A stretch of 64,000 nucleotides of DNA. It comes from Candidatus Rubrimentiphilum sp. GTDB lineage: Bacteria > Vulcanimicrobiota > Vulcanimicrobiia > Vulcanimicrobiales > Vulcanimicrobiaceae. Both the position numbers and the translations under genes were made by a program. Below, in pieces: positions 1 through 64,000 of the stretch; within the stretch, counting starts at the first letter, position 1, and every line of letters begins with the position of its first letter. The stretch covers positions 529,434 through 593,433 of the forward strand of contig DASTDE010000004.1 of assembly GCA_035710515.1 (NCBI GenBank). Direction: 5' to 3'. Below the pieces are notes generated by a model. That model made no database searches, was not told the origin of the DNA, and saw only the letters and a program-made list of their open reading frames with translations.

Positions 1-1
1 C

Positions 2-619
2 CGCGCCGCGAGCTACGACAAAGGCGGTGAGCAGCACTACGACGTCATCAGCGCCTTCATCAAGAGTATTCGCGGAAGCGATCCGGACGCCGCCGTCTAC
101 TGGCTCGCGCGCATGATCGATGCCGGTGAAGATCCATTGTTTATCGCCCGCCGGCTCGTCATTCTCGCCTCGGAAGACGTCGGCTTGGCGGACTCGCGCG
201 GGCTGTCGGTCGCGATGGCCGCGCAGCAAGCCGTGCATTTCGTGGGCATGCCCGAAGGGTTCTTTCCACTCGCCCACTGCACGCTGTATCTAGCGACGGC
301 GCCAAAGAGCAACAGCGTCGGCCGCGCCTACGGCGCCGCTCTAAGAGATGTCGAGGGGACGCGCAACGATCCGGTGCCGCTGCACCTGCGCAATGCGCCC
401 ACCGGACTCATGCGGCAACTCGGCTACGGGAAAGAATACGAGTACGCGCACGCGAGCGAGGAATATCAATCGCAGCGCGGCGATCTTCCGCCGGCCGAAC
501 GTTTGCAAAACTATTTGCCCGAGAATATCGCCAAACGCGCGTACTTCGAACCGGGCATCCAAGGCGAGGAATCAAAGCTCGTCGAGTGGATCAAGAAACG
601 CCGCTCTCCGAAGGGCTGA
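2..619 (+). CDS. rarA: Replication-associated recombination protein A, C-terminal part (5' end outside window)
   Basis: The reading frame is open from base 2 with no start codon, so the gene begins upstream of the window. About 205 residues are present. The run [15 protein letters not shown], then [17 protein letters not shown] and [10 protein letters not shown], is the conserved helical C-terminal region of RarA/MgsA, a clamp-loader-like AAA+ ATPase that acts at stalled replication forks. The family's Walker motifs lie in the missing N-terminal half. It ends at TGA 617-619, 42 bases before the next gene. Identification is strong; function is from family knowledge. Confidence 0.93.
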
Positions 620-661
620 CGACGCATCTCCCGTATTCATCTGGGCTCTGGAGGACCGAAC

Positions 662-1453
662 ATGACGGCTGTACCTATGGCTCCATCTCCATGGAAGCTC
701 GGCGATTTTCACGTTATCGGAAGAACGCACAACGCGGGCGACGCGCTGTGCGAAGATTGCGGCCTCGGCGCTGAAGCGCGTGTGCTCGACGTCGCCTGTG
801 GAAGCGGCAACACGGCGTTATCGGCGGCGCGGTATGGAGCGCACGTAACGGGACTCGATTTGGTTGACAAGCTCATCGAGCGTGCGCGCATCCGCGCGGA
901 AGCAGAGGGATTTAAGATCGAGTTTCTCACCGGGACTGCCGAAGAGCTGCCCTTTCCGGATGCGTCCTTCGACTTCGTGCTCTCGACGTTCGGCGTGATG
1001 TTTGCGCCAAATCAAGAACGCGCGGCGAGCGAATTGTTGCGAGTCTGCAAACCGGGCGGAACGATCGGCCTTTCCAATTGGACGCCCGAAAGTTTTCCCG
1101 GCGCGATGTTCGGCCTGGGAAGAAAGTACGCTCCGCCGCCGCCGCCCGGATCGCGCCCGCCGATTGAATGGGGAACGGTGCCCGGACTTCAGCGGCTCTT
1201 CGGCGGAAAAGTGAAAGAGATGCGTTTACTCGATCGATCGTTCCGGATGGATTTCGCAAATCTCGACGCCTGGTTCGATACTTTCCGCAACTATTTCGGG
1301 CCGATGAAGATGCTTTTCGACAATCTGCCGCCCGAGCAAGTGCCGGCGGTGAGCGAGGAGCTGCGCGAGGCCGTCGCGCGCTACAACCGCGCGACCGACG
1401 GGACGCTGAGCGTGGCCATGACGTACGTCAACGTGGTGCTTCGGAAGCCCTAA
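662..1453 (+). CDS. Class I SAM-dependent methyltransferase
   Basis: A 263-residue protein with the Rossmann methyltransferase signature: motif I VLDVACGSGN at about residues 40-49, an acidic end of strand 2 (GLDLVD), and a motif resembling UbiE/COQ5 enzymes (ELPFPDASFDFVLSTFGVMF, residues about 98-117), followed by LLRVCKPGG. The start is supported by GGAGG at 650-654, seven bases before the ATG. The substrate cannot be told from sequence; quinone, lipid or small-molecule methylation are all possible. It stands between rarA and a cysteine desulfurase without an obvious shared pathway. Confidence 0.85.
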   Translation: MTAVPMAPSPWKLGDFHVIGRTHNAGDALCEDCGLGAEARVLDVACGSGNTALSAARYGAHVTGLDLVDKLIERARIRAEAEGFKIEFLTGTAEELPFPDASFDFVLSTFGVMFAPNQERAASELLRVCKPGGTIGLSNWTPESFPGAMFGLGRKYAPPPPPGSRPPIEWGTVPGLQRLFGGKVKEMRLLDRSFRMDFANLDAWFDTFRNYFGPMKMLFDNLPPEQVPAVSEELREAVARYNRATDGTLSVAMTYVNVVLRKP

Positions 1454-1458
1454 AAAAT

Positions 1459-1491
1459 GAAGACGGCCCGGGCGTTTCCCGGACCGTCTTC
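1459..1491. terminator. Hairpin between methyltransferase and cysteine desulfurase genes
   Basis: Fourteen-base arms GAAGACGGCCCGGG and CCCGGACCGTCTTC pair with one mismatch around a five-base loop. An A-run (1452-1457) precedes it on the plus strand, so the T-run needed for intrinsic termination follows the hairpin only on the minus strand. It probably ends the methyltransferase transcript or blocks antisense transcription. Confidence 0.5.
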
Positions 1492-1569
1492 CCCGTTGCT
1501 ACTTCTCGGAGTGTGCAATGGAGCTTCGCACGAATAGAGCCTACCGCCGAGTTCTGAGAATATCCTGAA

Positions 1570-2784
1570 ATGCAGCGGATTTATTTGGACCATGCCGCCA
1601 CCACGCCCGTGCGCCCCGAAGCGCTCGAGGCGATGCTGCCTTTTTTCGGCCCGGGCGGCTACAATCCGAGCTCCGTCCACGCCGAGGGGCGGGCCGCCAG
1701 GGCCGCCTTGGACGACGCTCGCGAGCGGATCGCGCGCATTCTGGGAGCCAAGCCCAAGGAGATCGTCTTCACCGGCAGCGGCTCGGAGGCGGACAACCTG
1801 GGAATCGCCGGCGCCGCGCGGGCGTCGCGCGCCCGCGGCCGTCATCTCGTCTCGGCGGTTACCGAGCACCACGCCGTCTTGCACACGCTGGAGGCCCTTC
1901 AAAGTGAAGGTTGGGAGATCACGCTGCTGCCGGTCGATTCGCAAGGAAACGTCGATCCTCAAGAATTTGCCTCGGTCTTGCGCGCCGATACCGTGCTCGC
2001 GTCGATCGCCTATGCGAACAACGAGATCGGGACGATCGCTCCGATCGCGCAGTTGGCGCGGATGGCGCATGCGCGCGGTGCGCTGTTTCACACCGATGCT
2101 GTGCAGGCGCCCGCGTATTTGCCGATCGACGTGCGCGAACTCGAGGTCGATCTGCTCTCCATTGCGGCGCACAAATTCTACGGTCCCAAAGGCGTCGGCG
2201 CGCTTTTCGTGCGCGAAGGCACGCCGATCGAAGCGCTGGTGCACGGCGGCGGCCAGGAGTTTGCAAAACGCGCCGGCACCGAAAACGTGGCCGGCATAGT
2301 GGGAATGGCGCGTGCGCTTGAACTGGCGAGTGCCGAGCGCGCCGTGACCGCGGAGCGAGCCGGAAAATTGCGCGACCGTTTGGAGGCGGCGATCTGCGAG
2401 CGGCTCGACGGAGTGCGCGTGAACGGCGCCGGCGCAAAGCGGCTTCCGAACAATTTGAATCTGTCGATTTTGGGCGTCGAATCGGATGGGCTGATCGCGC
2501 GCTTGGATATGGACGGGCTGGCGGTTTCGGCCGGAAGCGCCTGCGCCTCGGGCGTGGTCGAGCCGAGTCACGTGCTCGGCTCGCTTGGATTGGCGCCCGA
2601 GTGGCTGCGGGGCGTCGTTCGTCTCTCCCTCGGACGCACGACCAACGAGGAAGAAATTACGCGCGCCGGGGACACCCTGATTGGGGCTGTCTCCGGCTTG
2701 CGAACCGCCTTCGGCTTTTCAAATGAAGCAGAACGGGGAATAGTTGGTTCACGTCCGGCCACACCCGGCGGAGGTCACTTTTGA
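1570..2784 (+). CDS. Cysteine desulfurase, NifS/IscS class
   Basis: A 404-residue PLP enzyme that takes sulfur from L-cysteine for iron-sulfur clusters or tRNA thiolation. The N-terminus IYLDHAATTPVRPEAL is diagnostic. The PLP lysine is Lys202 in AAHKFYGPKG, and the persulfide cysteine is Cys325 in SAGSACASG, on the flexible loop of the NifS/IscS group. EHHAVLHT and the conserved NNEIGTI segment are also present. The last 30 or so residues are not family-typical. No IscU or tRNA-thiolase gene is adjacent, so the sulfur acceptor is unknown. Its TGA overlaps the TTG start of the next gene. Confidence 0.93.
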   Translation: MQRIYLDHAATTPVRPEALEAMLPFFGPGGYNPSSVHAEGRAARAALDDARERIARILGAKPKEIVFTGSGSEADNLGIAGAARASRARGRHLVSAVTEHHAVLHTLEALQSEGWEITLLPVDSQGNVDPQEFASVLRADTVLASIAYANNEIGTIAPIAQLARMAHARGALFHTDAVQAPAYLPIDVRELEVDLLSIAAHKFYGPKGVGALFVREGTPIEALVHGGGQEFAKRAGTENVAGIVGMARALELASAERAVTAERAGKLRDRLEAAICERLDGVRVNGAGAKRLPNNLNLSILGVESDGLIARLDMDGLAVSAGSACASGVVEPSHVLGSLGLAPEWLRGVVRLSLGRTTNEEEITRAGDTLIGAVSGLRTAFGFSNEAERGIVGSRPATPGGGHF

Positions 2785-3188
2785 GTACGGTTTCTTACTG
2801 GACTGCCTTTCTCGATGTAGCGGGCGGGCTGGGCGCGTTCTTGGCCGGCTTAGGCATATTTGTGGCTATGCTCGGACTGGCGCGGACGTTGCGGCGTCTG
2901 AATCGCACGCTCGACGGCGTGGACGAGCAGATTGCGTCGCTGGGTAAGCCGGTTGCGGAGACGCTGACGCATGTCGGCGGAATCGCCGACACCGCGGATC
3001 GCGCGCTCGCGCGCCTCTCCGGAACGGTTTCGGCAGTCGAACAAGTAGCCGGATCGGTCGCCAACGCGGCCAAACTGACACAAGAAGCTATCTCGCCGGC
3101 GATAGTCAACGTGGGAGCGACGCTGGGCGGGATCAGCGCGGGCCTGCGCCGGCTAGTGCGCGGGAATTCAAATGGAGGGCGATCATGA
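2781..3188 (+). CDS. DUF948-type membrane-anchored protein
   Basis: A 135-residue protein with one N-terminal membrane segment (AGGLGAFLAGLGIFVAMLGLA, split here for reading only), then a helical, heptad-like stretch with repeated Val, Ala and Leu positions, as in the DUF948 general-stress family. The TTG start at 2781 is supported by GGAGG at 2771-2775 region just upstream and by the four-base TTGA overlap with the desulfurase stop. It is followed by YtxH with an ATGA overlap, and such DUF948-YtxH pairs are common in stress-regulated operons. Molecular role unknown. Confidence 0.7.
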   Translation: MSTVSYWTAFLDVAGGLGAFLAGLGIFVAMLGLARTLRRLNRTLDGVDEQIASLGKPVAETLTHVGGIADTADRALARLSGTVSAVEQVAGSVANAAKLTQEAISPAIVNVGATLGGISAGLRRLVRGNSNGGRS

Positions 3189-3499
3189 GCGAACAGAATT
3201 CAAACGGCAGCACGCGCGGCAACAACGGTTTCGTCGGAGGGTTCGTGGCGGGAGCGATCGCGGGAGCGATCCTTGCGTACATCGTCATGCAAGAGGACGC
3301 ACGCGATCTCATCGTCGGAAAAGCGCGCGAGGCGCAAAACATGGCCATGGACGCCACCGATGACTTGCGCGATCTCTACAAGCGCGGCAAAGACGTGGTG
3401 GACAGCGCGCGATCGAACATCTCCTCGGCAGTAAACGAAGCGCAATCGGCATCGGACAATTTGCGCGACGACCTAACACGCAAAGCGTCCGAGACATAG
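3185..3499 (+). CDS. YtxH domain stress protein
   Basis: A 104-residue protein with a Gly/Ala-rich membrane segment (GFVGGFVAGAIAGAILAYIV, residues about 14-33), then a long amphipathic helix with apolipoprotein-like Asp/Lys/Ala repeats. This is the YtxH (general stress) layout. The ATG overlaps the stop of the DUF948 gene by four bases. It is followed after 8 bases by the anti-anti-sigma factor, which suggests that a stress output and its regulators share a transcript. The function of YtxH proteins is not established. Confidence 0.78.
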   Translation: MSEQNSNGSTRGNNGFVGGFVAGAIAGAILAYIVMQEDARDLIVGKAREAQNMAMDATDDLRDLYKRGKDVVDSARSNISSAVNEAQSASDNLRDDLTRKASET

Positions 3500-3507
3500 G
3501 AGCCAGT

Positions 3508-3852
3508 GTGGATATTAAAGTGAACGTGCGAGAAACCAAAGGCGATACCTACGTCGTCGATCTCAACGGCGAGATCGACGTGTACACTTCGCCGAAGGTC
3601 AAAGATGCGATCGGCGAGTTGATTGACAAAGGCCATTACAATCTCATCATCAACCTCGAGAACGTTCGATACATCGACTCGACCGGGCTCGGTGTTTTGA
3701 TCGGCGGCCTGAAGCGGGTTCGCGAGCACGGCGGCAGCGTGAATCTCGTCTGCACGAATCCGCAGATCAAGAAGATCTTCGACATCACCGGATTGGTAAA
3801 AATCTTCGGAATCTTCGACGACGAAGATTCCGCGATGAAGGCGCTCGTTTGA
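3508..3852 (+). CDS. rsbV: STAS-domain anti-sigma factor antagonist (RsbV/SpoIIAA type)
   Basis: A 114-residue single STAS domain. The hallmark DSTGLGVLIG carries the phosphorylatable serine (Ser58). In the family, the unphosphorylated form binds the anti-sigma kinase and frees the sigma factor. The start is GTG at 3508, preceded by AGGAG at 3499-3503 (cataggagcc). It overlaps the next gene, an RsbW-like kinase, by the TTGA arrangement, and a SigB-type sigma factor follows, giving a complete partner-switching module. No RsbU/RsbP phosphatase is in the window. Confidence 0.9.
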   Translation: MDIKVNVRETKGDTYVVDLNGEIDVYTSPKVKDAIGELIDKGHYNLIINLENVRYIDSTGLGVLIGGLKRVREHGGSVNLVCTNPQIKKIFDITGLVKIFGIFDDEDSAMKALV

Positions 3853-4283
3853 ACCAGCCGGTCATGCCGCCGTCCCAAGGTACGCTGGGAACCGTCGAAT
3901 TGCGGATTCCGAGTAAGGCCGAATGGGTTGCTGTTGCCCGTTTGGCGGTCGCGGCCGTGGCGAACAGGTTGAATTTCTCAATCGAGGACATCGAGGACGT
4001 CAAACTCGCAGTTGCCGAGGCATGCACGAATTGCATTCAGCACGCCGAAGGCAGCGACCAAATTCAAATCACTTGCGAAACCGGACCCGAGGGATTGACG
4101 GTGCGGGTTCGCGACTTCGGGCGCGGTACGCGCCTCGAAGGCATCCAGCCGCGGCGGATAGACGAACCGCGCGTCGGCGGCCTGGGAGTCTTTCTCATTC
4201 GTTCGCTGATGGACTCGGTCGAGTACGACGTGCATCCGGAACGCGGCACGAATCTTGTAATGACGAAAAAAGTCTCCCATTAG
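3849..4283 (+). CDS. rsbW: Anti-sigma regulatory factor, HATPase_c serine kinase (RsbW/SpoIIAB type)
   Basis: A 144-residue GHKL ATPase-fold protein. The N box is LAVAEACTNCIQHA (residues about 54-67), the G1-like box is VRDFGRGTR, and GLGVFLIRSLMD matches the later conserved region. In the family it binds and inhibits its sigma factor and phosphorylates the STAS antagonist. The TTG start overlaps the rsbV stop by four bases. The sigma factor gene begins 9 bases after its stop. Confidence 0.9.
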   Translation: MNQPVMPPSQGTLGTVELRIPSKAEWVAVARLAVAAVANRLNFSIEDIEDVKLAVAEACTNCIQHAEGSDQIQITCETGPEGLTVRVRDFGRGTRLEGIQPRRIDEPRVGGLGVFLIRSLMDSVEYDVHPERGTNLVMTKKVSH

Positions 4284-4292
4284 AGCGAAGTA

Positions 4293-5081
4293 GTGCAGTC
4301 GCACACCGACGAGGAGCGTTGGGACCGTCATAAGACGCGTGAAGCATTCGCGCGCTTCGCTACGGCAAAGGCGCACCCAGGTTCTCCCGCCTATGAGAAA
4401 GTACGCAGCGAGCTTGTCGTTGCGCACTTAAACTTGGTGCGCTACCTCGCGGTGAAGTTCGCCAATCGCGGCGAGGCGCTGGACGATCTCATTCAGGTCG
4501 GGACGGTCGGATTGCTTAAAGCCATCGACCGGTTCGATTTGGAACGCGGCGTCGAATTCACCACGTACGCGACGCCGACCATCGTGGGCGAGATCAAACG
4601 CTACTTCCGCGACAAGGGATGGGCGGTCAAAGTTCCGCGCCGGCTGCAAGAGTTGAACCTTGCCGTCAACCGGGCGATCGAAAAGCTCTCCGTGAAGATC
4701 GGGCGCAGCCCAACCGTCGGCGAACTCGCCGAGCATCTCAGCGTCACCGAAGAAGACGTTCTCGAAGCTCAGGAACTCGGGCAAGCGTACAACTTGCTCT
4801 CGCTCGATACCGAGCTCTCCGGCGAAGGCGACAAAAAGTCGCAGACGCTGGCCGATTACATCGGCACGACCGACGCCGGACTTGCGTTGCTCGAGGATAA
4901 GGCCAATCTCGAACGCGCCTTCGAGGTGCTCTCCGGCCGCGAACGCGTCATTCTGTATTTACGCTTCTACGAAAGCGTTTCACAAACCGAGATCGCTAAG
5001 CGGCTCAACGTCTCGCAGATGCACGTCTCGCGTCTGCAGCAGAAGGCGCTCGAAAAACTTCGCAACGTGCTCCAGGAGTAG
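4293..5081 (+). CDS. sigB: RNA polymerase sigma factor, SigB/SigF/SigG type
   Basis: A 262-residue group 3 sigma-70 factor with GTG start. Region 2 is LVRYLAVKFANRGEALDDLIQVGTVGLL followed by FTTYATPTIVGEIKRYFRDKGW. Region 3 contains VKVPRRLQELN. Region 4 is LSGRERVILYLRFYESVSQTEIAKRLNVSQMHVSRLQQKALEKLR. Together with the two genes before it, it forms a partner-switching general-stress circuit. It is probably cotranscribed with rsbV and rsbW. Likely targets are stress proteins such as those encoded here at 2781-3499 and 13092-13456, but I did not find a convincing -35/-10 pair to prove it. Confidence 0.92.
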   Translation: MQSHTDEERWDRHKTREAFARFATAKAHPGSPAYEKVRSELVVAHLNLVRYLAVKFANRGEALDDLIQVGTVGLLKAIDRFDLERGVEFTTYATPTIVGEIKRYFRDKGWAVKVPRRLQELNLAVNRAIEKLSVKIGRSPTVGELAEHLSVTEEDVLEAQELGQAYNLLSLDTELSGEGDKKSQTLADYIGTTDAGLALLEDKANLERAFEVLSGRERVILYLRFYESVSQTEIAKRLNVSQMHVSRLQQKALEKLRNVLQE

Positions 5082-5117
5082 GCCCCGGCAGCGACCCCCG
5101 CCAAATAGGTTCCCTTC

Positions 5118-7682
5118 ATGAAAAGCCAGGAGCTGCGCTCGGCGTTCGTCGAGTTTTTTACGGCTCGGGGACATAAACTCGTCCCGCCGGCGAGCCTGAT
5201 TCCGGACGCGATGTCGACGACGCTCTTTACGATCGCCGGTATGGAGCAGTTCGTGCCGGCGTTCTTGGGCGACGAACCGCCGCCGGCCGAAAACGCGGTG
5301 ACGGTGCAGCGTTGTTTGCGCGTCGCCGGCGCGAAGAGTGACATCGAACACGTCGGCCGTACCGGGCGCCACGGCACGTTCCTTGAGATGCTCGGCAACT
5401 TCAGCTTCGGCGGCTACTACAAGCGCGAGGCGATCGCCTACGCTTGGGAGTTCGTCACGAAGGTGCTGAAGCTCGATCCGAAGCGCATCTCGATCACCGT
5501 CCACATCGACGACGATGAAGCCGAAAAGATCTGGCGCGACGAGATCGGCATTCCGGCCGATCGCATCTCGCGGTTGGACGAAGATAACTTTTGGACGATG
5601 GGAGCCACCGGGCCGTGCGGACCGTGCACCGAGATGTTCTTCGATACCGGATCCGAGAAGATCGAGTTCTGGAACATCGTCTTCCAGCAGTTCAACCGCA
5701 CGGCGGACGGGACGCTGGAAGAGTTGCCGCGCAAGCAGATCGACACGGGAATGGGTTTCGATCGGACTCTGGCGATCGCCAACGGCAAGTCATCGATGTA
5801 CGAGACCGATCTCTTCACCGGGATCGTCGAAGCGCAGCCTACGCCCAAGTCCCAGCTCTCCGCGAAAGATCAGCTGGAACGGCGCAACATTATCGCCGAC
5901 CATGCGCGCGCCGCAACGTTTTTGATCAACGACGGAATCTATCCCAGCAACACGGATCGCGGCTACGTTCTGCGTTTCTTAATCCGGCGTGCGATTCGCA
6001 ATGGGCGCCTCTTGGGCTATCCCGACGGTTTTCTCACCGAACTCGTGCCGGCGGTCGTGAAATCGCTCGAAACGGGCTATCCCGAGCTGCGGGCCAATCT
6101 GTCGCGCATTCAGCAAGCGCTGCGCGCGGAAGAGCAGACCTTCGACCGCACGCTCGAACGCGGAATGGCGCGCTGCGCCGCACTCTTCGACGAGCCGAAG
6201 GTAGTCAAGTCGAAAGTGGTGCCGGGCAAAGACGCCTTCGAGTTGCACGATACATATGGTTTTCCGGTCGAGTTGACGCGCGAGATTGCAGGCGAGCGCG
6301 GACTCACCGTCGACATGCCGGCGTTCGAAGCGGCGATGAACGAGCAGCGCGAGCGCGCGCGGCGCGACGCGGCCGCCAAGAAACCCGCGGTCACGCTCGC
6401 GGATCTACCGGCAGTCAAGAGTGAATTCACCGGATACGACGGCCTCGAGAGCGAGGGCGAGATCGTCGCGCTGCTCAAGGACGATCAGTCCGTGGCGCAG
6501 TTGCGTGAAGGCGAGAGCGGACAAGTGCTGCTCGATCGCACGTCATTTTATGCGGAACGGGGCGGGCAGATCGGCGACCACGGCGTGCTGCGCACCGACT
6601 CTGCGTTTTTCGAAGTGACCGATACGCAGTACGTCGGTGAAGCGATCGCGCACATCGGCACGCTGCGTTCGGGCGAGTTACGTCCAGGCGAGCGCGTCCG
6701 GACGGAAGTGTACGCAGATTGGCGCCGCGAGATCCGCCGCCACCACACCTCGGCGCATTTGTTGCAGCGCGCGCTCAAGGACGTGCTGGGCGATGACGTG
6801 GCGCAGGCGGGTTCGTGGGTTGGCATCGATCGCATGCGTTTCGATTTCCGATGGCCGCACGGCGCGCTGGCGGCCGGACAAAAGCGCGAGATTGCGCACC
6901 GCGTGAACGAGATGATCCGCGACGACACGCCGCTGGAGACGCGCGTGATGCCGATCGAGGAAGCGCGCGCCAGCGGCGCGATTATGATGTTCGGCGAAAA
7001 ATACGGCGAGCGTGTGCGCGTGGTCCAAGCCGGTCCTTCGGTTGAATTCTGCGGCGGCACGCACTCGCACTCGACCGGCGAACTGGGTCTCTTCCTCATT
7101 CTGAGCGAGTTTTCGATCGGCAGCGGCATTCGCCGCATCGAGTCGTGCGTTTCGCGCACCGCCGAAGAGTACGTACAGCGCCAGCAAGAGTTGGTGAGCG
7201 GGCTGGCAACGTCGCTGGCCACTTCGCCTGAAGAGCTCGGCGAACGAATTGAAAAGCTGCAAACCGACGTCAAGGAACTGCAGAATGCCGTCGGCGATTT
7301 GCGGGCGCGCTTGGCCGGAGCCGACGCGCAGACGTACCTCGACAAGGCGGAACACAAAGGCGATCGCAGCTTCGTCGGCGCGGTCGTCCCGGAGGCCAAC
7401 TCCGAGGCGCTGCGGCACTTGAGCAGCGCGATCCGGCAGCGCATGCGCACGGGCGTGATCGCACTGGCCGGCATCGACAACGGCACGGTGAGCCTGCTCG
7501 TGAGCGCGAGCGACGACATGGTGAAGGCCGGCGTCCACGCCGGCAACTTGGTGAAGCTGGCCGCGCCGTTCGTAAACGGCCGTGGCGGCGGACAGCCCGG
7601 TCAGGCTCAAGGCGGCGGAAAGAATCCGGCGGGCGCTCCGGACGCGCTCAAAGCGATCCGCGAAGCCGTTCTTTCGGCGTGA
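5118..7682 (+). CDS. alaS: Alanine--tRNA ligase
   Basis: An 854-residue class II aminoacyl-tRNA synthetase of normal length. The N-terminus (ELRSAFVEFFTARGHKLVPPASLIP), GRTGRHGTFLEMLGNFSFGGYYK, and FWTMGATGPCGPCTEM are the catalytic domain. HHTSAHLLQRAL and CGGTHSHSTGELG give the editing-domain zinc ligands (HXXXH and CXXXH). The C-terminal DHHA1-like part (VLVSASDDMVKAGVHAGNLVK, Gly-rich tail) is present. It lies 36 bases after sigB and its GTGA stop overlaps the next gene. No T-box leader was seen. Confidence 0.97.
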   Translation: MKSQELRSAFVEFFTARGHKLVPPASLIPDAMSTTLFTIAGMEQFVPAFLGDEPPPAENAVTVQRCLRVAGAKSDIEHVGRTGRHGTFLEMLGNFSFGGYYKREAIAYAWEFVTKVLKLDPKRISITVHIDDDEAEKIWRDEIGIPADRISRLDEDNFWTMGATGPCGPCTEMFFDTGSEKIEFWNIVFQQFNRTADGTLEELPRKQIDTGMGFDRTLAIANGKSSMYETDLFTGIVEAQPTPKSQLSAKDQLERRNIIADHARAATFLINDGIYPSNTDRGYVLRFLIRRAIRNGRLLGYPDGFLTELVPAVVKSLETGYPELRANLSRIQQALRAEEQTFDRTLERGMARCAALFDEPKVVKSKVVPGKDAFELHDTYGFPVELTREIAGERGLTVDMPAFEAAMNEQRERARRDAAAKKPAVTLADLPAVKSEFTGYDGLESEGEIVALLKDDQSVAQLREGESGQVLLDRTSFYAERGGQIGDHGVLRTDSAFFEVTDTQYVGEAIAHIGTLRSGELRPGERVRTEVYADWRREIRRHHTSAHLLQRALKDVLGDDVAQAGSWVGIDRMRFDFRWPHGALAAGQKREIAHRVNEMIRDDTPLETRVMPIEEARASGAIMMFGEKYGERVRVVQAGPSVEFCGGTHSHSTGELGLFLILSEFSIGSGIRRIESCVSRTAEEYVQRQQELVSGLATSLATSPEELGERIEKLQTDVKELQNAVGDLRARLAGADAQTYLDKAEHKGDRSFVGAVVPEANSEALRHLSSAIRQRMRTGVIALAGIDNGTVSLLVSASDDMVKAGVHAGNLVKLAAPFVNGRGGGQPGQAQGGGKNPAGAPDALKAIREAVLSA

Positions 7683-8353
7683 AACTGCTGCTCGCGTCGC
7701 TGCTCTTTGCGGCGATCGCTCCGCCGAACGTGCTCGACTCCCAGCTGGTGCTGCAGCGTTACGAAGCTCGGCTCGGCGTGGTCAAAGATCCGCAAACGAT
7801 GATCTTCATGTATGCGGTTTCGCAAGCCGGGCCGCAAGACATCGATCAAACGCATCGCGTCTACCGCAGCGGCAACCTGGTGCGCGACGAGACGCTGGTC
7901 GTGGACGGCGTTGCGCAGAAGTTCACGCGCATCGCGCGGTACCGCAACCGCTACACGCTCCAGAGTTTGGCTCCGCGAGCCGCACGCTACGTCTTCCTGT
8001 TCGTCCGTCCGATACGCGCGGCCAACCGGTACGATTATCTTTACCGCGCGGTTCCGTTAGGAGCGCCGGCGTCATACACCGTGGCAAGCCTGACGATCGA
8101 CGGCCGCACGTTCTTGCCGCGCGAGATCCGTTTTCGCAGTACCGGCGTCGGCGCGCGCGGCAACGGCACACTGACGTTTACTGCGGCGGGCAAGTATTGG
8201 GTGCCGTCTTCAATTGCCGTGCAGGGAACCATCAACGGGCGCGCCGCGCGCGAACGGATCTTATTTACGGCCTACCAATTTCCGGCGAGCCTGCCAAAAT
8301 CGACATTCCAAGCTCCCAAAGCGCTGCCGCCGGCAGTTCTGCCAACATTCTAG
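7679..8353 (+). CDS. Secreted protein of unknown function
   Basis: A 224-residue protein with a short signal peptide (KLLLASLLFAAIAPPNV). The rest is rich in beta-strand-like alternation (FTRIARYRNRYTLQSL, FLPREIRFRSTGVGARG). The arrangement resembles the periplasmic beta-fold of outer-membrane lipoprotein-sorting-like proteins, but I see no diagnostic motif and do not assign a family. The GTG start overlaps the alaS stop by four bases, and its end overlaps the start region of a polytopic membrane protein, so translation of the row is probably coupled. Confidence 0.65.
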   Translation: MKLLLASLLFAAIAPPNVLDSQLVLQRYEARLGVVKDPQTMIFMYAVSQAGPQDIDQTHRVYRSGNLVRDETLVVDGVAQKFTRIARYRNRYTLQSLAPRAARYVFLFVRPIRAANRYDYLYRAVPLGAPASYTVASLTIDGRTFLPREIRFRSTGVGARGNGTLTFTAAGKYWVPSSIAVQGTINGRAARERILFTAYQFPASLPKSTFQAPKALPPAVLPTF

Positions 8354-9804
8354 CGGCGCGCGTTGCGCCGTGGGCGGCGTGGCTGCTGCCGCTGGCGGTG
8401 TTCGCCGCCTCGCTGGACGGCGCGGTGAGCTATTGGGATACGGGCGAGTCTCAAGTGGTTCCGTGGATCTTTGGGATCGCGCATCCCACCGGATTTCCGG
8501 TCTTCACGATAGGCGCCGGTATTTTCGCGCACGTCGTTGCCATCGGGCCGGTGGCGTGGCGTATCGCGCTCTTTAGCGCGATCGCCATGAGCGTTGCATC
8601 GTGGGCGGTCTTCCGCATTTTGCGCGAGTTGGATGCGGAAACGTGGATCGCGCTCGGTGCTGCTTGCGTCTTCGCTTTCGGTCAAATTGTTTGGACGCGC
8701 GGTACGCGGGCCGAAGTGCACGCACTTGCCGTCTGTCTTGCGGCGCTCACACTCTACTTCACGGTGCGATGGTACGTCCGTGGCGAGCCGCGCTCGTTCA
8801 TGGCCGGCGCGTTGTGTTGGGGCTTGGGCGTTGCAACGCATCCCGTCGTCGCGTTGTTCGCACCTGCGCTGCTCGTGGTAGTATTCACGCGAATCCGTCA
8901 GCTCAAGCTGCGCGTTTTTGCGGCCGGTCTCGCGGTGCTGATTTGCGGCCTTGCCTGCTACGCGTACCTGCCGGTACGCAGCGCGATGATCACGCAGGCG
9001 CGGCTCGATCCGACCCTGCAACTGGGCGACGCTCCGGGCAAGGCATTTTGGGACATGAATCATCCCGCTTCGTGGGACGGATTCAAACACGAGGTGAGCG
9101 GATCGGAATATGGATCGACCGGCTTTCTGGCAGCGATGGTAAACCCGCGCACATACCATGACGGTGCGCCGCCGTTCTTGGAGCAGCTGTGGCGCGAGTT
9201 CACGCCGTTTGGCATCTTGCTCGCGCTCGGAGGTATCGTCGCACTCGCGCGCCGCGACGCTGCACTTGCGATCGCGCTCTTGCTGGCCGGCACGATTCCG
9301 GCGATCTTCGCTTTCGGTTACACGATCGAAGCCGACATCGCGCGCTATTACTTGATCCCCTGTCTCGTCGTCGCCATCTTTGCGGGCTATGGCGCATCGG
9401 CAATCGCCCGCGCGATGCCTGAGATGCGGACGGCGTGCATCGTCGTGGTGGCGGGCCTCGCGATCGGCTTGTTGCTCATCAACAGGGACACGTTCAATCA
9501 GCGCCACTCGAGCGGCGCGTCGGGTCTTATCGGCACCGTCGTCGCCCACACGCCCGACGATGCGGTGTTGCTCGCGCCCTGGATCGATTCAACCGCACTC
9601 GCATATGCAGCGTACGTCGATCGCTCACTCGGACGGCGCATCGTGGATAGCGCGTGGCTGAGCGACGAAGCCGCGCGCGTACCGGGCTGGATACGGCAAG
9701 GGCGCCACGTGTACGTCGTCGATCAGGTCTACGGATCGGTTCCGGGCTATCGCCTGGTAAAGATTCCGGGCTCGCCCGACGTATACCGGATCGTTAAAGA
9801 ATGA
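8347..9804 (+). CDS. DUF2723-type polytopic membrane protein (possible protein O-mannosyltransferase-like GT-C enzyme)
   Basis: About 485 residues with some ten hydrophobic segments. The N-terminal part AVSYWDTGESQVVPWIFGIAHPTGFPVFTI matches the DUF2723 signature, in which an acidic residue after the first membrane helix is thought to be catalytic. The start is uncertain. No ATG, GTG or TTG lies at the natural place before the first membrane segment: TTG 8197 overlaps the previous gene by 157 bases, and GTG 8398 would cut into the first helix. I place the start at ATT 8347, overlapping the previous stop. Family members transfer sugars from lipid carriers; the substrate here is unknown. Confidence 0.72.
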   Translation: MLAARVAPWAAWLLPLAVFAASLDGAVSYWDTGESQVVPWIFGIAHPTGFPVFTIGAGIFAHVVAIGPVAWRIALFSAIAMSVASWAVFRILRELDAETWIALGAACVFAFGQIVWTRGTRAEVHALAVCLAALTLYFTVRWYVRGEPRSFMAGALCWGLGVATHPVVALFAPALLVVVFTRIRQLKLRVFAAGLAVLICGLACYAYLPVRSAMITQARLDPTLQLGDAPGKAFWDMNHPASWDGFKHEVSGSEYGSTGFLAAMVNPRTYHDGAPPFLEQLWREFTPFGILLALGGIVALARRDAALAIALLLAGTIPAIFAFGYTIEADIARYYLIPCLVVAIFAGYGASAIARAMPEMRTACIVVVAGLAIGLLLINRDTFNQRHSSGASGLIGTVVAHTPDDAVLLAPWIDSTALAYAAYVDRSLGRRIVDSAWLSDEAARVPGWIRQGRHVYVVDQVYGSVPGYRLVKIPGSPDVYRIVKE

Positions 9805-10976
9805 ACCGCCGTTCGATCCTTGCGGGGATGGCGGCCGTGCTGCTCACGCTTATCGCCGGCCATTTCCGATCGACGCCCTATAACAATTATGTGCTGCTCG
9901 CCGCCGCGCTGCTGCACGGCCACACGTGGATCACCTGGCCCGGTGCATATATCGATGCACTCGCCTATAACGGCCAGCACTATGTGATCGAAGGCCCCGT
10001 TCCCGCGCTGCTGCTTCTGCCGTACGTTGCGATTGCGGGAACGGCTGCGAACCAGACGTTGCTGGCGGCCGTGCTGGCCGGAGTTGCGATCGGCGCGGCG
10101 TGGGAACTCGGCGAGCGTTTGGGGATCTCGCGGCGAGCGAACCTGTGGCTCACGATCTTCTTACTCGCCGGTACGGATCTCTTATGGTGCGCCTCGCTCG
10201 GCGACGTGTGGTTCATCGCGCACGTCAGCGCGGTGGCGTTCACGCTGCTGGCGTTAGCGGAACTCTGCGGAAAACGTCGTGGATGGCTGGTTGCGCTCTT
10301 TGCGATCGCCGCGGCCGGGTCGCGTTTTTCGCTGGTGCTGGCGCTTCCGGTCTACGCGGCACTCTTGCTCGCTCGGGATGCGCGCCCGGATGTTTGGCGG
10401 CTCGATCGGGCACGCCTTCGCGCGCCGCTCATAGGGTTTGTGGGCGTTCTCCTTGCCGCGGGCGCGCTCTATGTCGCATATAATCTCTCGCGCTGGGGCA
10501 CGATCGCGGACATCGGCTATGTAACGTGGTACCACCAGGACACCGCGGGCTCGCCGACGGGCTCACCGTTTCAATTACAGTATCTGAAGTATCAGCTCTG
10601 GTCGTTTTTCGTCCAGCATCCGGACTTCGCGTCGACGTTCCCGTGGATCAAGCCGTCGTACTCCGGCATCGCGTTAACGTGGATTTCGCCGGCGCTGATC
10701 TTCGCACTCTGGGCCCGGCGGCCGCGCGCGTTCGTCGTTGCGCTCTGGTCGGCGACGATTCTCGTCGCGATTCCATCGTTCGTCTACTACGTCAACGGCT
10801 TCGCGCAGTACGGAATGCGCCACGCGCTCGACTTCGAGCCGTTTCTCTTTGCGTTGATGGCGCTCGCAGCTCGTGAGAAGATTCCGCTCTGGGTGAAAGC
10901 GCTGATCGTCTATTCGTGCGCGGCTTGTCTCTACGGCGTGTGGTATTGGAACGCAATCTTGCGACCGGGCAACTAA
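9801..10976 (+). CDS. Polytopic membrane protein, GT-C-like
   Basis: A 391-residue integral membrane protein with about nine hydrophobic helices and a likely long extracytoplasmic loop (residues about 235-265). ATG overlaps the stop of the DUF2723 gene by four bases, so the two are probably coupled. An early loop after the first helix (HFRSTPYNNYVLLAAALLHGHTWITWPG) resembles that of GT-C glycosyltransferases, but no conserved DXD or EXD pair is clear. The role is inferred from the neighbour only: assembly or transfer of envelope glycans. Its stop overlaps that of the convergent DUF255 gene by four bases. Confidence 0.65.
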   Translation: MNRRSILAGMAAVLLTLIAGHFRSTPYNNYVLLAAALLHGHTWITWPGAYIDALAYNGQHYVIEGPVPALLLLPYVAIAGTAANQTLLAAVLAGVAIGAAWELGERLGISRRANLWLTIFLLAGTDLLWCASLGDVWFIAHVSAVAFTLLALAELCGKRRGWLVALFAIAAAGSRFSLVLALPVYAALLLARDARPDVWRLDRARLRAPLIGFVGVLLAAGALYVAYNLSRWGTIADIGYVTWYHQDTAGSPTGSPFQLQYLKYQLWSFFVQHPDFASTFPWIKPSYSGIALTWISPALIFALWARRPRAFVVALWSATILVAIPSFVYYVNGFAQYGMRHALDFEPFLFALMALAAREKIPLWVKALIVYSCAACLYGVWYWNAILRPGN

Positions 10977-12739
10977 GCCAGCTGTTCGAAAGCCGTGCGT
11001 AATTCGGCCGTCGTGCGGGCCGGCGAGCCGCAGACGTTTCCACGGCATAAATAAGCGACCGGCGCGGATGCGGAGTCCATTCCGCGGTCTCGCAATGCTT
11101 GCGAGTCGCCCGGCGAGATCGTGCAGACCGTTAGCATCGGATCCGGCAGCGCGCGCGCGGCCTCGCGCAGGTCCGCCGTCTCTCCGGGATCGCCAATCAG
11201 CATCACCGATAATTCGCGACTGAAGTAGCGCCGCAGCGCCCGGGCAAACGGAGCAGCAAACATGCGCATCCCACCGTAGTTCGATGCATACACTTGCAGC
11301 GTACGTTCGGCTACTTGCCTGCGCGGTTCATCGTTGGCAAGCGACGCCAAACGCAAGAAATTTTCGGCCAGTAGCGAGTTATCGGCAAGCGGGCGTTGGC
11401 GGTTCGCGAGGTTACCCAGCTGCTCTTCGATACCCGCGTGATCGTAGAAGCCGCCGTCCGGCGCCGCGAAGCGGCGTTCGATCGCAATGGCCAGTTCGCG
11501 CGCTCGCGTGAAAAAGCGCGGTTCGCCGCCGCACTCGTGCGCATCGAGCAGTGCGCGCAAATACGCCGACTGGTCGGCGAGCAGTCCGCGCACTTGCGGT
11601 TTTCCGCCGGGCTCGACATAGTGAAAGAGCAGGCCATCGTCGTCGCGCATGTGATCGTGCAGTGCGTCGAGGGTGGCCTCGGCCTCGCGCAGCAAGTCGT
11701 CATCGTCGAGCGCGGCGCTCGCCAGCGCGAACGCGCCGGCCATCGCGGCAGTCCAATTCGTGTACGAGGTCCGGTCGACGTACGGCGCCTCGCGTTTGCG
11801 GCGTTGCTCGAGCGGCAACGCAAAATAAGCTTCATCTGCGTCCTGGCTGCCCGCGAAAAAGTGCGTTTTTGAATCGCGGAGCACCGTCCGGACATACCGC
11901 AGCGCGGATTCGAGCGTCGCACGAAAACTGTTGTTTCGAGTCGTGCGCGCCAGTTCGGCGAGGATGCGCAGCAGCGCCGCGTGATCCTCGGTCATCTTCT
12001 CGAAATGCGGAACGCTCCAATCGCGCGTAGTCGAATAACGGAAGAATCCGCCTTCGACGTGATCGTACGTCCCGCCGCCGGCCATCGCGAGCATCGATTT
12101 GGCGACCATCTCGTACAATCGCTCATCGCCGGTGACGCGATACTCTTGCAAGAGAAAATCCAGCACGTCGGTCATTGGGAATTTCGGTTCGCTGCCGAAG
12201 CCGCCGTACTCGGGATCGTAGGTGTCGGCGATCTCTTCGAGCACGCGCGCTATCATCGTCTCGCGCAGCTCGCCCGTGGTTTCGCGGCGTGTCGCCGCTT
12301 CTTTCCGAAGCTCGGCGGCGCGCTCTTCCACGTGCGTACGGTTCTCTTTATAAAATGTGGCGATCTGATCGAGCGCGCCGAGCAGTTGGTCCGGCGGCAT
12401 GTAGGTCGCGCCCGCGAGCAGCTCACCGGCCGGCGCGAGAAACGCCGTGGTCGGCCAGCCGCCTTGGTTGTAACGCGCGTTGACGTCGGGGCGGCGGTCG
12501 TTGTCGACGCGCACCGGAACGAACCGCTCGTTGATGGCTGCGATCACGCGCGGATCCGAATAGCTCGTTTCATCCATGACGTGGCACCAATGGCACCATA
12601 CGGCCGATATTGAAAGCAGAATCGGCTTGTCATCGCGGCGCGCTTCGGAAAACGCGGTCTCTCCCCACGCGCGCCACGCGATTTCGTTCGCGCGGTTGGG
12701 ACGCGGCGAAAAATGAAACTCCGAACTCACTTCACTCAT
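10973..12739 (-). CDS. Thioredoxin-fold DUF255 protein (YyaL/SSP411 family)
   Basis: A 588-residue two-domain protein. The N-terminal thioredoxin-like domain holds the family motif SAVWCHWCHVMDETSY (Cys-X-X-Cys at about residues 49-52), VRVDNDRRPDVNARY and GGWPTTAFLAP. The rest is an (alpha/alpha)6-barrel like those of sugar epimerases and cellulases (GTYDHVEGGFFRYSTTRDWSVPHFEKM). Family members are widespread and poorly characterised. The length is slightly below the usual 650-700. The start overlaps the stop of a small membrane-protein gene upstream by eight bases. Confidence 0.87.
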   Translation of the reverse strand: MSEVSSEFHFSPRPNRANEIAWRAWGETAFSEARRDDKPILLSISAVWCHWCHVMDETSYSDPRVIAAINERFVPVRVDNDRRPDVNARYNQGGWPTTAFLAPAGELLAGATYMPPDQLLGALDQIATFYKENRTHVEERAAELRKEAATRRETTGELRETMIARVLEEIADTYDPEYGGFGSEPKFPMTDVLDFLLQEYRVTGDERLYEMVAKSMLAMAGGGTYDHVEGGFFRYSTTRDWSVPHFEKMTEDHAALLRILAELARTTRNNSFRATLESALRYVRTVLRDSKTHFFAGSQDADEAYFALPLEQRRKREAPYVDRTSYTNWTAAMAGAFALASAALDDDDLLREAEATLDALHDHMRDDDGLLFHYVEPGGKPQVRGLLADQSAYLRALLDAHECGGEPRFFTRARELAIAIERRFAAPDGGFYDHAGIEEQLGNLANRQRPLADNSLLAENFLRLASLANDEPRRQVAERTLQVYASNYGGMRMFAAPFARALRRYFSRELSVMLIGDPGETADLREAARALPDPMLTVCTISPGDSQALRDRGMDSASAPVAYLCRGNVCGSPARTTAELRTAFEQLA

Positions 12740-13010
12740 CTTCCCCCGAAGCGCCGCGCAGGAACGTGGAGCCGTACAAGATCGCGACCAACGCCAGGAC
12801 CGACAACGCCGGGAGGGTCAGCGGCGGCCACATGATCGCGGCCAGCATTGCCACGGCAAGTCCCGCGAAGGCTAGGCAATAGCCTTGATGGGCCCTTGGC
12901 CCCATCCCGTAAACGTGGCCCTCGTAAAAGGTGCGGGTCGCTGCCCGGGAGCGCCACCAGGCCACGCCCGCGAGCACGACCGAGAGTACGAGACCGGACA
13001 CAAGCCACAT
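12732..13010 (-). CDS. Small membrane protein
   Basis: A 92-residue protein from the ATG at 13010. It has three hydrophobic segments (WLVSGLVLSVVLAGVAWW, LAFAGLAVAMLAAIMW, ALSVLALVAILYGSTF) separated by a basic loop. A longer reading frame upstream would run through the promoter area and start of the divergent gene at 13092, so the shorter start is preferred. It overlaps the DUF255 gene by eight bases and is presumably transcribed with it. No family recognised. Confidence 0.55.
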   Translation of the reverse strand: MWLVSGLVLSVVLAGVAWWRSRAATRTFYEGHVYGMGPRAHQGYCLAFAGLAVAMLAAIMWPPLTLPALSVLALVAILYGSTFLRGASGEDE

Positions 13011-13091
13011 AAAGGCGGTTTCGCCCGATATGCTTGCTTGCACTCTGGGTATAACGGGCCCGGCATCTACTCGAAAGGAGCAGTGACTCGT

Positions 13092-13295
13092 ATGGCTGAT
13101 GGACCGGTTGTAGTTAACGACGGTAGCGGAAGCGGCGCGGCTGCCGTAGGCATCGTTATCGTCGTCCTCGTTGCGATCCTGATTGGTATCTTCGTCTGGC
13201 ATCCGTGGTCGGTGACGTCGAGCAGCACGTCGACGAACAACGGCACGACGACGACGACCAACACCACGACTACTGGAGGAGGCACCAAACCCTAA
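13092..13295 (+). CDS. Small membrane protein with Thr/Asn-rich tail
   Basis: A 67-residue protein with one strong membrane helix (AVGIVIVVLVAILIGIFVW, residues about 18-36). A low-complexity tail of Ser, Thr, Asn and Gly follows and probably faces outward. AAGGAG at 13075-13080 precedes the ATG by 11 bases; a GTG at 13083 is too close to it. The TAATG overlap couples it to the next small membrane gene. The function is unknown; the context suggests envelope stress. Confidence 0.62.
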   Translation: MADGPVVVNDGSGSGAAAVGIVIVVLVAILIGIFVWHPWSVTSSSTSTNNGTTTTTNTTTTGGGTKP

Positions 13296-13456
13296 TGGCC
13301 GGTTTATTGTGGACGATTATCGTCATCCTGGTGGTTATTTGGCTGGTTGGATTCTTGCTGGTCCACGTCGGTGGCGGCCTGATCCACCTCATCCTCGTGA
13401 TCGCCGTGATCTTGCTCATCATCAACCTGCTGAGCGGCCGAGGAGCGCGAGTCTAG
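13295..13456 (+). CDS. lmo0937-type small membrane protein
   Basis: A 53-residue protein. LLWTIIVILVVIWLVGFL followed by HVGGGLIHLILVIAVILLII is the two-helix pattern of the lmo0937 family, found in stress regulons of many bacteria. The ATG overlaps the preceding TAA (TAATG), with GGAGGAGG at 13275-13282 upstream. The stop lies 22 bases before ligD. Confidence 0.8.
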   Translation: MAGLLWTIIVILVVIWLVGFLLVHVGGGLIHLILVIAVILLIINLLSGRGARV

Positions 13457-13478
13457 ACTCGCGCACCATATCGGCAGA

Positions 13479-15149
13479 ATGCCGGTAAAAAAGCGAGCCT
13501 CTGGAGCGAGTCGGGTTCGGGAGCCCGGCTCGCTCAAACGTTATCACGCCAAGCGCGACTTTAAAGCGACGCCCGAACCACGCGGTGCGCCGGTTAAGGG
13601 CGGCAAGCGTTTGCGTTTTGTCATTCAGAAGCATCGCGCATCCCGGCTGCATTACGACTTTCGCCTTGAAGCTGACGGCGTTTTAAAGTCGTGGGCCGTT
13701 CCCAAAGGGCCGTCGCTCGATCCGGCCGATAAACGCCTGGCGATGCACGTCGAAGATCACCCGTTCGACTACCGCACGTTCGAAGGCATCATTCCGAAGG
13801 GTCAGTATGGCGCGGGCGAAGTGATCGTGTGGGATGAGGGCACGTATAAACTTGCCGACGGCACCGACCCCGCCGCGGAGATCGGTAAAGGCAAAATAAA
13901 ATTCATTCTCTTCGGGAAAAAACTGCACGGTGAGTTCACGCTCGTGCGGATCAGAGGCCGCGGCGAAGAGGGCGGCGACCCGTGGCTGCTGGTCAAAGAC
14001 AAAGACGAATACGTCAACACTAAATACGATATCGCCAAAGACAACAAATCGGCGAAGACCGGCCGCACCGTCGAATCGTACGCCAACGATCCGCGCGCGC
14101 CGCATTGGGATTCGGGCCGGAAAGCGTCGGGCCGTTTAGCCACCAAGGAAAAAAAAAGCGCTAAACGCGATCCGATTCCGGTCATTCACACGCCGATGCT
14201 GGCCACGCTGGTGGACGAACCGTTCGACGACGACGATTGGCTCTTCGAAATAAAGTGGGACGGCTATCGCGCGATCTGTACCGTGCGCGAGAACGGCAAG
14301 CTCTCACTGGTCTCGCGCAACGGCCTGGATTTTCTAAAACAGTTCCCCGAGCTGGAAGAACTGAGCGGCGCGTGGAAGTCGCTGCCGATCGTCGTTGACG
14401 GCGAGATAGTGAGCCTGGACGAACGCGGGCGGTCGTCGTTTCAGCGCTTGCAGGGCAGCTTCAACCGGCAGCGCCCGAGTGCGCGGTCGCCTGAAGCGAA
14501 GAAATACCCATTGACGTACGTCGCCTTCGACGTGCTGTACGCGGACGGCAAAGATTTGCGCAAGACGCCGCTCGAACGGCGCAAAGGCATTCTGGAGCAG
14601 GTCATCGGCGACACCGGTCTCGTGCTGTATTCAAACCACGTGGCCGGCGACGGGCGCACGTTCTTCGAACAAGCGCAGCGGCAGCAGCTCGAAGGCATCA
14701 TCGGAAAGCGGCGCGACTCGCTGTATCAGGAACGCCGCACGCGCGACTGGGTGAAGATCAAAGCGCAGCTGATGCAAGAGTGCGTGATCGGCGGTTTTAC
14801 CGAACCGCGCGGCAGCCGCAAGGGGTTTGGCGCGCTTCTCGTCGGGCTTTACGATCGCAAGAAACTCTACTATGTCGGCTCCGTCGGGACGGGGTTCAAT
14901 ACGAAGTTGCTGGCTTCGCTCACCGCGCAGCTTAAGAAGACCGAACGCAAAACGTCGCCGTTCGTCAACGACGTCGAGTCTGTTACAAAAGCGCACTTTG
15001 TGGAGCCGAAGCTCGTCGGCGAAGTCCGGTTTACGGAATGGACGCGCGACGGCGTCATGCGCCAGCCGGCGTTTTTGGGTTTGCGCCTCGACAAGAATCC
15101 GAAGGATTGCGTGCGCGAGGTGCCGATCGACACGGACGACGTGACGTAG
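13479..15149 (+). CDS. ligD: DNA ligase D, phosphoesterase and ATP-dependent ligase domains
   Basis: A 556-residue NHEJ ligase. After a basic N-terminus comes the 3'-phosphoesterase domain (residues about 45-160; KHRASRLHYDFRLEADGVL, then MHVEDHPFDYRTFEG and IPKGQYGAGEV). The ligase domain follows, with adenylation lysine Lys259 in FEIKWDGYRA, then VDGEIVSLD, YVAFDVLYADGKDL, GIIGKRRDSLY and an OB-fold ending at TRDGVMRQPAFLGLR. The polymerase domain often fused to LigD is encoded separately by the next gene, whose GTG overlaps this TAG by one base. A Ku gene follows. The system repairs double-strand breaks without a template. Confidence 0.95.
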   Translation: MPVKKRASGASRVREPGSLKRYHAKRDFKATPEPRGAPVKGGKRLRFVIQKHRASRLHYDFRLEADGVLKSWAVPKGPSLDPADKRLAMHVEDHPFDYRTFEGIIPKGQYGAGEVIVWDEGTYKLADGTDPAAEIGKGKIKFILFGKKLHGEFTLVRIRGRGEEGGDPWLLVKDKDEYVNTKYDIAKDNKSAKTGRTVESYANDPRAPHWDSGRKASGRLATKEKKSAKRDPIPVIHTPMLATLVDEPFDDDDWLFEIKWDGYRAICTVRENGKLSLVSRNGLDFLKQFPELEELSGAWKSLPIVVDGEIVSLDERGRSSFQRLQGSFNRQRPSARSPEAKKYPLTYVAFDVLYADGKDLRKTPLERRKGILEQVIGDTGLVLYSNHVAGDGRTFFEQAQRQQLEGIIGKRRDSLYQERRTRDWVKIKAQLMQECVIGGFTEPRGSRKGFGALLVGLYDRKKLYYVGSVGTGFNTKLLASLTAQLKKTERKTSPFVNDVESVTKAHFVEPKLVGEVRFTEWTRDGVMRQPAFLGLRLDKNPKDCVREVPIDTDDVT

Positions 15150-16102
15150 TGGCTTCGCGCACGACGCAGCAGGCGAAGGTCGGCGGTCGCGAACTCACGT
15201 TCTCGAATCTCGAGAAAGTGTTGTTTCCGGACGACGGCTACACCAAGGGCGACCTGATCGCGTATTACCTAAGCGTCGCGAAGTGGCTCTTGCCGCACCT
15301 GAAAGATCGGCCGCTGACGCTGCAGCGCTATCCGGACGGCGTCGACAAGCAGTCGTTTTTTGAAAAGCAGGCGCCACGCTTCACGCCGGAGTGGATCAAG
15401 ACGGTGACGCTTTCGGCCGATCAAGGATCGCGCAAAGTCGCCTACATCTTATGTAACGACGAAGCCACGCTCGCATGGTGCGCGAACCTCGCCGCGATCG
15501 TCCTGCATGTGTGGTATTCGCATCGTCCGACGCTGGAGCACCCGGACTACGCGCTCTTCGATCTCGATCCCACGGAAGGCTGTACGATGAAAACGCTCGC
15601 GACCGTCGCGCTTGAATTTCACGACATGCTCGGCGAGATTGGCCTGAAGCCGCTCGTAAAAACAACGGGCGGCAGCGGATTGCACGTCGTAATACCGCTG
15701 CAGTCCAAGTATTCGTACGACGCGATCAAGCAGTTTGCGGAGATTGTCGCGCGCAAAGTCGCGCACGAGCTGCCGAAGCTGACGACGCTCGAGCGCTCTA
15801 TTGCGAAGCGGCCCAAAGGCACGGTGCTGCTGGACTGGGTGCAGGTCGGACGCGGCAAGACTGTGGTTCCACCCTACGGTGTCCGGGCGCGCGATGGTGC
15901 GCCGGTCTCGATGCCGCTGGCCTGGCCCGAGCTGAAGGCGCTGGGCGCGAAGCGCTCGACCCCCGAGGCCGCCAACGCCCGCTGGACCATCGCCAATGCC
16001 CGCAAGCGCCTGCAGGCCGAAGGCGACCTCTGGGGCGGCAAGGCGTGGAAGGCCGCGGCGCTGGAGCCGGCTCTCAAGAAGGCGCAGCGCGCCTGGGGAT
16101 AG
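15149..16102 (+). CDS. LigD polymerase domain protein (primase-polymerase for end joining)
   Basis: A 317-residue archaeo-eukaryotic-primase-type polymerase. Start GTG 15149, where GGTFS-type motif GRELTFSNLEKVLFPDDGYTKGDLIAYY begins the domain. Catalytic acidic pair is in ALFDLDPTEG; TTGGSGLHVVIPL carries the conserved GXH motif. RPKGTVLLDWVQVGRGKTVVPPYGVRARDGAPVSMPLAWPEL (given in parts in the family) forms the C-terminal half. It is a stand-alone version of the domain, directly coupled to the PE-ligase gene. It fills gaps and adds nucleotides at DNA ends in NHEJ. Confidence 0.93.
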   Translation: MASRTTQQAKVGGRELTFSNLEKVLFPDDGYTKGDLIAYYLSVAKWLLPHLKDRPLTLQRYPDGVDKQSFFEKQAPRFTPEWIKTVTLSADQGSRKVAYILCNDEATLAWCANLAAIVLHVWYSHRPTLEHPDYALFDLDPTEGCTMKTLATVALEFHDMLGEIGLKPLVKTTGGSGLHVVIPLQSKYSYDAIKQFAEIVARKVAHELPKLTTLERSIAKRPKGTVLLDWVQVGRGKTVVPPYGVRARDGAPVSMPLAWPELKALGAKRSTPEAANARWTIANARKRLQAEGDLWGGKAWKAAALEPALKKAQRAWG

Positions 16103-16162
16103 GCCGCCCGGCCCCCGGTCGGGTATACTCAAAGTCGCAGTTATCCACAGGGGGCATCTCTC

Positions 16163-17014
16163 TTGGCACACGCGATCTGGTCGGGGTCTATTAACTTCGG
16201 GCTCGTCACGATTCCGGTCAAACTGTTCACGGCCGTCCGCGCGAACGAGCTGTCGTTCAATTTGCTGCACAAAAAGGACGAAGGCCGGATCCGCTACGAG
16301 CGCATCTGCACCGTCGAAAACAAGCCCGTGCCGTACGACGAGATCGTCAAAGGCTACGAATATGAAAAGGGCGACTACGTCATCCTCACCGACGACGATT
16401 TCAAGAAAGTGAATCCCGAGGCAACGCAAAGCGTCGACATCTTGGAGTTCGTCGAACTCGACAAGATCAACCCGATGTATTTCGACAAGCCCTACTATTT
16501 GGAGCCGACGAAGCAGGGCCGGCACGCGTACGCGCTGCTGCGCGAAGCGCTCGAACGCGCGAACAAGGTTGCGATTGCGCGTGTGGTGATTCGCACCAAG
16601 GAAGCCATTGCGGCCGTCAAACCGTCGGGAGAGGCGCTCGTTCTCGAAATTATGCACTGGGCCGACGAGATGATCGAAGAGTCCACGCTCGATCTGCCGG
16701 GCGATACGAAACTGCCCGAGCCCGAGATGAAGATGGCCAAGATGCTGATCGACGCGATGAGCGTCGACGAGTTCGAGCCGGAAAAATTTACCAACCGGTA
16801 CCACGATGAACTGCTCGCTATGATTGAAGCGCGAGCGGCCGGTAAGGAACTGCCCAAACCGAAGAAGGCGCCGCCGCGCGCGAAAGTCGTCAATCTTATG
16901 GACGTCCTGGCGCAAAGCGTCGAGGCCAGCAAGCAACGCCGCGGCGCGCGCAGCGCCGAAGCCGAGAAACGCGCGGCGCACAAAGCCGCACCGAAGCGGC
17001 GCAAGAGCGCCTAG
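16163..17014 (+). CDS. ku: Ku DNA-end-binding protein
   Basis: A 283-residue bacterial Ku homodimer subunit. The start is TTG 16163, giving AHAIWSGSINFGLVTIPVKLF, the normal N-terminus of the family; GGGGGCATCT upstream is a weak binding site. RIRYERICTVENKPVPYDEIVKGYEY and VDILEFVELDKINPMYFDKPYYLEP are core-domain motifs. A Lys/Arg/Ala-rich tail (residues about 225-283) probably contacts DNA or LigD. The end is only three bases from the convergent MFS gene. Confidence 0.95.
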   Translation: MAHAIWSGSINFGLVTIPVKLFTAVRANELSFNLLHKKDEGRIRYERICTVENKPVPYDEIVKGYEYEKGDYVILTDDDFKKVNPEATQSVDILEFVELDKINPMYFDKPYYLEPTKQGRHAYALLREALERANKVAIARVVIRTKEAIAAVKPSGEALVLEIMHWADEMIEESTLDLPGDTKLPEPEMKMAKMLIDAMSVDEFEPEKFTNRYHDELLAMIEARAAGKELPKPKKAPPRAKVVNLMDVLAQSVEASKQRRGARSAEAEKRAAHKAAPKRRKSA

Positions 17015-17017
17015 TTT

Positions 17018-18205
17018 CTAGCTCGCGCCCTCTTTTTGCGGTGTCGCGGCCGGGATGCGCGCATCACCGCGCCGGCTTTGCAGCACGCCTGCTATAAAGG
17101 CGATTGTCGCGAAAAAACACGATGCGGCTCCGGCCCAATGCGAGCCGAGTCCGCCGAGAGCCGCCGTGGAGATCGGCGGCGAGACAATTCCCGAAAATGA
17201 ATCGAGCGACGAGGTAACGCCCAGGACGGTGCCCTGACGCCGCGCGTCCGCCGCGTTGCTGATCAGCGCCGTCAAACCGCTGTTGCTGAGCGCCATGCCC
17301 ACACTCAGGAGCGCGGCCATAGCGGCCAGCTCGTACACGGAATTGACGAATGACACGAGTCCGAATGCAGCGACGAGCGCCAAGAGGCCGACGGTCGACA
17401 TGCCGCGATCGCCGAGTCGATCCGAGACGCGGCTGATCAGGAAGACGTTAACGACGACGTTGAGCGAGGCGATGGCGGTGAAAAAATAGTCCGTTTGTAT
17501 CAGACCGAAATGCAGTTGCTGCGCCAGATACAACGCCATGACGCCGAACCAGGCATACATCGCCAGCGAGAGCGCGAGTTTCTGCCAAAGCAGCGGCGAG
17601 AACTTTGGGTTCTTGAACGTGCGGACGATCTCGGCGGCGCCGACGACTTCTTCACCTTTGCTGCGCGACTCCGGCAGAAAACGGATCGTCGCGAGCAGCG
17701 TCACGAACTGCAATGCAGCAGCGGCGTAGAAGGGGGCGCTATAGCCGAACCGCGAGTACAGTACCGACTCGATCAGCGGTCCGAAGATCATGCCGGCAGA
17801 AAACGTCGCCATGATCAAGCCGAAAGCGCGCGAGCGCTCTTTGGGCTCGACGAGGTCGGCGACGTATGCCTGCGTCACGCCGATATTTCCGCCCGAAGCA
17901 CCCTCGACAATACGCGCCAGGAAAATCATTGGAATTGTGGTCGCCGCGCCGAGCATCGCCCAGCCGATCGTCGCGCCGATCTGGCTGATGATCAGCACAC
18001 CTTTGCGGCCGATGCGATCGGAGACGTTTCCCCAGATGGGTCCTGACACGAGCTGGCAAAAAGAGAACGTTGCAAAGATGACGCCGACGATGAAGGGCGT
18101 GGCGTGAAAATGCGTCGCAAAGTACGGCAGCAAGGGAATCAGCATGCTGAATCCCAGGATGTCGATGAAGGTGATGCCGAGGATCGGCGCTAGACGGCGG
18201 ATCAC
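17018..18205 (-). CDS. MFS transporter, TetA-like
   Basis: A 395-residue 12-helix transporter. The opening [23 protein letters not shown] and the loop 2-3 motif [16 protein letters not shown] (motif A) place it in the DHA1/TetA-type drug-proton antiporter group. [29 protein letters not shown] matches TetA helix 4-5 motifs. The real substrate is unknown. Its start overlaps the stop of the protease gene upstream by four bases (ATGA), so the two are co-translated. Confidence 0.88.
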
Positions 18206-19137
18206 TCGGCTTCGATTGGGAGAACCAGCGGCTGCAAGCGTTCGTTCTTTCGAATAAGCGTTAAGCGGTAACTGCGCCGCAAATCGATCGTAGTGAGTGT
18301 CCGATGAAGGTCGTCGATTCCGCGCAGGCGTTGGTCTTCGAATGCAACGAGCACGTCGCCTTCGCGTACGCCGGCGGTTTCCGCCGGACTGCCCGGTTCG
18401 ACTGAAAGCACGAGCACGCCGTGCGAGCCGGTCAGTTCATGACGCCGCACGAGCGCACGATGCAGCTCGATGTCTTGTCCCGCGACGCCCAAATATCCGC
18501 GCCGCACGCGGCCGTCGCGGATCAACAAGCCGCCGATGAACTTCGCGGTGTTGATTGCGATTGCAAAACAGATCCCCTGACCGGGAAAAACGGCGGTGTT
18601 CACGCCGATGACGTGTCCGTCGGCCGTCACCAGCGGGCCGCCGGAGTTGCCGGGATTCAGCGCGGCGTCGGTTTGAATGACGTTGTCGATCAAACGCCCG
18701 GATTGTGCGCGCAGCGAGCGTCCGAGCGCGCTGACGACGCCGGCGGTTACCGTGTACTGCAAACCGTACGGATTACCGACGGCCACGACGAGCTGCCCGG
18801 GTTGTAAAGCTGACGAGTCGCCTAAACGCGCGACTGAAAGATCGCTTGCGTCGATACGCAGCACGGCGAGATCGGTGTGCTGGTCGGCACCGACCAGGTC
18901 GGCTTCTAATTCGCGGCCGTCCAAGACGGAGACCGAGAGATGCGTCGCACCTTCCACGACGTGCGCGTTGGTGAGCACCAAACCGTCCGGCGTAAAGACG
19001 AAGCCCGAACCATTTCCGCGCTTGCCGTTGGCGCGCGCCTCAATCGCCACCACGGCCGGGCTGACCGTGCGGGCGGCGTGCGTGACGGCCTCGGAGTACG
19101 CGTCCAGCGGCTCCGGCCGTTCGTTGACCACAAACAT
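18202..19137 (-). CDS. HtrA/DegP-like trypsin-fold protease with PDZ domain
   Basis: A 311-residue S1C-family serine protease with the triad His (LTNAHVVEG), Asp ([10 protein letters not shown]) and Ser ([10 protein letters not shown]), and one PDZ domain at about residues 210-300 ([38 protein letters not shown]). Unlike most HtrA proteins, no signal peptide or membrane anchor is visible before the protease domain, so it may be cytoplasmic or the true start may lie upstream. It is followed by an MFS gene with a four-base overlap. Confidence 0.88.
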
Positions 19138-19218
19138 CGTGGCTCCAGAAACCTTACGACGGGGGCGGAAGTTTCAGGGGAGGCCTCGCGCGGATGCGCG
19201 AATCGGCCTCGGTCCATC

Positions 19219-19305
19219 GCCCAGATGGCGGAATTGGTAGACGCGCTGGTTTCAGGTATCAGTGGCCGCAAGGCCGTGGGGGTTCGAGTCCCTTTCTGGG
19301 CACCA
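19219..19305 (+). tRNA. tRNA-Leu (anticodon CAG)
   Basis: An 87-base class II tRNA. The acceptor arm GCCCAGA pairs with TCTGGGC (19295-19301), with genome-encoded CCA at 19303-19305. The anticodon stem CTGGT/ATCAG encloses loop TTCAGGT, with CAG as anticodon. The long variable arm (GGCCGCAAGGCC) and T arm GGTTCGAGTCC are present. Its 3' end is the left attachment site of the mobile element that starts here, and the tRNA is left intact. Confidence 0.95.
19283..19302 (+). repeat. attL: 20-bp direct repeat at the 3' end of tRNA-Leu
   Basis: The 20 bases TTCGAGTCCCTTTCTGGGCA, spanning the T loop and acceptor strand of tRNA-Leu, recur exactly at 46545-46564 in the same orientation. The integrase gene begins inside at 19364. 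This is the expected product of tyrosine-recombinase integration into a tRNA 3' end. Confidence 0.9.
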
Positions 19306-19338
19306 ATTTCACGAGGGAATTTAGCGCAATTCCCCTCC

Positions 19339-19348
19339 GACTGATAAC
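19339..19348 (+). repeat. Candidate integrase arm site GACTGATAAC, left end
   Basis: GACTGATAAC lies 37 bases inside attL and recurs twice at 46419-46428 and 46430-46439 near attR. Short repeats at both inner ends of an integrative element are typical arm-type binding sites for its integrase. The role is inferred from position only. Confidence 0.5.
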
Positions 19349-19363
19349 ATTTCGATAACGCGT

Positions 19364-20554
19364 TTACTTCGCGCGGCGCAAAGCTGAGCCGAGAGCGCCG
19401 TCGATCTTCGCGGCCGCATCCTTGCGCAAAGACGCCGTAACGTGCGCGTAGAGATCCGCTGTCGTCGCGATTGTGGAGTGCCCAAGCGCCTCCGAAACCA
19501 TCTTCAGATCGACGCCGGCTTCGAGCGCCATTGTCGCAAATGAATGACGCAGATCGTGCAGACGAATATGCGGCAAGCCGCAACGATCGAGCGTCTCATA
19601 GAACGCCGTCCCGAAGGTGTTCGGAATCCATGGCTCGCCGCCGCGTTCGAAGATAAGCGTTTCCGCGGCTGGCCGTCCCAGACCGTCGCGCAAGAACCGC
19701 GCGCCCTGCTCGACGCGATGACGTCGGAGCCGCTCGAGCACGAATGCCGGCAGCATGATCGTTCGCCGCGATCGCCGCGTCTTAGGCTCCTTTGCTCGCG
19801 TTACACCGTTGGCGCGCTCAAGAGCTTGATTCACTGTAAGCGTGCCGGTTCCCAGATCCACGTCCGCCCAGCGCAACGCGAGCAATTCACCGCGGCGCAG
19901 GCCCGTGCCGATCGCGGTCACGATCGCGGCACCGATCGGCGAATCCGCAAAGGCCCGGATCAACTTAGTAGCGGCGGGGATATCCAGCGCCGTCATCTCC
20001 TTTTGCTCGACGGCGGGTGCGTCGACGAACTCGCACGGATTGCTTGCGATCATGCGCTGTTTCTTCGCACGGTTCAAAGCGGCGTTCAGCGTCATGTAAA
20101 TATGCCGGACTGTCCGCTGACTCAGCGTTCCTTTCTTGGTTTCACACTTCGTGGATTCCCATTTGCTTTTCGCTGTCTCGATATCGTTCCAGCGCAACGC
20201 GCGAAGCTGGATCTTCCCTATCGCCGGAACGATATGTCTATTGACGTGATTCTTGTACGCGTACAGCGCATGCGCTTTGACTTTGCTGCCCGGTGCCTCT
20301 AAAGATTTCAACCAATCGGACAGGTACTGTTCGACAGTGAGTTTGCGATCCGGAATGACACCCTGGCCGATCTCGGCAGACTTGGCGCTCAGCCAGTCTT
20401 CGGCTTCCTTACGCGTGCGAAATCCGGATTTTATCCTTTGCTGGCGCGCGCCGTCGCTGCGCGGTAGGTCGTACCAAACAGTCCAAGTCGAAGCGGTGCG
20501 TCGCGCACCCGTCTTCTTGTCGATGTAGGTCCGCCGCGCAAAATGCCCTCTCAT
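19364..20554 (-). CDS. int: Tyrosine recombinase (integrase) of the tRNA-Leu element
   Basis: A 396-residue phage-type integrase. An N-terminal arm-binding region (GHFARRTYIDKKTGARR) and SAM-like core-binding domain (LTVEQYLSDWLKSLE) precede the catalytic domain. The catalytic residues are visible in GTGLRRGELLALRW (Arg), LHDLRHSFATMA (His-X-X-Arg), LGHSTIATTADLYAHV (His, nucleophilic Tyr). It is the gene nearest to attL and transcribed toward it. An excisionase-like gene lies 54 bases upstream. Confidence 0.95.
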   Translation of the reverse strand: MRGHFARRTYIDKKTGARRTASTWTVWYDLPRSDGARQQRIKSGFRTRKEAEDWLSAKSAEIGQGVIPDRKLTVEQYLSDWLKSLEAPGSKVKAHALYAYKNHVNRHIVPAIGKIQLRALRWNDIETAKSKWESTKCETKKGTLSQRTVRHIYMTLNAALNRAKKQRMIASNPCEFVDAPAVEQKEMTALDIPAATKLIRAFADSPIGAAIVTAIGTGLRRGELLALRWADVDLGTGTLTVNQALERANGVTRAKEPKTRRSRRTIMLPAFVLERLRRHRVEQGARFLRDGLGRPAAETLIFERGGEPWIPNTFGTAFYETLDRCGLPHIRLHDLRHSFATMALEAGVDLKMVSEALGHSTIATTADLYAHVTASLRKDAAAKIDGALGSALRRAK

Positions 20555-20608
20555 CTAACCCGCCTCCCGTGCCGTAAGGCGTTATCTAGCGGCCGCGCCG
20601 GCATTCCT

Positions 20609-20812
20609 TCACCGCTGAGCGCTCCCGTTCGCATGGGTGTGCTGCAGAATCCACTCTTCGAGCGCCTCCGCGCTGATTCGCCGCATCTTGCGCTTCGAGA
20701 TTCCCGGAATGAGAACGCACGGCAGCTTGCCGCTGTCCCAGAGCTTATACACGTGCGGCTTGGAGACGCCGAGTCTCTGCGCGACTTCCGCGCCGGTGAG
20801 AAGCGTGCTCAT
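20609..20812 (-). CDS. Excisionase-like helix-turn-helix protein
   Basis: A 67-residue MerR/AlpA-type DNA-binding protein. LLTGAEVAQRLGVSKPHVYKLWDSGKLPCVLIPG is the winged HTH typical of the excisionase family, and RRISAEALEEWI completes it. Its position directly upstream of the integrase suggests that it directs excision or regulates int. Its ATG overlaps the stop of the gene at 20809-21144. Confidence 0.85.
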   Translation of the reverse strand: MSTLLTGAEVAQRLGVSKPHVYKLWDSGKLPCVLIPGISKRKMRRISAEALEEWILQHTHANGSAQR

Positions 20813-21144
20813 TTTGCGCTTGCCGGCAGACCGCCGCTATCGACGTACACCGCCAGCGGCTTGCTGCACTTGCTGCAGATAATCGCGTGCGCGTCGCAAT
20901 GGCACGGGCCTCCGCATTTTGCGTCCTCGGTCTGCGACTCGTAGTACGCATGCGGATTGCCGGCGTCATCGAATACGACGCGTGCCCCGTACCGCTGAGC
21001 CTCCTCGACGCTCTTCACGCGAGTGCCGAACGCGATCTTCGCGTCGGGATGCTCGCGAATGTATTCGCGTGAGCGATGCAGCGGTACCGGGCCAACCGTT
21101 CGAACTGGCTCCCCTGCCTCGTCGCGCAGCATCACGATCAGCAT
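20809..21144 (-). CDS. Hypothetical protein with cysteine-rich C-terminus
   Basis: A 111-residue protein from the ATG at 21144 (start LIVMLRDEAGEPV). The C-terminal half holds CGGPCHCDAHAIICSKC, suggesting a small zinc-binding knuckle. The frame stays open further upstream, but that stretch lies within the preceding gene and does not look coding. Its last four bases overlap the excisionase start. Function unknown. Confidence 0.6.
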   Translation of the reverse strand: MLIVMLRDEAGEPVRTVGPVPLHRSREYIREHPDAKIAFGTRVKSVEEAQRYGARVVFDDAGNPHAYYESQTEDAKCGGPCHCDAHAIICSKCSKPLAVYVDSGGLPASAK

Positions 21145-21185
21145 CGGCCGCACGGTCAGCGGCAGGCCGTGCTCACAAGGCGCGG

Positions 21186-22031
21186 TTATTGCAGCGTCCA
21201 ACTGATATTGCCGTTCGCGTCGAATGACAAGGTGTACGTCGCCGCCGCGCTGCCTATCGTGTCCGACGCGGTGCAGGTCAACGAACCGCCGGCGGTGCCG
21301 CCTGAGCCCTTGTAGTGAATGCCCGTGATCGTCCCGTGATCGGTCGTCGTACGGAACGTCAACGGCCCATCTACGTTGCTGCTGCCGAACGCGAAGTTGA
21401 GTCCGCTCTGGCAGCTGAGCGTGATCGTGTCCTGGTTGCCGGAAGAGTCCACGTAACCTCCAGGCGAAATGATGATATCGCCAGCTGCGTCGAGAATCTG
21501 GAACGCGGCCGATCCGGTGCACGTCGTAGTCGGATCCTGGCAGTTTGCTGCGTTTGGCGACCACGCGAGCGACGCGACAATTGGATTGAGCGTCGTCGAC
21601 ACGTTGGTCGTCTGTCCGGAGCTAACTGTTGCGCTAGCGCCATTAATAGATAAAGCGCTGCCAGTTCCGTCCGTGCTCGCGAACGTCCGGATCACAAACA
21701 TATCCTGACCGGCCGGGGCGCTGCTCGTCGCCGTGCAAACCGTGGGCGTTCCGGAGCAATTGCTGCCGTTCAGCGCGACCACGATTGGCGCATCGCTGCG
21801 GCTATTTCCGTTGACGCTAACGAGCTGAAAAGACACGGAATTCGTCGCGGCGGAAATGTACATCGGCCGGATCGATTGCGGCTTCGGCTGCGCTGACGGA
21901 ACCACGATGCGGAACTGCATCGTTCCGAATTGCGCTGCCGGCGGCAACGAATGAGATCCGCCACCGCCACACGCGGCAAGCATTGCGATCGCAACGACCG
22001 TGGAGAGGGAGCGCAGAATTATGGTTTTCAT
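21186..22031 (-). CDS. Putative lipoprotein, Ser/Thr/Gly-rich
   Basis: A 281-residue protein. Its lipoprotein signal ends in AMLAACGGGGS, with Cys as the likely lipidated residue. The mature part is a low-charge, Ser/Thr/Gly/Asn-rich sequence with many predicted strands and paired cysteines (GSNCSGTPTVCTATS, NCQDPTTTCTGS). This fits an extracellular beta-sandwich. Similar Cys-Gly-run lipoproteins recur at 26871-27716. The role is unknown; surface exposure is inferred. Confidence 0.72.
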   Translation of the reverse strand: MKTIILRSLSTVVAIAMLAACGGGGSHSLPPAAQFGTMQFRIVVPSAQPKPQSIRPMYISAATNSVSFQLVSVNGNSRSDAPIVVALNGSNCSGTPTVCTATSSAPAGQDMFVIRTFASTDGTGSALSINGASATVSSGQTTNVSTTLNPIVASLAWSPNAANCQDPTTTCTGSAAFQILDAAGDIIISPGGYVDSSGNQDTITLSCQSGLNFAFGSSNVDGPLTFRTTTDHGTITGIHYKGSGGTAGGSLTCTASDTIGSAAATYTLSFDANGNISWTLQ

Positions 22032-22083
22032 GATGGTCTTTTCCTTTTCGTTTTGAGTGCGAGCGAAATAGAGTCCGAGTGCG

Positions 22084-22548
22084 TTATTTTGGTCGCGGGA
22101 GTGTTACGGTGATGGAATTTTTTTGGGTGGGGCCAAAGATCCAAGCGACCCGATCCGGTTTTTCGATCGGGTTTGAGCTACGGAAAACAGCGAGCACGAG
22201 CGGGTAATAATCGCCATCCGCCGGCACGCGCGTCTCAAAACTGCAGGCGACCTCATGAGCACTACGTGTGTAGCAGCGCTGCGTCTTATAAATATCTGGC
22301 TGGGTAACGGTCCAGGTCCAAAGAGGCTTCCATCCGGCGATGCCGCTAGACAGAAGCTGCACGCGCTGCCAATGATTAAATTCGTCTTCCGATTTGAACG
22401 GGATCAAATAGTTCACGGTCAGCGGGTGACAATGTTGATCTCCGCTGGGCGTGTCGGCGCAGACGGCGGACGACGGCGCGGGTGTATATGCGTTGCAAGC
22501 CGGCAGCAGCAGAGCCGCGATCGCGAGTGTCAAGCAAAGATTTTTCAT
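22084..22548 (-). CDS. Putative small lipoprotein
   Basis: A 154-residue protein with a signal peptide and lipobox (LAIAALLLPACNAYT). The mature part has four further cysteines (CADTPSGDQHC, CYTRSAHEVAC), possibly two disulfides, and strand-like segments such as YPLVLAVFRSSN. Its ATG is preceded by AGGAGGTCA (22549-22557). It lies 9 bases after the transglycosylase gene on the same strand and probably shares its transcript. Confidence 0.68.
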   Translation of the reverse strand: MKNLCLTLAIAALLLPACNAYTPAPSSAVCADTPSGDQHCHPLTVNYLIPFKSEDEFNHWQRVQLLSSGIAGWKPLWTWTVTQPDIYKTQRCYTRSAHEVACSFETRVPADGDYYPLVLAVFRSSNPIEKPDRVAWIFGPTQKNSITVTLPRPK

Positions 22549-22557
22549 GATGACCTC

Positions 22558-24258
22558 CTATGGTTTTGGAGTAGGTTGCGGGAAGCGGAATTTGATCGAT
22601 CGCGCCTGTGTGATGCCGAGCGGGTCGGCGTATTGAAGGCGCTGCGCCGGATCCATGGGGTACGCCTGAGGCGACAGCCAGGAGCCGACGCCAAAAATGT
22701 GGGATCGCGCTTCCCAAAGATCGAGTTCAGTCCGAGTCGACGCCGAATGTACGAGTGCGCTGCGAAGGATGACCGGCAGAGTCCAGCCGGCGATCATGCT
22801 CGGCATGCCGCCGCGAACAAACGGGCGCACCAGCGGGTCTCCCTCGAATCTCGGATCGCCGTGGGTGCCGTGCGCGGTAATGAAGCCGTCGACTAATGCC
22901 GAGGCAGCGTTTATGAGCAGTGCCTTGCGCTCCGCCGGATCGGACGGCAGCAAATGAACCGGACCGATGTTGTTGAACGCGTGCGTACCGGCAGACGCAA
23001 ATCCGTATGCGACTTCACTTGCGAGCAAAAGACGCGAGTACGATCGCGACGGGCGCAATGTTACTGCCGCTGCGTTCGAGATCCGGAATCGCCCGCTCGT
23101 CGCCGGTCCTGCGCCGAACTGCTCGCACGCTCCACCTGAACCCATTAGTAAACCGGTGGACTGCGGATTCCAAAGAATCGGCGCGCCATGCTGGGCATTG
23201 CCGCTCCAAGCGATTCTGGAGTTTGTGGTTTGCGAGTCGTCGATCTCGCGCTGACATGCTGCAGATTGATCGTGTAGAGCATGAGCGGCTGCGAAATCGT
23301 GCTGATACGCAATCGCGTCGCCGACCGCAGCAATTGCCTCGAACCGCTCGAAGGTTTGCTGCTGCCGCACGGGCATCCGAAAGACAGATTGCATCCCGTG
23401 CTCTACCGTATCCGTGAACATATACGTGGCGAGCGCAGTGAGAAACGGATGCGCGGACGTTGACCCAAGAAGCGCGCCGTTCTGAATGTGCGAGCCGGTG
23501 ATGGCCGGTTGCGGTGCTGCGCCGGGATTAGCAACGAAACCAAGCACCGGATACGTCACGCTGGCCGTTGCGCGTGATGCGCGGAATGCGCGATCCGAGA
23601 CGAATGAGGCGATGATTTGCGCGGCCGCGCGCTGCCAGCCAGCCGCGTCATGCGGCAGAATGCGGATCGGGCCGCAAATAACTCGATGCGCGCACGGAGA
23701 GGGCGACGGAGAGGCGGAGGGGGAGGGTTGCGGTGTCTCGACGACGAGCGCGCCGTCGTGCTGCAATTCGTCGTAGCGTGCTATGACGACAGCAACGTAA
23801 TTTTGCGTTTCGACCGGCATCCTGCGGAGATCGCCGCCTACGGCTTCTACATTGCCAGAGCCGAAATTGAACGCAGCAATTCCAGACTTCATTCCGTATT
23901 TGTGAACGTGGCCGGCTAACGAACGTGCGCCGCAAATCACATTCGCGAGCGCGTCGAAGCGATCGTGAATTCCGCAGTCGCGGGCCGTTTCGGGTTCGAG
24001 CTGCATGAGGCCGACTGCACCTGCGCGGCTGACAGCATGCGGATCTCCTGCTGATTCTGCGTCGATGACAGCGCGAACGAATTGCGGATCGAGTCCGCTT
24101 GCATACGCGCCTTTCACCGCGTAGAAGTTGATCTGGGGGGCCGGCAGCGGGGAGAGCGACGGCGAAGGGGTCGGCACCGCATATTGCGCCGCGCCGATCG
24201 CCGGCGAACCGACGAAGGCGAGCGACAGCGCGACGATCGCGCAAAGTAGGCGCGTCAT
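22558..24258 (-). CDS. Lytic transglycosylase with large uncharacterised C-terminal region
   Basis: A 566-residue secreted protein. Residues 1-22 are a signal peptide. SLT domain follows at about 45-165: VRAVIDAESAGDPHAVSRAGAVGLMQLEPETARD carries catalytic Glu in the ESAGDP motif and GLMQL, and AAFNFGSGNVEAVGG matches the AYNAG motif. After a Pro/Ser linker, some 330 residues show no recognisable family. Transglycosylases of conjugative elements open peptidoglycan for the transfer channel. The start ATG at 24258 overlaps the upstream stop by four bases; a longer frame exists but loses the signal peptide. Confidence 0.82.
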   Translation of the reverse strand: MTRLLCAIVALSLAFVGSPAIGAAQYAVPTPSPSLSPLPAPQINFYAVKGAYASGLDPQFVRAVIDAESAGDPHAVSRAGAVGLMQLEPETARDCGIHDRFDALANVICGARSLAGHVHKYGMKSGIAAFNFGSGNVEAVGGDLRRMPVETQNYVAVVIARYDELQHDGALVVETPQPSPSASPSPSPCAHRVICGPIRILPHDAAGWQRAAAQIIASFVSDRAFRASRATASVTYPVLGFVANPGAAPQPAITGSHIQNGALLGSTSAHPFLTALATYMFTDTVEHGMQSVFRMPVRQQQTFERFEAIAAVGDAIAYQHDFAAAHALHDQSAACQREIDDSQTTNSRIAWSGNAQHGAPILWNPQSTGLLMGSGGACEQFGAGPATSGRFRISNAAAVTLRPSRSYSRLLLASEVAYGFASAGTHAFNNIGPVHLLPSDPAERKALLINAASALVDGFITAHGTHGDPRFEGDPLVRPFVRGGMPSMIAGWTLPVILRSALVHSASTRTELDLWEARSHIFGVGSWLSPQAYPMDPAQRLQYADPLGITQARSIKFRFPQPTPKP

Positions 24259-24515
24259 CCCGACACCTGAATCGTTAAATCGATCTGTGCGATGCGCGGA
24301 TAGATCTTGCGCAACCACGCAAGCATCGTGCTCGACGCGTAGCTTGCGTTCGGACAACCGGGCCAGATGATGAAGGCGGTGTACTTGCGCCGCCCCCCGG
24401 CGTCGATGGACCAACCGGCCTCTACGTGCGAGCCGTTTGGTACCGCGTCGCGCAGAACGCTCTCGAGCTGACGGCACAGCCGATCGCAGACCTCGGCCAT
24501 CTTTTCCGACGTCAT
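24255..24515 (-). CDS. Hypothetical protein
   Basis: An 86-residue protein starting TSEKMAEVCDRLCRQLESVL. The start at 24515 is chosen because it overlaps the stop of the HTH gene upstream by ATGA; its own stop overlaps the transglycosylase start the same way. It lacks a signal peptide and has a strand-rich middle (AGWSIDAGGRRKYTAFIIWPG). No family recognised. Confidence 0.6.
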   Translation of the reverse strand: MTSEKMAEVCDRLCRQLESVLRDAVPNGSHVEAGWSIDAGGRRKYTAFIIWPGCPNASYASSTMLAWLRKIYPRIAQIDLTIQVSG

Positions 24516-24751
24516 CTTGTGCCGCCATGGCTGTGCGCCGTGATCCACGCGTCTAGACTGTCCGCGTGTATGCGAACAATGCCGCCGCCCGGTGTGCCGA
24601 AAATTCTCAGCTCACCCGACTTGTAGGCGCGTTTTATGGTGCTTGCCGAGACACGAGCGCGCTCCGCGGCCTCGGCCACGGTTAGAAGTTCCGTGGCGGA
24701 GAGGGCCTCTTTGGGTCCCTGTGATCGCTCCTGCGCTCCCATGGTAGTCAT
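24512..24751 (-). CDS. Excisionase-family helix-turn-helix protein
   Basis: A 79-residue protein whose core LLTVAEAAERARVSASTIKRAYKSGELRIFGTPGGGIVRIHADSLDAWI (residues about 22-70) is a MerR/excisionase-type winged HTH, similar in layout to the protein at 20609-20812. It starts the operon running to the transglycosylase and lies back to back with the gene at 24806, so it is a candidate regulator of the palindromic promoter between them. Confidence 0.78.
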   Translation of the reverse strand: MTTMGAQERSQGPKEALSATELLTVAEAAERARVSASTIKRAYKSGELRIFGTPGGGIVRIHADSLDAWITAHSHGGTR

Positions 24752-24768
24752 TGTCGCAGGAAAGCGGT

Positions 24769-24804
24769 TTGCGTGATCCAGCCTGTTTTTGTTATACTGG
24801 CTGG
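24769..24804 (+). promoter_or_regulatory. Promoter with overlapping palindrome upstream of 24806
   Basis: A -35-like TTGCGT (24769-24774) is followed after 18 bases by the -10 TATACT (24793-24798), only seven bases before the ATG, so the message is nearly leaderless. CCAGCC (24778-24783) and GGCTGG (24799-24804) form an inverted repeat that brackets the -10 box and would suit a repressor. Confidence 0.6.
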
Positions 24805-24805
24805 C

Positions 24806-25711
24806 ATGGCACGCAGAATGACACAGGCCGAGAGGATGGCTAACCGCCGCGAGATGTTTCCATTGCCGCGCCGGGCTCCAAAATCACCCTACATATCGCG
24901 CTTCCTGCGTGCATTGATCGACAACGTCTCGATCAATGGGGCCAAAGATAAACTTAAGGAGATAGCGCAGCACGTGGGCGATCAGAAGTGCGAAATTCGT
25001 CGCCTCGTGTACTGCGAAAAGGTTCCCGAACCGCCCAAAGCCAGGAAGATAGCTTGGGAGCTGCACGACAAGTGCCAGCTCCGATGGATGTCCCCAATGT
25101 TATTGCTGGACGTCGAGCCCTTGTACCGCGGCCACGTGATCGGCCTGGTCGGTGAAGTCTTACGGCACGGCGATGATGCTCAGATTCGGCGTTGGTGGAA
25201 AGCGCTGCAAGCGTATGCGACCGCCCACTTCATTCCGCACAATCCCAAACTTCTGCCGGCGGCTCGCAAGGAACGATCGGGCCCCTTTGCCTTCACGCGA
25301 AAGCAATACCCGGCTCAGTCGCGCTCTTGGCGCGTAGTCGTCGCCCATGTCTCTAGAATATCTCCCGAGGAACTCGCCAGCATACTTGGTCTCAAATGCA
25401 AGTACAACGGTCGGGACGCCGAGCACAGCGATCTCTGCAAAGCGATCCGCGACGCGTGGGGAACATGGTGGGGGAAAGAAAAGACCGCGGGGTTCCCCGA
25501 TCCGGTTGCGGCGCTCATCGGCGCACATCGCGCCCGTCTCGACGCTTACACCGTGGCGCTCCTGGAAGATACTCTCGCCGCATGGTTTGAACGCGGCCCA
25601 GAACAGTTTTTGAAATGGCGGAAGTCCGACGGGATTGATAGATTGGCCGCTGGCCACGAAGAATACCTAAGCTCTCGCGCAGCGCGCGCGTCAACGACTC
25701 ATCGCCGGTAA
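24806..25711 (+). CDS. Hypothetical protein of the mobile element
   Basis: A 301-residue soluble, basic protein beginning ARRMTQAERMANRREMFPLPRRAP. The ATG at 24806 is preferred over upstream GTG 24773 because the promoter -10 box falls between them. The sequence is rich in Trp, Arg and Lys (WRVVVAHVSRISPEELASILGLK, DAWGTWWGKEKTAGFPDPVAAL) and mostly helical. It does not match a family I know. It is the only plus-strand gene in the left third of the element apart from the XRE regulator. It ends 13 bases into the convergent LuxR-type gene. Confidence 0.62.
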   Translation: MARRMTQAERMANRREMFPLPRRAPKSPYISRFLRALIDNVSINGAKDKLKEIAQHVGDQKCEIRRLVYCEKVPEPPKARKIAWELHDKCQLRWMSPMLLLDVEPLYRGHVIGLVGEVLRHGDDAQIRRWWKALQAYATAHFIPHNPKLLPAARKERSGPFAFTRKQYPAQSRSWRVVVAHVSRISPEELASILGLKCKYNGRDAEHSDLCKAIRDAWGTWWGKEKTAGFPDPVAALIGAHRARLDAYTVALLEDTLAAWFERGPEQFLKWRKSDGIDRLAAGHEEYLSSRAARASTTHRR

Positions 25712-26136
25712 GCGCCGAACAGTTTAGAAATCAGCTGCGCCTGGGTCGTGACCCCGTAGACGTCACGAGCGCCTTTGAGGTGGTTGTGCACGGTGAACGG
25801 CGAGAGCCGCAGCCGGTTCGCGATCTGCGGTCGCGTTAGGCCTTGCGCCATCAAATCGACGACGCGCCTCTGCGCGGGGGTAAGATTAGCATAGCGGCCC
25901 TCACGGATCGGCTTGCGATCGCGCATCAGCCTTGCAACGAGTTGAGCCTGGTTGGATACGCCGTAATGGTGGAGGGCCGCGCTCACGTGGTTTCGCACGG
26001 TGTACGTTGCGCGATCCAATATCTCGCATATCTCGGAGATATTGCGGCCGGCTATGATCAGATCGACAACGCGCTGCTCCATGCGCGTTAGACCGCGCTT
26101 CTCGGCCCTGCGCCCTGTCTTTGCCATGAGGCTCAC
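25699..26136 (-). CDS. Protein of two tandem LuxR-type helix-turn-helix domains
   Basis: A 145-residue protein composed of two GerE/LuxR-type DNA-binding domains and little else. Domain 1 is LTRMEQRVVDLIIAGRNISEICEILDRATYTVRNHVSAALHHYGVSNQAQLVARL (about residues 16-70). Domain 2 is LTPAQRRVVDLMAQGLTRPQIANRLRLSPFTVHNHLKGARDVYGVTTQAQLISKL (about 85-139). The halves are clearly homologous. LuxR HTH domains normally dimerise; a single chain with two could bind as a built-in dimer. No receiver or ligand domain is present. Confidence 0.83.
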   Translation of the reverse strand: MSLMAKTGRRAEKRGLTRMEQRVVDLIIAGRNISEICEILDRATYTVRNHVSAALHHYGVSNQAQLVARLMRDRKPIREGRYANLTPAQRRVVDLMAQGLTRPQIANRLRLSPFTVHNHLKGARDVYGVTTQAQLISKLFGAYRR

Positions 26137-26143
26137 ATTTATA

Positions 26144-26809
26144 TCAGGGCAACGACTTGCATTGGATGCCTTCGGGCAAATGGGCGAATTGAATTTGGGC
26201 GGCGTTCTTTAATACGCTCACTTGGTCATCGGTGTTTTTGCCGGGCGGCGGTAATCGCAGCCCTACTTGCTGCGCTAGTCCGAGCCACAGTGATTTGACA
26301 TGCGGGAAATACGGGTTGCGCAATAGCGGTCCAAGTGCTGGGCTCGAAACTTGAAATCTTGGAGTTGTAAACGATGTAGTTTCGGTTAACCACGTTTCTA
26401 GGAAGCCCGCTCGCAGCTGCGCAAAATACAAGGCGATACATGGCGCCGGGTCGGAGATTTTCCCGCCTTTTGCGAAACGATAAACGGCAAGCGCATTTTG
26501 AAGCCTCAGGGCATTGAGCCAGAGGTTTTGGAGAATGCTCAGCGACGTCTGCACGTTATATGCGGTGTCTTCAGGACAGCCGACGAGTGGCGCGGAGGCG
26601 GCTCCGTGTACGGCTTTCTCGCGCGGAGCGAAGCTCCAAAAAGAGGTCGGCGGTCCGTAGACGTTGGTCAGCGTCAAAGGCATCGCCTCAACTGCTCGAA
26701 GTTCGCTTACGCGCGCGGCGAATTGATGAGCGCCGCAATCCGCGCGAGCGACTCCGTACAAGCCGATCGCGGGAAAAGCGAAAGCCAGGGCAATGATAAA
26801 ACGCTTCAT
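26144..26809 (-). CDS. Secreted protein of unknown function
   Basis: A 221-residue protein with a clear signal peptide (FIIALAFAFPAIGLYGVARA). The mature part holds four or five cysteines and the segment VYGPPTSFWSFAPREKAVHG. It is mainly helical in the second half. Its stop lies seven bases before the start of the downstream tandem LuxR gene on the same strand, so both may be cotranscribed. No known family. Confidence 0.62.
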   Translation of the reverse strand: MKRFIIALAFAFPAIGLYGVARADCGAHQFAARVSELRAVEAMPLTLTNVYGPPTSFWSFAPREKAVHGAASAPLVGCPEDTAYNVQTSLSILQNLWLNALRLQNALAVYRFAKGGKISDPAPCIALYFAQLRAGFLETWLTETTSFTTPRFQVSSPALGPLLRNPYFPHVKSLWLGLAQQVGLRLPPPGKNTDDQVSVLKNAAQIQFAHLPEGIQCKSLP

Positions 26810-26870
26810 TTGAATTCCTTTCGATCAACTAGAGAAACGCGATCATTTTAGAATGCGACGTTGCCAGTGG

Positions 26871-27716
26871 TTATCGAATATCCGAGAGCCAGAGCTGCGC
26901 GCCGTAGTGCCCGGTTGCGCTTGACCAGTCGGCTCCGTACCAGATGTTGGCTGCGCTGGTGGCGTAGGGGAACGGCGGGTTACCGTTGACGTAAGAGTAG
27001 GAGGGGCCGGTCCATGCGCCGCACGAGCTGAAGTTCGTGGAGGTGGTCAAGCCGGTGACGTTGCCGCTTGCGCCGGTCGGGCCGAAGGGCTGGGTGAATC
27101 CGAAGAGTGGTGACGGGGTGTCGGTACTCTGCGCGACTGCTTCTTGTACGATCGCGCCGGCGTCTTCGCTCAGGAATTCGTCCGGAACGAGCAGCGGCAA
27201 CGGAAGGTTCGCGCGGCCCTGGTTCGCAGCGGTCACGCAGTTCTGCTGATTGGCCGAGAGGGTCTGCAGCCGGAAGTTTCCGCTTGTCTGCGCGGCGGTG
27301 AGCGTCACGTTCGGCGGCGCGGTCGGAGTCGGCAGCGTCAGCGCGTTCGCGCCGGCGGCCAGCTGTTCGCCGACGTGCAGCGTCGTGCGCGTATCGCTCG
27401 GCGAGTTGGATCCGACGACGAGCAGATAGTGTCCCGGAGTGGTCGTGAAGGAGAACGTTCCGTTTGCGGCCGTCGTGGCGACCGGGCTCGGCGTAGCGCC
27501 AACCGTGAACGGCGCGATCGCGATTTGGATGCCGGCCAGAGGTGCGTTCGTAGTTTCGTCGACGACGGTGCCGCTGACGCTTGAGGTCGTTACGGGCGGA
27601 TTGGTCGGTATGATCGGGAGAATCGGATTCCCGCCTCCCCCTCCGCCGCACGCTGAAAGCAGCGTGGATGCGATCGTAAATGCAAGGGCAACGCGGCTTG
27701 AAATCGGTCTTCCCAC
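26871..27716 (-). CDS. Lipoprotein with carboxypeptidase-regulatory-like beta domain
   Basis: A 281-residue lipoprotein: the signal ends ASTLLSACGGGGGGN. Residues about 43-130 (VSGTVVDETTNAPLAGIQIAIAPF, NGTFSFTTTPGHYLLVV) match the carboxypeptidase-regulatory-like / SdrD-B-type beta-sandwich. The C-terminal half is rich in Ser, Thr, Asn and aromatic residues (FGFTQPFGPTGASGNVTG, WYGADWSSATGHYG) and has the look of a secreted enzyme-like or CAP-like fold, but no catalytic motif is certain. Probably surface-exposed cargo of the element. Confidence 0.7.
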   Translation of the reverse strand: MGRPISSRVALAFTIASTLLSACGGGGGGNPILPIIPTNPPVTTSSVSGTVVDETTNAPLAGIQIAIAPFTVGATPSPVATTAANGTFSFTTTPGHYLLVVGSNSPSDTRTTLHVGEQLAAGANALTLPTPTAPPNVTLTAAQTSGNFRLQTLSANQQNCVTAANQGRANLPLPLLVPDEFLSEDAGAIVQEAVAQSTDTPSPLFGFTQPFGPTGASGNVTGLTTSTNFSSCGAWTGPSYSYVNGNPPFPYATSAANIWYGADWSSATGHYGAQLWLSDIR

Positions 27717-27782
27717 AGCGACTCTCCCGGCCTAGCTTAGATCGGCTAGTTCGCGCCCCGATCTCGGCACCCTGGCGCTCGA

Positions 27783-27813
27783 CCCGCCTTATGTGGCACC
27801 CGCCTCATGTGGC
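27783..27813 (+). repeat. Two 15-bp direct repeats upstream of the XRE regulator
   Basis: CCCGCCTTATGTGGC (27783-27797) and CCCGCCTCATGTGGC (27799-27813) differ at one base and are spaced 16 bases apart. They lie between the divergent lipoprotein gene (start 27716) and the XRE gene (start 27850). Placement suggests an operator. Confidence 0.55.
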
Positions 27814-27849
27814 GTGGGATACGGGCCTCTAGAGCCTCAGAATCAGGGT

Positions 27850-28062
27850 GTGTCACCCTTTGACAGGGCGAGGCGTACCCTCGCGTCTAACGTGCGCCGC
27901 CGCCGTATAGGCCTGGGCCTCACCCAAGAAGACTTCGCCGAGCGCGCGAACCTGGACGTGCGCCACGTGCAGAAAATCGAAGCAGGCGACGTCAACCTCA
28001 CGCTCCGAACGCTCTCGGTCGTCGCGAAGGCCTTACGCCTCTCTCTGCGCGACCTGTTCTAG
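27850..28062 (+). CDS. XRE-family transcriptional regulator
   Basis: A 70-residue single HTH_3 domain: LASNVRRRRIGLGLTQEDFAERANLDVRHVQKIEAGDVNLTLRTLSVVAKALRLSLRDLF. The GTG start at 27850 gives the natural N-terminus; the open frame further upstream passes through the direct repeats. It is a likely repressor of the divergent lipoprotein-LuxR set or of itself. Being a lone XRE protein 450 bases from a type III R-M pair, it could also act as a controller for that pair, which is only a guess. Confidence 0.8.
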   Translation: MSPFDRARRTLASNVRRRRIGLGLTQEDFAERANLDVRHVQKIEAGDVNLTLRTLSVVAKALRLSLRDLF

Positions 28063-28260
28063 GCTTCCGCACGGCCCTAGGCTCAGAGCGCGACTGCATA
28101 CAATGCAGCGGTCGGCTACGTGAACGGTCCTCGAATGCGCGCACTTCTCACACCGCTTAGGGTCGATGTTGTCGTGCCGGCGCTTCATGTGAGGCTGAAC
28201 AAAACGGATCGAGGCGCGGTTGCAGTGAGCCGGCACGACGACGCTCGGTGTGGGCATCAC
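28033..28260 (-). CDS. Possible small cysteine-containing protein
   Basis: A 75-codon frame whose middle (KRCEKCAHSRTVHVADRCIVC) shows two Cys-X-X-Cys pairs, as in a small zinc ribbon. Its 3' end overlaps the XRE gene by 30 bases on the opposite strand. Codon use is plausible, but no homology is recognised. A start at an inner Met (KRRHDNIDPKRC) would give about 51 residues. Kept as uncertain. Confidence 0.3.
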   Translation of the reverse strand: MMPTPSVVVPAHCNRASIRFVQPHMKRRHDNIDPKRCEKCAHSRTVHVADRCIVCSRALSLGPCGSLEQVAQREA

Positions 28261-28511
28261 GCAAGGCGACGCTAACGCCGCCGCGCCGGACGTTTCTAGC
28301 GGTGCCCCTCACCTAATACCGAGAGACCCGCCGTTAAGCGAGTCTCTCAGGCCGTCGCGGTAAACAGTTTCCCGTTTACCCGGGTGTGGGCGACGCTTTT
28401 GTTTTCGTGCTTAAGCCGGTGCCCACCGAGCCAACCCAAGAGATCGCAATTTCGGCGGCGTAGGGCCCCCTCCTCTGCCCATTCAGCGCTTTCTTTGAAG
28501 GCAGTAAAGGT
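28261..28511. other. Non-coding stretch with two hairpins downstream of the type III R-M genes
   Basis: No gene is supported here. GAGAGAC (28321-28327) and GTCTCTC (28342-28348) form an inverted repeat around a 14-base loop, and GTAAAC and GTTTAC form another about 20 bases further on (28361-28380). They could terminate the res transcript, which ends at 28512, or the XRE transcript. No T-tract makes either a clean intrinsic terminator. Confidence 0.4.
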
Positions 28512-30839
28512 TTACGGCCGATGCGGTCCTGTTTGTTTTTCCGCGGATGGAGATTCTCGAACAAGCCGGGTGAGAAGATCCTCGAGCGACTCATCATAAA
28601 GTATTTCGGGTCCCTGATTCTGACGAGCTAAGAGTAGCGACCATCCGTCCACGTGCTCAAGCCGGCCGGTCTCTAGATCATTTAGCTTTCCTCGGGTAAA
28701 TAGAGCTATTCGCGGGTCCGAGATCGTCAATAGCTTTCCGCGTACCTTGCTGTTCAAGAGAAAGCGGCCCGTTGTGTCGATGGCCCAGCATTCGCCCTTG
28801 TCCCACCATAGAAAATCGGGGAAAAACGTCATTGACCCCCGCTCAACCTTTACGGGCAGCGGAATACTGTAGGCCAGCCCGGTGGTCGGATTCCTCATCC
28901 AGGTGCCGACACCGATACGGTCCAGGGTCTGCGCGAATTCGAGTTCGTCTTTGTTGAAATCGCTTCTGGAATATCGCTCGTGAAGGGAATATCGAAAAGA
29001 AATTAGATTCGGAGAGCTGGGTTCGTAGGGTCCAGCGATCCATCGTCGCTGTCCAGCGTCGATTTCTTCTTTTAGTTCTACGTGATTCTCATAATATCCG
29101 ACGATTCGCGTGGCAATCTCATCAAGGTCTTTTTGCGCCATTGAGCCGTAACACGATTGTTGCATGAACATGGGGCCTGAGTATCGGTCCGGATGCACTG
29201 CGTTGGCACAGTTTCTGTTTAGCATCTGCATCCTGCGAAGAAGATACAGCATGTTTGAAGTGCGGGCACTTCTGAGAACGTCAATGAACTCGTGAACTTC
29301 GTGTGAGTCTTTTAGCGACAAGATATCACGCCGCCCTGTTCCAGGAGCCTGAAGATCGGCGTCGTTGTATGGTCGGTTTCCTGCACTAGAAAGAATCTGC
29401 TCAGTTTCGGTCATGTCAGGCGCTTGCAGATACCACTTGGTTAGCCCCGGCGGCTTAAGCCCTTTTCTAACCGATATGGGCTCGAGCGGCTCTCGTCTCG
29501 TGCGCAGTTTGACGGGGACAAAATTTGCCTCCTCATCGATAGCGTACAGCCGAAGCTCTTCTCTTAGCCCGTTTAGCACTTCATTGTAGTATTTGGTACT
29601 CGTTTGGATCACGACAGTTGCGGTGTTAAGTGATTCGTCAGAATAATGCTGAAGGTGCGGTTGCCTCAAAATACGTCCAACGATTTGCCGGATGCGCAAC
29701 GAGGATTTCGTTGTGCCGTCAAAATAGCAAACATAAGCTTCAGGGTCGTCCCAGCCCTCTTGTAGAGCTTGGTTAAAAATGATGTGCTTAAATCGCGAAT
29801 GCAGATGTGCGAGACTGTTGACCCGCACGGCTTCATCAGGTAATTCCTTAGTGTCGGTGTAAACGGCTATTTTGTCGGCGGGAATGCCTCGGTGCCGGAG
29901 ATACTGCCAGATCGCCGTCGGGCGCGCTTCTTGATTTGAGCCACGGGGCGGGTTGCTCTTTTCTACTACATAGATAGCTCGCGGCTGCACGCCGACGCCG
30001 CAGCTATCCGCCGCGGCTTCTACTGTGCGCAGGGAATCGAGTGTTCCGTCCAGACTTTCTTCAAGCCCGCTGTTGTAGTCCAAGAGCTGTAGGCTAGTCT
30101 TTAGCAGATGATTAGCGACAACGTCAGCGGTACGCACCTTCACCGTCGATTTTGCGTAGAGATCCCTCCAAGTTGTATCTTCGTTCAGCGCAGCCGCCCA
30201 CTTAGCGAAAAGGTCACTTTGTACTGGAGTCGCCGACGCCATTAAGAACCCCAGCGGCTTTAATGCACTTAGCTGGTCTAGTTGTGTAGATGTTTGATTG
30301 TGGCTTTCATCCGAAACAATCCAAAGTGGACGGGCGATCCCTCGCCGCAAAACCTCCCAAGGGGAAATTTTTCCAGTTAGATCTGCCTTCGGCCGATGTA
30401 GACTCAGCCGCGCCGCGTCAGAGCCTCCGAGATTGGCCGCTTCCGCCTCGTTCCAAGACGCGACGGTAAGCAGCCATATGGTGATGCCGTGCTTGTTATT
30501 GACGAGTTCCTGCCACGCGCGCTGACTTGGAATCTCCCTAACGATGTTCGTATCCTCGGGGAGCAAATGTCGATACTTGCCCTTTAGGTTATTAAGTGTC
30601 TGCTCGATTACGGGGCTCGATTTGCTGGTCCATATCACAACGGAGTCGCCCAGCCGGCCTACTGTGCTAGCGAGAATCGGCGTCTTGCCCGAACCTGTAA
30701 TCGCGCGAAGCTGCCCAAGAAAGGGAATGCGGCTGGAACCATACATTGGCGGACCGACTTCGGCGCACTTTGCAATCCAAGAAAGAGCTGCGCCGGCTAA
30801 ATCCGTTGCAGCAATTTCCTGAAAATCCAAAAGCCTCAT
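28512..30839 (-). CDS. res: Type III restriction enzyme, Res subunit (DEAD-like helicase and nuclease)
   Basis: A 775-residue SF2 translocase. Walker A is AITGSGKTP (about residue 48), motif II is DESH in WIVSDESHNQ, motif III SAT in LMASATPVQ, and motif VI RQIVGRILRQP. The C-terminal region FFPDFLWWDKGECWAIDTTGRF resembles the PD-(D/E)XK nuclease of Res proteins, but where Glu-X-Lys is expected it reads Asp-Thr-Thr. It is shorter than typical Res (about 900-1000). It lies 15 bases after mod and looks richer in A and T than its surroundings, suggesting recent acquisition. Confidence 0.85.
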   Translation of the reverse strand: MRLLDFQEIAATDLAGAALSWIAKCAEVGPPMYGSSRIPFLGQLRAITGSGKTPILASTVGRLGDSVVIWTSKSSPVIEQTLNNLKGKYRHLLPEDTNIVREIPSQRAWQELVNNKHGITIWLLTVASWNEAEAANLGGSDAARLSLHRPKADLTGKISPWEVLRRGIARPLWIVSDESHNQTSTQLDQLSALKPLGFLMASATPVQSDLFAKWAAALNEDTTWRDLYAKSTVKVRTADVVANHLLKTSLQLLDYNSGLEESLDGTLDSLRTVEAAADSCGVGVQPRAIYVVEKSNPPRGSNQEARPTAIWQYLRHRGIPADKIAVYTDTKELPDEAVRVNSLAHLHSRFKHIIFNQALQEGWDDPEAYVCYFDGTTKSSLRIRQIVGRILRQPHLQHYSDESLNTATVVIQTSTKYYNEVLNGLREELRLYAIDEEANFVPVKLRTRREPLEPISVRKGLKPPGLTKWYLQAPDMTETEQILSSAGNRPYNDADLQAPGTGRRDILSLKDSHEVHEFIDVLRSARTSNMLYLLRRMQMLNRNCANAVHPDRYSGPMFMQQSCYGSMAQKDLDEIATRIVGYYENHVELKEEIDAGQRRWIAGPYEPSSPNLISFRYSLHERYSRSDFNKDELEFAQTLDRIGVGTWMRNPTTGLAYSIPLPVKVERGSMTFFPDFLWWDKGECWAIDTTGRFLLNSKVRGKLLTISDPRIALFTRGKLNDLETGRLEHVDGWSLLLARQNQGPEILYDESLEDLLTRLVRESPSAEKQTGPHRP

Positions 30840-30854
30840 AAGCTTAGGCTATAC

Positions 30855-32666
30855 CTAGGCGCGTTCTAATTCTTCTGCAGCTAAGTTCTCGTCCAAAGAC
30901 AGCCGCTCCACGATCTCGTCGGGTATTTGGCAAAAGCGGAATGATGGCGTTTCTCCCACCATGCACGCGGAGGCGTACACCCTTATAGGTCGTTTCAATT
31001 TCAGAGCATCCGTTTCGCTGTACATCTTCGCGAGGATTTCTGCCGTTACGGTGCTATCTCGGCGCCCATTCCAAAATAGACAGATCGCTTCGCGACGCGC
31101 GTTCCGCCCGATCACGAATGCGCCGGCGATCCGTTCGATCCCGCGGCCTGCGCCGGTTAGGTCGGTTTGTGCGATCAGATTCGCAATTGCCTCGCGCTCA
31201 AGCTCAAGTATCGCGTCTCGGTTCAGTTTCTCGCCCAAGCGCAGGAAGGAAAAACCTCCGGGAAGATCTTCCTTGATTATAGCTTGCTTAAGCCTGGGCG
31301 CTATAACTGTCTTACAGAACCTTTCTTTCGGCGTTCCCTCTTCGATCAAAATAAATCGCCTGCTACCGCAATCCATTTCATTGAGGCGCAGCACCGCATG
31401 CGCGGTTGTTCCTGAGCCTGCCCAAGCATCTAAGACCAGTGCGTCATTGTCTCCCGCAAAACTCAGTAGAAGTTCCATTAAAGCGGTTGGCTTTGGGTTG
31501 GGAAATTTATCCGTAGCACGGGGAAAGAGCCGTTTGAGATCAGCGGCACCGCCGCGCGACCCGATATCAATGATGCTGCGTAATGGAAGTCGCAGCTCTT
31601 TGAGATATTTCTTAATTTGGACGAGCTTGGTCGGGTCATCCGGAAAGATAATTCGTTTTTCCGCCTGTAATCGAAGCATTGTTGTTTCCGGAAATCTGTA
31701 ACCACGCGAGGGTCGCCGATGGATCTTTTTTGTTTTCGGGTTGCGGACATCGTAAAAATAGCCGCCGGAAACTGGCTTTTCGGTTGTTCGATTGGCGGCG
31801 TATGGACCGCGATCATCGATCAGTGTGTATCGAACAAGATCGCCCAAGTCAACAAGATCGTAGTCCTTGCCACTGGCCTCGGACGCGCGAATTTTTGTTT
31901 GATGTTGGCGAACCTCGGCTTGAAATGCCTTTTCGATTTTCAGGTTATCTTTGCGATATTGCTTTCTCAAGCGCTCATAGGTCTCAAGCATCCATTCCTT
32001 TGCCGCCGTTGCGCCGGACCACGCCTTTGGGATGTTTTCGATGCGTTTGGCATAGCAGAGAATATACTCATGTCCGGTTGCGATTCGCGTCGGATTATTG
32101 TCGGCAGATTGCTTCCAGATGATAATCCCAAGTCTATTTCTCTCGCCGAAGATTTCATCAAGCAATAGCCCCGCGCGAAATAATTCAATGTCATTGATCG
32201 AAACAAGACACACCCCGTCATCCGCAAGAAGCTCTTGCACGGCGTAAAGGCGCGGGCCCATATAGTTCAACCACTTAGTATGTCGGCCGCCATCCTCGTT
32301 GCTAATGTAAACAGCCGAATCGTCATCCGCGTCGGGATCGTAGTATCTCCGATCGGAATATCTAAAATCACCTTTACCTGTGTTGTACGGAGGGTCAACG
32401 TACGCTATTTGCACTGATCCGCGATACTGCGGACGTAGCGAGATCATGGCTTGCAGATTGTCTCCCTCGATCACCAGATTTTCGCCAGTATCACGGTAAC
32501 CGAGGTTTTTAATCGGCTCCAAAACGCGTGGTTTAGGCAAACGCGTCCGGTAAGTTCGGCGACCTTCCCAATATAAGTACATTCCGGGGCCGTCCGGTTC
32601 GTGCCCCGAAGCCTCAGAAAAGATCCCGTCGGACAAAGATCTATCGGCAATCAAAAGCGACCCCAT
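30855..32666 (-). CDS. mod: Type III DNA methyltransferase, Mod subunit (N6-adenine, beta class)
   Basis: About 603 residues. LVIEGDNLQAM then YVDPPYNTGKGDFRYSD contains the catalytic DPPY motif, placed before the SAM-binding motif LDAWAGSGTTAHAVLRLN (around residue 410), the beta-class order of Mod proteins. The recognition domain lies between. The frame is open to 32714 from a TTG, but ATG 32666 is chosen because it gives a normal length; a purine-rich AAAAAGG touches it. Mod sets specificity, modifies host DNA and partners Res. Confidence 0.9.
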   Translation of the reverse strand: MGSLLIADRSLSDGIFSEASGHEPDGPGMYLYWEGRRTYRTRLPKPRVLEPIKNLGYRDTGENLVIEGDNLQAMISLRPQYRGSVQIAYVDPPYNTGKGDFRYSDRRYYDPDADDDSAVYISNEDGGRHTKWLNYMGPRLYAVQELLADDGVCLVSINDIELFRAGLLLDEIFGERNRLGIIIWKQSADNNPTRIATGHEYILCYAKRIENIPKAWSGATAAKEWMLETYERLRKQYRKDNLKIEKAFQAEVRQHQTKIRASEASGKDYDLVDLGDLVRYTLIDDRGPYAANRTTEKPVSGGYFYDVRNPKTKKIHRRPSRGYRFPETTMLRLQAEKRIIFPDDPTKLVQIKKYLKELRLPLRSIIDIGSRGGAADLKRLFPRATDKFPNPKPTALMELLLSFAGDNDALVLDAWAGSGTTAHAVLRLNEMDCGSRRFILIEEGTPKERFCKTVIAPRLKQAIIKEDLPGGFSFLRLGEKLNRDAILELEREAIANLIAQTDLTGAGRGIERIAGAFVIGRNARREAICLFWNGRRDSTVTAEILAKMYSETDALKLKRPIRVYASACMVGETPSFRFCQIPDEIVERLSLDENLAAEELERA

Positions 32667-32731
32667 CCTTTTTAGAAGGCTTGGCGTGCCCGAGCGCACC
32701 CCCAAGTGCCCCAATTATCCGCTCGTGAATA

Positions 32732-32747
32732 TGCCACCTGTATGGCA
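32732..32747. promoter_or_regulatory. Inverted repeat upstream of mod
   Basis: TGCCA and TGGCA flank six bases, 65 bases upstream of the chosen mod start and on the side of the divergent ArdC-like gene. It may be an operator shared by both promoters. No clear -10/-35 pair could be fixed. Confidence 0.35.
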
Positions 32748-32968
32748 CTTTAGCCCAGATCATTTAGCTTTTGCATCTTATTTTCGGCGGCCCAGGTTTT
32801 CCGGCGATGCCGCAGTCAAGGCTATCACCCCGCGTTTCCCACCCGCAAACGTCTCCGATCGCTAAAGCGACTTCGCTGCGCTCGCATTTGCGCGCGGGTT
32901 CCCTTCGCAGTGTGGATTCGGCAGCCGTGCGGCAGCACAGATGCGGGCCGCAGAAAGCGAGTTACACC

Positions 32969-33259
32969 ATGGAAGCGATCAATGCGATCACACGTGAGCC
33001 CTACACCGGAAAGAATCAGAAGATCCTGGCGATGCATTCGGCCAACTATCCGAGCGCGGAGTATCTTACATTCAAGCAGGCGCTCACGATCGGCCGTTGC
33101 GTTCGCAAAGGCGAGCACGGAGTGCGCATCGTGAAAATCGTGGAATCCAAGACCGAGACGGACGGCACCGGGCGCGTTCGCAAAGGGCCCCGCGGCTACA
33201 CGGTCTTCAACATCGCGCAGACCGACGCGTTGCCCAACGCGGAGAACGTCGCCTCGTAG
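32969..33259 (+). CDS. ArdC N-terminal-like domain protein (antirestriction/ssDNA-binding type)
   Basis: A 96-residue protein. GKNQKILAMHSANYPSAEYLTFKQALTIGRCVRKGEHGVRIVKIVE is the ArdC N-terminal (DUF1738-like) core, which in conjugative plasmids binds single-stranded DNA and helps evade restriction. The metalloprotease half of full ArdC is absent. The start at ATG 32969 gives EAINAITREPYTG at the domain's beginning; the upstream open frame is not conserved-looking. It ends 21 bases before a strong terminator. Confidence 0.75.
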   Translation: MEAINAITREPYTGKNQKILAMHSANYPSAEYLTFKQALTIGRCVRKGEHGVRIVKIVESKTETDGTGRVRKGPRGYTVFNIAQTDALPNAENVAS

Positions 33260-33280
33260 ACGAGCGCTGGCGATACCACA

Positions 33281-33313
33281 AGAGGCCCGCCACTTGCGGG
33301 CCTTCTCCTTTTT
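33281..33313 (+). terminator. Rho-independent terminator after the ArdC-like gene
   Basis: AGGCCCGC (33283-33290) and GCGGGCCT (33296-33303) form an eight-base stem with a five-base loop, followed by TCTCCTTTTT. It sits 21 bases after the ArdC-like stop. Confidence 0.85.
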
Positions 33314-33323
33314 GCTAGGATGC

Positions 33324-33329
33324 TATACT
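33324..33329 (+). promoter_or_regulatory. Candidate -10 box TATACT for the 40-residue gene
   Basis: TATACT directly after the preceding terminator, about 105 bases upstream of the small gene at 33434, is the only promoter-like element before it. No good -35 is visible. Confidence 0.4.
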
Positions 33330-33433
33330 TAGATCAGCGCTCCGGATCTCGGCATAGCCGGCGCGTACCGAACCGAAATGCCGAACCGCATGGGTAAGCG
33401 GTGTAAGGCCACAACTCCAACAACGGAGCTAAG

Positions 33434-33556
33434 ATGGGTCCTATAAATTCGAGCGACCTAATAATGGGCGTGCTTATTGCATTGCTCATCCTACGACGCG
33501 ATGCGCCGATATTCACGATCGGTGACATACAGATCGGAGGAAGTCGCCGCGAATGA
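33434..33556 (+). CDS. 40-residue possible membrane peptide
   Basis: A short frame beginning GPINSSDLIMGVLIALLILRR, with one hydrophobic segment of about 14 residues, then a polar tail ending GGSRRE. GGAG at 33425-33428 is well placed for the ATG. It has its own terminators before and after, so it forms an isolated transcription unit. It is shorter than normal gene-finding limits. Function unknown; it lies between DNA-transfer genes. Confidence 0.55.
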   Translation: MGPINSSDLIMGVLIALLILRRDAPIFTIGDIQIGGSRRE

Positions 33557-33561
33557 AACCC

Positions 33562-33597
33562 AGAGGCCCGCATGCAAGTGCGGGCCTCTTTCTTTTC
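33562..33597 (+). terminator. Strong rho-independent terminator
   Basis: Eleven-base perfect arms AGAGGCCCGCA (33562-33572) and TGCGGGCCTCT (33579-33589) with a six-base loop, followed by a T-rich TTCTTTTC run. It ends transcription of the 33434 gene before the convergent coupling-protein gene. The stem shares its AGAGGCCCGC core with the terminator at 33281. Confidence 0.9.
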
Positions 33598-35323
33598 AGA
33601 CTGCCGCGGTACGCCGTTCGAGCTGCGCCGAGCTTGGCGGATCCCATGCCTTGACGATGCATACCTCGGTGATCTTTCTTCCGCCGGCGCGGCTGCGCAG
33701 AACGATCTCTGCAATTTGGTTTTCAGCCGGCACGCCGCGCTTCACATGGTTGACGAGAGAATCGAGCAACTGTTCGTCTACCACAGACCGCTCCTGCAGT
33801 GAGGTGGACGTCGACTCGGACCAGCTTGAACCTGCATGGCTACCGCTAGATCCGCCCGCAATGTGGTGCGAGGACGACTCGCCGCTGCTCTTACCAAACT
33901 GCGTGCTTGAAGATTCGCGCTCGACTTCACTTTTGCCCGTCGCCACGAGTGCGATTGACGAAGGGTCCGAGCTGCCGCCGAAGAGAATGCGCGTGGCGCA
34001 GTTGTGCAAAAGGCCGTCTGCCTCGGAGCGTCCCATCACTGCGCGCAACCCCTCGACGTTTTGAAACGCAATGAGCGGAGCCGTCGCGCTCTCGCGACAC
34101 CAACGGAACAGCGCGGCCGATTGCTTCGAGGCCACGTTCGTGAACTCGTCGATCACGAGCGCCACCGGATTCAGCTCTTCGCCGTCGCCTGAGCGCCGGA
34201 TGCGATCGCGCATCCAATTCTTCAATTGTTCCAGCGCGAGCAGACTCGCCAATTCGGCCGCGAAAGGATACTCGTCCTTGGGAAGGTCGAAGATAACACA
34301 GTGTCCCCGCTCGAGGACGCTCAGATCGAAATCGCTGCGTCCTGAAAATGCGCGCCGGAACTTCTCTTCCGTTGACCAGACGCCGAAGACGGCATCGACG
34401 GTTCCCGAGATCCCGAGCTTCTGCTTCTCGGCCCGCATCCCGGCGAACAACATCAGCTCCGGAAGGTTCGCATCGATGCGCGCCTTCGCGTCGGCGTTGC
34501 CTTGGGCTTCCAGCACCGCGGCAGCAGCGCGGATCTCCGGAATGACGAATTTCTCGAGCGCGTCGGAATCCATGCGCGCGAGCTTGCTGATGCTGGGAAG
34601 ATCGTAATCTAATTCAAAACGTTCGATGATCTCGCCGGATTCGGTTTTGCTTTCGATCACGAGCGGGCCGAGCTGCGAAATTGCAAACAAGATGTTCGCG
34701 ATTCGGCGCACGATGTTGACCGCCGATTTGACGAAGAACGTATCGCTTCGGCCCCCGCCCCTTTCCAGGACGATCTCGACGACGTTGGCGATGCTGTCGG
34801 GAGAGAGGCCGCGCGCGATCGCCCAGGGTTCATGATTTGGCCCGATGCGATGAATCTGCGCGCTTGTTCTCCGCACGGACATTGCAATTCGAGCGATGAT
34901 GCCGGCGAAATTCGCCTTTTCAGCAAACGCGAACAATCCGGCTCCCGGGAACTTGAGCCAGAAAAACATCCACGGTTGCAAAATGCAACGCGTCTTGCCG
35001 CTCCCGCTCTCACCCACGACCGCGGTCCCGCTGTACGCAAGCTCGGCGTCTTGGTAGACGTGCATTCCGTTGCGAACGCCGCTGACGTGCTTCCGCGCTA
35101 GCAGTTTGCCGGTGCCGACCGCAAGATCGATGATCGGTCCACGCCGCCTTGCTTCCGCCAAACGGGCTTCATTCTCGCGCTCGACTTGATCGGTGACCTC
35201 GTGCAGTTCGATGGCGACGGCGTGCTTTTTCAACCTCGCCTGGCGCGGCTTAATGAAATACTTCCATACGAGCCATCCGATAACGCCCCAGGTCACGAGC
35301 CCCCAGAAGGTGTGCTCGCTCAT
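33596..35323 (-). CDS. Type IV coupling protein, VirD4/TraD-like ATPase
   Basis: A 575-residue protein with an N-terminal membrane segment (TFWGLVTWGVIGWLVWKYF), Walker A VVGESGSGKT (about residue 105), and Walker B VALVIDEFTNVASK. The TraG/TraD-type C-terminal half follows (ATAPLIAFQNVEGLRAVMG, NCATRILFGGSSDPSS). A Ser/Gly/His-rich low-complexity stretch lies near residue 500. It links relaxosome to a secretion channel in conjugation. It ends the minus-strand operon that starts at 38164. Its stop lies in the T-run of the convergent terminator. Confidence 0.88.
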   Translation of the reverse strand: MSEHTFWGLVTWGVIGWLVWKYFIKPRQARLKKHAVAIELHEVTDQVERENEARLAEARRRGPIIDLAVGTGKLLARKHVSGVRNGMHVYQDAELAYSGTAVVGESGSGKTRCILQPWMFFWLKFPGAGLFAFAEKANFAGIIARIAMSVRRTSAQIHRIGPNHEPWAIARGLSPDSIANVVEIVLERGGGRSDTFFVKSAVNIVRRIANILFAISQLGPLVIESKTESGEIIERFELDYDLPSISKLARMDSDALEKFVIPEIRAAAAVLEAQGNADAKARIDANLPELMLFAGMRAEKQKLGISGTVDAVFGVWSTEEKFRRAFSGRSDFDLSVLERGHCVIFDLPKDEYPFAAELASLLALEQLKNWMRDRIRRSGDGEELNPVALVIDEFTNVASKQSAALFRWCRESATAPLIAFQNVEGLRAVMGRSEADGLLHNCATRILFGGSSDPSSIALVATGKSEVERESSSTQFGKSSGESSSHHIAGGSSGSHAGSSWSESTSTSLQERSVVDEQLLDSLVNHVKRGVPAENQIAEIVLRSRAGGRKITEVCIVKAWDPPSSAQLERRTAAV

Positions 35324-35781
35324 GACGACTCCACCCTATGCGCATAGTCCGTAACGATTTGGGCCGCTAAGTCCACCGAGCGCGAGGTGCCTTGCGGTCT
35401 TCTCCCTCGCTCGGTGATGAATCGCACCGATCTGCATAGCCACGCTGGAAGAGAAAACAACAATAAGACCCAAGTCCAAAACAGGAAATTCAGGCAATTC
35501 TGAGCGACTGGAACGCCATCAAAAATACACTGTAATACTAGCAATAGCGGTCCGAGACAAAGCCAGGACGCCGTTGCGTAGACGTGGTACAGCAAATGCC
35601 GCTGCGATTGTTGAAACAGTGCTTCCCCGGTCGCCTCGTCGCGTGCGCTCCGCGCAGATTTTGCCAGCTCGGCTGCAACAGCAGGCTCCAAGCCGTTGGC
35701 CCGTCGTGGACGCGCGAAACACTTCCATGCCGCCCATCCGATAACGCCCCACATTACGACGTTCCAAAAAAACTGTTCCAT
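35320..35781 (-). CDS. Membrane protein sharing its N-terminus with the coupling protein
   Basis: A 153-residue protein with an N-terminal segment FWNVVMWGVIGWAAWKCFARPRRA that matches the coupling protein's FWGLVTWGVIGWLVWKYFIKPRQA. Two more helices follow (LCLGPLLLVLQCIF, LFWTWVLLLFSLPAWL). Its stop overlaps the coupling protein ATG by four bases. The shared anchor suggests duplication of the 5' end and a joint membrane location. No known family. Confidence 0.68.
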   Translation of the reverse strand: MEQFFWNVVMWGVIGWAAWKCFARPRRANGLEPAVAAELAKSARSARDEATGEALFQQSQRHLLYHVYATASWLCLGPLLLVLQCIFDGVPVAQNCLNFLFWTWVLLLFSLPAWLCRSVRFITERGRRPQGTSRSVDLAAQIVTDYAHRVESS

Positions 35782-35915
35782 TTCGATTTACCTCTTCACG
35801 ACGTTGAGATGCCGGCGACGCGACTTAGCCGGTCTTTTGTTTAGCCGATACAACATCACAATCGACGCAAGTGCAAAGACCGCGGTGAGACCCTGCACCC
35901 AAACCGGTGAATGGA

Positions 35916-36272
35916 TCACAGACTGTCCCTCATGTCGAGCGCTCGACGTGCGCGAGCTTCGCCTTGTGCGAGCAGCACCGCGTCACGATCACGAGCTTCG
36001 CGCGCTGGCTTTCCGGTCAACCACGTCACGCCGGCTGCGATACCCGAGAGGACAACCGCCGCCGCGCAGAACTGCGCGCCCCAGAAGCCGTAATGGCCGA
36101 AATGTAAGAGATACAGCGCGAGTAGACCGAACCCGATTGCAACCGGCAATCTTCCCTTCGGAGTGACGTCTTGCCCGAGGTTGCAGCGCGTTTGGCCGAT
36201 CGCAAACCGTGTTGCGTAGATCGTGGGGCCGAGTGCGAGCACCCAGGCTCCAAAACTCTGGATGAAGTTCAT
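35916..36272 (-). CDS. Small polytopic membrane protein of the transfer operon
   Basis: A 118-residue protein from the ATG at 36272, preceded by AGGAGG (complement of 36282-36287). It has three hydrophobic segments (FGAWVLALGPTIYATRF, VAIGFGLLALYLLHFG, FCAAAVVLSGIAAGVTWL) and a charged tail rich in Arg and Ala. About 134 bases separate it from the next gene; that gap holds nothing I can name. It could be a channel component too diverged to recognise. Confidence 0.62.
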   Translation of the reverse strand: MNFIQSFGAWVLALGPTIYATRFAIGQTRCNLGQDVTPKGRLPVAIGFGLLALYLLHFGHYGFWGAQFCAAAVVLSGIAAGVTWLTGKPAREARDRDAVLLAQGEARARRALDMRDSL

Positions 36273-36288
36273 TTGGACAATCCTCCTA

Positions 36289-36945
36289 TCAGCAGTACTC
36301 TCGAATGAATTGCGCTTGCAGCGCCTGTCTCTGCGCATGCGTTCCGCTCAAAGCTGCGTGCGCGAATTTGCTGACGCATCTGCCGTGCACGGCGCGGCCT
36401 TCCAGAAACGCACCGACGCCCGCGCCGGCGAGCAGTGCGATAAGCGGCACGATCACGAATCCCGCCACAAACCTTCTCATGATGCTGCGCAATTCGGAGG
36501 CGATCTTTAGAGCGTGTTGGGCTCCAGCGCCGGCCTTTTGAACGGCATCACGCGCGACGTCGACGAATTGCGTGACCTGCTCGTGCTGCTTGTTTAAAAG
36601 AAATTCGGTGTTTTCCGCGTGGTTCGAAAGCGCGGCTCCAACGGTTTCGTGCGCGTCGGCCGCGATTTTTTTCGAGACCTCGATTGCGATGTCGTCAGCG
36701 AGCCCGCGCACGATTTCCGCTCCGGCATCACGCATCGCGATCGGGAGATCGTCGAGCAACTCTTTGATCCGATCGCGCTCCTCACCCATCGCCTGCACCG
36801 CCGACCAACGCGCCTCGTGATCGAGCGCGAGGAAAACCATGTCGGGCGAATCTTCGCGTACACCGGCCTCTGTGATGAGTCGCTGGAACGAGTGCCGGTG
36901 CTCGTCGCTCGGCATCCGATCGAGTATCCGCTGCAGTGCGCTCAC
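36289..36945 (-). CDS. Membrane protein with helical, possibly coiled-coil, body
   Basis: A 218-residue protein. Residues 1-165 are charged and helical with heptad-like spacing (ERDRIKELLDDLPIAMRDAGAEIVRGLADDIAIEVSKKIAADAHE, shown here in family style). A membrane segment follows at about 168-190 (AGFVIVPLIALLAGAGVGAF). The start overlaps the stop of the ParA-like gene upstream by four bases. An anchor or partner for the ParA-like ATPase is one possibility. Confidence 0.62.
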   Translation of the reverse strand: MSALQRILDRMPSDEHRHSFQRLITEAGVREDSPDMVFLALDHEARWSAVQAMGEERDRIKELLDDLPIAMRDAGAEIVRGLADDIAIEVSKKIAADAHETVGAALSNHAENTEFLLNKQHEQVTQFVDVARDAVQKAGAGAQHALKIASELRSIMRRFVAGFVIVPLIALLAGAGVGAFLEGRAVHGRCVSKFAHAALSGTHAQRQALQAQFIREYC

Positions 36946-37727
36946 GCCGCGCTCCGCTTGGCAGGCGCAAATCCTAACGGCGCACCGACCGATTCAAACT
37001 GTTCGCGGCACTCGCTGAGGAAGCGCGCGACCTGCCGCTGCCGCGGACCGATCAAGTATGGTGACTTCACCGCTTCGCGGAATGTCAGTCGATGCAAACC
37101 AATGAGGGCGAGCGTTCCACGATCCAACGCCGGAAGAACGATCTCGGCCCCACGTTCCGCGACGATCGCCTTGCCGGTTGCCGGCGGAACGTTCTCTTCG
37201 GGTGAGCCATCCCAAAGAATGAAATGCTTCGGATCGCCGAAGGCCAGATTCTTCACCGCAACGATTGTCGCGCGAGGATCTAAATCGGCCGCGTCTTGAA
37301 CCGCGAGCATCGACGAACCGTCAGGTGTCAGCACGCACACCAACGTCACGTCATAACCGCGCTCGTGCGCGTAGGCAAAGAGGCCGTAATCCGCTTCGAC
37401 GGCCTTCAACAGTGTCGCCGACGCCGCTGGCAGATCGACCAGGATCAGATCTCGACCGGAATCCACGATCGCACCAAACTCCACGCGATCGTCAGCCGAT
37501 CCGTGCAATGCGTACGTCCGCACGCCGTTTGCCGGCTGCGGGATCACCGGATAGCCGTCGCCGTCCCGGACTCCCAAATATCCGACCAAATGGCCGACTG
37601 TGGGATCGGCGTCAACGAGCAGCGGATTCTTGTCGGCTGCGATCAGCGACTCGGCCAGCCCGCGGATCTCGGTGCTCTTACCACAACCGCCCTTATCGCC
37701 GTAGGTGCAAATTAAGTTCTTCATCAT
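36942..37727 (-). CDS. ParA/MinD-like ATPase
   Basis: A 261-residue P-loop protein with the deviant Walker A KGGCGKST (residues about 12-19), a switch I region LLVDADPT, and Walker B DLILVDLPAAS. It lacks the N-terminal HTH of plasmid ParA types. In mobile elements such ATPases segregate the element or place the transfer machinery (as with VirC1). It overlaps neighbours on both sides by four bases, in the middle of the transfer operon and without a recognisable ParB. Confidence 0.85.
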   Translation of the reverse strand: MMKNLICTYGDKGGCGKSTEIRGLAESLIAADKNPLLVDADPTVGHLVGYLGVRDGDGYPVIPQPANGVRTYALHGSADDRVEFGAIVDSGRDLILVDLPAASATLLKAVEADYGLFAYAHERGYDVTLVCVLTPDGSSMLAVQDAADLDPRATIVAVKNLAFGDPKHFILWDGSPEENVPPATGKAIVAERGAEIVLPALDRGTLALIGLHRLTFREAVKSPYLIGPRQRQVARFLSECREQFESVGAPLGFAPAKRSAA

Positions 37728-38164
37728 GGCCTCCGGAGAGCATTAGCAAATGGATCGGTGCCGGGCTGTTGGGTCTGGCGTGGTGTGCTGCCGTCTGCTG
37801 CACTTTTAGTCGGCGTCGGTTGTGGAGTGGGTTTGGCGGTCGTGCGGGTTCGACGCGTGCGATCGCCGCGCTCGTTTGGAAACATCTTGACGATCCGCTG
37901 ACGAATCGACTCGGCGTCGAATTCAGCGCCCTGGCTCCGGATGACCTGAGCGACTTTGCGCGCGGTGTGCTTCTTGAGCAGCTTCTTGATCTCGTCGCGC
38001 ATCGGCTCCAGCAGCGCTTCAATCGGAGAACGACTCGGCTCCACGGTCGCAGGCTCTTGCTCTTTGAGAAAGTCGACGGCTTTCTTGACCGCCTCTTTCG
38101 ATCGCTCGAAACGACCCTCAAAGTTTTTGGGATCGTCCAGAACGGCTGATTCCGAGGTTTCCAT
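37724..38164 (-). CDS. Hypothetical transfer-operon protein, possible DNA-binding accessory factor
   Basis: A 146-residue, charged protein. The central part (LLEPMRDEIKKLLKKHTARKVAQVIRSQGAEFDAESIRQRIVKMFP) is helical and could be a DNA-binding fold. The C-terminal third is Thr/Pro-rich and disordered. It is the first gene of the minus-strand transfer operon, next to the candidate oriT, where relaxosome accessory proteins often lie. The role is inferred from position. Confidence 0.6.
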   Translation of the reverse strand: METSESAVLDDPKNFEGRFERSKEAVKKAVDFLKEQEPATVEPSRSPIEALLEPMRDEIKKLLKKHTARKVAQVIRSQGAEFDAESIRQRIVKMFPNERGDRTRRTRTTAKPTPQPTPTKSAADGSTPRQTQQPGTDPFANALRRP

Positions 38165-38414
38165 GCCTCAAGAATAGTCGCTCCACACCCTTTGCAATGG
38201 GTCATATTTTGTTATACAGGCTGACTTCACTAACTCAGCGCGCCATGTTCTTTGCGCTCCAATCCCTCAGAGTTATCGCTTGATCCAAATCCATGAGCGT
38301 TACTTTCGCTCAGAATTGATGCGCCGTATCATGAAATGACGATCAATTTCACTATATGCAGGGAGGTCTGTAAACAGACGATCTTCCGCTGCGCGGTCAT
38401 GAAAGGACACGACG
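38165..38414. promoter_or_regulatory. Divergent intergenic region, candidate oriT and promoters
   Basis: This lies between the leftward transfer operon and the rightward MobC-like/relaxase genes. It holds inverted repeats ACCC-N8-GGGT (38187-38202), TGAGCG-N7-CGCTCA (38294-38312) and GTCTG-N4-CAGAC (38366-38379). It also holds a TTTTGTTATACAGGCTG block near 38208-38221 that copies the promoter at 24786-24804. Position next to the relaxase gene makes it the best place for oriT; the nick site cannot be named. Confidence 0.5.
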
Positions 38415-38864
38415 ATGAGATCCGAGGTTAGCGAGAAGGCTCACGCGCAAGACGCCGTTCGCGATGCATTGCGCGGGCAGAAGCCTCGCGCAGATTCGCC
38501 TTCCGAGGGCCGTGCGATGATCGCCGTTGCGCCGGCAGTGCGCGATAATCTCCGCGCGCTCGCTGATAGCGCCGGCACTTCCATCGGCGATTATATCGCT
38601 GCTACGATCGCGCAACACGGTATCTCCGAGCCTACACGCCTCTTCGATACGGCCGCGCTGCGGCAAGCCAAACCACTGACCGATCTTTCCTACCGGCTCG
38701 CTCGACTGATAGAAGCGCTACAAAGTTCGGACATCGGAACGGCCCTGCAATTCGCTTCGGAAGCGCGCTCGATCGTCGCAGACGCTCTCGCACCGCTGGC
38801 ACGATCGCACCGCACCGAGATCGCTCAACAGGACGGCCGGCTTGCCGGGGGTTGGAAGGGTTAA
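38415..38864 (+). CDS. MobC-like relaxosome accessory protein
   Basis: A 149-residue protein. AMIAVAPAVRDNLRALADSAGTSIGDYIAATIAQHG (residues about 34-69) resembles a ribbon-helix-helix DNA-binding segment, and RLARLIEALQSSDIGTALQFASEARSIVADALAPL forms a helical hairpin as in MobC/BMC-type mobilisation proteins. AAGGA at 38402-38406 region precedes the ATG. It stands directly before the relaxase gene, with which it is surely cotranscribed. Confidence 0.68.
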   Translation: MRSEVSEKAHAQDAVRDALRGQKPRADSPSEGRAMIAVAPAVRDNLRALADSAGTSIGDYIAATIAQHGISEPTRLFDTAALRQAKPLTDLSYRLARLIEALQSSDIGTALQFASEARSIVADALAPLARSHRTEIAQQDGRLAGGWKG

Positions 38865-38866
38865 GC

Positions 38867-41800
38867 GTGATCGCAAAGTTGTGCGCACCGCCTAAAGGCG
38901 GCTCGACTGCGAGCGGACTTGTCGAGTACTTGACGGGTTATAGCGTCGCGGAGAAAGGCGCGTCTCGCCAGGAGGTCACCGACGCACTTGAAGCCGTGAT
39001 CGCCGAAGCCGAAGCTCGGCCGGATCTGGGAGCCGGCGAAATCTGGAGACCGGTTGCCGGCGCGGGCTCGCGGCCGTCTTCGATCCTCGTGCGCAACTGC
39101 AATTCGTTCGCGACGTCCGCGCTCGAAATGGACGGCGACGCCGCTTCGAATCTAGGCGTGAAGAACCCGGCGATGCATTGGGTCTTCTCATTCCAAACCG
39201 CTGAATCGGGCCGTCTGACCGACGAGCAGGTGCATCAGTACGTGGGCGAAGTGCTCGAGAAGATCGATCTTGGCCGTCATCGCAGCGTCGCAGCCGTGCA
39301 CCGAGACACGATCATTTTCGATCGCGATGAAGACGGTCGGATCAAACGCGATCAAGACGGCAACGCCATTGTCAAAGACGGCAATCTGCACGTCCATCTC
39401 GCTATCGGCAGCGTGAGTCCGGAGACCGGGCTCGCATACAACAAGACCGGTTTGTATCGGCGCGTGGCTTGGGCGGAACGCGAAGTCGAACGCGACCACG
39501 GTTTGCTCCACGATCGCGGTTTGGCCGTCGTCCGTGACATCGGCACGGAGATGGAGCGTGTCGATTGGGCGAGCAAGATCGGGCCTGATGGCACCTTTGC
39601 CACCTCCGAGATCGCGCAGTGGAGGCGCGAGAGGCAGCAGGAACGGCTTGCGCGCGAACAGCGCCGGAGCTTCGAGGCCTACCGCACGCGCGACCAAAGC
39701 TTTGAGCGGTACGCCAACGCGACTCTGGCGCCGAGACTCGGAACCGCCATGGATCTCTCTCGCGAGAGAGGACGTAACCCGTCGTGGAGCGAGCTTCACG
39801 CGATCTCCGCGCGCTACGGGGTTTCCCTAGAAACCGATGCTGACGGTCGCGTGATACTTCGAGATGTCGGCATTGCGCAGATGCGCCTGGAACATGGGCG
39901 CGAACGCAAGGAGCTGCGCGAGCGCCTGAAGTCCCAGACGGTTGACCGCGATGAGATCGATCGCCAAGTAGCGGAGCTTGCAGCCAAACACGAGGAGGCA
40001 GAGGGCAAAGAGCGAGAGCGTCTGCGCGAGCACGGAGAGACCGTAGAGCTTGATGCCGTGCTGGACGACGACCGAGCGGATATGCCGGCGTTCCAAGACG
40101 TCGAGCAGGCTGAAGCCGCGCTCATTTCCGCGATCGAGGCGAATCCGAAGTTGATCCTCGACGACTTGACCGCGCAAAGCTCGACGTTTTCCCGCGAGGA
40201 TCTGGATCGCGAACTGTGCAGGCATCTGTCGGATCCAGCCGAGATCGAGCGGTTGGGCGATCTGGTTATGCGTTCCGACAATATCCGGATGCTTTCGCCG
40301 GATGCGGCGTACGGATTGTATACCACGATTGAAATTCTCAAGTGTGAGGATCAGCTCGCAGCCGACGCTCGCACCTTGGCTCGTCGCGAATCGGGAATCA
40401 CGCGCAAAGAAATCGATCGCGCGATCAAAGACCTTGAAAACGAGCGCTCCGAACGCGGCAAAACTTTTCGCTTGAACGAAGAGCAGCGCGAAGCCCTGCA
40501 TAAGCTCGAAGCTGGATCGCTCGTCTCGATTGAAGGCCGGCCGGGCGTAGGCAAAACGACTGTCATGGCTGCTCTCAGGCATATCGGCGAGCAAACGGAT
40601 CGCGACGTCGTTGGGTTGAGCTTGAGTCAAGCTGCGGCGGAGCGCCTTGCGGTCGAAGCCGGCTTTGCAACTGTGAATACCTCGCGCGCGCGCATTCTCG
40701 AAGACTCCGGCACGGAGATCATTCCTCGCGGAGGGATCGTATGCGTGGACGAGGCTTCAATGATCGACAGCCGCACTAACGCGCGCATCCTTGCGCTCGC
40801 GAAAGAGCGCGGCGCTACGGTCATCGAGATCTACGACACCCGCCAGCTCCAACCGATTGACTACGGAGCCTCGGCGCGCATCATACGCGACGTCGCCAAA
40901 GAAGCCGGCTCGCATGCCGAGCTAAACCAAATCATGCGCCAAAAACGCGATTGGCACAGGGAAGCCGTCAATACATTGGCAGGCGCGATTCCAGAGCGCG
41001 ATGAGTCAAAGCGCTACGCTAAAGTGCGCGAATCGCTTGAAATTCTCGACGAGAACGGTGCGATCACGTGGGTTGCAGATCGCGACGAAGCAATCGAAAC
41101 CGCGATCACAAAGAGCAGGGTTCACAAGGCCTTCGGACACGACACAATCGTGGCGGCCAGCGACAGAGACAGCGTCCGGCACCTGAACGAAGAGGATCGC
41201 CGGCGTTCCGGCCTTGAGGGCAAGGGGCTCACCTACAACACGGACGGAGGCAAAAGAGAATTCGCTCCCGGCGACCGGTTAATGTTTCTCGAAAACAGCC
41301 TGGGTGAACGCGATCTGGGCGTGCTCAATGGAGATCGCGGAACAGTCGTCTCCGTCAAGCGGAATGAGATAACGGTAGACGTCGACGCGATCGACGGTCG
41401 CGAAAAGCGTACCATCGCGTTCTCACCGCAATCGTACAAGGCTTTCGACCACGGGAACGCTAGCACGCACCATAAGACGCAAGGGGCTTCCGTTGGGGCG
41501 GCCGTTGGACTTATCGATAGATCCGCGAGCGCGGAGATGGTCTTCATGGCTGCTAGCCGGTCGAAGCATGATCTCGACCTCATCGTTTCGCGTGAGTCGT
41601 TCGAGAATCTTGACGAGCTTGCTGAGCACGTGGCTTCCCGAATCTCGCTCAAGACAACATCGCGCAACTACGACGAGATCTTAGAAAAGACCGGTGGAAA
41701 GGAAACACTCAGAGTAATTAATCAGGAACAACAGCGGCAGGCCGAGCCGATGCGCCGCCTTTATGACGCGGAGGTTGTCGAGCCGACGCGCGCGCTGCGG

Positions 41801-42142
41801 GAAGAACGCGTCCGCGAAATCCGCGAAGCGTACGCGGGGAGAAAGCGTGAGATCGCGGAGGATAAGGAACTTCAGATGGCAGCGCGGCTCGAACAGGAAA
41901 AGAAAGCGCTGAAAGAGCTGCGCAGCGAGATCCGCCGCGCGTACACCGAAATTCAGCCGACGCTCTCTTTCGGCGAGTTTTTGGAAGAGCGAGAGCAGGC
42001 TCGCCAAGCAGCGCGAGCGATCGAGCAGCAACGCGAGGCCAAGCGCGTCCGCGAGCAAGCGCGCGCGCAACAGATCGATCGCAAGCAGCCCACGATCACA
42101 CACGAGATAGAGAAAGAACATGGATTCGAACTCAGCAGATAA
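38867..42142 (+). CDS. Relaxase fused to SF1 (RecD/TraA-like) helicase
   Basis: About 1091 residues. The GTG 38867 start gives IAKLCAPPKGGSTASGLVEYLTGY, similar in form to the N-terminus of RP4-TraI-type relaxases, where the nicking Tyr lies. The metal-binding His motif follows: VHRDTIIFDRD near 144 and NLHVHLAIGS near 172. A long helical linker leads to a RecD-like helicase: SIEGRPGVGKTT (Walker A, about 560), CVDEASMID (Walker B), IYDTRQLQPIDYG, and THHKTQGASVG. The enzyme nicks oriT and unwinds the transferred strand. A TTG 15 bases earlier is an alternative start. Confidence 0.9.
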   Translation: MIAKLCAPPKGGSTASGLVEYLTGYSVAEKGASRQEVTDALEAVIAEAEARPDLGAGEIWRPVAGAGSRPSSILVRNCNSFATSALEMDGDAASNLGVKNPAMHWVFSFQTAESGRLTDEQVHQYVGEVLEKIDLGRHRSVAAVHRDTIIFDRDEDGRIKRDQDGNAIVKDGNLHVHLAIGSVSPETGLAYNKTGLYRRVAWAEREVERDHGLLHDRGLAVVRDIGTEMERVDWASKIGPDGTFATSEIAQWRRERQQERLAREQRRSFEAYRTRDQSFERYANATLAPRLGTAMDLSRERGRNPSWSELHAISARYGVSLETDADGRVILRDVGIAQMRLEHGRERKELRERLKSQTVDRDEIDRQVAELAAKHEEAEGKERERLREHGETVELDAVLDDDRADMPAFQDVEQAEAALISAIEANPKLILDDLTAQSSTFSREDLDRELCRHLSDPAEIERLGDLVMRSDNIRMLSPDAAYGLYTTIEILKCEDQLAADARTLARRESGITRKEIDRAIKDLENERSERGKTFRLNEEQREALHKLEAGSLVSIEGRPGVGKTTVMAALRHIGEQTDRDVVGLSLSQAAAERLAVEAGFATVNTSRARILEDSGTEIIPRGGIVCVDEASMIDSRTNARILALAKERGATVIEIYDTRQLQPIDYGASARIIRDVAKEAGSHAELNQIMRQKRDWHREAVNTLAGAIPERDESKRYAKVRESLEILDENGAITWVADRDEAIETAITKSRVHKAFGHDTIVAASDRDSVRHLNEEDRRRSGLEGKGLTYNTDGGKREFAPGDRLMFLENSLGERDLGVLNGDRGTVVSVKRNEITVDVDAIDGREKRTIAFSPQSYKAFDHGNASTHHKTQGASVGAAVGLIDRSASAEMVFMAASRSKHDLDLIVSRESFENLDELAEHVASRISLKTTSRNYDEILEKTGGKETLRVINQEQQRQAEPMRRLYDAEVVEPTRALREERVREIREAYAGRKREIAEDKELQMAARLEQEKKALKELRSEIRRAYTEIQPTLSFGEFLEEREQARQAARAIEQQREAKRVREQARAQQIDRKQPTITHEIEKEHGFELSR

Positions 42143-42464
42143 GCCGGTCATCTACAGACGCGTTCTCGTCAGAGATCTCATTGAGCGTTTGACGGAAATG
42201 CTCTGCGATAAACCGCACGACAATTCGCGCACGCGCGTCGAGTATGTCCTCAAGATCTTGGAAAAAGGCGAGGGCTCCCGGAAGACGATCATCCTGCGAT
42301 CGCCGTGCGGCATTGAGGAAATCGAAGCGCATCTCGGCGTTCCAGAAATCGACCACAACGAGAGCCCGAGCCACACGTACACCAACGCACGCTCACTAAA
42401 TAGGAGTGAACATGAAGAACGAAGACGGATTGCCGATGGTCACGACCGCGGAGGCTCGCGCTGA
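42120..42464 (+). CDS. Hypothetical protein downstream of relaxase
   Basis: A 114-residue protein starting inside the relaxase end (23-base overlap). The first 75 residues look folded (RVLVRDLIERLTEMLCDK, RVEYVLKILEKGEGSRKTIILRSPCGIEEIEAHLG); the tail is polar and runs over the start of the next gene by 53 bases. No family recognised. Reality is supported by its good coding look in the first two thirds. Confidence 0.55.
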   Translation: MDSNSADKPVIYRRVLVRDLIERLTEMLCDKPHDNSRTRVEYVLKILEKGEGSRKTIILRSPCGIEEIEAHLGVPEIDHNESPSHTYTNARSLNRSEHEERRRIADGHDRGGSR

Positions 42465-43128
42465 AGTGCGGGAAGATATCGAACGGCTGAAAGATACGCC
42501 ATACTGGGGTTCCTCGACATACGAAGAGGCGCTGCATCGGCTCGACGTTCTTGAGAGCAAGGGCGTTCACGCGTTCGTGCACCTTGACCGAGCCGATCTG
42601 CGCGCGAGCATCCGGGACGAGTGCATTCGCGTAGCCGCACTCGAACGCGAACGAGCGGAAGCTATCGAGGCTGCGGAAGCCGAGCGAAAGGACCGCTACG
42701 TCGAGCGGATTCGCGAAGCGCGAACGGCGTTCTTCGGCAAGGACGATCTGAGACCGCGCGACGAGATCGAAAAAGAGAACGCCGCGATCATCACGGCCAA
42801 TGCCGGGACAGTTACTGTGCTAACGCGCGATCGTACCTTACACAAGGGCCCCGATCACGTTTGCGGAGCCCTTCTCGAAGACAATATTCGCGAGGCGGTG
42901 CTTGAGGCCAAAGAGCAGGGCGTGGGGACGTTCTATGTCGGAGGCCAGCAGCGCCAAGACGTCATGTGCGAGATGTACAAGCTCGAGATCGTGCCTGAGA
43001 ACGCAAAAGGCAAGGATCGGGAGGCCTACGCCGATGCTGTCCGACAAGTCGAGCACGAACGCGCACAAGAACGAGCGCAGATACGCGAGGCGGGTCGGTC
43101 AGCAGAGATGGAACTCGAGATCGGCTAG
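42412..43128 (+). CDS. Hypothetical charged protein of the relaxase operon
   Basis: A 238-residue protein. AGGAG at 42402-42406 places ATG 42412 as start. Residues about 65-130 form a long Glu/Arg/Ala helix (ECIRVAALERERAEAIEAAEAERKDRYVERIREAR, coiled-coil-like). Residues 130-200 (NAAIITANAGTVTVLTRDRTLHKGPDHVCGALLEDNI) look globular and resemble no family I can name. It ends the rightward operon, and its stop overlaps that of the convergent small-gene chain. Confidence 0.65.
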   Translation: MKNEDGLPMVTTAEARAEVREDIERLKDTPYWGSSTYEEALHRLDVLESKGVHAFVHLDRADLRASIRDECIRVAALERERAEAIEAAEAERKDRYVERIREARTAFFGKDDLRPRDEIEKENAAIITANAGTVTVLTRDRTLHKGPDHVCGALLEDNIREAVLEAKEQGVGTFYVGGQQRQDVMCEMYKLEIVPENAKGKDREAYADAVRQVEHERAQERAQIREAGRSAEMELEIG

Positions 43129-43304
43129 CGCTGGCGCAGCTCGCGGATTTCGTCCTCGGCCTGTTTCAGCTCGTCCACCGGCGGCTGAGCGTTTGATTCA
43201 GCGCCGCGATAATAGTTTCGACGTTGACGCCAACTCGGAAAAATCAGCGGAGCGATAAACTCATCGCAAAATCGCCAGATAAACCAATTTTCAAAATATC
43301 GCAT
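43125..43304 (-). CDS. 59-residue protein, last of the small-gene chain
   Basis: A 59-residue frame starting RYFENWFIWRFCDEFIAPLIF, aromatic-rich and possibly membrane-associated, with a helical charged tail (VDELKQAEDEIRELRQR). Its ATG shares bases with the upstream TAA (TAATG), and its stop overlaps the convergent gene by four bases. The coupling and amino-acid pattern make it a real gene despite its length. Confidence 0.65.
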   Translation of the reverse strand: MRYFENWFIWRFCDEFIAPLIFPSWRQRRNYYRGAESNAQPPVDELKQAEDEIRELRQR

Positions 43305-43522
43305 TAGGCCGCTGCTGCCTTTCTGGCGTAGTAGCGTTTACGCGAATCGTCGCGCTTGTGCTGAGCCCAATAATTTCGGGCGCACGATCTGCAGCGCTTG
43401 GCCCGAATTTGCACCATCGTAACCGCGCAGTCAACGCACTGATGATGCGCCGGCTTTATCCGGGCCGATCTTTCCATGGCGTCGGCTAAAAGATCCATGA
43501 ACTCACTCGGATTCATGTGCAT
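43304..43522 (-). CDS. Small basic protein with zinc-ribbon-like cysteines
   Basis: A 72-residue protein. HHQCVDCAVTMVQIRAKRCRSC gives two Cys-X-X-Cys pairs spaced as in a zinc ribbon, followed by a basic tail (YWAQHKRDDSRKRYYARK). GGAGG (complement of 43531-43535) is eight bases before the ATG at 43522. It could bind nucleic acid. It lies within the coupled chain. Confidence 0.65.
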   Translation of the reverse strand: MHMNPSEFMDLLADAMERSARIKPAHHQCVDCAVTMVQIRAKRCRSCARNYWAQHKRDDSRKRYYARKAAAA

Positions 43523-43746
43523 TATCGGTGCCTCCGTATGTGCTGGAGGGGCGGCTCCCACCGTACAGGACCTGGATCGTGGAGTGCGGCGATCTTTTCC
43601 TGATCGTAAGTCCACAGTTTTTCTATAAATCCCGTTTTCGCTTCGACGGCCATGACGACCAAATTCGCGCTGATATAGAACGCCACCGTGAGCGCGCCGA
43701 GCCGAGTCACCCAACGCGGGATCAAAACGTTTTTCATGGTTTTCAT
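43522..43746 (-). CDS. Small single-span membrane protein
   Basis: A 74-residue protein starting KTMKNVLIPRWVTRLGALTVAFYISANLVVMAVEAKTG with one membrane helix, then a polar tail. The ATG overlaps the upstream gene's TGA by four bases and its own end touches the start of the next gene. No family known. Confidence 0.6.
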   Translation of the reverse strand: MKTMKNVLIPRWVTRLGALTVAFYISANLVVMAVEAKTGFIEKLWTYDQEKIAALHDPGPVRWEPPLQHIRRHR

Positions 43747-43979
43747 GGTATGCTCCCGTCCAACAGCGTCGGATCGCTGCAGAGCCGTTGTATGTCCGCC
43801 CCGGTTGCCTGTGCGCATTCGAGCTGCCGTTGCGCGCGAGTCTTATCGTACGAATTGATGTACTGCACGCCCGCCTGGATGCTCCCCGTAGTGGCCTTCG
43901 GCTGCTCGTGATGGAATAATCCAAAAGCTCCGAGCGCCAGACCAGAAAAGAAGAGCGCCGCTTGAATCAGTTTCAGCAT
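43743..43979 (-). CDS. Small secreted or membrane-anchored protein
   Basis: A 78-residue protein with an N-terminal hydrophobic segment (LIQAALFFSGLALGAFGLF) followed by a polar part with two cysteines (CAQATGADIQRLC). The layout resembles small entry-exclusion or pilus-accessory proteins but is not diagnostic. AGGAGG (complement of 43988-43993) precedes the start at the right distance. Confidence 0.6.
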   Translation of the reverse strand: MLKLIQAALFFSGLALGAFGLFHHEQPKATTGSIQAGVQYINSYDKTRAQRQLECAQATGADIQRLCSDPTLLDGSIP

Positions 43980-43983
43980 CGCT

Positions 43984-44238
43984 TTAGCCTCCTATGATCC
44001 ATTTTGCAAATGTCGCGACTTGGTCGTGCCATATCGGCGACCGGCTGGTGATGTCCAAGTACGCGGTCAGCATGGGGGCAACGAGAACGTGGTTTATCTG
44101 GCTGAAAAACGCTCCGTAGGTGACGTTGAAGAGCATCGGATGCGGATCGCTCAATGCAGGAAGCCACGCATCCCAGAGCGCCTTGAAACCGACGTGGATC
44201 CCAATCAGAGTTGCGACGAGTAGCAGTAAACGGATCAT
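43984..44238 (-). CDS. Small two-span membrane protein
   Basis: An 84-residue protein with a first helix LLLLVATLIGIHVGFKALW and a second, weaker hydrophobic stretch (FSQINHVLVAPMLTAYL). It is first in the five-gene leftward chain 44238-43125 and is preceded by GGAG (complement of 44247-44250 region). Function unknown. Confidence 0.6.
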   Translation of the reverse strand: MIRLLLLVATLIGIHVGFKALWDAWLPALSDPHPMLFNVTYGAFFSQINHVLVAPMLTAYLDITSRSPIWHDQVATFAKWIIGG

Positions 44239-44388
44239 GGTTTTGTTCTCCTGCCTTAATTATTGATCCGTGTGGCAAGTGTGTCAAATGGGCTAGCGAA
44301 ATGTCAGCGGATTTACCCGTGAGGATAAGCTAATCTTTACACTGGGTCGAGCCGCCCGTTGTGGCATTTGTGCTACTATAGATTCCGT

Positions 44389-44634
44389 ATGAGGAAACGA
44401 CCGAGGAAACAGAGGGAGGGCCGGGCTCCCGCCCGGTACAGTCACGCCGATTCCAGTCGCCTGAACGTCTATGCCGGCGATCGGGAGGGCCAGCGTGCGA
44501 TCGCATGGGCTCAGAACCGCTGGCGCACATGGGTCAATGTCGACGGCGATCAGCCGAAATCGGCCAGCACCTTTCTGCTTGATCTTCTCAAGCGGGCCAT
44601 GTACGCGGACGAGAAACGGAAACAGCGGAAATGA
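44389..44634 (+). CDS. Small basic protein
   Basis: An 81-residue protein beginning RKRPRKQREGRAPARYSH. The body (DREGQRAIAWAQNRWRTWVNVDGDQPKSASTFLLDLLKRAM) is Trp- and Arg-rich. A TACTAT -10-like box at 44374-44379 lies ten bases before the ATG, so the message may be leaderless. It is basic enough to bind nucleic acid. No family recognised. Confidence 0.52.
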   Translation: MRKRPRKQREGRAPARYSHADSSRLNVYAGDREGQRAIAWAQNRWRTWVNVDGDQPKSASTFLLDLLKRAMYADEKRKQRK

Positions 44635-44665
44635 GGCCCTGTAGCGATCCGACCCACGCAATCTA

Positions 44666-45445
44666 ATGCGCGGAACAGAGTTTGAGTTGTTTTGGCGACG
44701 CTACGATAAGCGCAAGCCGCCCTTCGTGCATCCGGACGATGAGCCGGCTCTAAAACGCCATCCGTCATGCGTCTTCACCTCTCTCGAAGAATACGTGCAG
44801 AGCCGCCAATTCGGAGTCCGGGACGGAACGCTTCACTTCGGCCTGCATCCGGCGCCGTTTTCCGGGGACCTGACGACGGCCGATATTTTCGTGCTGCTCT
44901 TGAATCCGGGGTTCGATACCGTCGACATCTACGGCGAATATTCAGTGCCCGAATTTCGCAGAGCCACGGAAAAGACGCTCGCGCAGGATCTCAAAGGCGA
45001 GAATTTCCCGTTCGTTTACCTCGATCCGCAATACTGTTGGTCGGGCGCGTATCGCTGGTGGGAGCGTAAGCTTCGCGACGTCCTATCGGTCCTTGCGTTC
45101 CAGAAATCCGTTCGGTACTATGACGCGCTAAAAATATGCTCGGAGCATCTGGCCACGATCGAGCTTATACCGTACCATTCGGCGTCCGCGCCTCGCGCGT
45201 TGGAACGGCTTCCTTCGGCGACCGCGGCTAAAGAATACGTCCGGACGAATCTTGTGCCCCGTGCTCATCGAGGGGAGATCACATTAATCGTGACGCGGCA
45301 GATCGGAAATTGGGGAGTTGAAATTCCCACTGAGCCGACGCAAGACATAGTTCTCTACGACACGGGACTCACACGCGGAGCACCGCTGACGAGTTCGTCT
45401 CCCGGAGGTGCGGCGATACTACGCCGGCTGTCCGCTAGCTGCTAG
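44666..45445 (+). CDS. Hypothetical protein, alpha/beta fold
   Basis: A 259-residue protein. The segment DIFVLLLNPGFDTVDIYGE (residues about 74-92) recalls the active-site loop of uracil-DNA-glycosylase-like folds, and LIVTRQIGNWGV near residue 215 could be the matching C-terminal strand-loop. However, the usual His and the GQDPYH-type motif are missing, so the relation is only a guess. It is encoded near the right end of the element and is likely cargo. Confidence 0.55.
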   Translation: MRGTEFELFWRRYDKRKPPFVHPDDEPALKRHPSCVFTSLEEYVQSRQFGVRDGTLHFGLHPAPFSGDLTTADIFVLLLNPGFDTVDIYGEYSVPEFRRATEKTLAQDLKGENFPFVYLDPQYCWSGAYRWWERKLRDVLSVLAFQKSVRYYDALKICSEHLATIELIPYHSASAPRALERLPSATAAKEYVRTNLVPRAHRGEITLIVTRQIGNWGVEIPTEPTQDIVLYDTGLTRGAPLTSSSPGGAAILRRLSASC

Positions 45446-45507
45446 ACGCGCTGCCGGCGTTGCGGACACCTGGAGAGGCCGGGGCTCTAGCGCCGAACCT
45501 TGGCCCT

Positions 45508-46389
45508 ATGCCCTGGCCGGCCGAAATAACAAATCTCCTAGCCCCCGCGAACCTGCAAAATCTCGAGCATGGCTTAGAGACACTCGTTCTTAACCGCGTG
45601 ACAGGCGCAATCGGCAAGGTTGTGTGGCGTTCAGTGCGCCGTGCGATCGCTCCGAACTTGTGGCCCGATGACGTAGAGTTGCTTCGAAAGCGCGTGAGCC
45701 GCCTTGAGGAGTTTTTGATCGGGCTCGAACAGGTGCGAGAGAACGAACAAGACGGCGCAATCGACGCGGAAAATGCAGATGATCCTGCCTATAACGAATT
45801 TGTATCTCGGGCAATGGAAAGCGCGATGTGCACCGCGTCGGACGGAAAGCGCCTATTGCTAGGTCGGCTCGCGGGAAAGCGCGCCAAAGTGAAGTCCGAA
45901 TCCATGTCCGATTTCCGGATGCGCGCGGCACTCCGATTGGTCGACGAAACGACGATGGAACAACTCTACGCCATCGTGACGCTGTACTTCGTCGCACACC
46001 CGCCGTTACCGAGACCGGGAGATATGGGCGCGCATCAGATTTATGCAGAACTCGATCGCAAGTACTTTTCGACGTTTCAGAAGGCGAGCGAGGCAGAATG
46101 GACAGTTGAGGATCTAGAATATCTCCAGGCAATCGGTGCTCTGCAACGAGTGAAACGAGAAGAGCACATAGTCGAAAGTCGACTCGCGCAACGACTGGCC
46201 CCAAGCGGCCCCTATTGGCCGATCCCGACCGGCGGTTTTCCTGAATCGCGATACCTAGACTTAGCACAAGAACTCGATGCTCCGGCACACGTAAACCCGG
46301 AGGACAGGCCGCCGCTGTCCGAATTGGCCTTGACGCCAATCGGGTTTCAGCTGGCTCTATTAATTATCGAGTCGATGCAGGCGACATAG
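45508..46389 (+). CDS. Hypothetical protein at the right end of the element
   Basis: About 293 residues from ATG 45508; a TTG at 45460 is an alternative. The N-terminus has a weakly hydrophobic stretch (LETLVLNRVTGAIGKVVWRSV). The middle is helical (RMRAALRLVDETTMEQLYAIVTLYFV) and the C-terminus ends LSELALTPIGFQLALLIIES, which looks like a winged-helix or effector-control domain. No family assigned. Its position just inside attR, behind another orphan, is typical of cargo or defence genes. Confidence 0.58.
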   Translation: MPWPAEITNLLAPANLQNLEHGLETLVLNRVTGAIGKVVWRSVRRAIAPNLWPDDVELLRKRVSRLEEFLIGLEQVRENEQDGAIDAENADDPAYNEFVSRAMESAMCTASDGKRLLLGRLAGKRAKVKSESMSDFRMRAALRLVDETTMEQLYAIVTLYFVAHPPLPRPGDMGAHQIYAELDRKYFSTFQKASEAEWTVEDLEYLQAIGALQRVKREEHIVESRLAQRLAPSGPYWPIPTGGFPESRYLDLAQELDAPAHVNPEDRPPLSELALTPIGFQLALLIIESMQAT

Positions 46390-46418
46390 CCGGCAGGGCA
46401 GCTCTCTAGGCGGTGTTT

Positions 46419-46439
46419 GACTGATAACCGACTGATAAC
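46419..46439 (+). repeat. Candidate integrase arm sites, right end
   Basis: Two tandem copies of GACTGATAAC (46419-46428 and 46430-46439), matching the single copy at 19339-19348. The arrangement, one copy at one inner end and two at the other, is like integrase arm sites. Confidence 0.5.
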
Positions 46440-46544
46440 GGGCAACCGCGAAAACTGAGGAAACTGAGGAAATGCCGAACCGTCTGTGTGCTCAATTCGG
46501 GCTTCGGAATGGTCCCGTTATCTCAATTTCCAGGGGCCTACGGT

Positions 46545-46564
46545 TTCGAGTCCCTTTCTGGGCA
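46545..46564 (+). repeat. attR: second copy of the tRNA-Leu 3' end sequence
   Basis: An exact 20-bp direct copy of 19283-19302. Flanking bases differ on both sides, so identity is limited to the crossover core. It lacks the rest of a tRNA and marks the right end of the element. Confidence 0.9.
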
Positions 46565-46725
46565 AGTCCGTCATGCTGTACCTCGTTTATTCGGATTTTT
46601 TGTGAATCGGAAAACCTGGTCCACGAATAATGTTGAAGCGGTGGGATTTCTCAAAGATACCCTAGATCAGCGCGAGTGCTGCTTGTCGACGCGTGGCGTT
46701 CCGCACGAGATGCGAGTGCTGACGC

Positions 46726-47184
46726 TTAATCTAGCGGCGCCACTGCATCAAAGACTACGGGCGGATCGCCCATCGGGGCATTGACTAGCTGCTTAACCTT
46801 GCGAAAGCTCTTCACTCCTTTTGCAAAGCCCTTTCGTACATGTCCTCGCTGAAGCTCCCAGAGATCCCGCGCAGCTTGCATGCGAAGCCAAACATCCGGC
46901 GATGTCCCAAGAGCAATGCCGAGACGCACGGCTGTGTCTGGGGACACCCGGCGCTTGCCGTTGAGGATCTCATTCGCACGAACCAGTGAAATATCCAAAG
47001 CTTTTGCAAACGCCTTTTGCGTAATTCCTTCAGGTTCGAGAAACTCGAGTCGAACGAACTCACCGGGATGAGTTGGCTCCCTATCCCTCGGAAGTGGCGT
47101 TTCGGGCCGGCGATTGCTAAATCGCATTTCTTGTTCGAGCAAAGTCATCCGGCGTCGGTTGCCATGGCGATCAATGATAATCAT
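46726..47184 (-). CDS. higA: HigA-type antitoxin, XRE family
   Basis: A 152-residue antitoxin from the ATG at 47184. The HTH region is GEFVRLEFLEPEGITQKAFAKALDISLVRANEILNGKRRVSPDTAVRLGIALGTSPDVW, with the plasmid-type VapI/HigA pattern HPGEFVRLEFL. The gene begins inside the end of the toxin gene (14-base overlap), the usual toxin-first order of higBA. The tail beyond the HTH is about 45 residues. It probably represses the pair through the palindrome at 47477-47497. Confidence 0.87.
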   Translation of the reverse strand: MIIIDRHGNRRRMTLLEQEMRFSNRRPETPLPRDREPTHPGEFVRLEFLEPEGITQKAFAKALDISLVRANEILNGKRRVSPDTAVRLGIALGTSPDVWLRMQAARDLWELQRGHVRKGFAKGVKSFRKVKQLVNAPMGDPPVVFDAVAPLD

Positions 47185-47461
47185 CGATGAGAATTCGCCG
47201 TGGTCCGCCTCCTGCCCAGAAGAAGCTGATTCGATATTGCGAGTTGATTCGGATGCTCCACTGTCCATAGCGGTCCCCTTTCAGCTTTTCGAGTCGATTG
47301 CCAGGCGGGAATGTGAGATCGTAGAGATTTTCGGCCTGTAGCAGATAGTCAAGTTTACGGCGCGCGCACGCGTGTAGTTCCTGCGGCAGCCTGGCCCGCG
47401 TCGCGTGATTATTAAGGCCGGCAAAAATGTCAGCCGTCTCGACATCCGCGAAAGGCTCCAC
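47171..47461 (-). CDS. higB: HigB-type mRNA interferase toxin, RelE fold
   Basis: A 96-residue RelE-superfamily toxin. LPQELHACARRKLDYLLQAENLYDL, PGNRLEKLKGDRYGQWSIRINSQYRISFFW and ILIDDYH match the HigB consensus, with a conserved basic-aromatic active surface. It uses a GTG start at 47461, 15 bases from the operator. HigB toxins cleave mRNA on the ribosome. Confidence 0.9.
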   Translation of the reverse strand: MEPFADVETADIFAGLNNHATRARLPQELHACARRKLDYLLQAENLYDLTFPPGNRLEKLKGDRYGQWSIRINSQYRISFFWAGGGPRRILIDDYH

Positions 47462-47476
47462 ACGGAATAGTATATC

Positions 47477-47497
47477 ATATAACGTTATACGTTATAT
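47477..47497. promoter_or_regulatory. Perfect 21-bp palindromic operator of higBA
   Basis: ATATAACGT (47477-47485), spacer TAT, ACGTTATAT (47489-47497) pair exactly. It lies 16 bases upstream of higB and is very AT-rich in a GC-rich setting, so it probably overlaps the promoter. HigA is the natural ligand. Confidence 0.85.
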
Positions 47498-47626
47498 AGA
47501 GGTTTAAGGCGCAGACGGCGGGTGGCGGGGCGACGCAGGCAGGGCGACCAGCTGTCGACTCGAACATATGTTCGCATTCGCTGCAATGAGGGGCTCACAA
47601 CGGGAGCAGACAGAACGACCACATGG

Positions 47627-48598
47627 ATGATGCCACAGGATGCGAGCGGGGATATCCTGGATCAGGGCGTGAGCTGGGCACGCGCGTCGAGTTACTTCGC
47701 GCTTCTTGAAATATTGCGCTCCCCAGACGCTGCAAATGAAGCCTGGGCGACAGCAGAGGTTCACGGCGGCATGGCAGCTTCTCGCGTTCACTCGATCGGC
47801 CGCATCGTCGGGCGGACTGACGTCGATGATAAAGCATTTATGCTCGCGCGAAAGCACGTGCTTGAGGGCTTTACGCAACTTCGGCATGACGACGTTATTC
47901 TAGAAAAAGGAACCGTCGGTTATCCCACGCGGCTGGCCGAAACGCCTGATGCGCCTCAGTTTCTCTTCGTGCGCCAACAAGCCAATGTGCTGGACCTTCC
48001 CTCCCTTTCCGTCGTGGGAACTAGGCAGGCGTCGCAGGATGGCCGCGACCGGGCGCGCCGCCTGGCCCACTTACTCGCGCGCCGTGGCATCGTTGTTTGC
48101 TCCGGCCTAGCGGCTGGAATTGATGAAGCGGCGCATTTGGGCTGCCTTGAAGCCGGCGGCATCACGATTGCTGTCCTAGGTACTCCCCTTACGCGCGTCT
48201 ATCCCAAAGAGCACGCAGCGCTGCAGGAGCGCATAGGCTTCGTTGGCGCGGTCGTCTCGCAATTTCATCCGAAATCAAAGACGCTACCTCTTTGTTTTCC
48301 ACTGCGCAATGCTACTATGAGCGGCCTTTCTCTCGGAACTGTTGTAATCGAAGCGTCGGAGACGAGCGGAGCCCTCGTACAGGCACGAAAAGCGCTTCAG
48401 CAAGGTCGTAAGTTATTTATTCCGAGAAGCGCACTAGATAGCGATCGACTTCGCTGGCCAAGGCAATACGTTAACCGAGGGGCCCACGTTTTCGCCACGA
48501 TAGATGAACTTGTGAGCGTCCTAGAAACAGAGAATCTAGTGCCGCAACGTGATCTTGTGCCGACTGCCGCTACGGCGGTTGGACTTCGTGCTTCTTGA
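47627..48598 (+). CDS. DprA/Smf-like nucleotide-binding protein
   Basis: About 323 residues from ATG 47627. SLSVVGTRQASQDGRDRARRLAHLLARRGIVVCSGLAAGIDEAAHLGCLEAGGITIAVLGTPLTRVYPKEHAAL (residues about 130-205) is the DprA Rossmann core with GXR and SGLAXGID-type motifs. TVVIEASETSGALVQARKALQQGRKLFIP completes it. DprA normally loads RecA on incoming single-stranded DNA. Here it is paired by overlap with a phosphoribosyltransferase-type protein, so a defence or signalling role is more likely than transformation. The start is not certain; no clear binding site is visible. Confidence 0.82.
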   Translation: MMPQDASGDILDQGVSWARASSYFALLEILRSPDAANEAWATAEVHGGMAASRVHSIGRIVGRTDVDDKAFMLARKHVLEGFTQLRHDDVILEKGTVGYPTRLAETPDAPQFLFVRQQANVLDLPSLSVVGTRQASQDGRDRARRLAHLLARRGIVVCSGLAAGIDEAAHLGCLEAGGITIAVLGTPLTRVYPKEHAALQERIGFVGAVVSQFHPKSKTLPLCFPLRNATMSGLSLGTVVIEASETSGALVQARKALQQGRKLFIPRSALDSDRLRWPRQYVNRGAHVFATIDELVSVLETENLVPQRDLVPTAATAVGLRAS

Positions 48599-49895
48599 GC
48601 TAAATCAACTCAAAGTCATTATTCTCGATCACCCTCCTAAGGCCGAGATCGAGGCACTAGCGCGTTTAGGCCAGGCCGCCAAGATGTGCGCGCTCGTTGA
48701 CACGGATGAGGTTGCCTGGTGGCACGATCGCCTGCCTAATGATTCCTTAGTGCTTGCATTCGACGACTCGCCCTTCACCGATACTGCTGGAAACGTTAAG
48801 GCCGCTCTCGAGGCTCTGAAAGCTCAGCCCCACGAATGCGTATATGTTTCATTTAACCCACTAACGATAGAAGAGGCCGTCGGCACTCGCGTTCCCACGA
48901 TGTTAGTAAGCGAAGTTACGGGTGAGATTCTGCCCGATCTGTTCCTCAACTCCGTACCTGAACTCGAGACTGCCATTACCGACATCGCTGCGTCGAAGCC
49001 TCATGGCTACATTATTGAGCAGTTCTCAATGCGCTTTGGTGGCGGAACAAGCCCGGCCAGTACGGGGTACGTTAATTATCAGCAGTACCTAAAAGGCCGC
49101 GACTATTTAGACGCCACCATCTGTAACGAAATCAAGGTTGTCGTAAATGGCAGGTATTTTCCCGAAACGGAATCTCGGCATGCAAAACACCAGCCTTCGC
49201 TACGCCTACTACATGCAAAGTATGGTGATCGGCGTGGGAAACCTCTAGCCTCCGCGTTCGGATACGCATTAAACCTTGTCGTTAAGGAAAATCCGGAAAT
49301 TGATCTGATCACGCGGGTTCCACCTAAGCCTTCCAAACCCGAAGATCACTTGGGTGTTTTCTTGAACGCCGCGGCTGAGATCGCCGACAAGAATCGTGGA
49401 AGTGATCTGCGGTCCCTTGTCAGACTTGATGCGGTCAAATGCGTAAAGGAATACGGACAACAACACAAGGCTGGCAACTACGCGAAGCGCATTGCGAATG
49501 TGCGAGGCGTTTTTGATGCAAATCGCGACATCGTTCGTGGCAAAACCGTCCTTCTTGTAGACGACATTCTAACGAGCGGCGCCACCATCGTTGAAATGAC
49601 GCGGATTCTGCACGAAGCGGGAGCCACGTCAATTATCGCCTGCCCCGTTGCAATTACTCAACGAGTGATCAACTACGATCCGGATTACGAACTTGCATGC
49701 CCACGTGCCGGGTGCACCGGAACCATGCGTATTCGTTTTGCCAAAAATACCGAAGGCACTTTTTGGGGATGCGATCAATGGCTTCCGGGTAACAGAGGTT
49801 GTAATGAAATGATGAGTTTCCAAGACGGCCTCGCTGCAGTAAATCGCTTGGCAACGACGGACGCCATTGTGACCGTTGGGGGTTACTCTTTTTGA
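48588..49895 (+). CDS. HAD-like, phosphoribosyltransferase and zinc-ribbon fusion protein
   Basis: About 435 residues from GTG 48588, overlapping the DprA-like gene by 11 bases. Residues 1-125 resemble a HAD-like Rossmann half (ECVYVSFNPLTIEEAVGTRVPTMLV). The PRPP-binding loop KTVLLVDDILTSGATIVEM (about residues 320-338) marks a type I phosphoribosyltransferase, preceded by ComF-like spacing. A topoisomerase-type zinc ribbon follows: CPRAGCTGTMRIRF, FWGCDQWLPGNRGCNEM. The pair recalls partner proteins of RecQ-like toxins in PsyrTA/RqlHI systems (from memory), but no RecQ helicase is adjacent. Confidence 0.82.
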   Translation: MLLELNQLKVIILDHPPKAEIEALARLGQAAKMCALVDTDEVAWWHDRLPNDSLVLAFDDSPFTDTAGNVKAALEALKAQPHECVYVSFNPLTIEEAVGTRVPTMLVSEVTGEILPDLFLNSVPELETAITDIAASKPHGYIIEQFSMRFGGGTSPASTGYVNYQQYLKGRDYLDATICNEIKVVVNGRYFPETESRHAKHQPSLRLLHAKYGDRRGKPLASAFGYALNLVVKENPEIDLITRVPPKPSKPEDHLGVFLNAAAEIADKNRGSDLRSLVRLDAVKCVKEYGQQHKAGNYAKRIANVRGVFDANRDIVRGKTVLLVDDILTSGATIVEMTRILHEAGATSIIACPVAITQRVINYDPDYELACPRAGCTGTMRIRFAKNTEGTFWGCDQWLPGNRGCNEMMSFQDGLAAVNRLATTDAIVTVGGYSF

Positions 49896-49930
49896 CAGCG
49901 CCGCGCATTGTGGTAAGTCTTACTTACGGT

Positions 49931-49959
49931 GGCCTAGTCGTGTTTGAAGCGACTAGGCC
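49931..49959. terminator. Perfect 10-bp hairpin between convergent genes
   Basis: GGCCTAGTCG (49931-49940) and CGACTAGGCC (49950-49959) with a nine-base loop, 36 bases after the PRTase stop and 15 before the transposase end. GTAAGT-CTT-ACTTAC just before it (49912-49926) is a second palindrome. It is likely a bidirectional terminator, or the end of the insertion sequence. Confidence 0.6.
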
Positions 49960-49973
49960 GATTCTCATCTCGG

Positions 49974-50753
49974 TTAAGGCGTGATTGGCGGGGGTGAAAC
50001 ACGACGCCTAGGCCGAAAGGCCTTATCACAACCAAAGTCCGTGATGGGATCGTCGTACTCGCGCCCCAACTTGATAAGCCTCCGTAAGTTGTTTGCGATG
50101 GCCTTCGCGAGCATCTCGTTATGCTGCGCGATACCTACGCGTTCCCGAGCGATGATACGATTGATAGTGAGCCGAAAGCGTTTAACCACGCTCGTAACCT
50201 TCTCTTTTGGGTCGAACGGGTAGCTCAAGGATTCAAAACGCGCCAGCTCCCAGCGCCGTCGCCGCAGTTTTACGTGGCCATTCTTCCGTTTTTTCTGGGA
50301 GAATATCGCTTCGATCTTCGGGCGTAACCGGTAGAAACGGCGTACTACAGAGGGGTATTGCTCAGTCAACCACGCGATAAAGCGCAGCTGCGGAGTATCT
50401 GAACACTCGGGTTTGGCGTTTTTCTTGGGCATTACGACGAGAAGCTTTCCGAAGCGCTGAGCCAATTGGAAGTTCTCTTCGTCAAAATAACCTTTGTCGC
50501 ATAGAATTAATTCGAAGTCGCAATTCGCAAGGCACCGACTAAGAAGCAACTCGAAGTGCTCGTTGTCTGCCGTGCCTTCTCCCACATTGAGTGTCGTCGA
50601 CAAAGCGTATATCAGACCAGATTCGTTCCCAACCGCCGGGTTGCACTTGAGAAACGTCCTCTTGCGCGCCGGCGTGGCGAAACCGCGCTGTTTTACGGAC
50701 GATCCGGACTTTTTAGGGACGGGGCGGGTGTTGCGACCGTTAGCGTTAATCAT
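49974..50753 (-). CDS. Transposase, C-terminal part (second frame)
   Basis: A 259-residue frame from ATG 50753, which overlaps the stop of the first frame in CATGATTAA. It holds the second half of a DDE transposase: FELILCDKGYFDEENFQLAQRFGKLLVVMPKK (second catalytic Asp) and FYRLRPKIEAIFSQKKRKNG (region with the catalytic Glu). KRFRLTINRIIARERVG closes it. With the preceding frame it makes one transposase. Either a frameshift mutation or translational coupling/frameshifting separates them. Confidence 0.8.
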   Translation of the reverse strand: MINANGRNTRPVPKKSGSSVKQRGFATPARKRTFLKCNPAVGNESGLIYALSTTLNVGEGTADNEHFELLLSRCLANCDFELILCDKGYFDEENFQLAQRFGKLLVVMPKKNAKPECSDTPQLRFIAWLTEQYPSVVRRFYRLRPKIEAIFSQKKRKNGHVKLRRRRWELARFESLSYPFDPKEKVTSVVKRFRLTINRIIARERVGIAQHNEMLAKAIANNLRRLIKLGREYDDPITDFGCDKAFRPRRRVSPPPITP

Positions 50754-51600
50754 GCTGCGCCTCCGCTGATATGGCGCTGCGGCCGAACTTCTGCTCCATC
50801 CAATTTTGTCGAATGGTCGTTCCATAGCCGCTGCCGTCAAGCATGATCGCATAGTCCAGGTTGCGACCCGGACGTGACGTCAACACTAAGAAGTCTTCGA
50901 ATACCCGAGCCAATTCAGGTTCTGCGGCGATCTCGGACAGCGTATTCCAGTGCGGCATCTCCTCGTAGTCCCAGCCCAGACGGCGGAAGTTCGGGTCACT
51001 CGTCAATACTTCTCGAAGATCTTCGTACGTGTAATTATAGGCGACTTTCAAGAGCAACGCATAAGCGCAACACGCTAACGGAACGCGCGGCCGGCCGCGC
51101 TTTGAGGTCCGTGGCCGATTGTCGCTTACAGACTTGCACAGTTCGTAGGCGAGCAATCTAACAAGTCGGGGAGTTGCGCGCAAGGCCTGCTTTTTTCGCG
51201 TCGTTTGGGCGGGGCCAATCGGATAGATATCCTGCGTCGGCTGAAGTCGCCGCGCCGCCTTGCCGCCGGTGGGATCGCTTAATCCGTGCCGCCGACAGAA
51301 ATCGCCAATATGCTTGCAGCCGTGCCGGCGGTTCTTGCTGAAGGAGAGACAGCCGCAGGTGATGCCGCTGCTTTTCCGCTGCACTTTGTATTCGGTGCTG
51401 AAGTCATCCGCCATGTAATAGCAGATGTCCGGGCTTATCTCTCTGAATTCAAAAATGGCATCATGGCTTGTTAAGTCCTTAGGGTCGATCGGTCCGTTAA
51501 TCTGCACATCGTCGAGGAGCTCGGGCAGAAGTTGAACAGGTTCCGTAATCCCGCAATCGCGTATTTCGCGGGCAAGTTGATGTCGTTGCGCCTTATTCAT
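50746..51600 (-). CDS. Transposase, N-terminal part with SWIM zinc finger
   Basis: A 284-residue frame. ITCGCLSFSKNRRHGCKHIGDFC (about residues 81-103) is a SWIM-type zinc finger (Cys-X-Cys...Cys-X-His). KRGRPRVPLACCAYALLLKVAYNYTYEDLREVL is transposase-like (IS4/IS5-superfamily style), and DYAIMLDGSGYGTTIRQNW contains the first catalytic Asp. The frame stops at 50746, while the rest continues in the +1 frame. The family cannot be named with certainty. Its ATG overlaps the upstream SWIM gene by eight bases. Confidence 0.78.
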   Translation of the reverse strand: MNKAQRHQLAREIRDCGITEPVQLLPELLDDVQINGPIDPKDLTSHDAIFEFREISPDICYYMADDFSTEYKVQRKSSGITCGCLSFSKNRRHGCKHIGDFCRRHGLSDPTGGKAARRLQPTQDIYPIGPAQTTRKKQALRATPRLVRLLAYELCKSVSDNRPRTSKRGRPRVPLACCAYALLLKVAYNYTYEDLREVLTSDPNFRRLGWDYEEMPHWNTLSEIAAEPELARVFEDFLVLTSRPGRNLDYAIMLDGSGYGTTIRQNWMEQKFGRSAISAEAQHD

Positions 51601-51931
51601 GAGAAGCGCCTTTCGCGTGTATTGAGGTGCGGAATGCGCGCTTTAATTGCGCAATCACTAACCGATCGGCATCCGGAATGACGAGCTGTCTGCCTTTGCG
51701 AATCGCATAACCAGCGTGAATAATATAGCGTCTCTGCGCTTTGGCGATTTGCAAATGTCGGCATTGAGGAAACCATGAGCAACTACAGGTCCATGTTCGT
51801 AGGTTAACAAGGAAGGGGCGTTCGTCGCCTGTATCAACAGCAAGCCAAAAGTCATCGCTCACACTACACGCGCGAGGCCGGTTCGTGAAAACTCCGCTCC
51901 ACGAATCGTTTCTCGATATTTTTATTGGCAC
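51593..51931 (-). CDS. SWIM zinc-finger protein
   Basis: A 112-residue protein from GTG 51931 (PIKISRNDSWSGVFTNR). FLVNLRTWTCSCSWFPQCRHLQIAKAQRR is a clean SWIM finger (Cys-X-Cys-X5-Cys-X-His). DDFWLAVDTGDERP is a strand-like lead-in. SWIM fingers bind DNA or proteins and are common near transposases. It ends eight bases inside the SWIM-transposase gene, so the two are coupled. The open frame further upstream (to 52033) lacks conserved look. Confidence 0.65.
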   Translation of the reverse strand: MPIKISRNDSWSGVFTNRPRACSVSDDFWLAVDTGDERPFLVNLRTWTCSCSWFPQCRHLQIAKAQRRYIIHAGYAIRKGRQLVIPDADRLVIAQLKRAFRTSIHAKGASHE

Positions 51932-52103
51932 TATTCGGTTCCATATCTGGCACCGCAGGTGCACCTCGACCGCCGTGGTACACTTGTGGCGCCGCTTTTT
52001 GCGGTAGGACCCTCGGGATCGGCGGCTACGCAAACTGTCCGATCTCGGGGGTTTCGGCTATTGCCGTCCGGGTGCGGTTTCCCCGGAAACTGTTATTCTT
52101 AGA

Positions 52104-52310
52104 TTAACTTGTCTGGTCGTCGTCTCTCCAGTCGCGACGCTCCGCGATCCACAGTTCCAAACTCTTTAGCACGTCTGGAGGAACGTCGCCGCCATGTTTC
52201 GCGAGCATGTCGATGTAGCAAACATCAATGTCCAATATTTTCGCCAATTGGTCCCGGCCAAGATCGTGCCGGCGAAGCATGGATGTGATCGGGTTTGCTG
52301 CATTGAGCAT
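52104..52310 (-). CDS. Small helix-turn-helix-like protein
   Basis: A 68-residue protein from ATG 52310. SMLRRHDLGRDQLAKILDIDVCYIDMLAKHGGDVPPDVLKSLELW resembles an XRE-type HTH with the second and third helices ARILDIDVCYIDML (approx.). It follows the small SWIM gene after two bases and could regulate the cluster. Confidence 0.58.
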   Translation of the reverse strand: MLNAANPITSMLRRHDLGRDQLAKILDIDVCYIDMLAKHGGDVPPDVLKSLELWIAERRDWRDDDQTS

Positions 52311-52312
52311 TG

Positions 52313-52525
52313 CTAATTGGCTCCGTGACGCCCGCAATGCGCGGGTCTCGACGCTCTTGCCACTCGAACGGCAAGCTCGAGAACGTGAACACATGCCCCA
52401 TCGAAGAAGCCGGCGCAATTACACGCGATGACCGGTCGCTCGGTGCCATCATGGCAAATCCTTAAGAAGTAGGACCCCTTGCGGCGCTTTTTCCGCCAAA
52501 AGGCGGGCGTCGTGATATATAGCAT
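52313..52525 (-). CDS. Small SWIM zinc-finger protein
   Basis: A 70-residue protein from ATG 52525. RPVIACNCAGFFDGACVHVLELAVRV holds a SWIM finger (Cys-X-Cys-X7-Cys-X-His). The N-terminus LYITTPAFWRKKRRKGSY is basic and aromatic. It is the first gene of the leftward SWIM cluster. A longer open frame upstream lacks coding character. Confidence 0.62.
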   Translation of the reverse strand: MLYITTPAFWRKKRRKGSYFLRICHDGTERPVIACNCAGFFDGACVHVLELAVRVARASRPAHCGRHGAN

Positions 52526-52750
52526 GCGTTTGCGATCGGCGATGGTCGAACGGCCCGCGCTCACGGGCAGAACCTCTGAACAAGGTCCGCTCGCCCCTTG
52601 ACCCCCCAGGAATTTCGCATCGTCTCCAGGTCGAGCGCTACGGCCACAAGCGGCCGCATGGCGCCTCCTAATTGGCCTATCTGACGAAGAGGAGCTTCCT
52701 GCTGGGCAAAAAACGGCTCTTGTCAGTCCAAAACGTCCGATAAGACTGAT
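52526..52750. other. Divergent intergenic region
   Basis: 225 bases between the leftward SWIM cluster and the rightward gene at 52751. A TTGTCA-like hexamer at about 52718 stands ahead of the rightward gene. I see no strong palindrome or gene. Confidence 0.4.
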
Positions 52751-53440
52751 ATGGAGGCTATGGCAAAGACCAACCCGATCCAGGCTGAGCAAGCGGCGCC
52801 AGGCCTCGTAGCCTTCTTGCGGCGAGTCCTCTCGACGCGTGGCGTGCGGTCAGAAATCGCCCGAAAGAGGGATATCGTGCTTCGCGCTGGGCGTCCGGTT
52901 CCGAGCGACGAGAACCCGGAGAACCGTCGAGCCAGGGGCTCAATAATTTGGCTAAGCGATTTGCTCAATGATGAGCCTCCGCCTTACCCCTTACCGGTGT
53001 CGTTATGGAATCTATCGGAGGCGTTTTATCTCGCGACCGGCTTCGGACTACAGTGGATTAACGCGCCGGTGCTTTACTATGCTGGAGGCCAGCTTGAGTC
53101 GCTGGTCCACGCTTTTGCCACCATCAATCTTGCTAGGCTCGGCGGAAACAGCGGACTCGAGATACTCTTGCGCGCGTTGCGTCCCGCTGTACTTGGCGAC
53201 TCGATTTCGGAAAAAACGTGGGATCTGGGCCTGCGCAGGAAAGCATTCTTGGCGCCGCAGATCGCCGCTCAGAGTTTCCCAGCGTATCTAAAACGCGACA
53301 ATAAGGAATGTGACTTGCGCGTGGCCCACGTTTTGTCGAACGAACTATCCTTGCCGTATTATCGCAGGCGTGAACTCGTTATCTCGCACCTAGTTAAATG
53401 GGCTGCGAGCGTTGCTAGCCGGTCCGAGGTCTATCGCTAG
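52751..53440 (+). CDS. Hypothetical protein
   Basis: A 229-residue protein starting EAMAKTNPIQAEQAAPG, mostly helical, with a more hydrophobic middle (LSEAFYLATGFGLQWINAPVLYYAGGQLESLVHAF) that is not clearly a membrane span. It has a basic C-terminus (LPYYRRRELVISHLVKW). It is the first of the plus-strand run leading to vsr. ATG 52760 nine bases later is an alternative start. Family unknown. Confidence 0.6.
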   Translation: MEAMAKTNPIQAEQAAPGLVAFLRRVLSTRGVRSEIARKRDIVLRAGRPVPSDENPENRRARGSIIWLSDLLNDEPPPYPLPVSLWNLSEAFYLATGFGLQWINAPVLYYAGGQLESLVHAFATINLARLGGNSGLEILLRALRPAVLGDSISEKTWDLGLRRKAFLAPQIAAQSFPAYLKRDNKECDLRVAHVLSNELSLPYYRRRELVISHLVKWAASVASRSEVYR

Positions 53441-53559
53441 AACCCAATCTGGCGCGTTGGTTTACCGCCCTACCTCTCGTCACGGCGCGTGCTTTAATCA
53501 TTCCGGGTGGAAGCGGCTAACACTGTTGACTTTCCATGCCGATGTGGTACGAAGATGTA

Positions 53560-53718
53560 ATGACGGAAATTCAGCATATCAAGATCGGCGACGTCGTCTA
53601 CGTTAGGTCTAGGGACGAAAAGGGAGCAGTTGTTGAGATTCATCCACCGACAATCACCGTTCGATTTATGACCGCAACTCTCGAAGTGCAGGAGGGAGAC
53701 TTCGAGAAGCGCCCTTGA
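53560..53718 (+). CDS. Small beta-rich protein
   Basis: A 52-residue protein (TEIQHIKIGDVVYVRSRDEKGAVVEIHPPTITVRFMTATLEVQEGDFEKRP). The pattern is that of a small SH3/KOW-type barrel, which often binds nucleic acids. ATG 53536 gives eight extra residues. It stands 29 bases before vsr. Confidence 0.55.
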   Translation: MTEIQHIKIGDVVYVRSRDEKGAVVEIHPPTITVRFMTATLEVQEGDFEKRP

Positions 53719-53747
53719 AGAGCTCATAATAAGCGAAAGCTTACGGC

Positions 53748-54188
53748 ATGCCTGAAACCTGGTTTAAAACCGCCCGGTCAGATGCGTTACGTGGCCGAAC
53801 TTCGAAGGACACGAGACCCGAGGTCGTGCTACGCTCCGCCTTGCATCGGATAGGGCTGCGCTTTCGTCTTCATCGGCGCATCGCGGATACCAGATTGTCC
53901 GTGGACATTGTACTTCCGCGATTCAGAATCGCCATTTTCTGCGACGGTTGTTACTGGCATCGACATAACTGCCGACCTGAACGGCGCCTTATACCTCGTG
54001 GTGTGAACGCCGGCGCTTGGGCGAAGAAGCTAGCCAGGGTTAAAGAGCGGGAACGGAGAGCAGCTAAATTTCTCGCCGCGCAAGGCTTTACCGTTATCCG
54101 TGTTTGGGAATGCGACGTCTTGCGCGATCCGGATAAAGCTGCGCGGCGGGTTAGGACCGCAGCCAAACGATCGCACGTGAAAAGTTGA
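53748..54188 (+). CDS. vsr: Very short patch repair endonuclease
   Basis: A 146-residue Vsr. TSKDTRPEVVLRSALHRIGLRFRLHRR leads into the catalytic core SVDIVLPRFRIAIFCDGCYWHRH (catalytic Asp; zinc ligands in CDGCYWHRH), then WAKKLARVKERERRAAKFLAAQGFTVIRVWECD. In the classic system Vsr nicks T:G mismatches left by deamination of Dcm-methylated cytosine. A Dcm-type gene lies four kilobases away across NurA and HerA. It converges with the NurA gene two bases after its stop. Confidence 0.92.
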   Translation: MPETWFKTARSDALRGRTSKDTRPEVVLRSALHRIGLRFRLHRRIADTRLSVDIVLPRFRIAIFCDGCYWHRHNCRPERRLIPRGVNAGAWAKKLARVKERERRAAKFLAAQGFTVIRVWECDVLRDPDKAARRVRTAAKRSHVKS

Positions 54189-54190
54189 CG

Positions 54191-56290
54191 TTAGGACTGG
54201 ATCTCTTGAGGCCCGCTACCGCTCAGGCGACGTCTCTCGCTCTCAAGAGCTTGGTGGAGAATCACGAACTCTTGCTTTGAGAAGGGACGAACGCGAATGC
54301 CTCGTGAGCGCTTGTCACTCACGTGTCGCCCTATTATGGTAGTCAAGTATTCGTCAAGACGAATAACCAACTCATGTGCCCAGATTTTTACGGTGTCGTG
54401 CGCGCGCGCCACAAGCTCGGGCAACACCTCGAGCGTGCTCTTGTCGCGAAACATGCTATGCTCCTCGGATACCTCGAACCCGCTCTGTTCTAGACCGCTC
54501 AGCACGCGCTTCAGATGAGATTGCGCTTGTGGATGCGGGTCCGAATCGCCATAGACGTCGGCGTGCAGAATGAACTCGACGCGGGGCAGAAACCGCTCGA
54601 CCTCCAGCCTGGGAATCGTAGCAATATAACAACTTGCGTACGCGACATTGCGCAGCATCTGGACATAGGGGTCAGCCGGCCCGCGGAATGAGTCCCAGAA
54701 CACCGCGCGGCCGAAAGCGCCCTCATATTCTGCGGCATTCGTTTCGAGCTTTCGGAGCTTCTCGATCAATTCAATCGGGGGTTCGTTCACGCTATACCGC
54801 TTCGCAAAATTTGTCGTCGCGTGAAATGGGCGAATCACCAAAGCGGTCCGACTCCAGGGCTGGCCCTGTGTCCGGCAAGCTGTAAGCAGTCTGGTCAGGA
54901 GCATTTGGTCCGCTACACTATTGAGCGCCCGCATCGGCCAAGCTTCAACCGGTCCCGCGTTTTTTAGCGCTGCCTGCTGAGCGACGTACCAGTTGATGAC
55001 TGGTCCGAATACGCGTAGCTGCGCGGCCTTAACAATGCCGGCCACCGTCTGCTCGTCGTCCCTACACTTTTTTGCAATTTCCCAATTCAGCTCGATCATG
55101 TCGCGCACAATTTTGCCCGCGGACGTATCGTTGCGATAATGGCTGAAATCGCGATCTTGTGGGACGACGGTTCCATCCCTCAAAACCACGTCCGCCGGCG
55201 GCATCTCAACGGAACCGGGATTCGTGTACCAACGGCTCAAGACGCGAAGAGTCGTCCGAGTTTCAAGGACGTCCATGCCGTTCCACAGAGCGTGCATGTA
55301 TTCGGCATCACTTAAATCCGGAAAAAAAATCTTTGCCATGACGGTGTATCTGTTTTCGCGCTGCTGCATATCTTCGGGCTTTTCAGGAAGGCGCGCGAAG
55401 GCGGGGTGTTCTTCGCCTTTCGGGAACCGCACGCGACGGTTCATCTGGCCGATAGCAGTATTGACCGTGATCATCGGCGCGTGGCCAACGTAGAAGTCGC
55501 TGTCCTCTCCCAAAAACGACATCACGCCGGTTCGGCTAGAACCGTCGACGGCGCCCAACAACATTCGTTCTTGGTGCTCGGCAATCGCCGTAGTGACGAA
55601 CGGCCCATCTTCTATGCGCCACGCCAATTCGGTCCGAAGTTGTTGTTCGTTGTGGCGAACCGGAACGGATGCGGGATTTTTCCTACGTTCTTGTACAGCC
55701 TGCTCAAATTGTGGCGGCAACGTGACCGCTTCGGTCGAAAGGCCGAGTCCAAACCGTACCAATCCGTGGAGAAGCAAGACGGCGTTCCGCCCTTCCTCAG
55801 CATTTCGAATCAAGTCTTTCTGATCTGCGCCATTGTCGATCGCGTCAACTTGAGATTCAATGAGCGCTGCTAGATCGTCACAGTAGCTTATGATCGCCCG
55901 AGCGAACAGATCGCGCGCGTTTTCATTCGCGAGCTTGGATCTTAAAAAAGCCCACCATTCTTCCGGAACGTGCTGAATCTGACGCATCGATTCTCGCCAG
56001 ACCGGAATCGTGAGCAAAGGGTACTCGTCGTTGACCATACTGGCGAGATCCTCTTCCTCCAGCCACTGGCCATCGACATTCTGACCGATCTTGTATCTAA
56101 TCGGGTGCACGGTCGAATCCGCCACAAGAACGCCGCGATGGACCAGACGTCTCGCAAGGTTTTGATACGCCTCTTTGGTAACTCGATCGCCGCTTGCAAC
56201 GGCCTGTTCAAAGGCGTCAGGCGCAGTCGTTCCATTTGGCGACGCCGCAAGCCGCACGAAGAGCTCCTCGCGTTCGCGCGTGCTAAGCAT
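54191..56290 (-). CDS. NurA-like nuclease domain protein
   Basis: A 699-residue protein, larger than archaeal NurA (about 340-400). Residues 1-95 look like a winged-helix extension (LFVRLAASPNGTTAPDAFEQAV, YQNLARRLVHRGVLVADST). The NurA-type motif LLGAVDGSSRTGVMSF (about residues 245-260) offers the DGS metal site; RVEFILHADVYGDSDPHPQAQ (about 575-595) fits the C-terminal conserved strand. The link is also supported by coupling to HerA, whose stop overlaps this start by eight bases. HerA-NurA complexes resect DNA ends; here a defensive nuclease is likely. Confidence 0.72.
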   Translation of the reverse strand: MLSTREREELFVRLAASPNGTTAPDAFEQAVASGDRVTKEAYQNLARRLVHRGVLVADSTVHPIRYKIGQNVDGQWLEEEDLASMVNDEYPLLTIPVWRESMRQIQHVPEEWWAFLRSKLANENARDLFARAIISYCDDLAALIESQVDAIDNGADQKDLIRNAEEGRNAVLLLHGLVRFGLGLSTEAVTLPPQFEQAVQERRKNPASVPVRHNEQQLRTELAWRIEDGPFVTTAIAEHQERMLLGAVDGSSRTGVMSFLGEDSDFYVGHAPMITVNTAIGQMNRRVRFPKGEEHPAFARLPEKPEDMQQRENRYTVMAKIFFPDLSDAEYMHALWNGMDVLETRTTLRVLSRWYTNPGSVEMPPADVVLRDGTVVPQDRDFSHYRNDTSAGKIVRDMIELNWEIAKKCRDDEQTVAGIVKAAQLRVFGPVINWYVAQQAALKNAGPVEAWPMRALNSVADQMLLTRLLTACRTQGQPWSRTALVIRPFHATTNFAKRYSVNEPPIELIEKLRKLETNAAEYEGAFGRAVFWDSFRGPADPYVQMLRNVAYASCYIATIPRLEVERFLPRVEFILHADVYGDSDPHPQAQSHLKRVLSGLEQSGFEVSEEHSMFRDKSTLEVLPELVARAHDTVKIWAHELVIRLDEYLTTIIGRHVSDKRSRGIRVRPFSKQEFVILHQALESERRRLSGSGPQEIQS

Positions 56291-57932
56291 CGGAGCGTTC
56301 CCGGTGCAATGAAGTCGTTAAGTCCAACTTCTTACGGCCAGAAAATACTTTAGGCGTCCCTCCACCGACCGGCGTTTCGCGTTTGCGCACCGCTAAAAGA
56401 AACCCGTGCCGAATGAGCTCGCTCGAGCCCGATACCGCGCACACACCGCGCGGTAACTTCGGCAATTGCCCAATAAGCCGCTCATCCAAATCGGCGGTAA
56501 CTCCTTGGATTGCGCGCAGCTGGTCCTTCTCCAAGGCGAAGATGAATCGCGTCTGCAGCCGTTTGAGAACACTCGGATTGATGTCGCCTGGCGACTGGCT
56601 TACGAGCACAAGACCGGTGCGAACGTGACGACCCATGCGCGCCAGTTCGAACATTACTTGACTGCTGACAACGTGCTCGTCGTTCGGAGCAACCTGGTGA
56701 GCCTCGTCAACAATCAGAAGCGTGAACCAGCCGGCGGCCTCCGGATCCGTGCCAGCGGGTTTGCGTGCCATTTCCCGCCCCTTGCGTTGGAGTTCACGCG
56801 CCGCCGCGGCCGCAATCAAGCGCGTTTGGCGCAGGCTCAAGAAGCGACAATCAAGCACGACGAGTCGGTGTTTGATAAGCTCCTCGATAAAATCGAAGCT
56901 ACCACCGATTATCGGATCTTGTTCAAGTGCGCGCACACGGTTTACGGCGATCCCTAAGCTAGGCGCCTTTACGTCTTGAATCTTCGCAAGCTCGATCATC
57001 TTTTGTTGAAGGTCGTCGAACGTGAAATGACCGCCGTGGCGTTCGGTACGCAAACGCTCGTGAGCAAGCTCGATTAGTTCAGCGTATACGGTGCCGTCCT
57101 GAACGTTGGGAGCGATTTGAATCAATTCCGATGACGTTATCAAACCTAAGGAGAGGCCGAATGCAGCCGGATCGGGCAGGCCAATCACCCGGCCGCCCAG
57201 CGCGCGTGCCGCCTCGATCATCTCTCCATTAATGTCGAGCACAAGGGTCGCGATGCCCCACCGCAATGCCTCTTCCATCACGACGCCCGATTGATATGAC
57301 TTGCCTTTTCCAGGTTGTCCAAAAATACCAACGTGCATCTGGAGCAGTTCAGGTTTCAAGTTGACTGGTACGGCGGGAGCGCCGTAGACGTGACCGAGAG
57401 CCAATCCGCTCTCCGCCGACGGTTCCGATCCGATGGTGCGCGCGATCATCTCGTCGGGTAGGAGCACTATCGGATCACCGGCGCGTACCAGAAGTTCAGG
57501 CGAACCACGTTCAGCTTTCACTTCGCCGGTGACCGGGTCTATATCGAACTCTTCAATCGTTGCCGACTCGAGCAACCGAAAGATGCGCGTCGAGATCCCT
57601 TCCTTGGCGTAGTTGGCGCCGAGGCCGAGCCGATCGCGCGCGACGGCAAGCTGAGGTTCCTCGTTAGGGTTGACCTCTCGGCAATTGTTCACTTGCACCA
57701 CGGTGAGCACCGGGGTTTGCCTCGCGCCGTGCCACACGCCGATGAATTGCCCGGGTTTGACCTCGTGGCCATGGTTGAGAAGACCGGCAGCGTCGTTGAA
57801 ATCGGGCGTCCCTTCCCAATGAACCACACGCCCGATAACCTCAAAGCCACTCGGAAGCGGGAGGCCCGCCGGCTGCCGGCTCTCGTGGACCAGTTGCGGC
57901 GTAAGGGCTTGTCGTTCAGGCGTCTCCTGCAT
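56283..57932 (-). CDS. herA: HerA-type DNA translocase (FtsK/HerA superfamily)
   Basis: A 549-residue ATPase. An N-terminal HAS-barrel-like region (FEVIGRVVHWEGTP...GQFIGVW) precedes the Walker A GIFGQPGKGKSYQSG (about residues 208-222) and LVLDINGEM. Walker B is LLIVDEAHQVAP, and the sensor region is LVSQSPGDINPSVLKRLQTRFIFAL. The start is supported by AAGGAGG (complement of 57940-57946) eight bases away. HerA forms hexameric pumps that feed DNA to NurA. It heads the leftward herA-nurA operon under a strong palindrome. Confidence 0.92.
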   Translation of the reverse strand: MQETPERQALTPQLVHESRQPAGLPLPSGFEVIGRVVHWEGTPDFNDAAGLLNHGHEVKPGQFIGVWHGARQTPVLTVVQVNNCREVNPNEEPQLAVARDRLGLGANYAKEGISTRIFRLLESATIEEFDIDPVTGEVKAERGSPELLVRAGDPIVLLPDEMIARTIGSEPSAESGLALGHVYGAPAVPVNLKPELLQMHVGIFGQPGKGKSYQSGVVMEEALRWGIATLVLDINGEMIEAARALGGRVIGLPDPAAFGLSLGLITSSELIQIAPNVQDGTVYAELIELAHERLRTERHGGHFTFDDLQQKMIELAKIQDVKAPSLGIAVNRVRALEQDPIIGGSFDFIEELIKHRLVVLDCRFLSLRQTRLIAAAAARELQRKGREMARKPAGTDPEAAGWFTLLIVDEAHQVAPNDEHVVSSQVMFELARMGRHVRTGLVLVSQSPGDINPSVLKRLQTRFIFALEKDQLRAIQGVTADLDERLIGQLPKLPRGVCAVSGSSELIRHGFLLAVRKRETPVGGGTPKVFSGRKKLDLTTSLHRERSDA

Positions 57933-57946
57933 AATTAGGCCTCCTT

Positions 57947-57971
57947 ATAACAGATAACCGTTATTTGTTAT
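57947..57971. promoter_or_regulatory. 25-bp palindromic operator upstream of herA
   Basis: ATAACAGATAAC (57947-57958), one central C, and GTTATTTGTTAT (57960-57971): 11 of 12 arm positions pair. It touches the herA ribosome-binding site, so it likely covers the start of transcription. Candidate binders: the winged-helix protein at 59571 or the multi-winged-helix protein at 60877. Confidence 0.7.
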
Positions 57972-58114
57972 TCCAACCATGGCTCCCTTCTCCTCTTAAC
58001 CTAACCGTCGACCACCTGCGTACCCGGCGAGGTGCAGCGACGGCTACGAGCGCAGGCGCCGGCAAGATTTCCAAGAGTTTTTGTCCCCGTCTTGAACAGA
58101 AGGACGAACGCGCC

Positions 58115-58143
58115 GCACGTCCCGTCACTGACGTGGGACGTGC
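58115..58143. promoter_or_regulatory. Hairpin GCACGTCCC/GGGACGTGC upstream of dcm
   Basis: Nine-base perfect arms around an 11-base loop, followed by GCCTTTTGCG. It lies just upstream of the dcm -10 box. It could be an operator or a terminator insulating dcm from upstream reading. Confidence 0.6.
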
Positions 58144-58161
58144 GCCTTTTGCGAAATTTTG

Positions 58162-58167
58162 TATAAT
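58162..58167 (+). promoter_or_regulatory. -10 box TATAAT of dcm
   Basis: A perfect TATAAT 64 bases upstream of the dcm start, in an AT-rich patch after the hairpin. No consensus -35 lies 17 bases before it; that place is taken by the hairpin's right arm, suggesting activator or repressor control. Confidence 0.6.
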
Positions 58168-58231
58168 TGACGACCTCGAGGACCACCAGCGTTCCGTCCT
58201 TCGGCGCCGACTGTTCGCAGGAGTGAACGCC

Positions 58232-59590
58232 GTGAATCGAACCCGCACCGCCCACCGACCATACACTGTGGTCGATTTATTTTGTGGCTGCGGCGGTTTA
58301 ACGTACGGCCTTCAATCGACTGGCCGATTTCAAACGGTCTTGAGCGTTGACTCATCCGAAGACGCCCTGCGGACGCTGGTCCACAACCACAGCGTAAACG
58401 GCCGGTGCCCCAAGATCATCGCCGCGGATCTCGGGTCGTTCGGTGCGGCAGCCATTCGATCGGAGCTTCGGAGGTTAGGAATACTTACAGGGGAACTCGA
58501 TTGTCTAGTTGGCGGGCCCCCGTGCGAAGGCTTCAGTCAAAATCACGGAAAGGCGATCGCGGGTCGCGACGCACATGACTTTCTTGCTTCGGACACGTAC
58601 GCAACCCGCCAATGGTACCGCGCTCGGGGAGCGTCAGCTACGCGAGTTAAGCGAACCCGCCGCTCGCAACTTCATGACGCACGCAATCATCTATTTCGGA
58701 TAATGCTCGACGCAGCCGAACTTACGAAACCCAAGATTGTGGTGATTGAGAACGTTCGTGAGTTCCTGACGTACAAAGACGGCGAAATCAAAGACGAGAT
58801 CTGCATCTTTCTAGAGGCTATTGGTTACCGCGTCGAAGTCGCGGTGCTGAACGCGGCTGACTACGGGGTTCCACAATTGCGCAAGCGAGCGTTTATCGTC
58901 GCACTTCGTAGTGATATCGCAGCAACTTTCTCCGGATCCGCGTTTCCAAAACGCACTCATAAAGAACGACAGAACGGATCCGCCGACCGCGATGGTGTGT
59001 ACGTAACAGTGCGCGAAGCGCTAATGGGTCTACCAGTGGCGACGCTGCACGACGGCAATGTGAAACCCGATGTACCTAGGAGGATTACGGCGCCTACGCC
59101 CTTTCAACGTTATATAGCTGGGGGCAGCGGAACAGTCTATCCCTCTCAACACGTCACTCGGCCTATCAGTCTCAAGGTCCTCAATCGCATTAAAGCCATG
59201 AAGCCTGGCATGAAAATCCGAGACCTGCCCGCGAAATTAAGACCTAGGAAGTTTTACGCGAATGCTTACGCGCGATTGCAGTGGGGCAAGCCCGCAAATA
59301 CAATCACAAAGAGCTTTAACAATTTAGGATCGGGCAAATTCTGTCACCCGTCCCGAGACCGAGGAATAACAGTGCGGGAAGCGGCTCGCCTGCAGTCGTT
59401 TCCGGACACGTTTGAGTTTGTGGGCTCGGTCCGTGCAATTACGGCAATGATCGGTGGTGCCGTACCTCCGTTACTGGCGCGCGCTTTAGGTCTGCATTTC
59501 GCCGATATTCTCGACTGTGCGACAAAGCCACGGAAGCGTTCAGCAAGGCAAGACAATAACCGAGCGCATAATGGTAGACGCGGTGGTTAA
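58232..59590 (+). CDS. dcm: DNA (cytosine-5)-methyltransferase
   Basis: A 452-residue C5 methyltransferase from GTG 58232, with AGGAG at 58219-58223. Motif I VVDLFCGCGGLTYGL, motif IV VGGPPCEGFSQ (catalytic Cys), motif VI VVIENVREFL, motif VIII YGVPQLRKRAFIVAL, and motif X IGGAVPPLLARALG are all present in order, so the enzyme should be active. The target-recognition region lies at about residues 280-380. It is transcribed away from herA-nurA and overlaps the wHTH gene by 20 bases. Confidence 0.94.
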   Translation: MNRTRTAHRPYTVVDLFCGCGGLTYGLQSTGRFQTVLSVDSSEDALRTLVHNHSVNGRCPKIIAADLGSFGAAAIRSELRRLGILTGELDCLVGGPPCEGFSQNHGKAIAGRDAHDFLASDTYATRQWYRARGASATRVKRTRRSQLHDARNHLFRIMLDAAELTKPKIVVIENVREFLTYKDGEIKDEICIFLEAIGYRVEVAVLNAADYGVPQLRKRAFIVALRSDIAATFSGSAFPKRTHKERQNGSADRDGVYVTVREALMGLPVATLHDGNVKPDVPRRITAPTPFQRYIAGGSGTVYPSQHVTRPISLKVLNRIKAMKPGMKIRDLPAKLRPRKFYANAYARLQWGKPANTITKSFNNLGSGKFCHPSRDRGITVREAARLQSFPDTFEFVGSVRAITAMIGGAVPPLLARALGLHFADILDCATKPRKRSARQDNNRAHNGRRGG

Positions 59591-59843
59591 AGCAGAACAA
59601 GGCCTCGACCGTTTTCGGAGCGTCTTAAACGCAAAGGAATCGGAAATTGTTAGCAAACTTTTGGCGGCAGGCGGCGAGATTGTGCGCCGAGAGGAACTTC
59701 TTCTTGTTCTCGCGGGCCGCGCACCGCGAACCCTTGATACGTACATCAAGCAGATACGAGCAAAAATGCGCGGCGTCGGCTTGAGCGATCGTATGCTGAC
59801 GACCCATGCCGGCACTGGCTACAGTTTTCATTACAAGCCATGA
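59571..59843 (+). CDS. Stand-alone OmpR-type winged-helix protein
   Basis: A 90-residue protein starting VDAVVKAEQGLDRFRSVL. LNAKESEIVSKLLAAGGEIVRREELLLVLAGRAPRTLDTYIKQIRAKMRGVGLSDRMLTTHAGTGYSFH has the layout of the Trans_reg_C DNA-binding domain (recognition helix TLDTYIKQIRAKM, wing GTGYSF). No receiver domain is present. It is co-translated with dcm (20-base overlap) and is therefore a likely controller of the dcm/herA intergenic region. Confidence 0.8.
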   Translation: MVDAVVKAEQGLDRFRSVLNAKESEIVSKLLAAGGEIVRREELLLVLAGRAPRTLDTYIKQIRAKMRGVGLSDRMLTTHAGTGYSFHYKP

Positions 59844-59856
59844 GAGCGACCGCGCG

Positions 59857-60279
59857 ATGTCATTGGGTTTTGTCGGCGATGATTGTGTCGCGCAACGTCA
59901 GATGACTCCTCGCTCCAGCCATCAGCATCTCAATCAAGCCGTTGCGTTAAAGGCTTTTGATCGCGTTGCCGATGTGTGGCAGCTGTCGACTGAGGAGCGC
60001 TGTCAAATCCTCAAAACTGAATGCGGCACCTACGGAGATTGGACGTCCGGAAGCGGAAAACCGACGCTTTCGGATTCGCAGATCATCACAATCTCCAAGG
60101 TAATCAACATCTACGACGGGTTGCACAGGCTCTTCGGAGACAAATCATACGCCGACCGATGGGTTCGATGTGAGAATGCTGCGTTTGAGAAACAGCAGCC
60201 ATTAAATCTTCTCCTAACCCAAGATGCGGCTGGCCTCGATCGCGTATTCAAATTGGTCATGGACGCGTTAATAATATGA
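59857..60279 (+). CDS. MbcA/ParS/Xre-type antitoxin-like protein
   Basis: A 140-residue protein. NQAVALKAFDRVADVWQLSTEERCQIL, then SQIITISKVINIYDGLHRLFGD and WVRCENAAFEKQQPLNLLLTQDAAGLDRVFKLVMDAL match the MbcA/ParS toxin-binding domain (DUF2384). Such antitoxins normally accompany a RES-domain NAD-degrading toxin. None is seen next to it. A second member follows 15 bases later. Confidence 0.75.
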   Translation: MSLGFVGDDCVAQRQMTPRSSHQHLNQAVALKAFDRVADVWQLSTEERCQILKTECGTYGDWTSGSGKPTLSDSQIITISKVINIYDGLHRLFGDKSYADRWVRCENAAFEKQQPLNLLLTQDAAGLDRVFKLVMDALII

Positions 60280-60294
60280 AGCTCGAAAGATAGT

Positions 60295-60678
60295 ATGAGT
60301 TGGAAAATTCTCTTTTCCGAAATAAAACCGCCGGCCAATCCCCGAGCGCTATCTGACGTCAGGCCGCTACTTAAACGGCTTGACGACGCCTTCGGTACTC
60401 GGCCGCTCGCGCGCCTATTGGGCGTTGAATCCACCGTCATCGCTGACTGCGCGTCCGGACATCAGAAGATGAGTCCCGAGCTGACCCGACGAGTCATGGA
60501 CGTTCACGATGTGCTGACGCGCGCATTCCAAGTCTTTGCCCCGGAGACGGCAATGAGCTGGTTGGTCGGCAACGAGCCGTTCTTGGCCGGAAAACGCCCG
60601 ATTGATGTGCTGGCGCTGGGGAGCGTCGCGCCGGTTATCGAGGCGCTAGATAACCAGGAAGCCGGCGCTTACACGTAG
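60295..60678 (+). CDS. Second MbcA/ParS/Xre-type antitoxin-like protein
   Basis: A 127-residue protein. LDDAFGTRPLARLLGVESTVIADCASGHQKM looks like an HTH. ETAMSWLVGNEPFLAGKRPIDVLALGSVAPVIEALDN is a clear DUF2384 toxin-binding region. It differs enough from the first copy to suggest old divergence or separate partners. No RES toxin follows. Confidence 0.75.
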   Translation: MSWKILFSEIKPPANPRALSDVRPLLKRLDDAFGTRPLARLLGVESTVIADCASGHQKMSPELTRRVMDVHDVLTRAFQVFAPETAMSWLVGNEPFLAGKRPIDVLALGSVAPVIEALDNQEAGAYT

Positions 60679-60867
60679 ATGTCCGCGCGAGGTTATGATT
60701 TGAACTCCGCGCGAAGGTTGTCCCAGGTTGTAAGGGGTTCCCACTCGTCCTTCCCAGGAACAACACTGTCGGCGAACGCGATTCTCCATCTTTTCGGAGC
60801 CGCTTTCAAAATTACAGAAAAGTCGCCCGTTTCACAAGAAATTGAAGTTTTGGTCGAAGACTCGTAA
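60679..60867 (+). CDS. Possible small protein
   Basis: A 62-residue frame whose ATG directly follows the preceding TAG (TAGATG). Sequence SARGYDLNSARRLSQVVRGSHSSFPG... has no recognised motif and is too short for a RES toxin. It could be a truncated partner of the antitoxin-like genes. Evidence is mainly position. Confidence 0.35.
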   Translation: MSARGYDLNSARRLSQVVRGSHSSFPGTTLSANAILHLFGAAFKITEKSPVSQEIEVLVEDS

Positions 60868-60876
60868 AATCGCAGC

Positions 60877-62277
60877 ATGGGTCCGGGAGTTGCCAGAAAA
60901 CGCAGAAATTTTCCGCCGCTCTTTGGTGCGTATCAAATGACGGAATTGCTCGTGGCGATCCATCGATTAGGACCGGTTCGCGCACCCATTCTGCGCAAGT
61001 ACTTCGCTTGGAGCAGTCGTGGGCGTCTTGGAAAGATGAACCGATCACATTTGATTGCGTCCGCGGACTCCAAAACGCGGGATTGTCGAACTGCCGTGAT
61101 TGGGATCAACCCGAACCTGCCGGTTTACGATCAGTTCGCGAAGCTCGTAGACGCTCTGGCAAGGCGATACCAGCTGCGCAATGTTCCGAAAGAGATCCGG
61201 CCGTCTGAAATCGCAGCATTTTACGCGGGCGATCACGAGCCTGTGGACGTGGAGGCGATCTTCGGCACTTCTTGCCGAACGCTAACGCTTGTAGCGCTGC
61301 ACGCGCTGGGCGGAAAGGAGACGGCTAGCAAATTGGGCCGCTCGGTTCTCGGTCACTTTTCGAGCCAAGTGAAGAACGCAGTGAGTGGAATGGCTGAGGA
61401 AGGGACCCTTGCAAGGGAGGGCTCCTTAGTCGGATTCAACGAGCGCCTTGATTGGCTGCCGGAGCTTAGAGAGCTTCTTGACGCCCTTTCAGGCCGAATG
61501 CCTAAGGTTGTAGGGTTCGCGCATCATATGAAAGCGGTCCGACAGACCGGCCACAGCGGAACGGCGCACTCGGACGGCCAGCGCTTTAGATTTCTTGGCA
61601 GTCGCGTCAATCAAGCGATTCTGGCCTATCTCGCAGCGCATGGTCCAAGCCGAATCACAGAAGTTTGCGCGGCCGCCGCATCTTGTGCGACAAGAACCGC
61701 AGTCGATCCGCTGCTACGATCGGGGGTAGTGGTTCAGGTTTTTCAACAGAATACTCGCGAAACAATCATTTCGCTCAATGCAGCTCATCCTGTCTACCGT
61801 GAATTGCGGGCTCTTCTTCGAAGCAAAAGCGTTCTTGAAGACGCGCTTCCATTCTCAGTTAACTGTCCACTGTATTTTGGTGATGACCATAGCGAAGAAC
61901 GAGCGAATTTCGAACCTTATACATTGTTTGGCGTGGCTGCGAAAACTGCGAGCACTAACGTATTAGCGATATTGGCGCATGCCGTGCACGGCGAAATCGA
62001 TGGTGCTTCACTGTCCCGTATCCTGAATGAGCACGATCGGGGAAAAATGTCCAAGGCGCTTGCGCGGTTGGAGACCCTTGGTGTGGTCGCAACGCGCAAA
62101 TGGAAGGGGATGCTCATGTACCGCTTGGACGAAACCTGGCCGGCATATTCTGAGATTCGCGATTTGTTGCTTGCAATAGGTCGAGCATGGCCGGAATATC
62201 ATGACGCCGCCATGAGTGAACCCCACACCTACCCGGCGAGGCGTCGCTCGCTTGAGCAATGCAGAGTCTCTAGGTGA
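60877..62277 (+). CDS. Protein of four winged-helix-like repeats
   Basis: A 466-residue protein with four related segments, about residues 22-94, 134-204, 244-315 and 362-435. Each begins with a Leu/Ala helix (TELLVAIHRLG, TLTLVALHALG, NQAILAYLAAHG, NVLAILAHAVHG) and ends with a PXYXEL-type helix (LPVYDQFAKLVDAL, WLPELRELLDAL, HPVYRELRALL, WPAYSEIRDLLLAI). Between lie HTH-like helices and a wing. The last repeat resembles ArsR/MarR folds. It probably binds DNA cooperatively and may control this block. No family name is known to me. Confidence 0.65.
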   Translation: MGPGVARKRRNFPPLFGAYQMTELLVAIHRLGPVRAPILRKYFAWSSRGRLGKMNRSHLIASADSKTRDCRTAVIGINPNLPVYDQFAKLVDALARRYQLRNVPKEIRPSEIAAFYAGDHEPVDVEAIFGTSCRTLTLVALHALGGKETASKLGRSVLGHFSSQVKNAVSGMAEEGTLAREGSLVGFNERLDWLPELRELLDALSGRMPKVVGFAHHMKAVRQTGHSGTAHSDGQRFRFLGSRVNQAILAYLAAHGPSRITEVCAAAASCATRTAVDPLLRSGVVVQVFQQNTRETIISLNAAHPVYRELRALLRSKSVLEDALPFSVNCPLYFGDDHSEERANFEPYTLFGVAAKTASTNVLAILAHAVHGEIDGASLSRILNEHDRGKMSKALARLETLGVVATRKWKGMLMYRLDETWPAYSEIRDLLLAIGRAWPEYHDAAMSEPHTYPARRRSLEQCRVSR

Positions 62278-62327
62278 GCGTAACCGCGGGAAAGTAAGAG
62301 TGTTTAAGTGGCACGTCACGGAGGCTT

Positions 62328-63947
62328 ATGTACGAAATAACTCCTGTGGTCTGCAATATCGGCGAAGCCGAATTAAACCGGCTCGTTTCGCAAGCTGACC
62401 CGCTTCAGCTTTCGGAGCGCTGTTGCTTCCTCAATGCGGCGCTCAGTGAAGACCTCATGACGCGCTCACCGGTCGAGGTCCAGCCCCATTTTATTGATCT
62501 CGTCGGCAAAGATCCGAACCGCGACGAAGTCGTAGCAGAGTTAGTCCAGCGACGTACTGGCGTCGTTGCTGAACCGACGGCGCTGGCTACGATGGCGGCG
62601 TTTACCTTGACGTGCGCTACGGGGACATCGCATGACGTGCCCTTCCTGAAGATACTCATGGCCTTGAACTTTGAGACGCTCCGAGAGCCGGGTACCGAGA
62701 AAATTCGGTTTGATGCGGATAGCATGTCGTCGGCAATTGCGGCCTCGGCAACGCTCGGGACGGAGCGCTACCTAAATGTTCGCTGGCGTTTTAGAGAATT
62801 CATTATATGGTCGCGCAGCGAGGAGGCACGGCGCCACCATGCCTACGTCAATATTGACGAAGAGCTCATGCAAGCCTTCGGCACGACCTATGAGGATCTC
62901 ATGGCTGGCCTAACGGCGATCGACACCTTGACTGATTTTACCCTAATCCGTGAGCGCGGCCGGGCCTGGGTGTCGGCCGCTGAGATCTTGCGCGATGACC
63001 GACTCGGCATAATTCGCCGCCTCCTTTCACATATGTCGATTAGCAGACATAATTTGGCAGACATCGTACGCGCAACACAGTTACACTACTTACGCGGAGT
63101 AATGCACGCTCTATTTCTACGGTCGCCAGTGGTCGAATTCGAGAATGAGCGATATCTCGTTCCCGCACCGCGTCTGCTTGACAACGCCATGGCCCTTGGC
63201 TGGGTCTACGCGCTTGCGGATGCGCGCGCCGCATTGAATAAGAAGGCCAGCGCACAGTTCTGGATATTTTTTGGTGCGTTCTTCGAGCGCTACATCGTAG
63301 GAATCCTCGAGCGAATCGGACGGGCGATGGGTATGCGTGTGTTTCCGGAGCAGGATCTTGGGCAATTCCGGACGTCAGACGCGATTTTGCAAAGCGATAA
63401 TTCGATCTATTTCTTTGAGGTCGTTTCAAGTCGCCTCAGTGCAAACGTCTTACGCGATCCATCGGATGACGCCGAGTTAAACCGGGAGTTCGAGCAGAAA
63501 GTCTTTGGGAAGGTCGATCAACTCGCGGAGAACATCCGTCGGTTCTACGCAGGTGAGTTCGCTCAGTTTGGTTTGAACCCGGATAAGAGTATCGCGGTGT
63601 ATCCCGTCCTGGTGCAGTACCGATCCTTTTTGCGAACCGACGCCTTTCAACGTACTATGGAAAAGCGATTTCAAGAACGTTTAGGGATTCAGGCTCCAAA
63701 CGTTCGAGTCGTCGAGATTCTGGATTCGGAAATCCTTGAGTCGATGGAAGAGCATCTCGCCGCTGACAGGCCGCTTGGTGGTCTAATCGACGAAAAACTG
63801 GGCGACGCGGCGACCAGGTCGTCTCTGTTCAAGAATTTCATGAGCCTCCGCCATCCCGAATTGCCGCTGCGTCTTCCGCCCCAGATTGCACAGTGGGACA
63901 GAGACTGGCAAGGCGAGATCCTCGCCACTGTGGGAAGCTGGAGGTAG
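62328..63947 (+). CDS. Hypothetical protein, possible PD-(D/E)XK-type nuclease
   Basis: A 539-residue protein; GGAGG (62319-62323 region) precedes ATG 62328. Residues about 315-370 (FFGAFFERYIVGILERIG, EQDLGQFRTSDAILQ, IYFFEVVSSRL) have the helix-strand-Asp-strand-Glu pattern of restriction-endonuclease-fold domains, though the usual Lys after Glu is not in place. The first 300 residues are helical and of unknown type. It is the last gene in the window and lies 50 bases after the winged-helix-repeat gene. Confidence 0.55.
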   Translation: MYEITPVVCNIGEAELNRLVSQADPLQLSERCCFLNAALSEDLMTRSPVEVQPHFIDLVGKDPNRDEVVAELVQRRTGVVAEPTALATMAAFTLTCATGTSHDVPFLKILMALNFETLREPGTEKIRFDADSMSSAIAASATLGTERYLNVRWRFREFIIWSRSEEARRHHAYVNIDEELMQAFGTTYEDLMAGLTAIDTLTDFTLIRERGRAWVSAAEILRDDRLGIIRRLLSHMSISRHNLADIVRATQLHYLRGVMHALFLRSPVVEFENERYLVPAPRLLDNAMALGWVYALADARAALNKKASAQFWIFFGAFFERYIVGILERIGRAMGMRVFPEQDLGQFRTSDAILQSDNSIYFFEVVSSRLSANVLRDPSDDAELNREFEQKVFGKVDQLAENIRRFYAGEFAQFGLNPDKSIAVYPVLVQYRSFLRTDAFQRTMEKRFQERLGIQAPNVRVVEILDSEILESMEEHLAADRPLGGLIDEKLGDAATRSSLFKNFMSLRHPELPLRLPPQIAQWDRDWQGEILATVGSWR

Positions 63948-64000
63948 CGAAATAGAGATCCCGGCCGGCGTGGATGCGCGCTTCAGGTTTGGATGGTGCG

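Follow-up and report, generated by a model that had tools for sequence, protein, structure and literature searches.

Do a HerA-family motor, an unusually long NurA-like nuclease and a cytosine methyltransferase encoded side by side in a Candidatus Rubrimentiphilum genome constitute one restriction-type system, or are they neighbors by accident? The window, that is, the whole stretch of 64,000 nucleotides that was analyzed, carries at 53748-54188 (+ strand) a vsr gene for a very-short-patch T:G mismatch endonuclease (Pfam Vsr, 2.1e-20; TIGR00632 at cut-off). Two genes on the - strand follow: one for the long NurA-like nuclease of 699 aa (54191-56290), which has relatives in four other loci and matches the NurA profile better than shuffles do, and herA (56283-57932), for a HerA-family hexameric DNA translocase of 549 aa (PF01935, 1.3e-15; Walker A and B intact). 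On the + strand come dcm (58232-59590), for a C5-cytosine DNA methyltransferase (PF00145, 5.7e-51; catalytic motifs in the alignment), and a gene for a stand-alone OmpR/PhoB-type winged-helix regulator of 90 aa (59571-59843; PF00486, Trans_reg_C, 1.7e-10). The vsr and nurA-like genes are convergent with a gap of 2 bp, the nurA-like gene shares 8 bp with herA, and dcm is divergent from herA across a spacer of about 300 bp. The likeliest start of dcm is the GTG at 58232 behind AGGAG. Its last 20 bp, up to 59590, are shared with the winged-helix gene, whose ATG is at 59571. The G+C content of the block is 54-58%, compared with 61% in the first 27 kb of the window.

This arrangement of the five genes is the one given in an earlier note on this DNA, which had also reported intact Walker motifs in HerA and catalytic motifs in the methyltransferase; both are present. 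The Walker A motif GxxGxGKS of HerA (G205-S212) and the pair D409/E410 are invariant in the alignment of its relatives, and these residues together with the PF01935 central domain place the window protein in the HerA family. A PF09378 HAS barrel was found in the Phycicoccus relative of HerA. The window Dcm showed the motifs FCGCGG, PPC, ENV and QxRxR in the alignment, and was assigned to the C5-cytosine methyltransferases on PF00145 and the catalytic PC and ENV. Motif X usually reads GNAVPP in these enzymes, but GGAVPP in the window protein. Also, a palindrome, ATAACAGATAAC-C-GTTATTTGTTAT, lies at 57947-57971, 15 nt upstream of the herA start, with 11 of 12 arm pairs matching. Its four-half-site pattern occurred a single time in the window and never in 100 shuffles, and the palindrome is likely an operator.

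The 699-aa protein gave no match in Pfam, PADLOC, NCBIfam or PHROGs, and neither it nor its relatives could be recognized as NurA by a Pfam (PF09376) or PDB match, while the M. jannaschii plasmid NurA, used as positive control, matched Pfam NurA at 1e-47. Motif analysis was conducted on a five-row alignment of the window protein and its four relatives. Residues D249 and S251 (D[G/S]S motif), R371-D372-G373-T374, A630-H631 and K635 were invariant in all five, and the NurA motif order DGS, DGT, AHxxxK (D249, D372, H631, K635) was kept in every member. Archaeal NurAs (the M. jannaschii plasmid protein and those of T. kodakarensis and P. furiosus) present DGS, DGTL and AHxxxK in the same order. 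In T. kodakarensis NurA the alanine mutant of D49 is inactive (PMC12977600), and D249, the first motif Asp of the window protein, corresponds to D49. Against the NurA profile, hhalign scored 32.6, whereas none of 100 column shuffles exceeded 22.1 and the HerA and Dcm controls gave 18.9 and 12.8; this alignment covers only 86 columns around AHxxxK, with a probability of 9-12%. Two AlphaFold2 models of the nuclease part, examined for the RNase H-like fold of NurA, had mean pLDDT values of 43 and 38, a low confidence. Because the aligned stretch is short, the hhalign probability low and the models unusable, we call the protein NurA-like and withhold the name NurA itself, although its conserved motifs and the profile score above shuffles make that identity plausible.

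Solved archaeal NurAs measure 443-471 aa and the annotated M. jannaschii plasmid NurA 412 aa. The earlier note was therefore right to call the protein unusually long (about 1.6 times normal), and also to place an extension at its N-terminus, which amounts to about 200 residues since the first catalytic Asp lies at residue 249 rather than at about 50. The protein divides into a probable winged helix (residues ~1-68), a helical region (~79-227) and a NurA-like C-terminal half. The winged helix was modelled over residues 1-68 with block pLDDT mostly of 71-86, and the PDB fold neighbors of this region were winged-helix proteins, none of them significant by E-value. No PD-(D/E)XK or DUF2357 match was obtained for the protein in Pfam. 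Since this nuclease family escapes the family and defence libraries now in use, it would be missed by defence surveys.

Do these genes keep company in other genomes? No relative of the window protein turned up when the NurA-like sequence alone was searched against the phylum, plasmids, phages, viral contigs and genome contigs. Genome contigs were scanned with a degenerate DNA pattern of the HerA subfamily motif GR[HKQN]xRxG...QxP, of which dcm was no part, and the pattern matched at least 120 loci, mostly haloarchaeal, so that relatives are under-counted. Among the 120 matches listed, three were full-length HerA relatives with 36-38% identity, from the actinomycetes Phycicoccus sp. CSK15P-2 (L133) and Nakamurella aerolata (L151) and from a Saprospiraceae MAG (L167), and each of the three has a long nurA relative and a C5-methyltransferase gene beside herA. 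A fifth copy came from a profile scan of viral contigs with the herA alignment: a 36.8-kb IMG/VR contig (L199) with terminase and portal genes, where herA and a long nurA have vsr and four C5-methyltransferase genes nearby. Every full-length HerA relative found thus adjoins a long nurA relative and a C5-methyltransferase gene, and the conserved methyltransferase-nuclease linkage by which a restriction-modification system is recognized is seen in all five loci, window included. The earlier note had proposed to look for precisely this co-occurrence, now seen in distant bacteria and a phage contig, and had reasoned that pairs always occurring in a core genome context and without dcm would speak against a system; the opposite was observed, as the five pairs stand outside the core genome and each has its methyltransferase.

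The NurA-like products of the five loci range between 699 and 775 aa. Three gene orders were seen (dcm-herA-nurA; herA-nurA convergent with dcm; herA-nurA divergent from dcm), and the linkage has therefore been kept through rearrangement. The 8-bp overlap of herA and nurA is common to the window, Phycicoccus and Nakamurella. The Phycicoccus and Nakamurella copies are 88-92% identical, so that the five loci amount to about four independent lineages. Vsr, which repairs deaminated 5-methylcytosine, had been counted in the earlier note as part of the system; it belongs to three of the five loci (window, Phycicoccus and phage contig) and is thus an optional part, not a fixed one.

Two other searches were set aside. 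A HerA alignment that included distant SIR2-HerA and similar proteins was dropped, the resulting patterns being too general, and the 31 matches that an initial motif pattern gave among viral contigs were all judged to be chance. Archaeal NurA was also sought by regex next to haloarchaeal herA, which yielded none that was usable. In Phycicoccus and Nakamurella, an ORF of about 100 aa (L133 1493-1795 and L151 4105-4416; 72-73% identical, without Pfam match) is divergent from dcm and possibly regulates the cassette. On the phage contig (L199 5507-16343, around the HerA-NurA pair), one of the four C5-methyltransferases is encoded by an ORF that is extended far at its N-terminus, and an ORF of 280 aa, whose NgoMIV-like match is weak and below threshold, lies beside one of them.

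The methyltransferases bear on what is, in our view, the main rival explanation, a methylation-independent system. HerA and the long NurA would then form a self-sufficient anti-invader system of the "HerA/FtsK capture" kind, catching foreign DNA by its ends or by its replication or packaging state, and the C5-methyltransferase and Vsr would be a separate partner that, e.g., shields DNA from other restriction enzymes. In favor of this reading, the five loci have methyltransferases that fall into more than one clade on a poorly resolved tree (3 changes), and the phage contig, with four of them including the one beside the weakly NgoMIV-like ORF, is in line with it too. Moreover, described capture systems that include winged-helix and nuclease components mostly lack a methylase of their own (PMC10853773; PMC12839542). 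On the other hand, a C5-methyltransferase gene adjoins the pair in 5 of 5 loci and in three gene orders, and among the matches listed dcm lay within a stretch of about 8 kb in 3 of 3 true relatives vs. 0 of 117 other herA-motif loci. We therefore regard this reading as unlikely, while keeping it in view. As the methyltransferases are not one clade, the methyltransferase partner appears exchangeable, and the tree gives no sign of co-evolution with a single target or of a common target motif. The cassette resembles the capture systems and DndFGH in having a HerA-family pump, here with a presumed role in defence against invaders, together with winged-helix and nuclease parts, but the described ones use a REase, PglZ or an exonuclease (PMC10853773; PMC12839542). 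The term "NurA" occurs in neither of these two papers, and no Orc/Cdc6 or DndH-type partner with REase was present in the examined cassette genes of the five loci. The working principle may nevertheless be common to both.

A second line of evidence comes from dcm-vsr units elsewhere. The best plasmid match of the window Dcm by BLAST was that of Caballeronia pSBC2-5 (35%), also its nearest neighbor on the poorly resolved tree. The order there is vsr, a small ORF, dcm, an AAA ATPase gene and a DUF2357+PDDEXK_7 gene, which makes up a LlaJI/McrBC-like restriction set. G084, a genome of the window's phylum, has at L034 9388-12553 a dcm, an unassigned ORF of 262 aa, a vsr and a winged-helix gene of OmpR type. 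Since the nearest plasmid dcm sits with a LlaJI/McrBC-like NTPase-nuclease pair, HerA-NurA probably fills the restriction slot in the window, and, as dcm-vsr units occur with different effectors, the pair fits an effector slot. The G084 winged-helix protein is 38% identical to that of the window, which suggests a recurrent stand-alone regulator of dcm-vsr loci. For the winged-helix gene the view of the earlier note, which made it part of the system, was not supported: it was rejected as a core component, being beside herA-nurA in no relative and having its counterpart at an ordinary dcm-vsr locus. In the window it is a local addition that is not conserved with the pair.

LlaJI itself consists of two 5mC methyltransferases, a McrB-like R1 and a McrC-like R2 (PMC1459862). 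The window likewise links a C5-methyltransferase to a two-gene effector of motor NTPase and nuclease, but its motor is HerA and not a McrB-type AAA protein, and its nuclease is NurA-like and not PD-(D/E)XK. The McrBC/LlaJI-like slot of the nearest dcm cassette could be taken to mean that HerA-NurA attacks foreign-modified DNA as McrBC does, with the linked Dcm marking a different, harmless motif. The resemblance of LlaJI to McrBC points the same way, although LlaJI restricts unmethylated DNA (PMC1459862). Such a Type IV-like action seems very improbable to us, because a stable C5-methyltransferase linkage would make a 5mC-targeting nuclease self-destructive and because the nuclease contains no known modified-base-binding domain by Pfam.

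The distribution of the pair bears on whether it is a repair machine. Of 149 genomes searched in the phylum, just one, the window's own, encodes the NurA-like protein; it is absent from the 148 others, six genomes of the same genus among them, which is not the distribution of a core repair-linked pair. Profile searches recovered only the carriers already known in the Phycicoccus class (395 genomes) and family (35) and in the class of the Saprospiraceae MAG (345), and no carrier in the three classes to which a Bryobacterales MAG (260 genomes), Duganella (248) and Ancylobacter (260) belong. The other HerA-family gene of the genome stands alone at another locus, beside an apparent trigger factor gene and without a NurA-sized neighbor; same-genus genomes with a HerA match have one such match each. 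Integrases surround the Saprospiraceae copy. The herA/long-nurA pair is rare and accessory. By motif, both protein families are those of the archaeal and Deinococcus HerA-NurA, with the same HerA ATPase, NurA-type nuclease and NurA motif order (PMC9960219; PMC12977600), and the known pair resects broken DNA ends (PMC9960219), so that a repair machine of this type with accidental neighbors could be imagined. However, the window-type nurA is long, N-terminally extended, accessory and linked to C5-methyltransferase and vsr genes. The rarity of the pair in the phylum and in the six profile-sampled groups, the defence genes nearby, the phage-contig copy, the length of the nuclease and the constant linkage to dcm make end resection an improbable function.

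SIR2-HerA and HerA-DUF4297 are two-gene defence pairs of HerA and an effector. SIR2-HerA was among the best plasmid matches of the window HerA, but the effector differs, and the window protein is only 22-25% identical to SIR2-linked HerA. The ATP-dependent type II systems CglI and NgoAVII combine a DNA methyltransferase, a nuclease and a DEAD-family helicase (PMC5737866; PMC4267653). Their three-part design (methyltransferase, nuclease and ATP-driven translocating motor) recalls the cassette, although their motor and nuclease families are unrelated to those of the window. No described system with HerA-NurA and a C5-methyltransferase was found in the open-licence papers searched, an absence that is not proof; in the earlier note, too, this exact combination was not known as a characterized system. 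The set of motor, nuclease and methyltransferase is likely an undescribed kind of restriction (anti-invader) system.

From gene content, motifs and conserved linkage, which were observed directly, we consider it fairly probable that these genes make up a mobile restriction-modification-like cassette, driven by ATP, in which a HerA-NurA machine has been captured as effector. Methylation-dependence, complex formation and the anti-invader function of HerA-NurA are what we infer beyond this, as is the division of labor whereby Dcm would protect self and HerA-NurA would destroy unmarked DNA. Dcm would put 5-methylcytosine on host DNA, as its intact motifs and the linked Vsr suggest, and Vsr would repair 5mC deamination. 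The long NurA-like nuclease would be in one complex with HerA, which pumps dsDNA as a hexamer, since their genes overlap and HerA-NurA complexes are known; published ones translocate dsDNA into the nuclease and degrade it with ATP (PMC9960219; PMC12977600). Through its N-terminal part, which probably contains a winged helix, the nuclease would recognize or load on unmarked DNA, and HerA would pump the invading duplex into the nuclease, where both strands would be shredded. The palindrome before herA suggests that expression of the effector is controlled, and one candidate for the regulator is the linked winged-helix protein. Against this model speak the weak sequence match to NurA, methyltransferases that are not one clade, and a sample of five loci only. 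More tentatively, and at somewhat less than an even chance, the cassette could represent a new translocation-coupled class of restriction-modification, in which a captured end-resection machine reads or loads on the unmethylated invader through the winged-helix part of its enlarged NurA, with an exchangeable methyltransferase. If the cassette model is true, a repair motor-nuclease has been turned into an anti-invader weapon, coupled with the marking of DNA both in distant bacteria and on a phage contig. HerA-NurA would then be the third motor-nuclease pair able to fill the restriction slot beside a cytosine methyltransferase, after the McrB-McrC-like and helicase-nuclease pairs.

The surroundings of the cassette also deserve description. 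What is likely an integrated mobilizable element spans 19219-46564, with a tRNA-Leu (19219-19305) whose 3' end is repeated exactly (20 bp) at 46545 as a putative att repeat, and a tyrosine integrase gene (19364-20554). Its cargo includes a type III-like methylase and ResIII-like pair (28512-32714), a TraG/VirD4-like coupling protein (33596-35323) and a relaxase-helicase (38852-42142). The cassette is no part of this element, as it lies beyond the putative att repeat, which ends at 46.56 kb. Near the cassette, a DprA-like and phosphoribosyltransferase pair at 47522-49895 resembles ShosA/ShosT (PADLOC, 4e-66 and 1e-9). Directly 3' of the winged-helix gene, 59806-60678 holds two adjacent Xre/MbcA-type antitoxin-like ORFs, with which no obvious toxin was seen. 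Farther downstream, ORFs of 466 and 539 aa, both without Pfam match, lie at 60877-63947; the former weakly matches the PADLOC candidate PDC-M05A (6e-7), and the two are possibly another defence pair.
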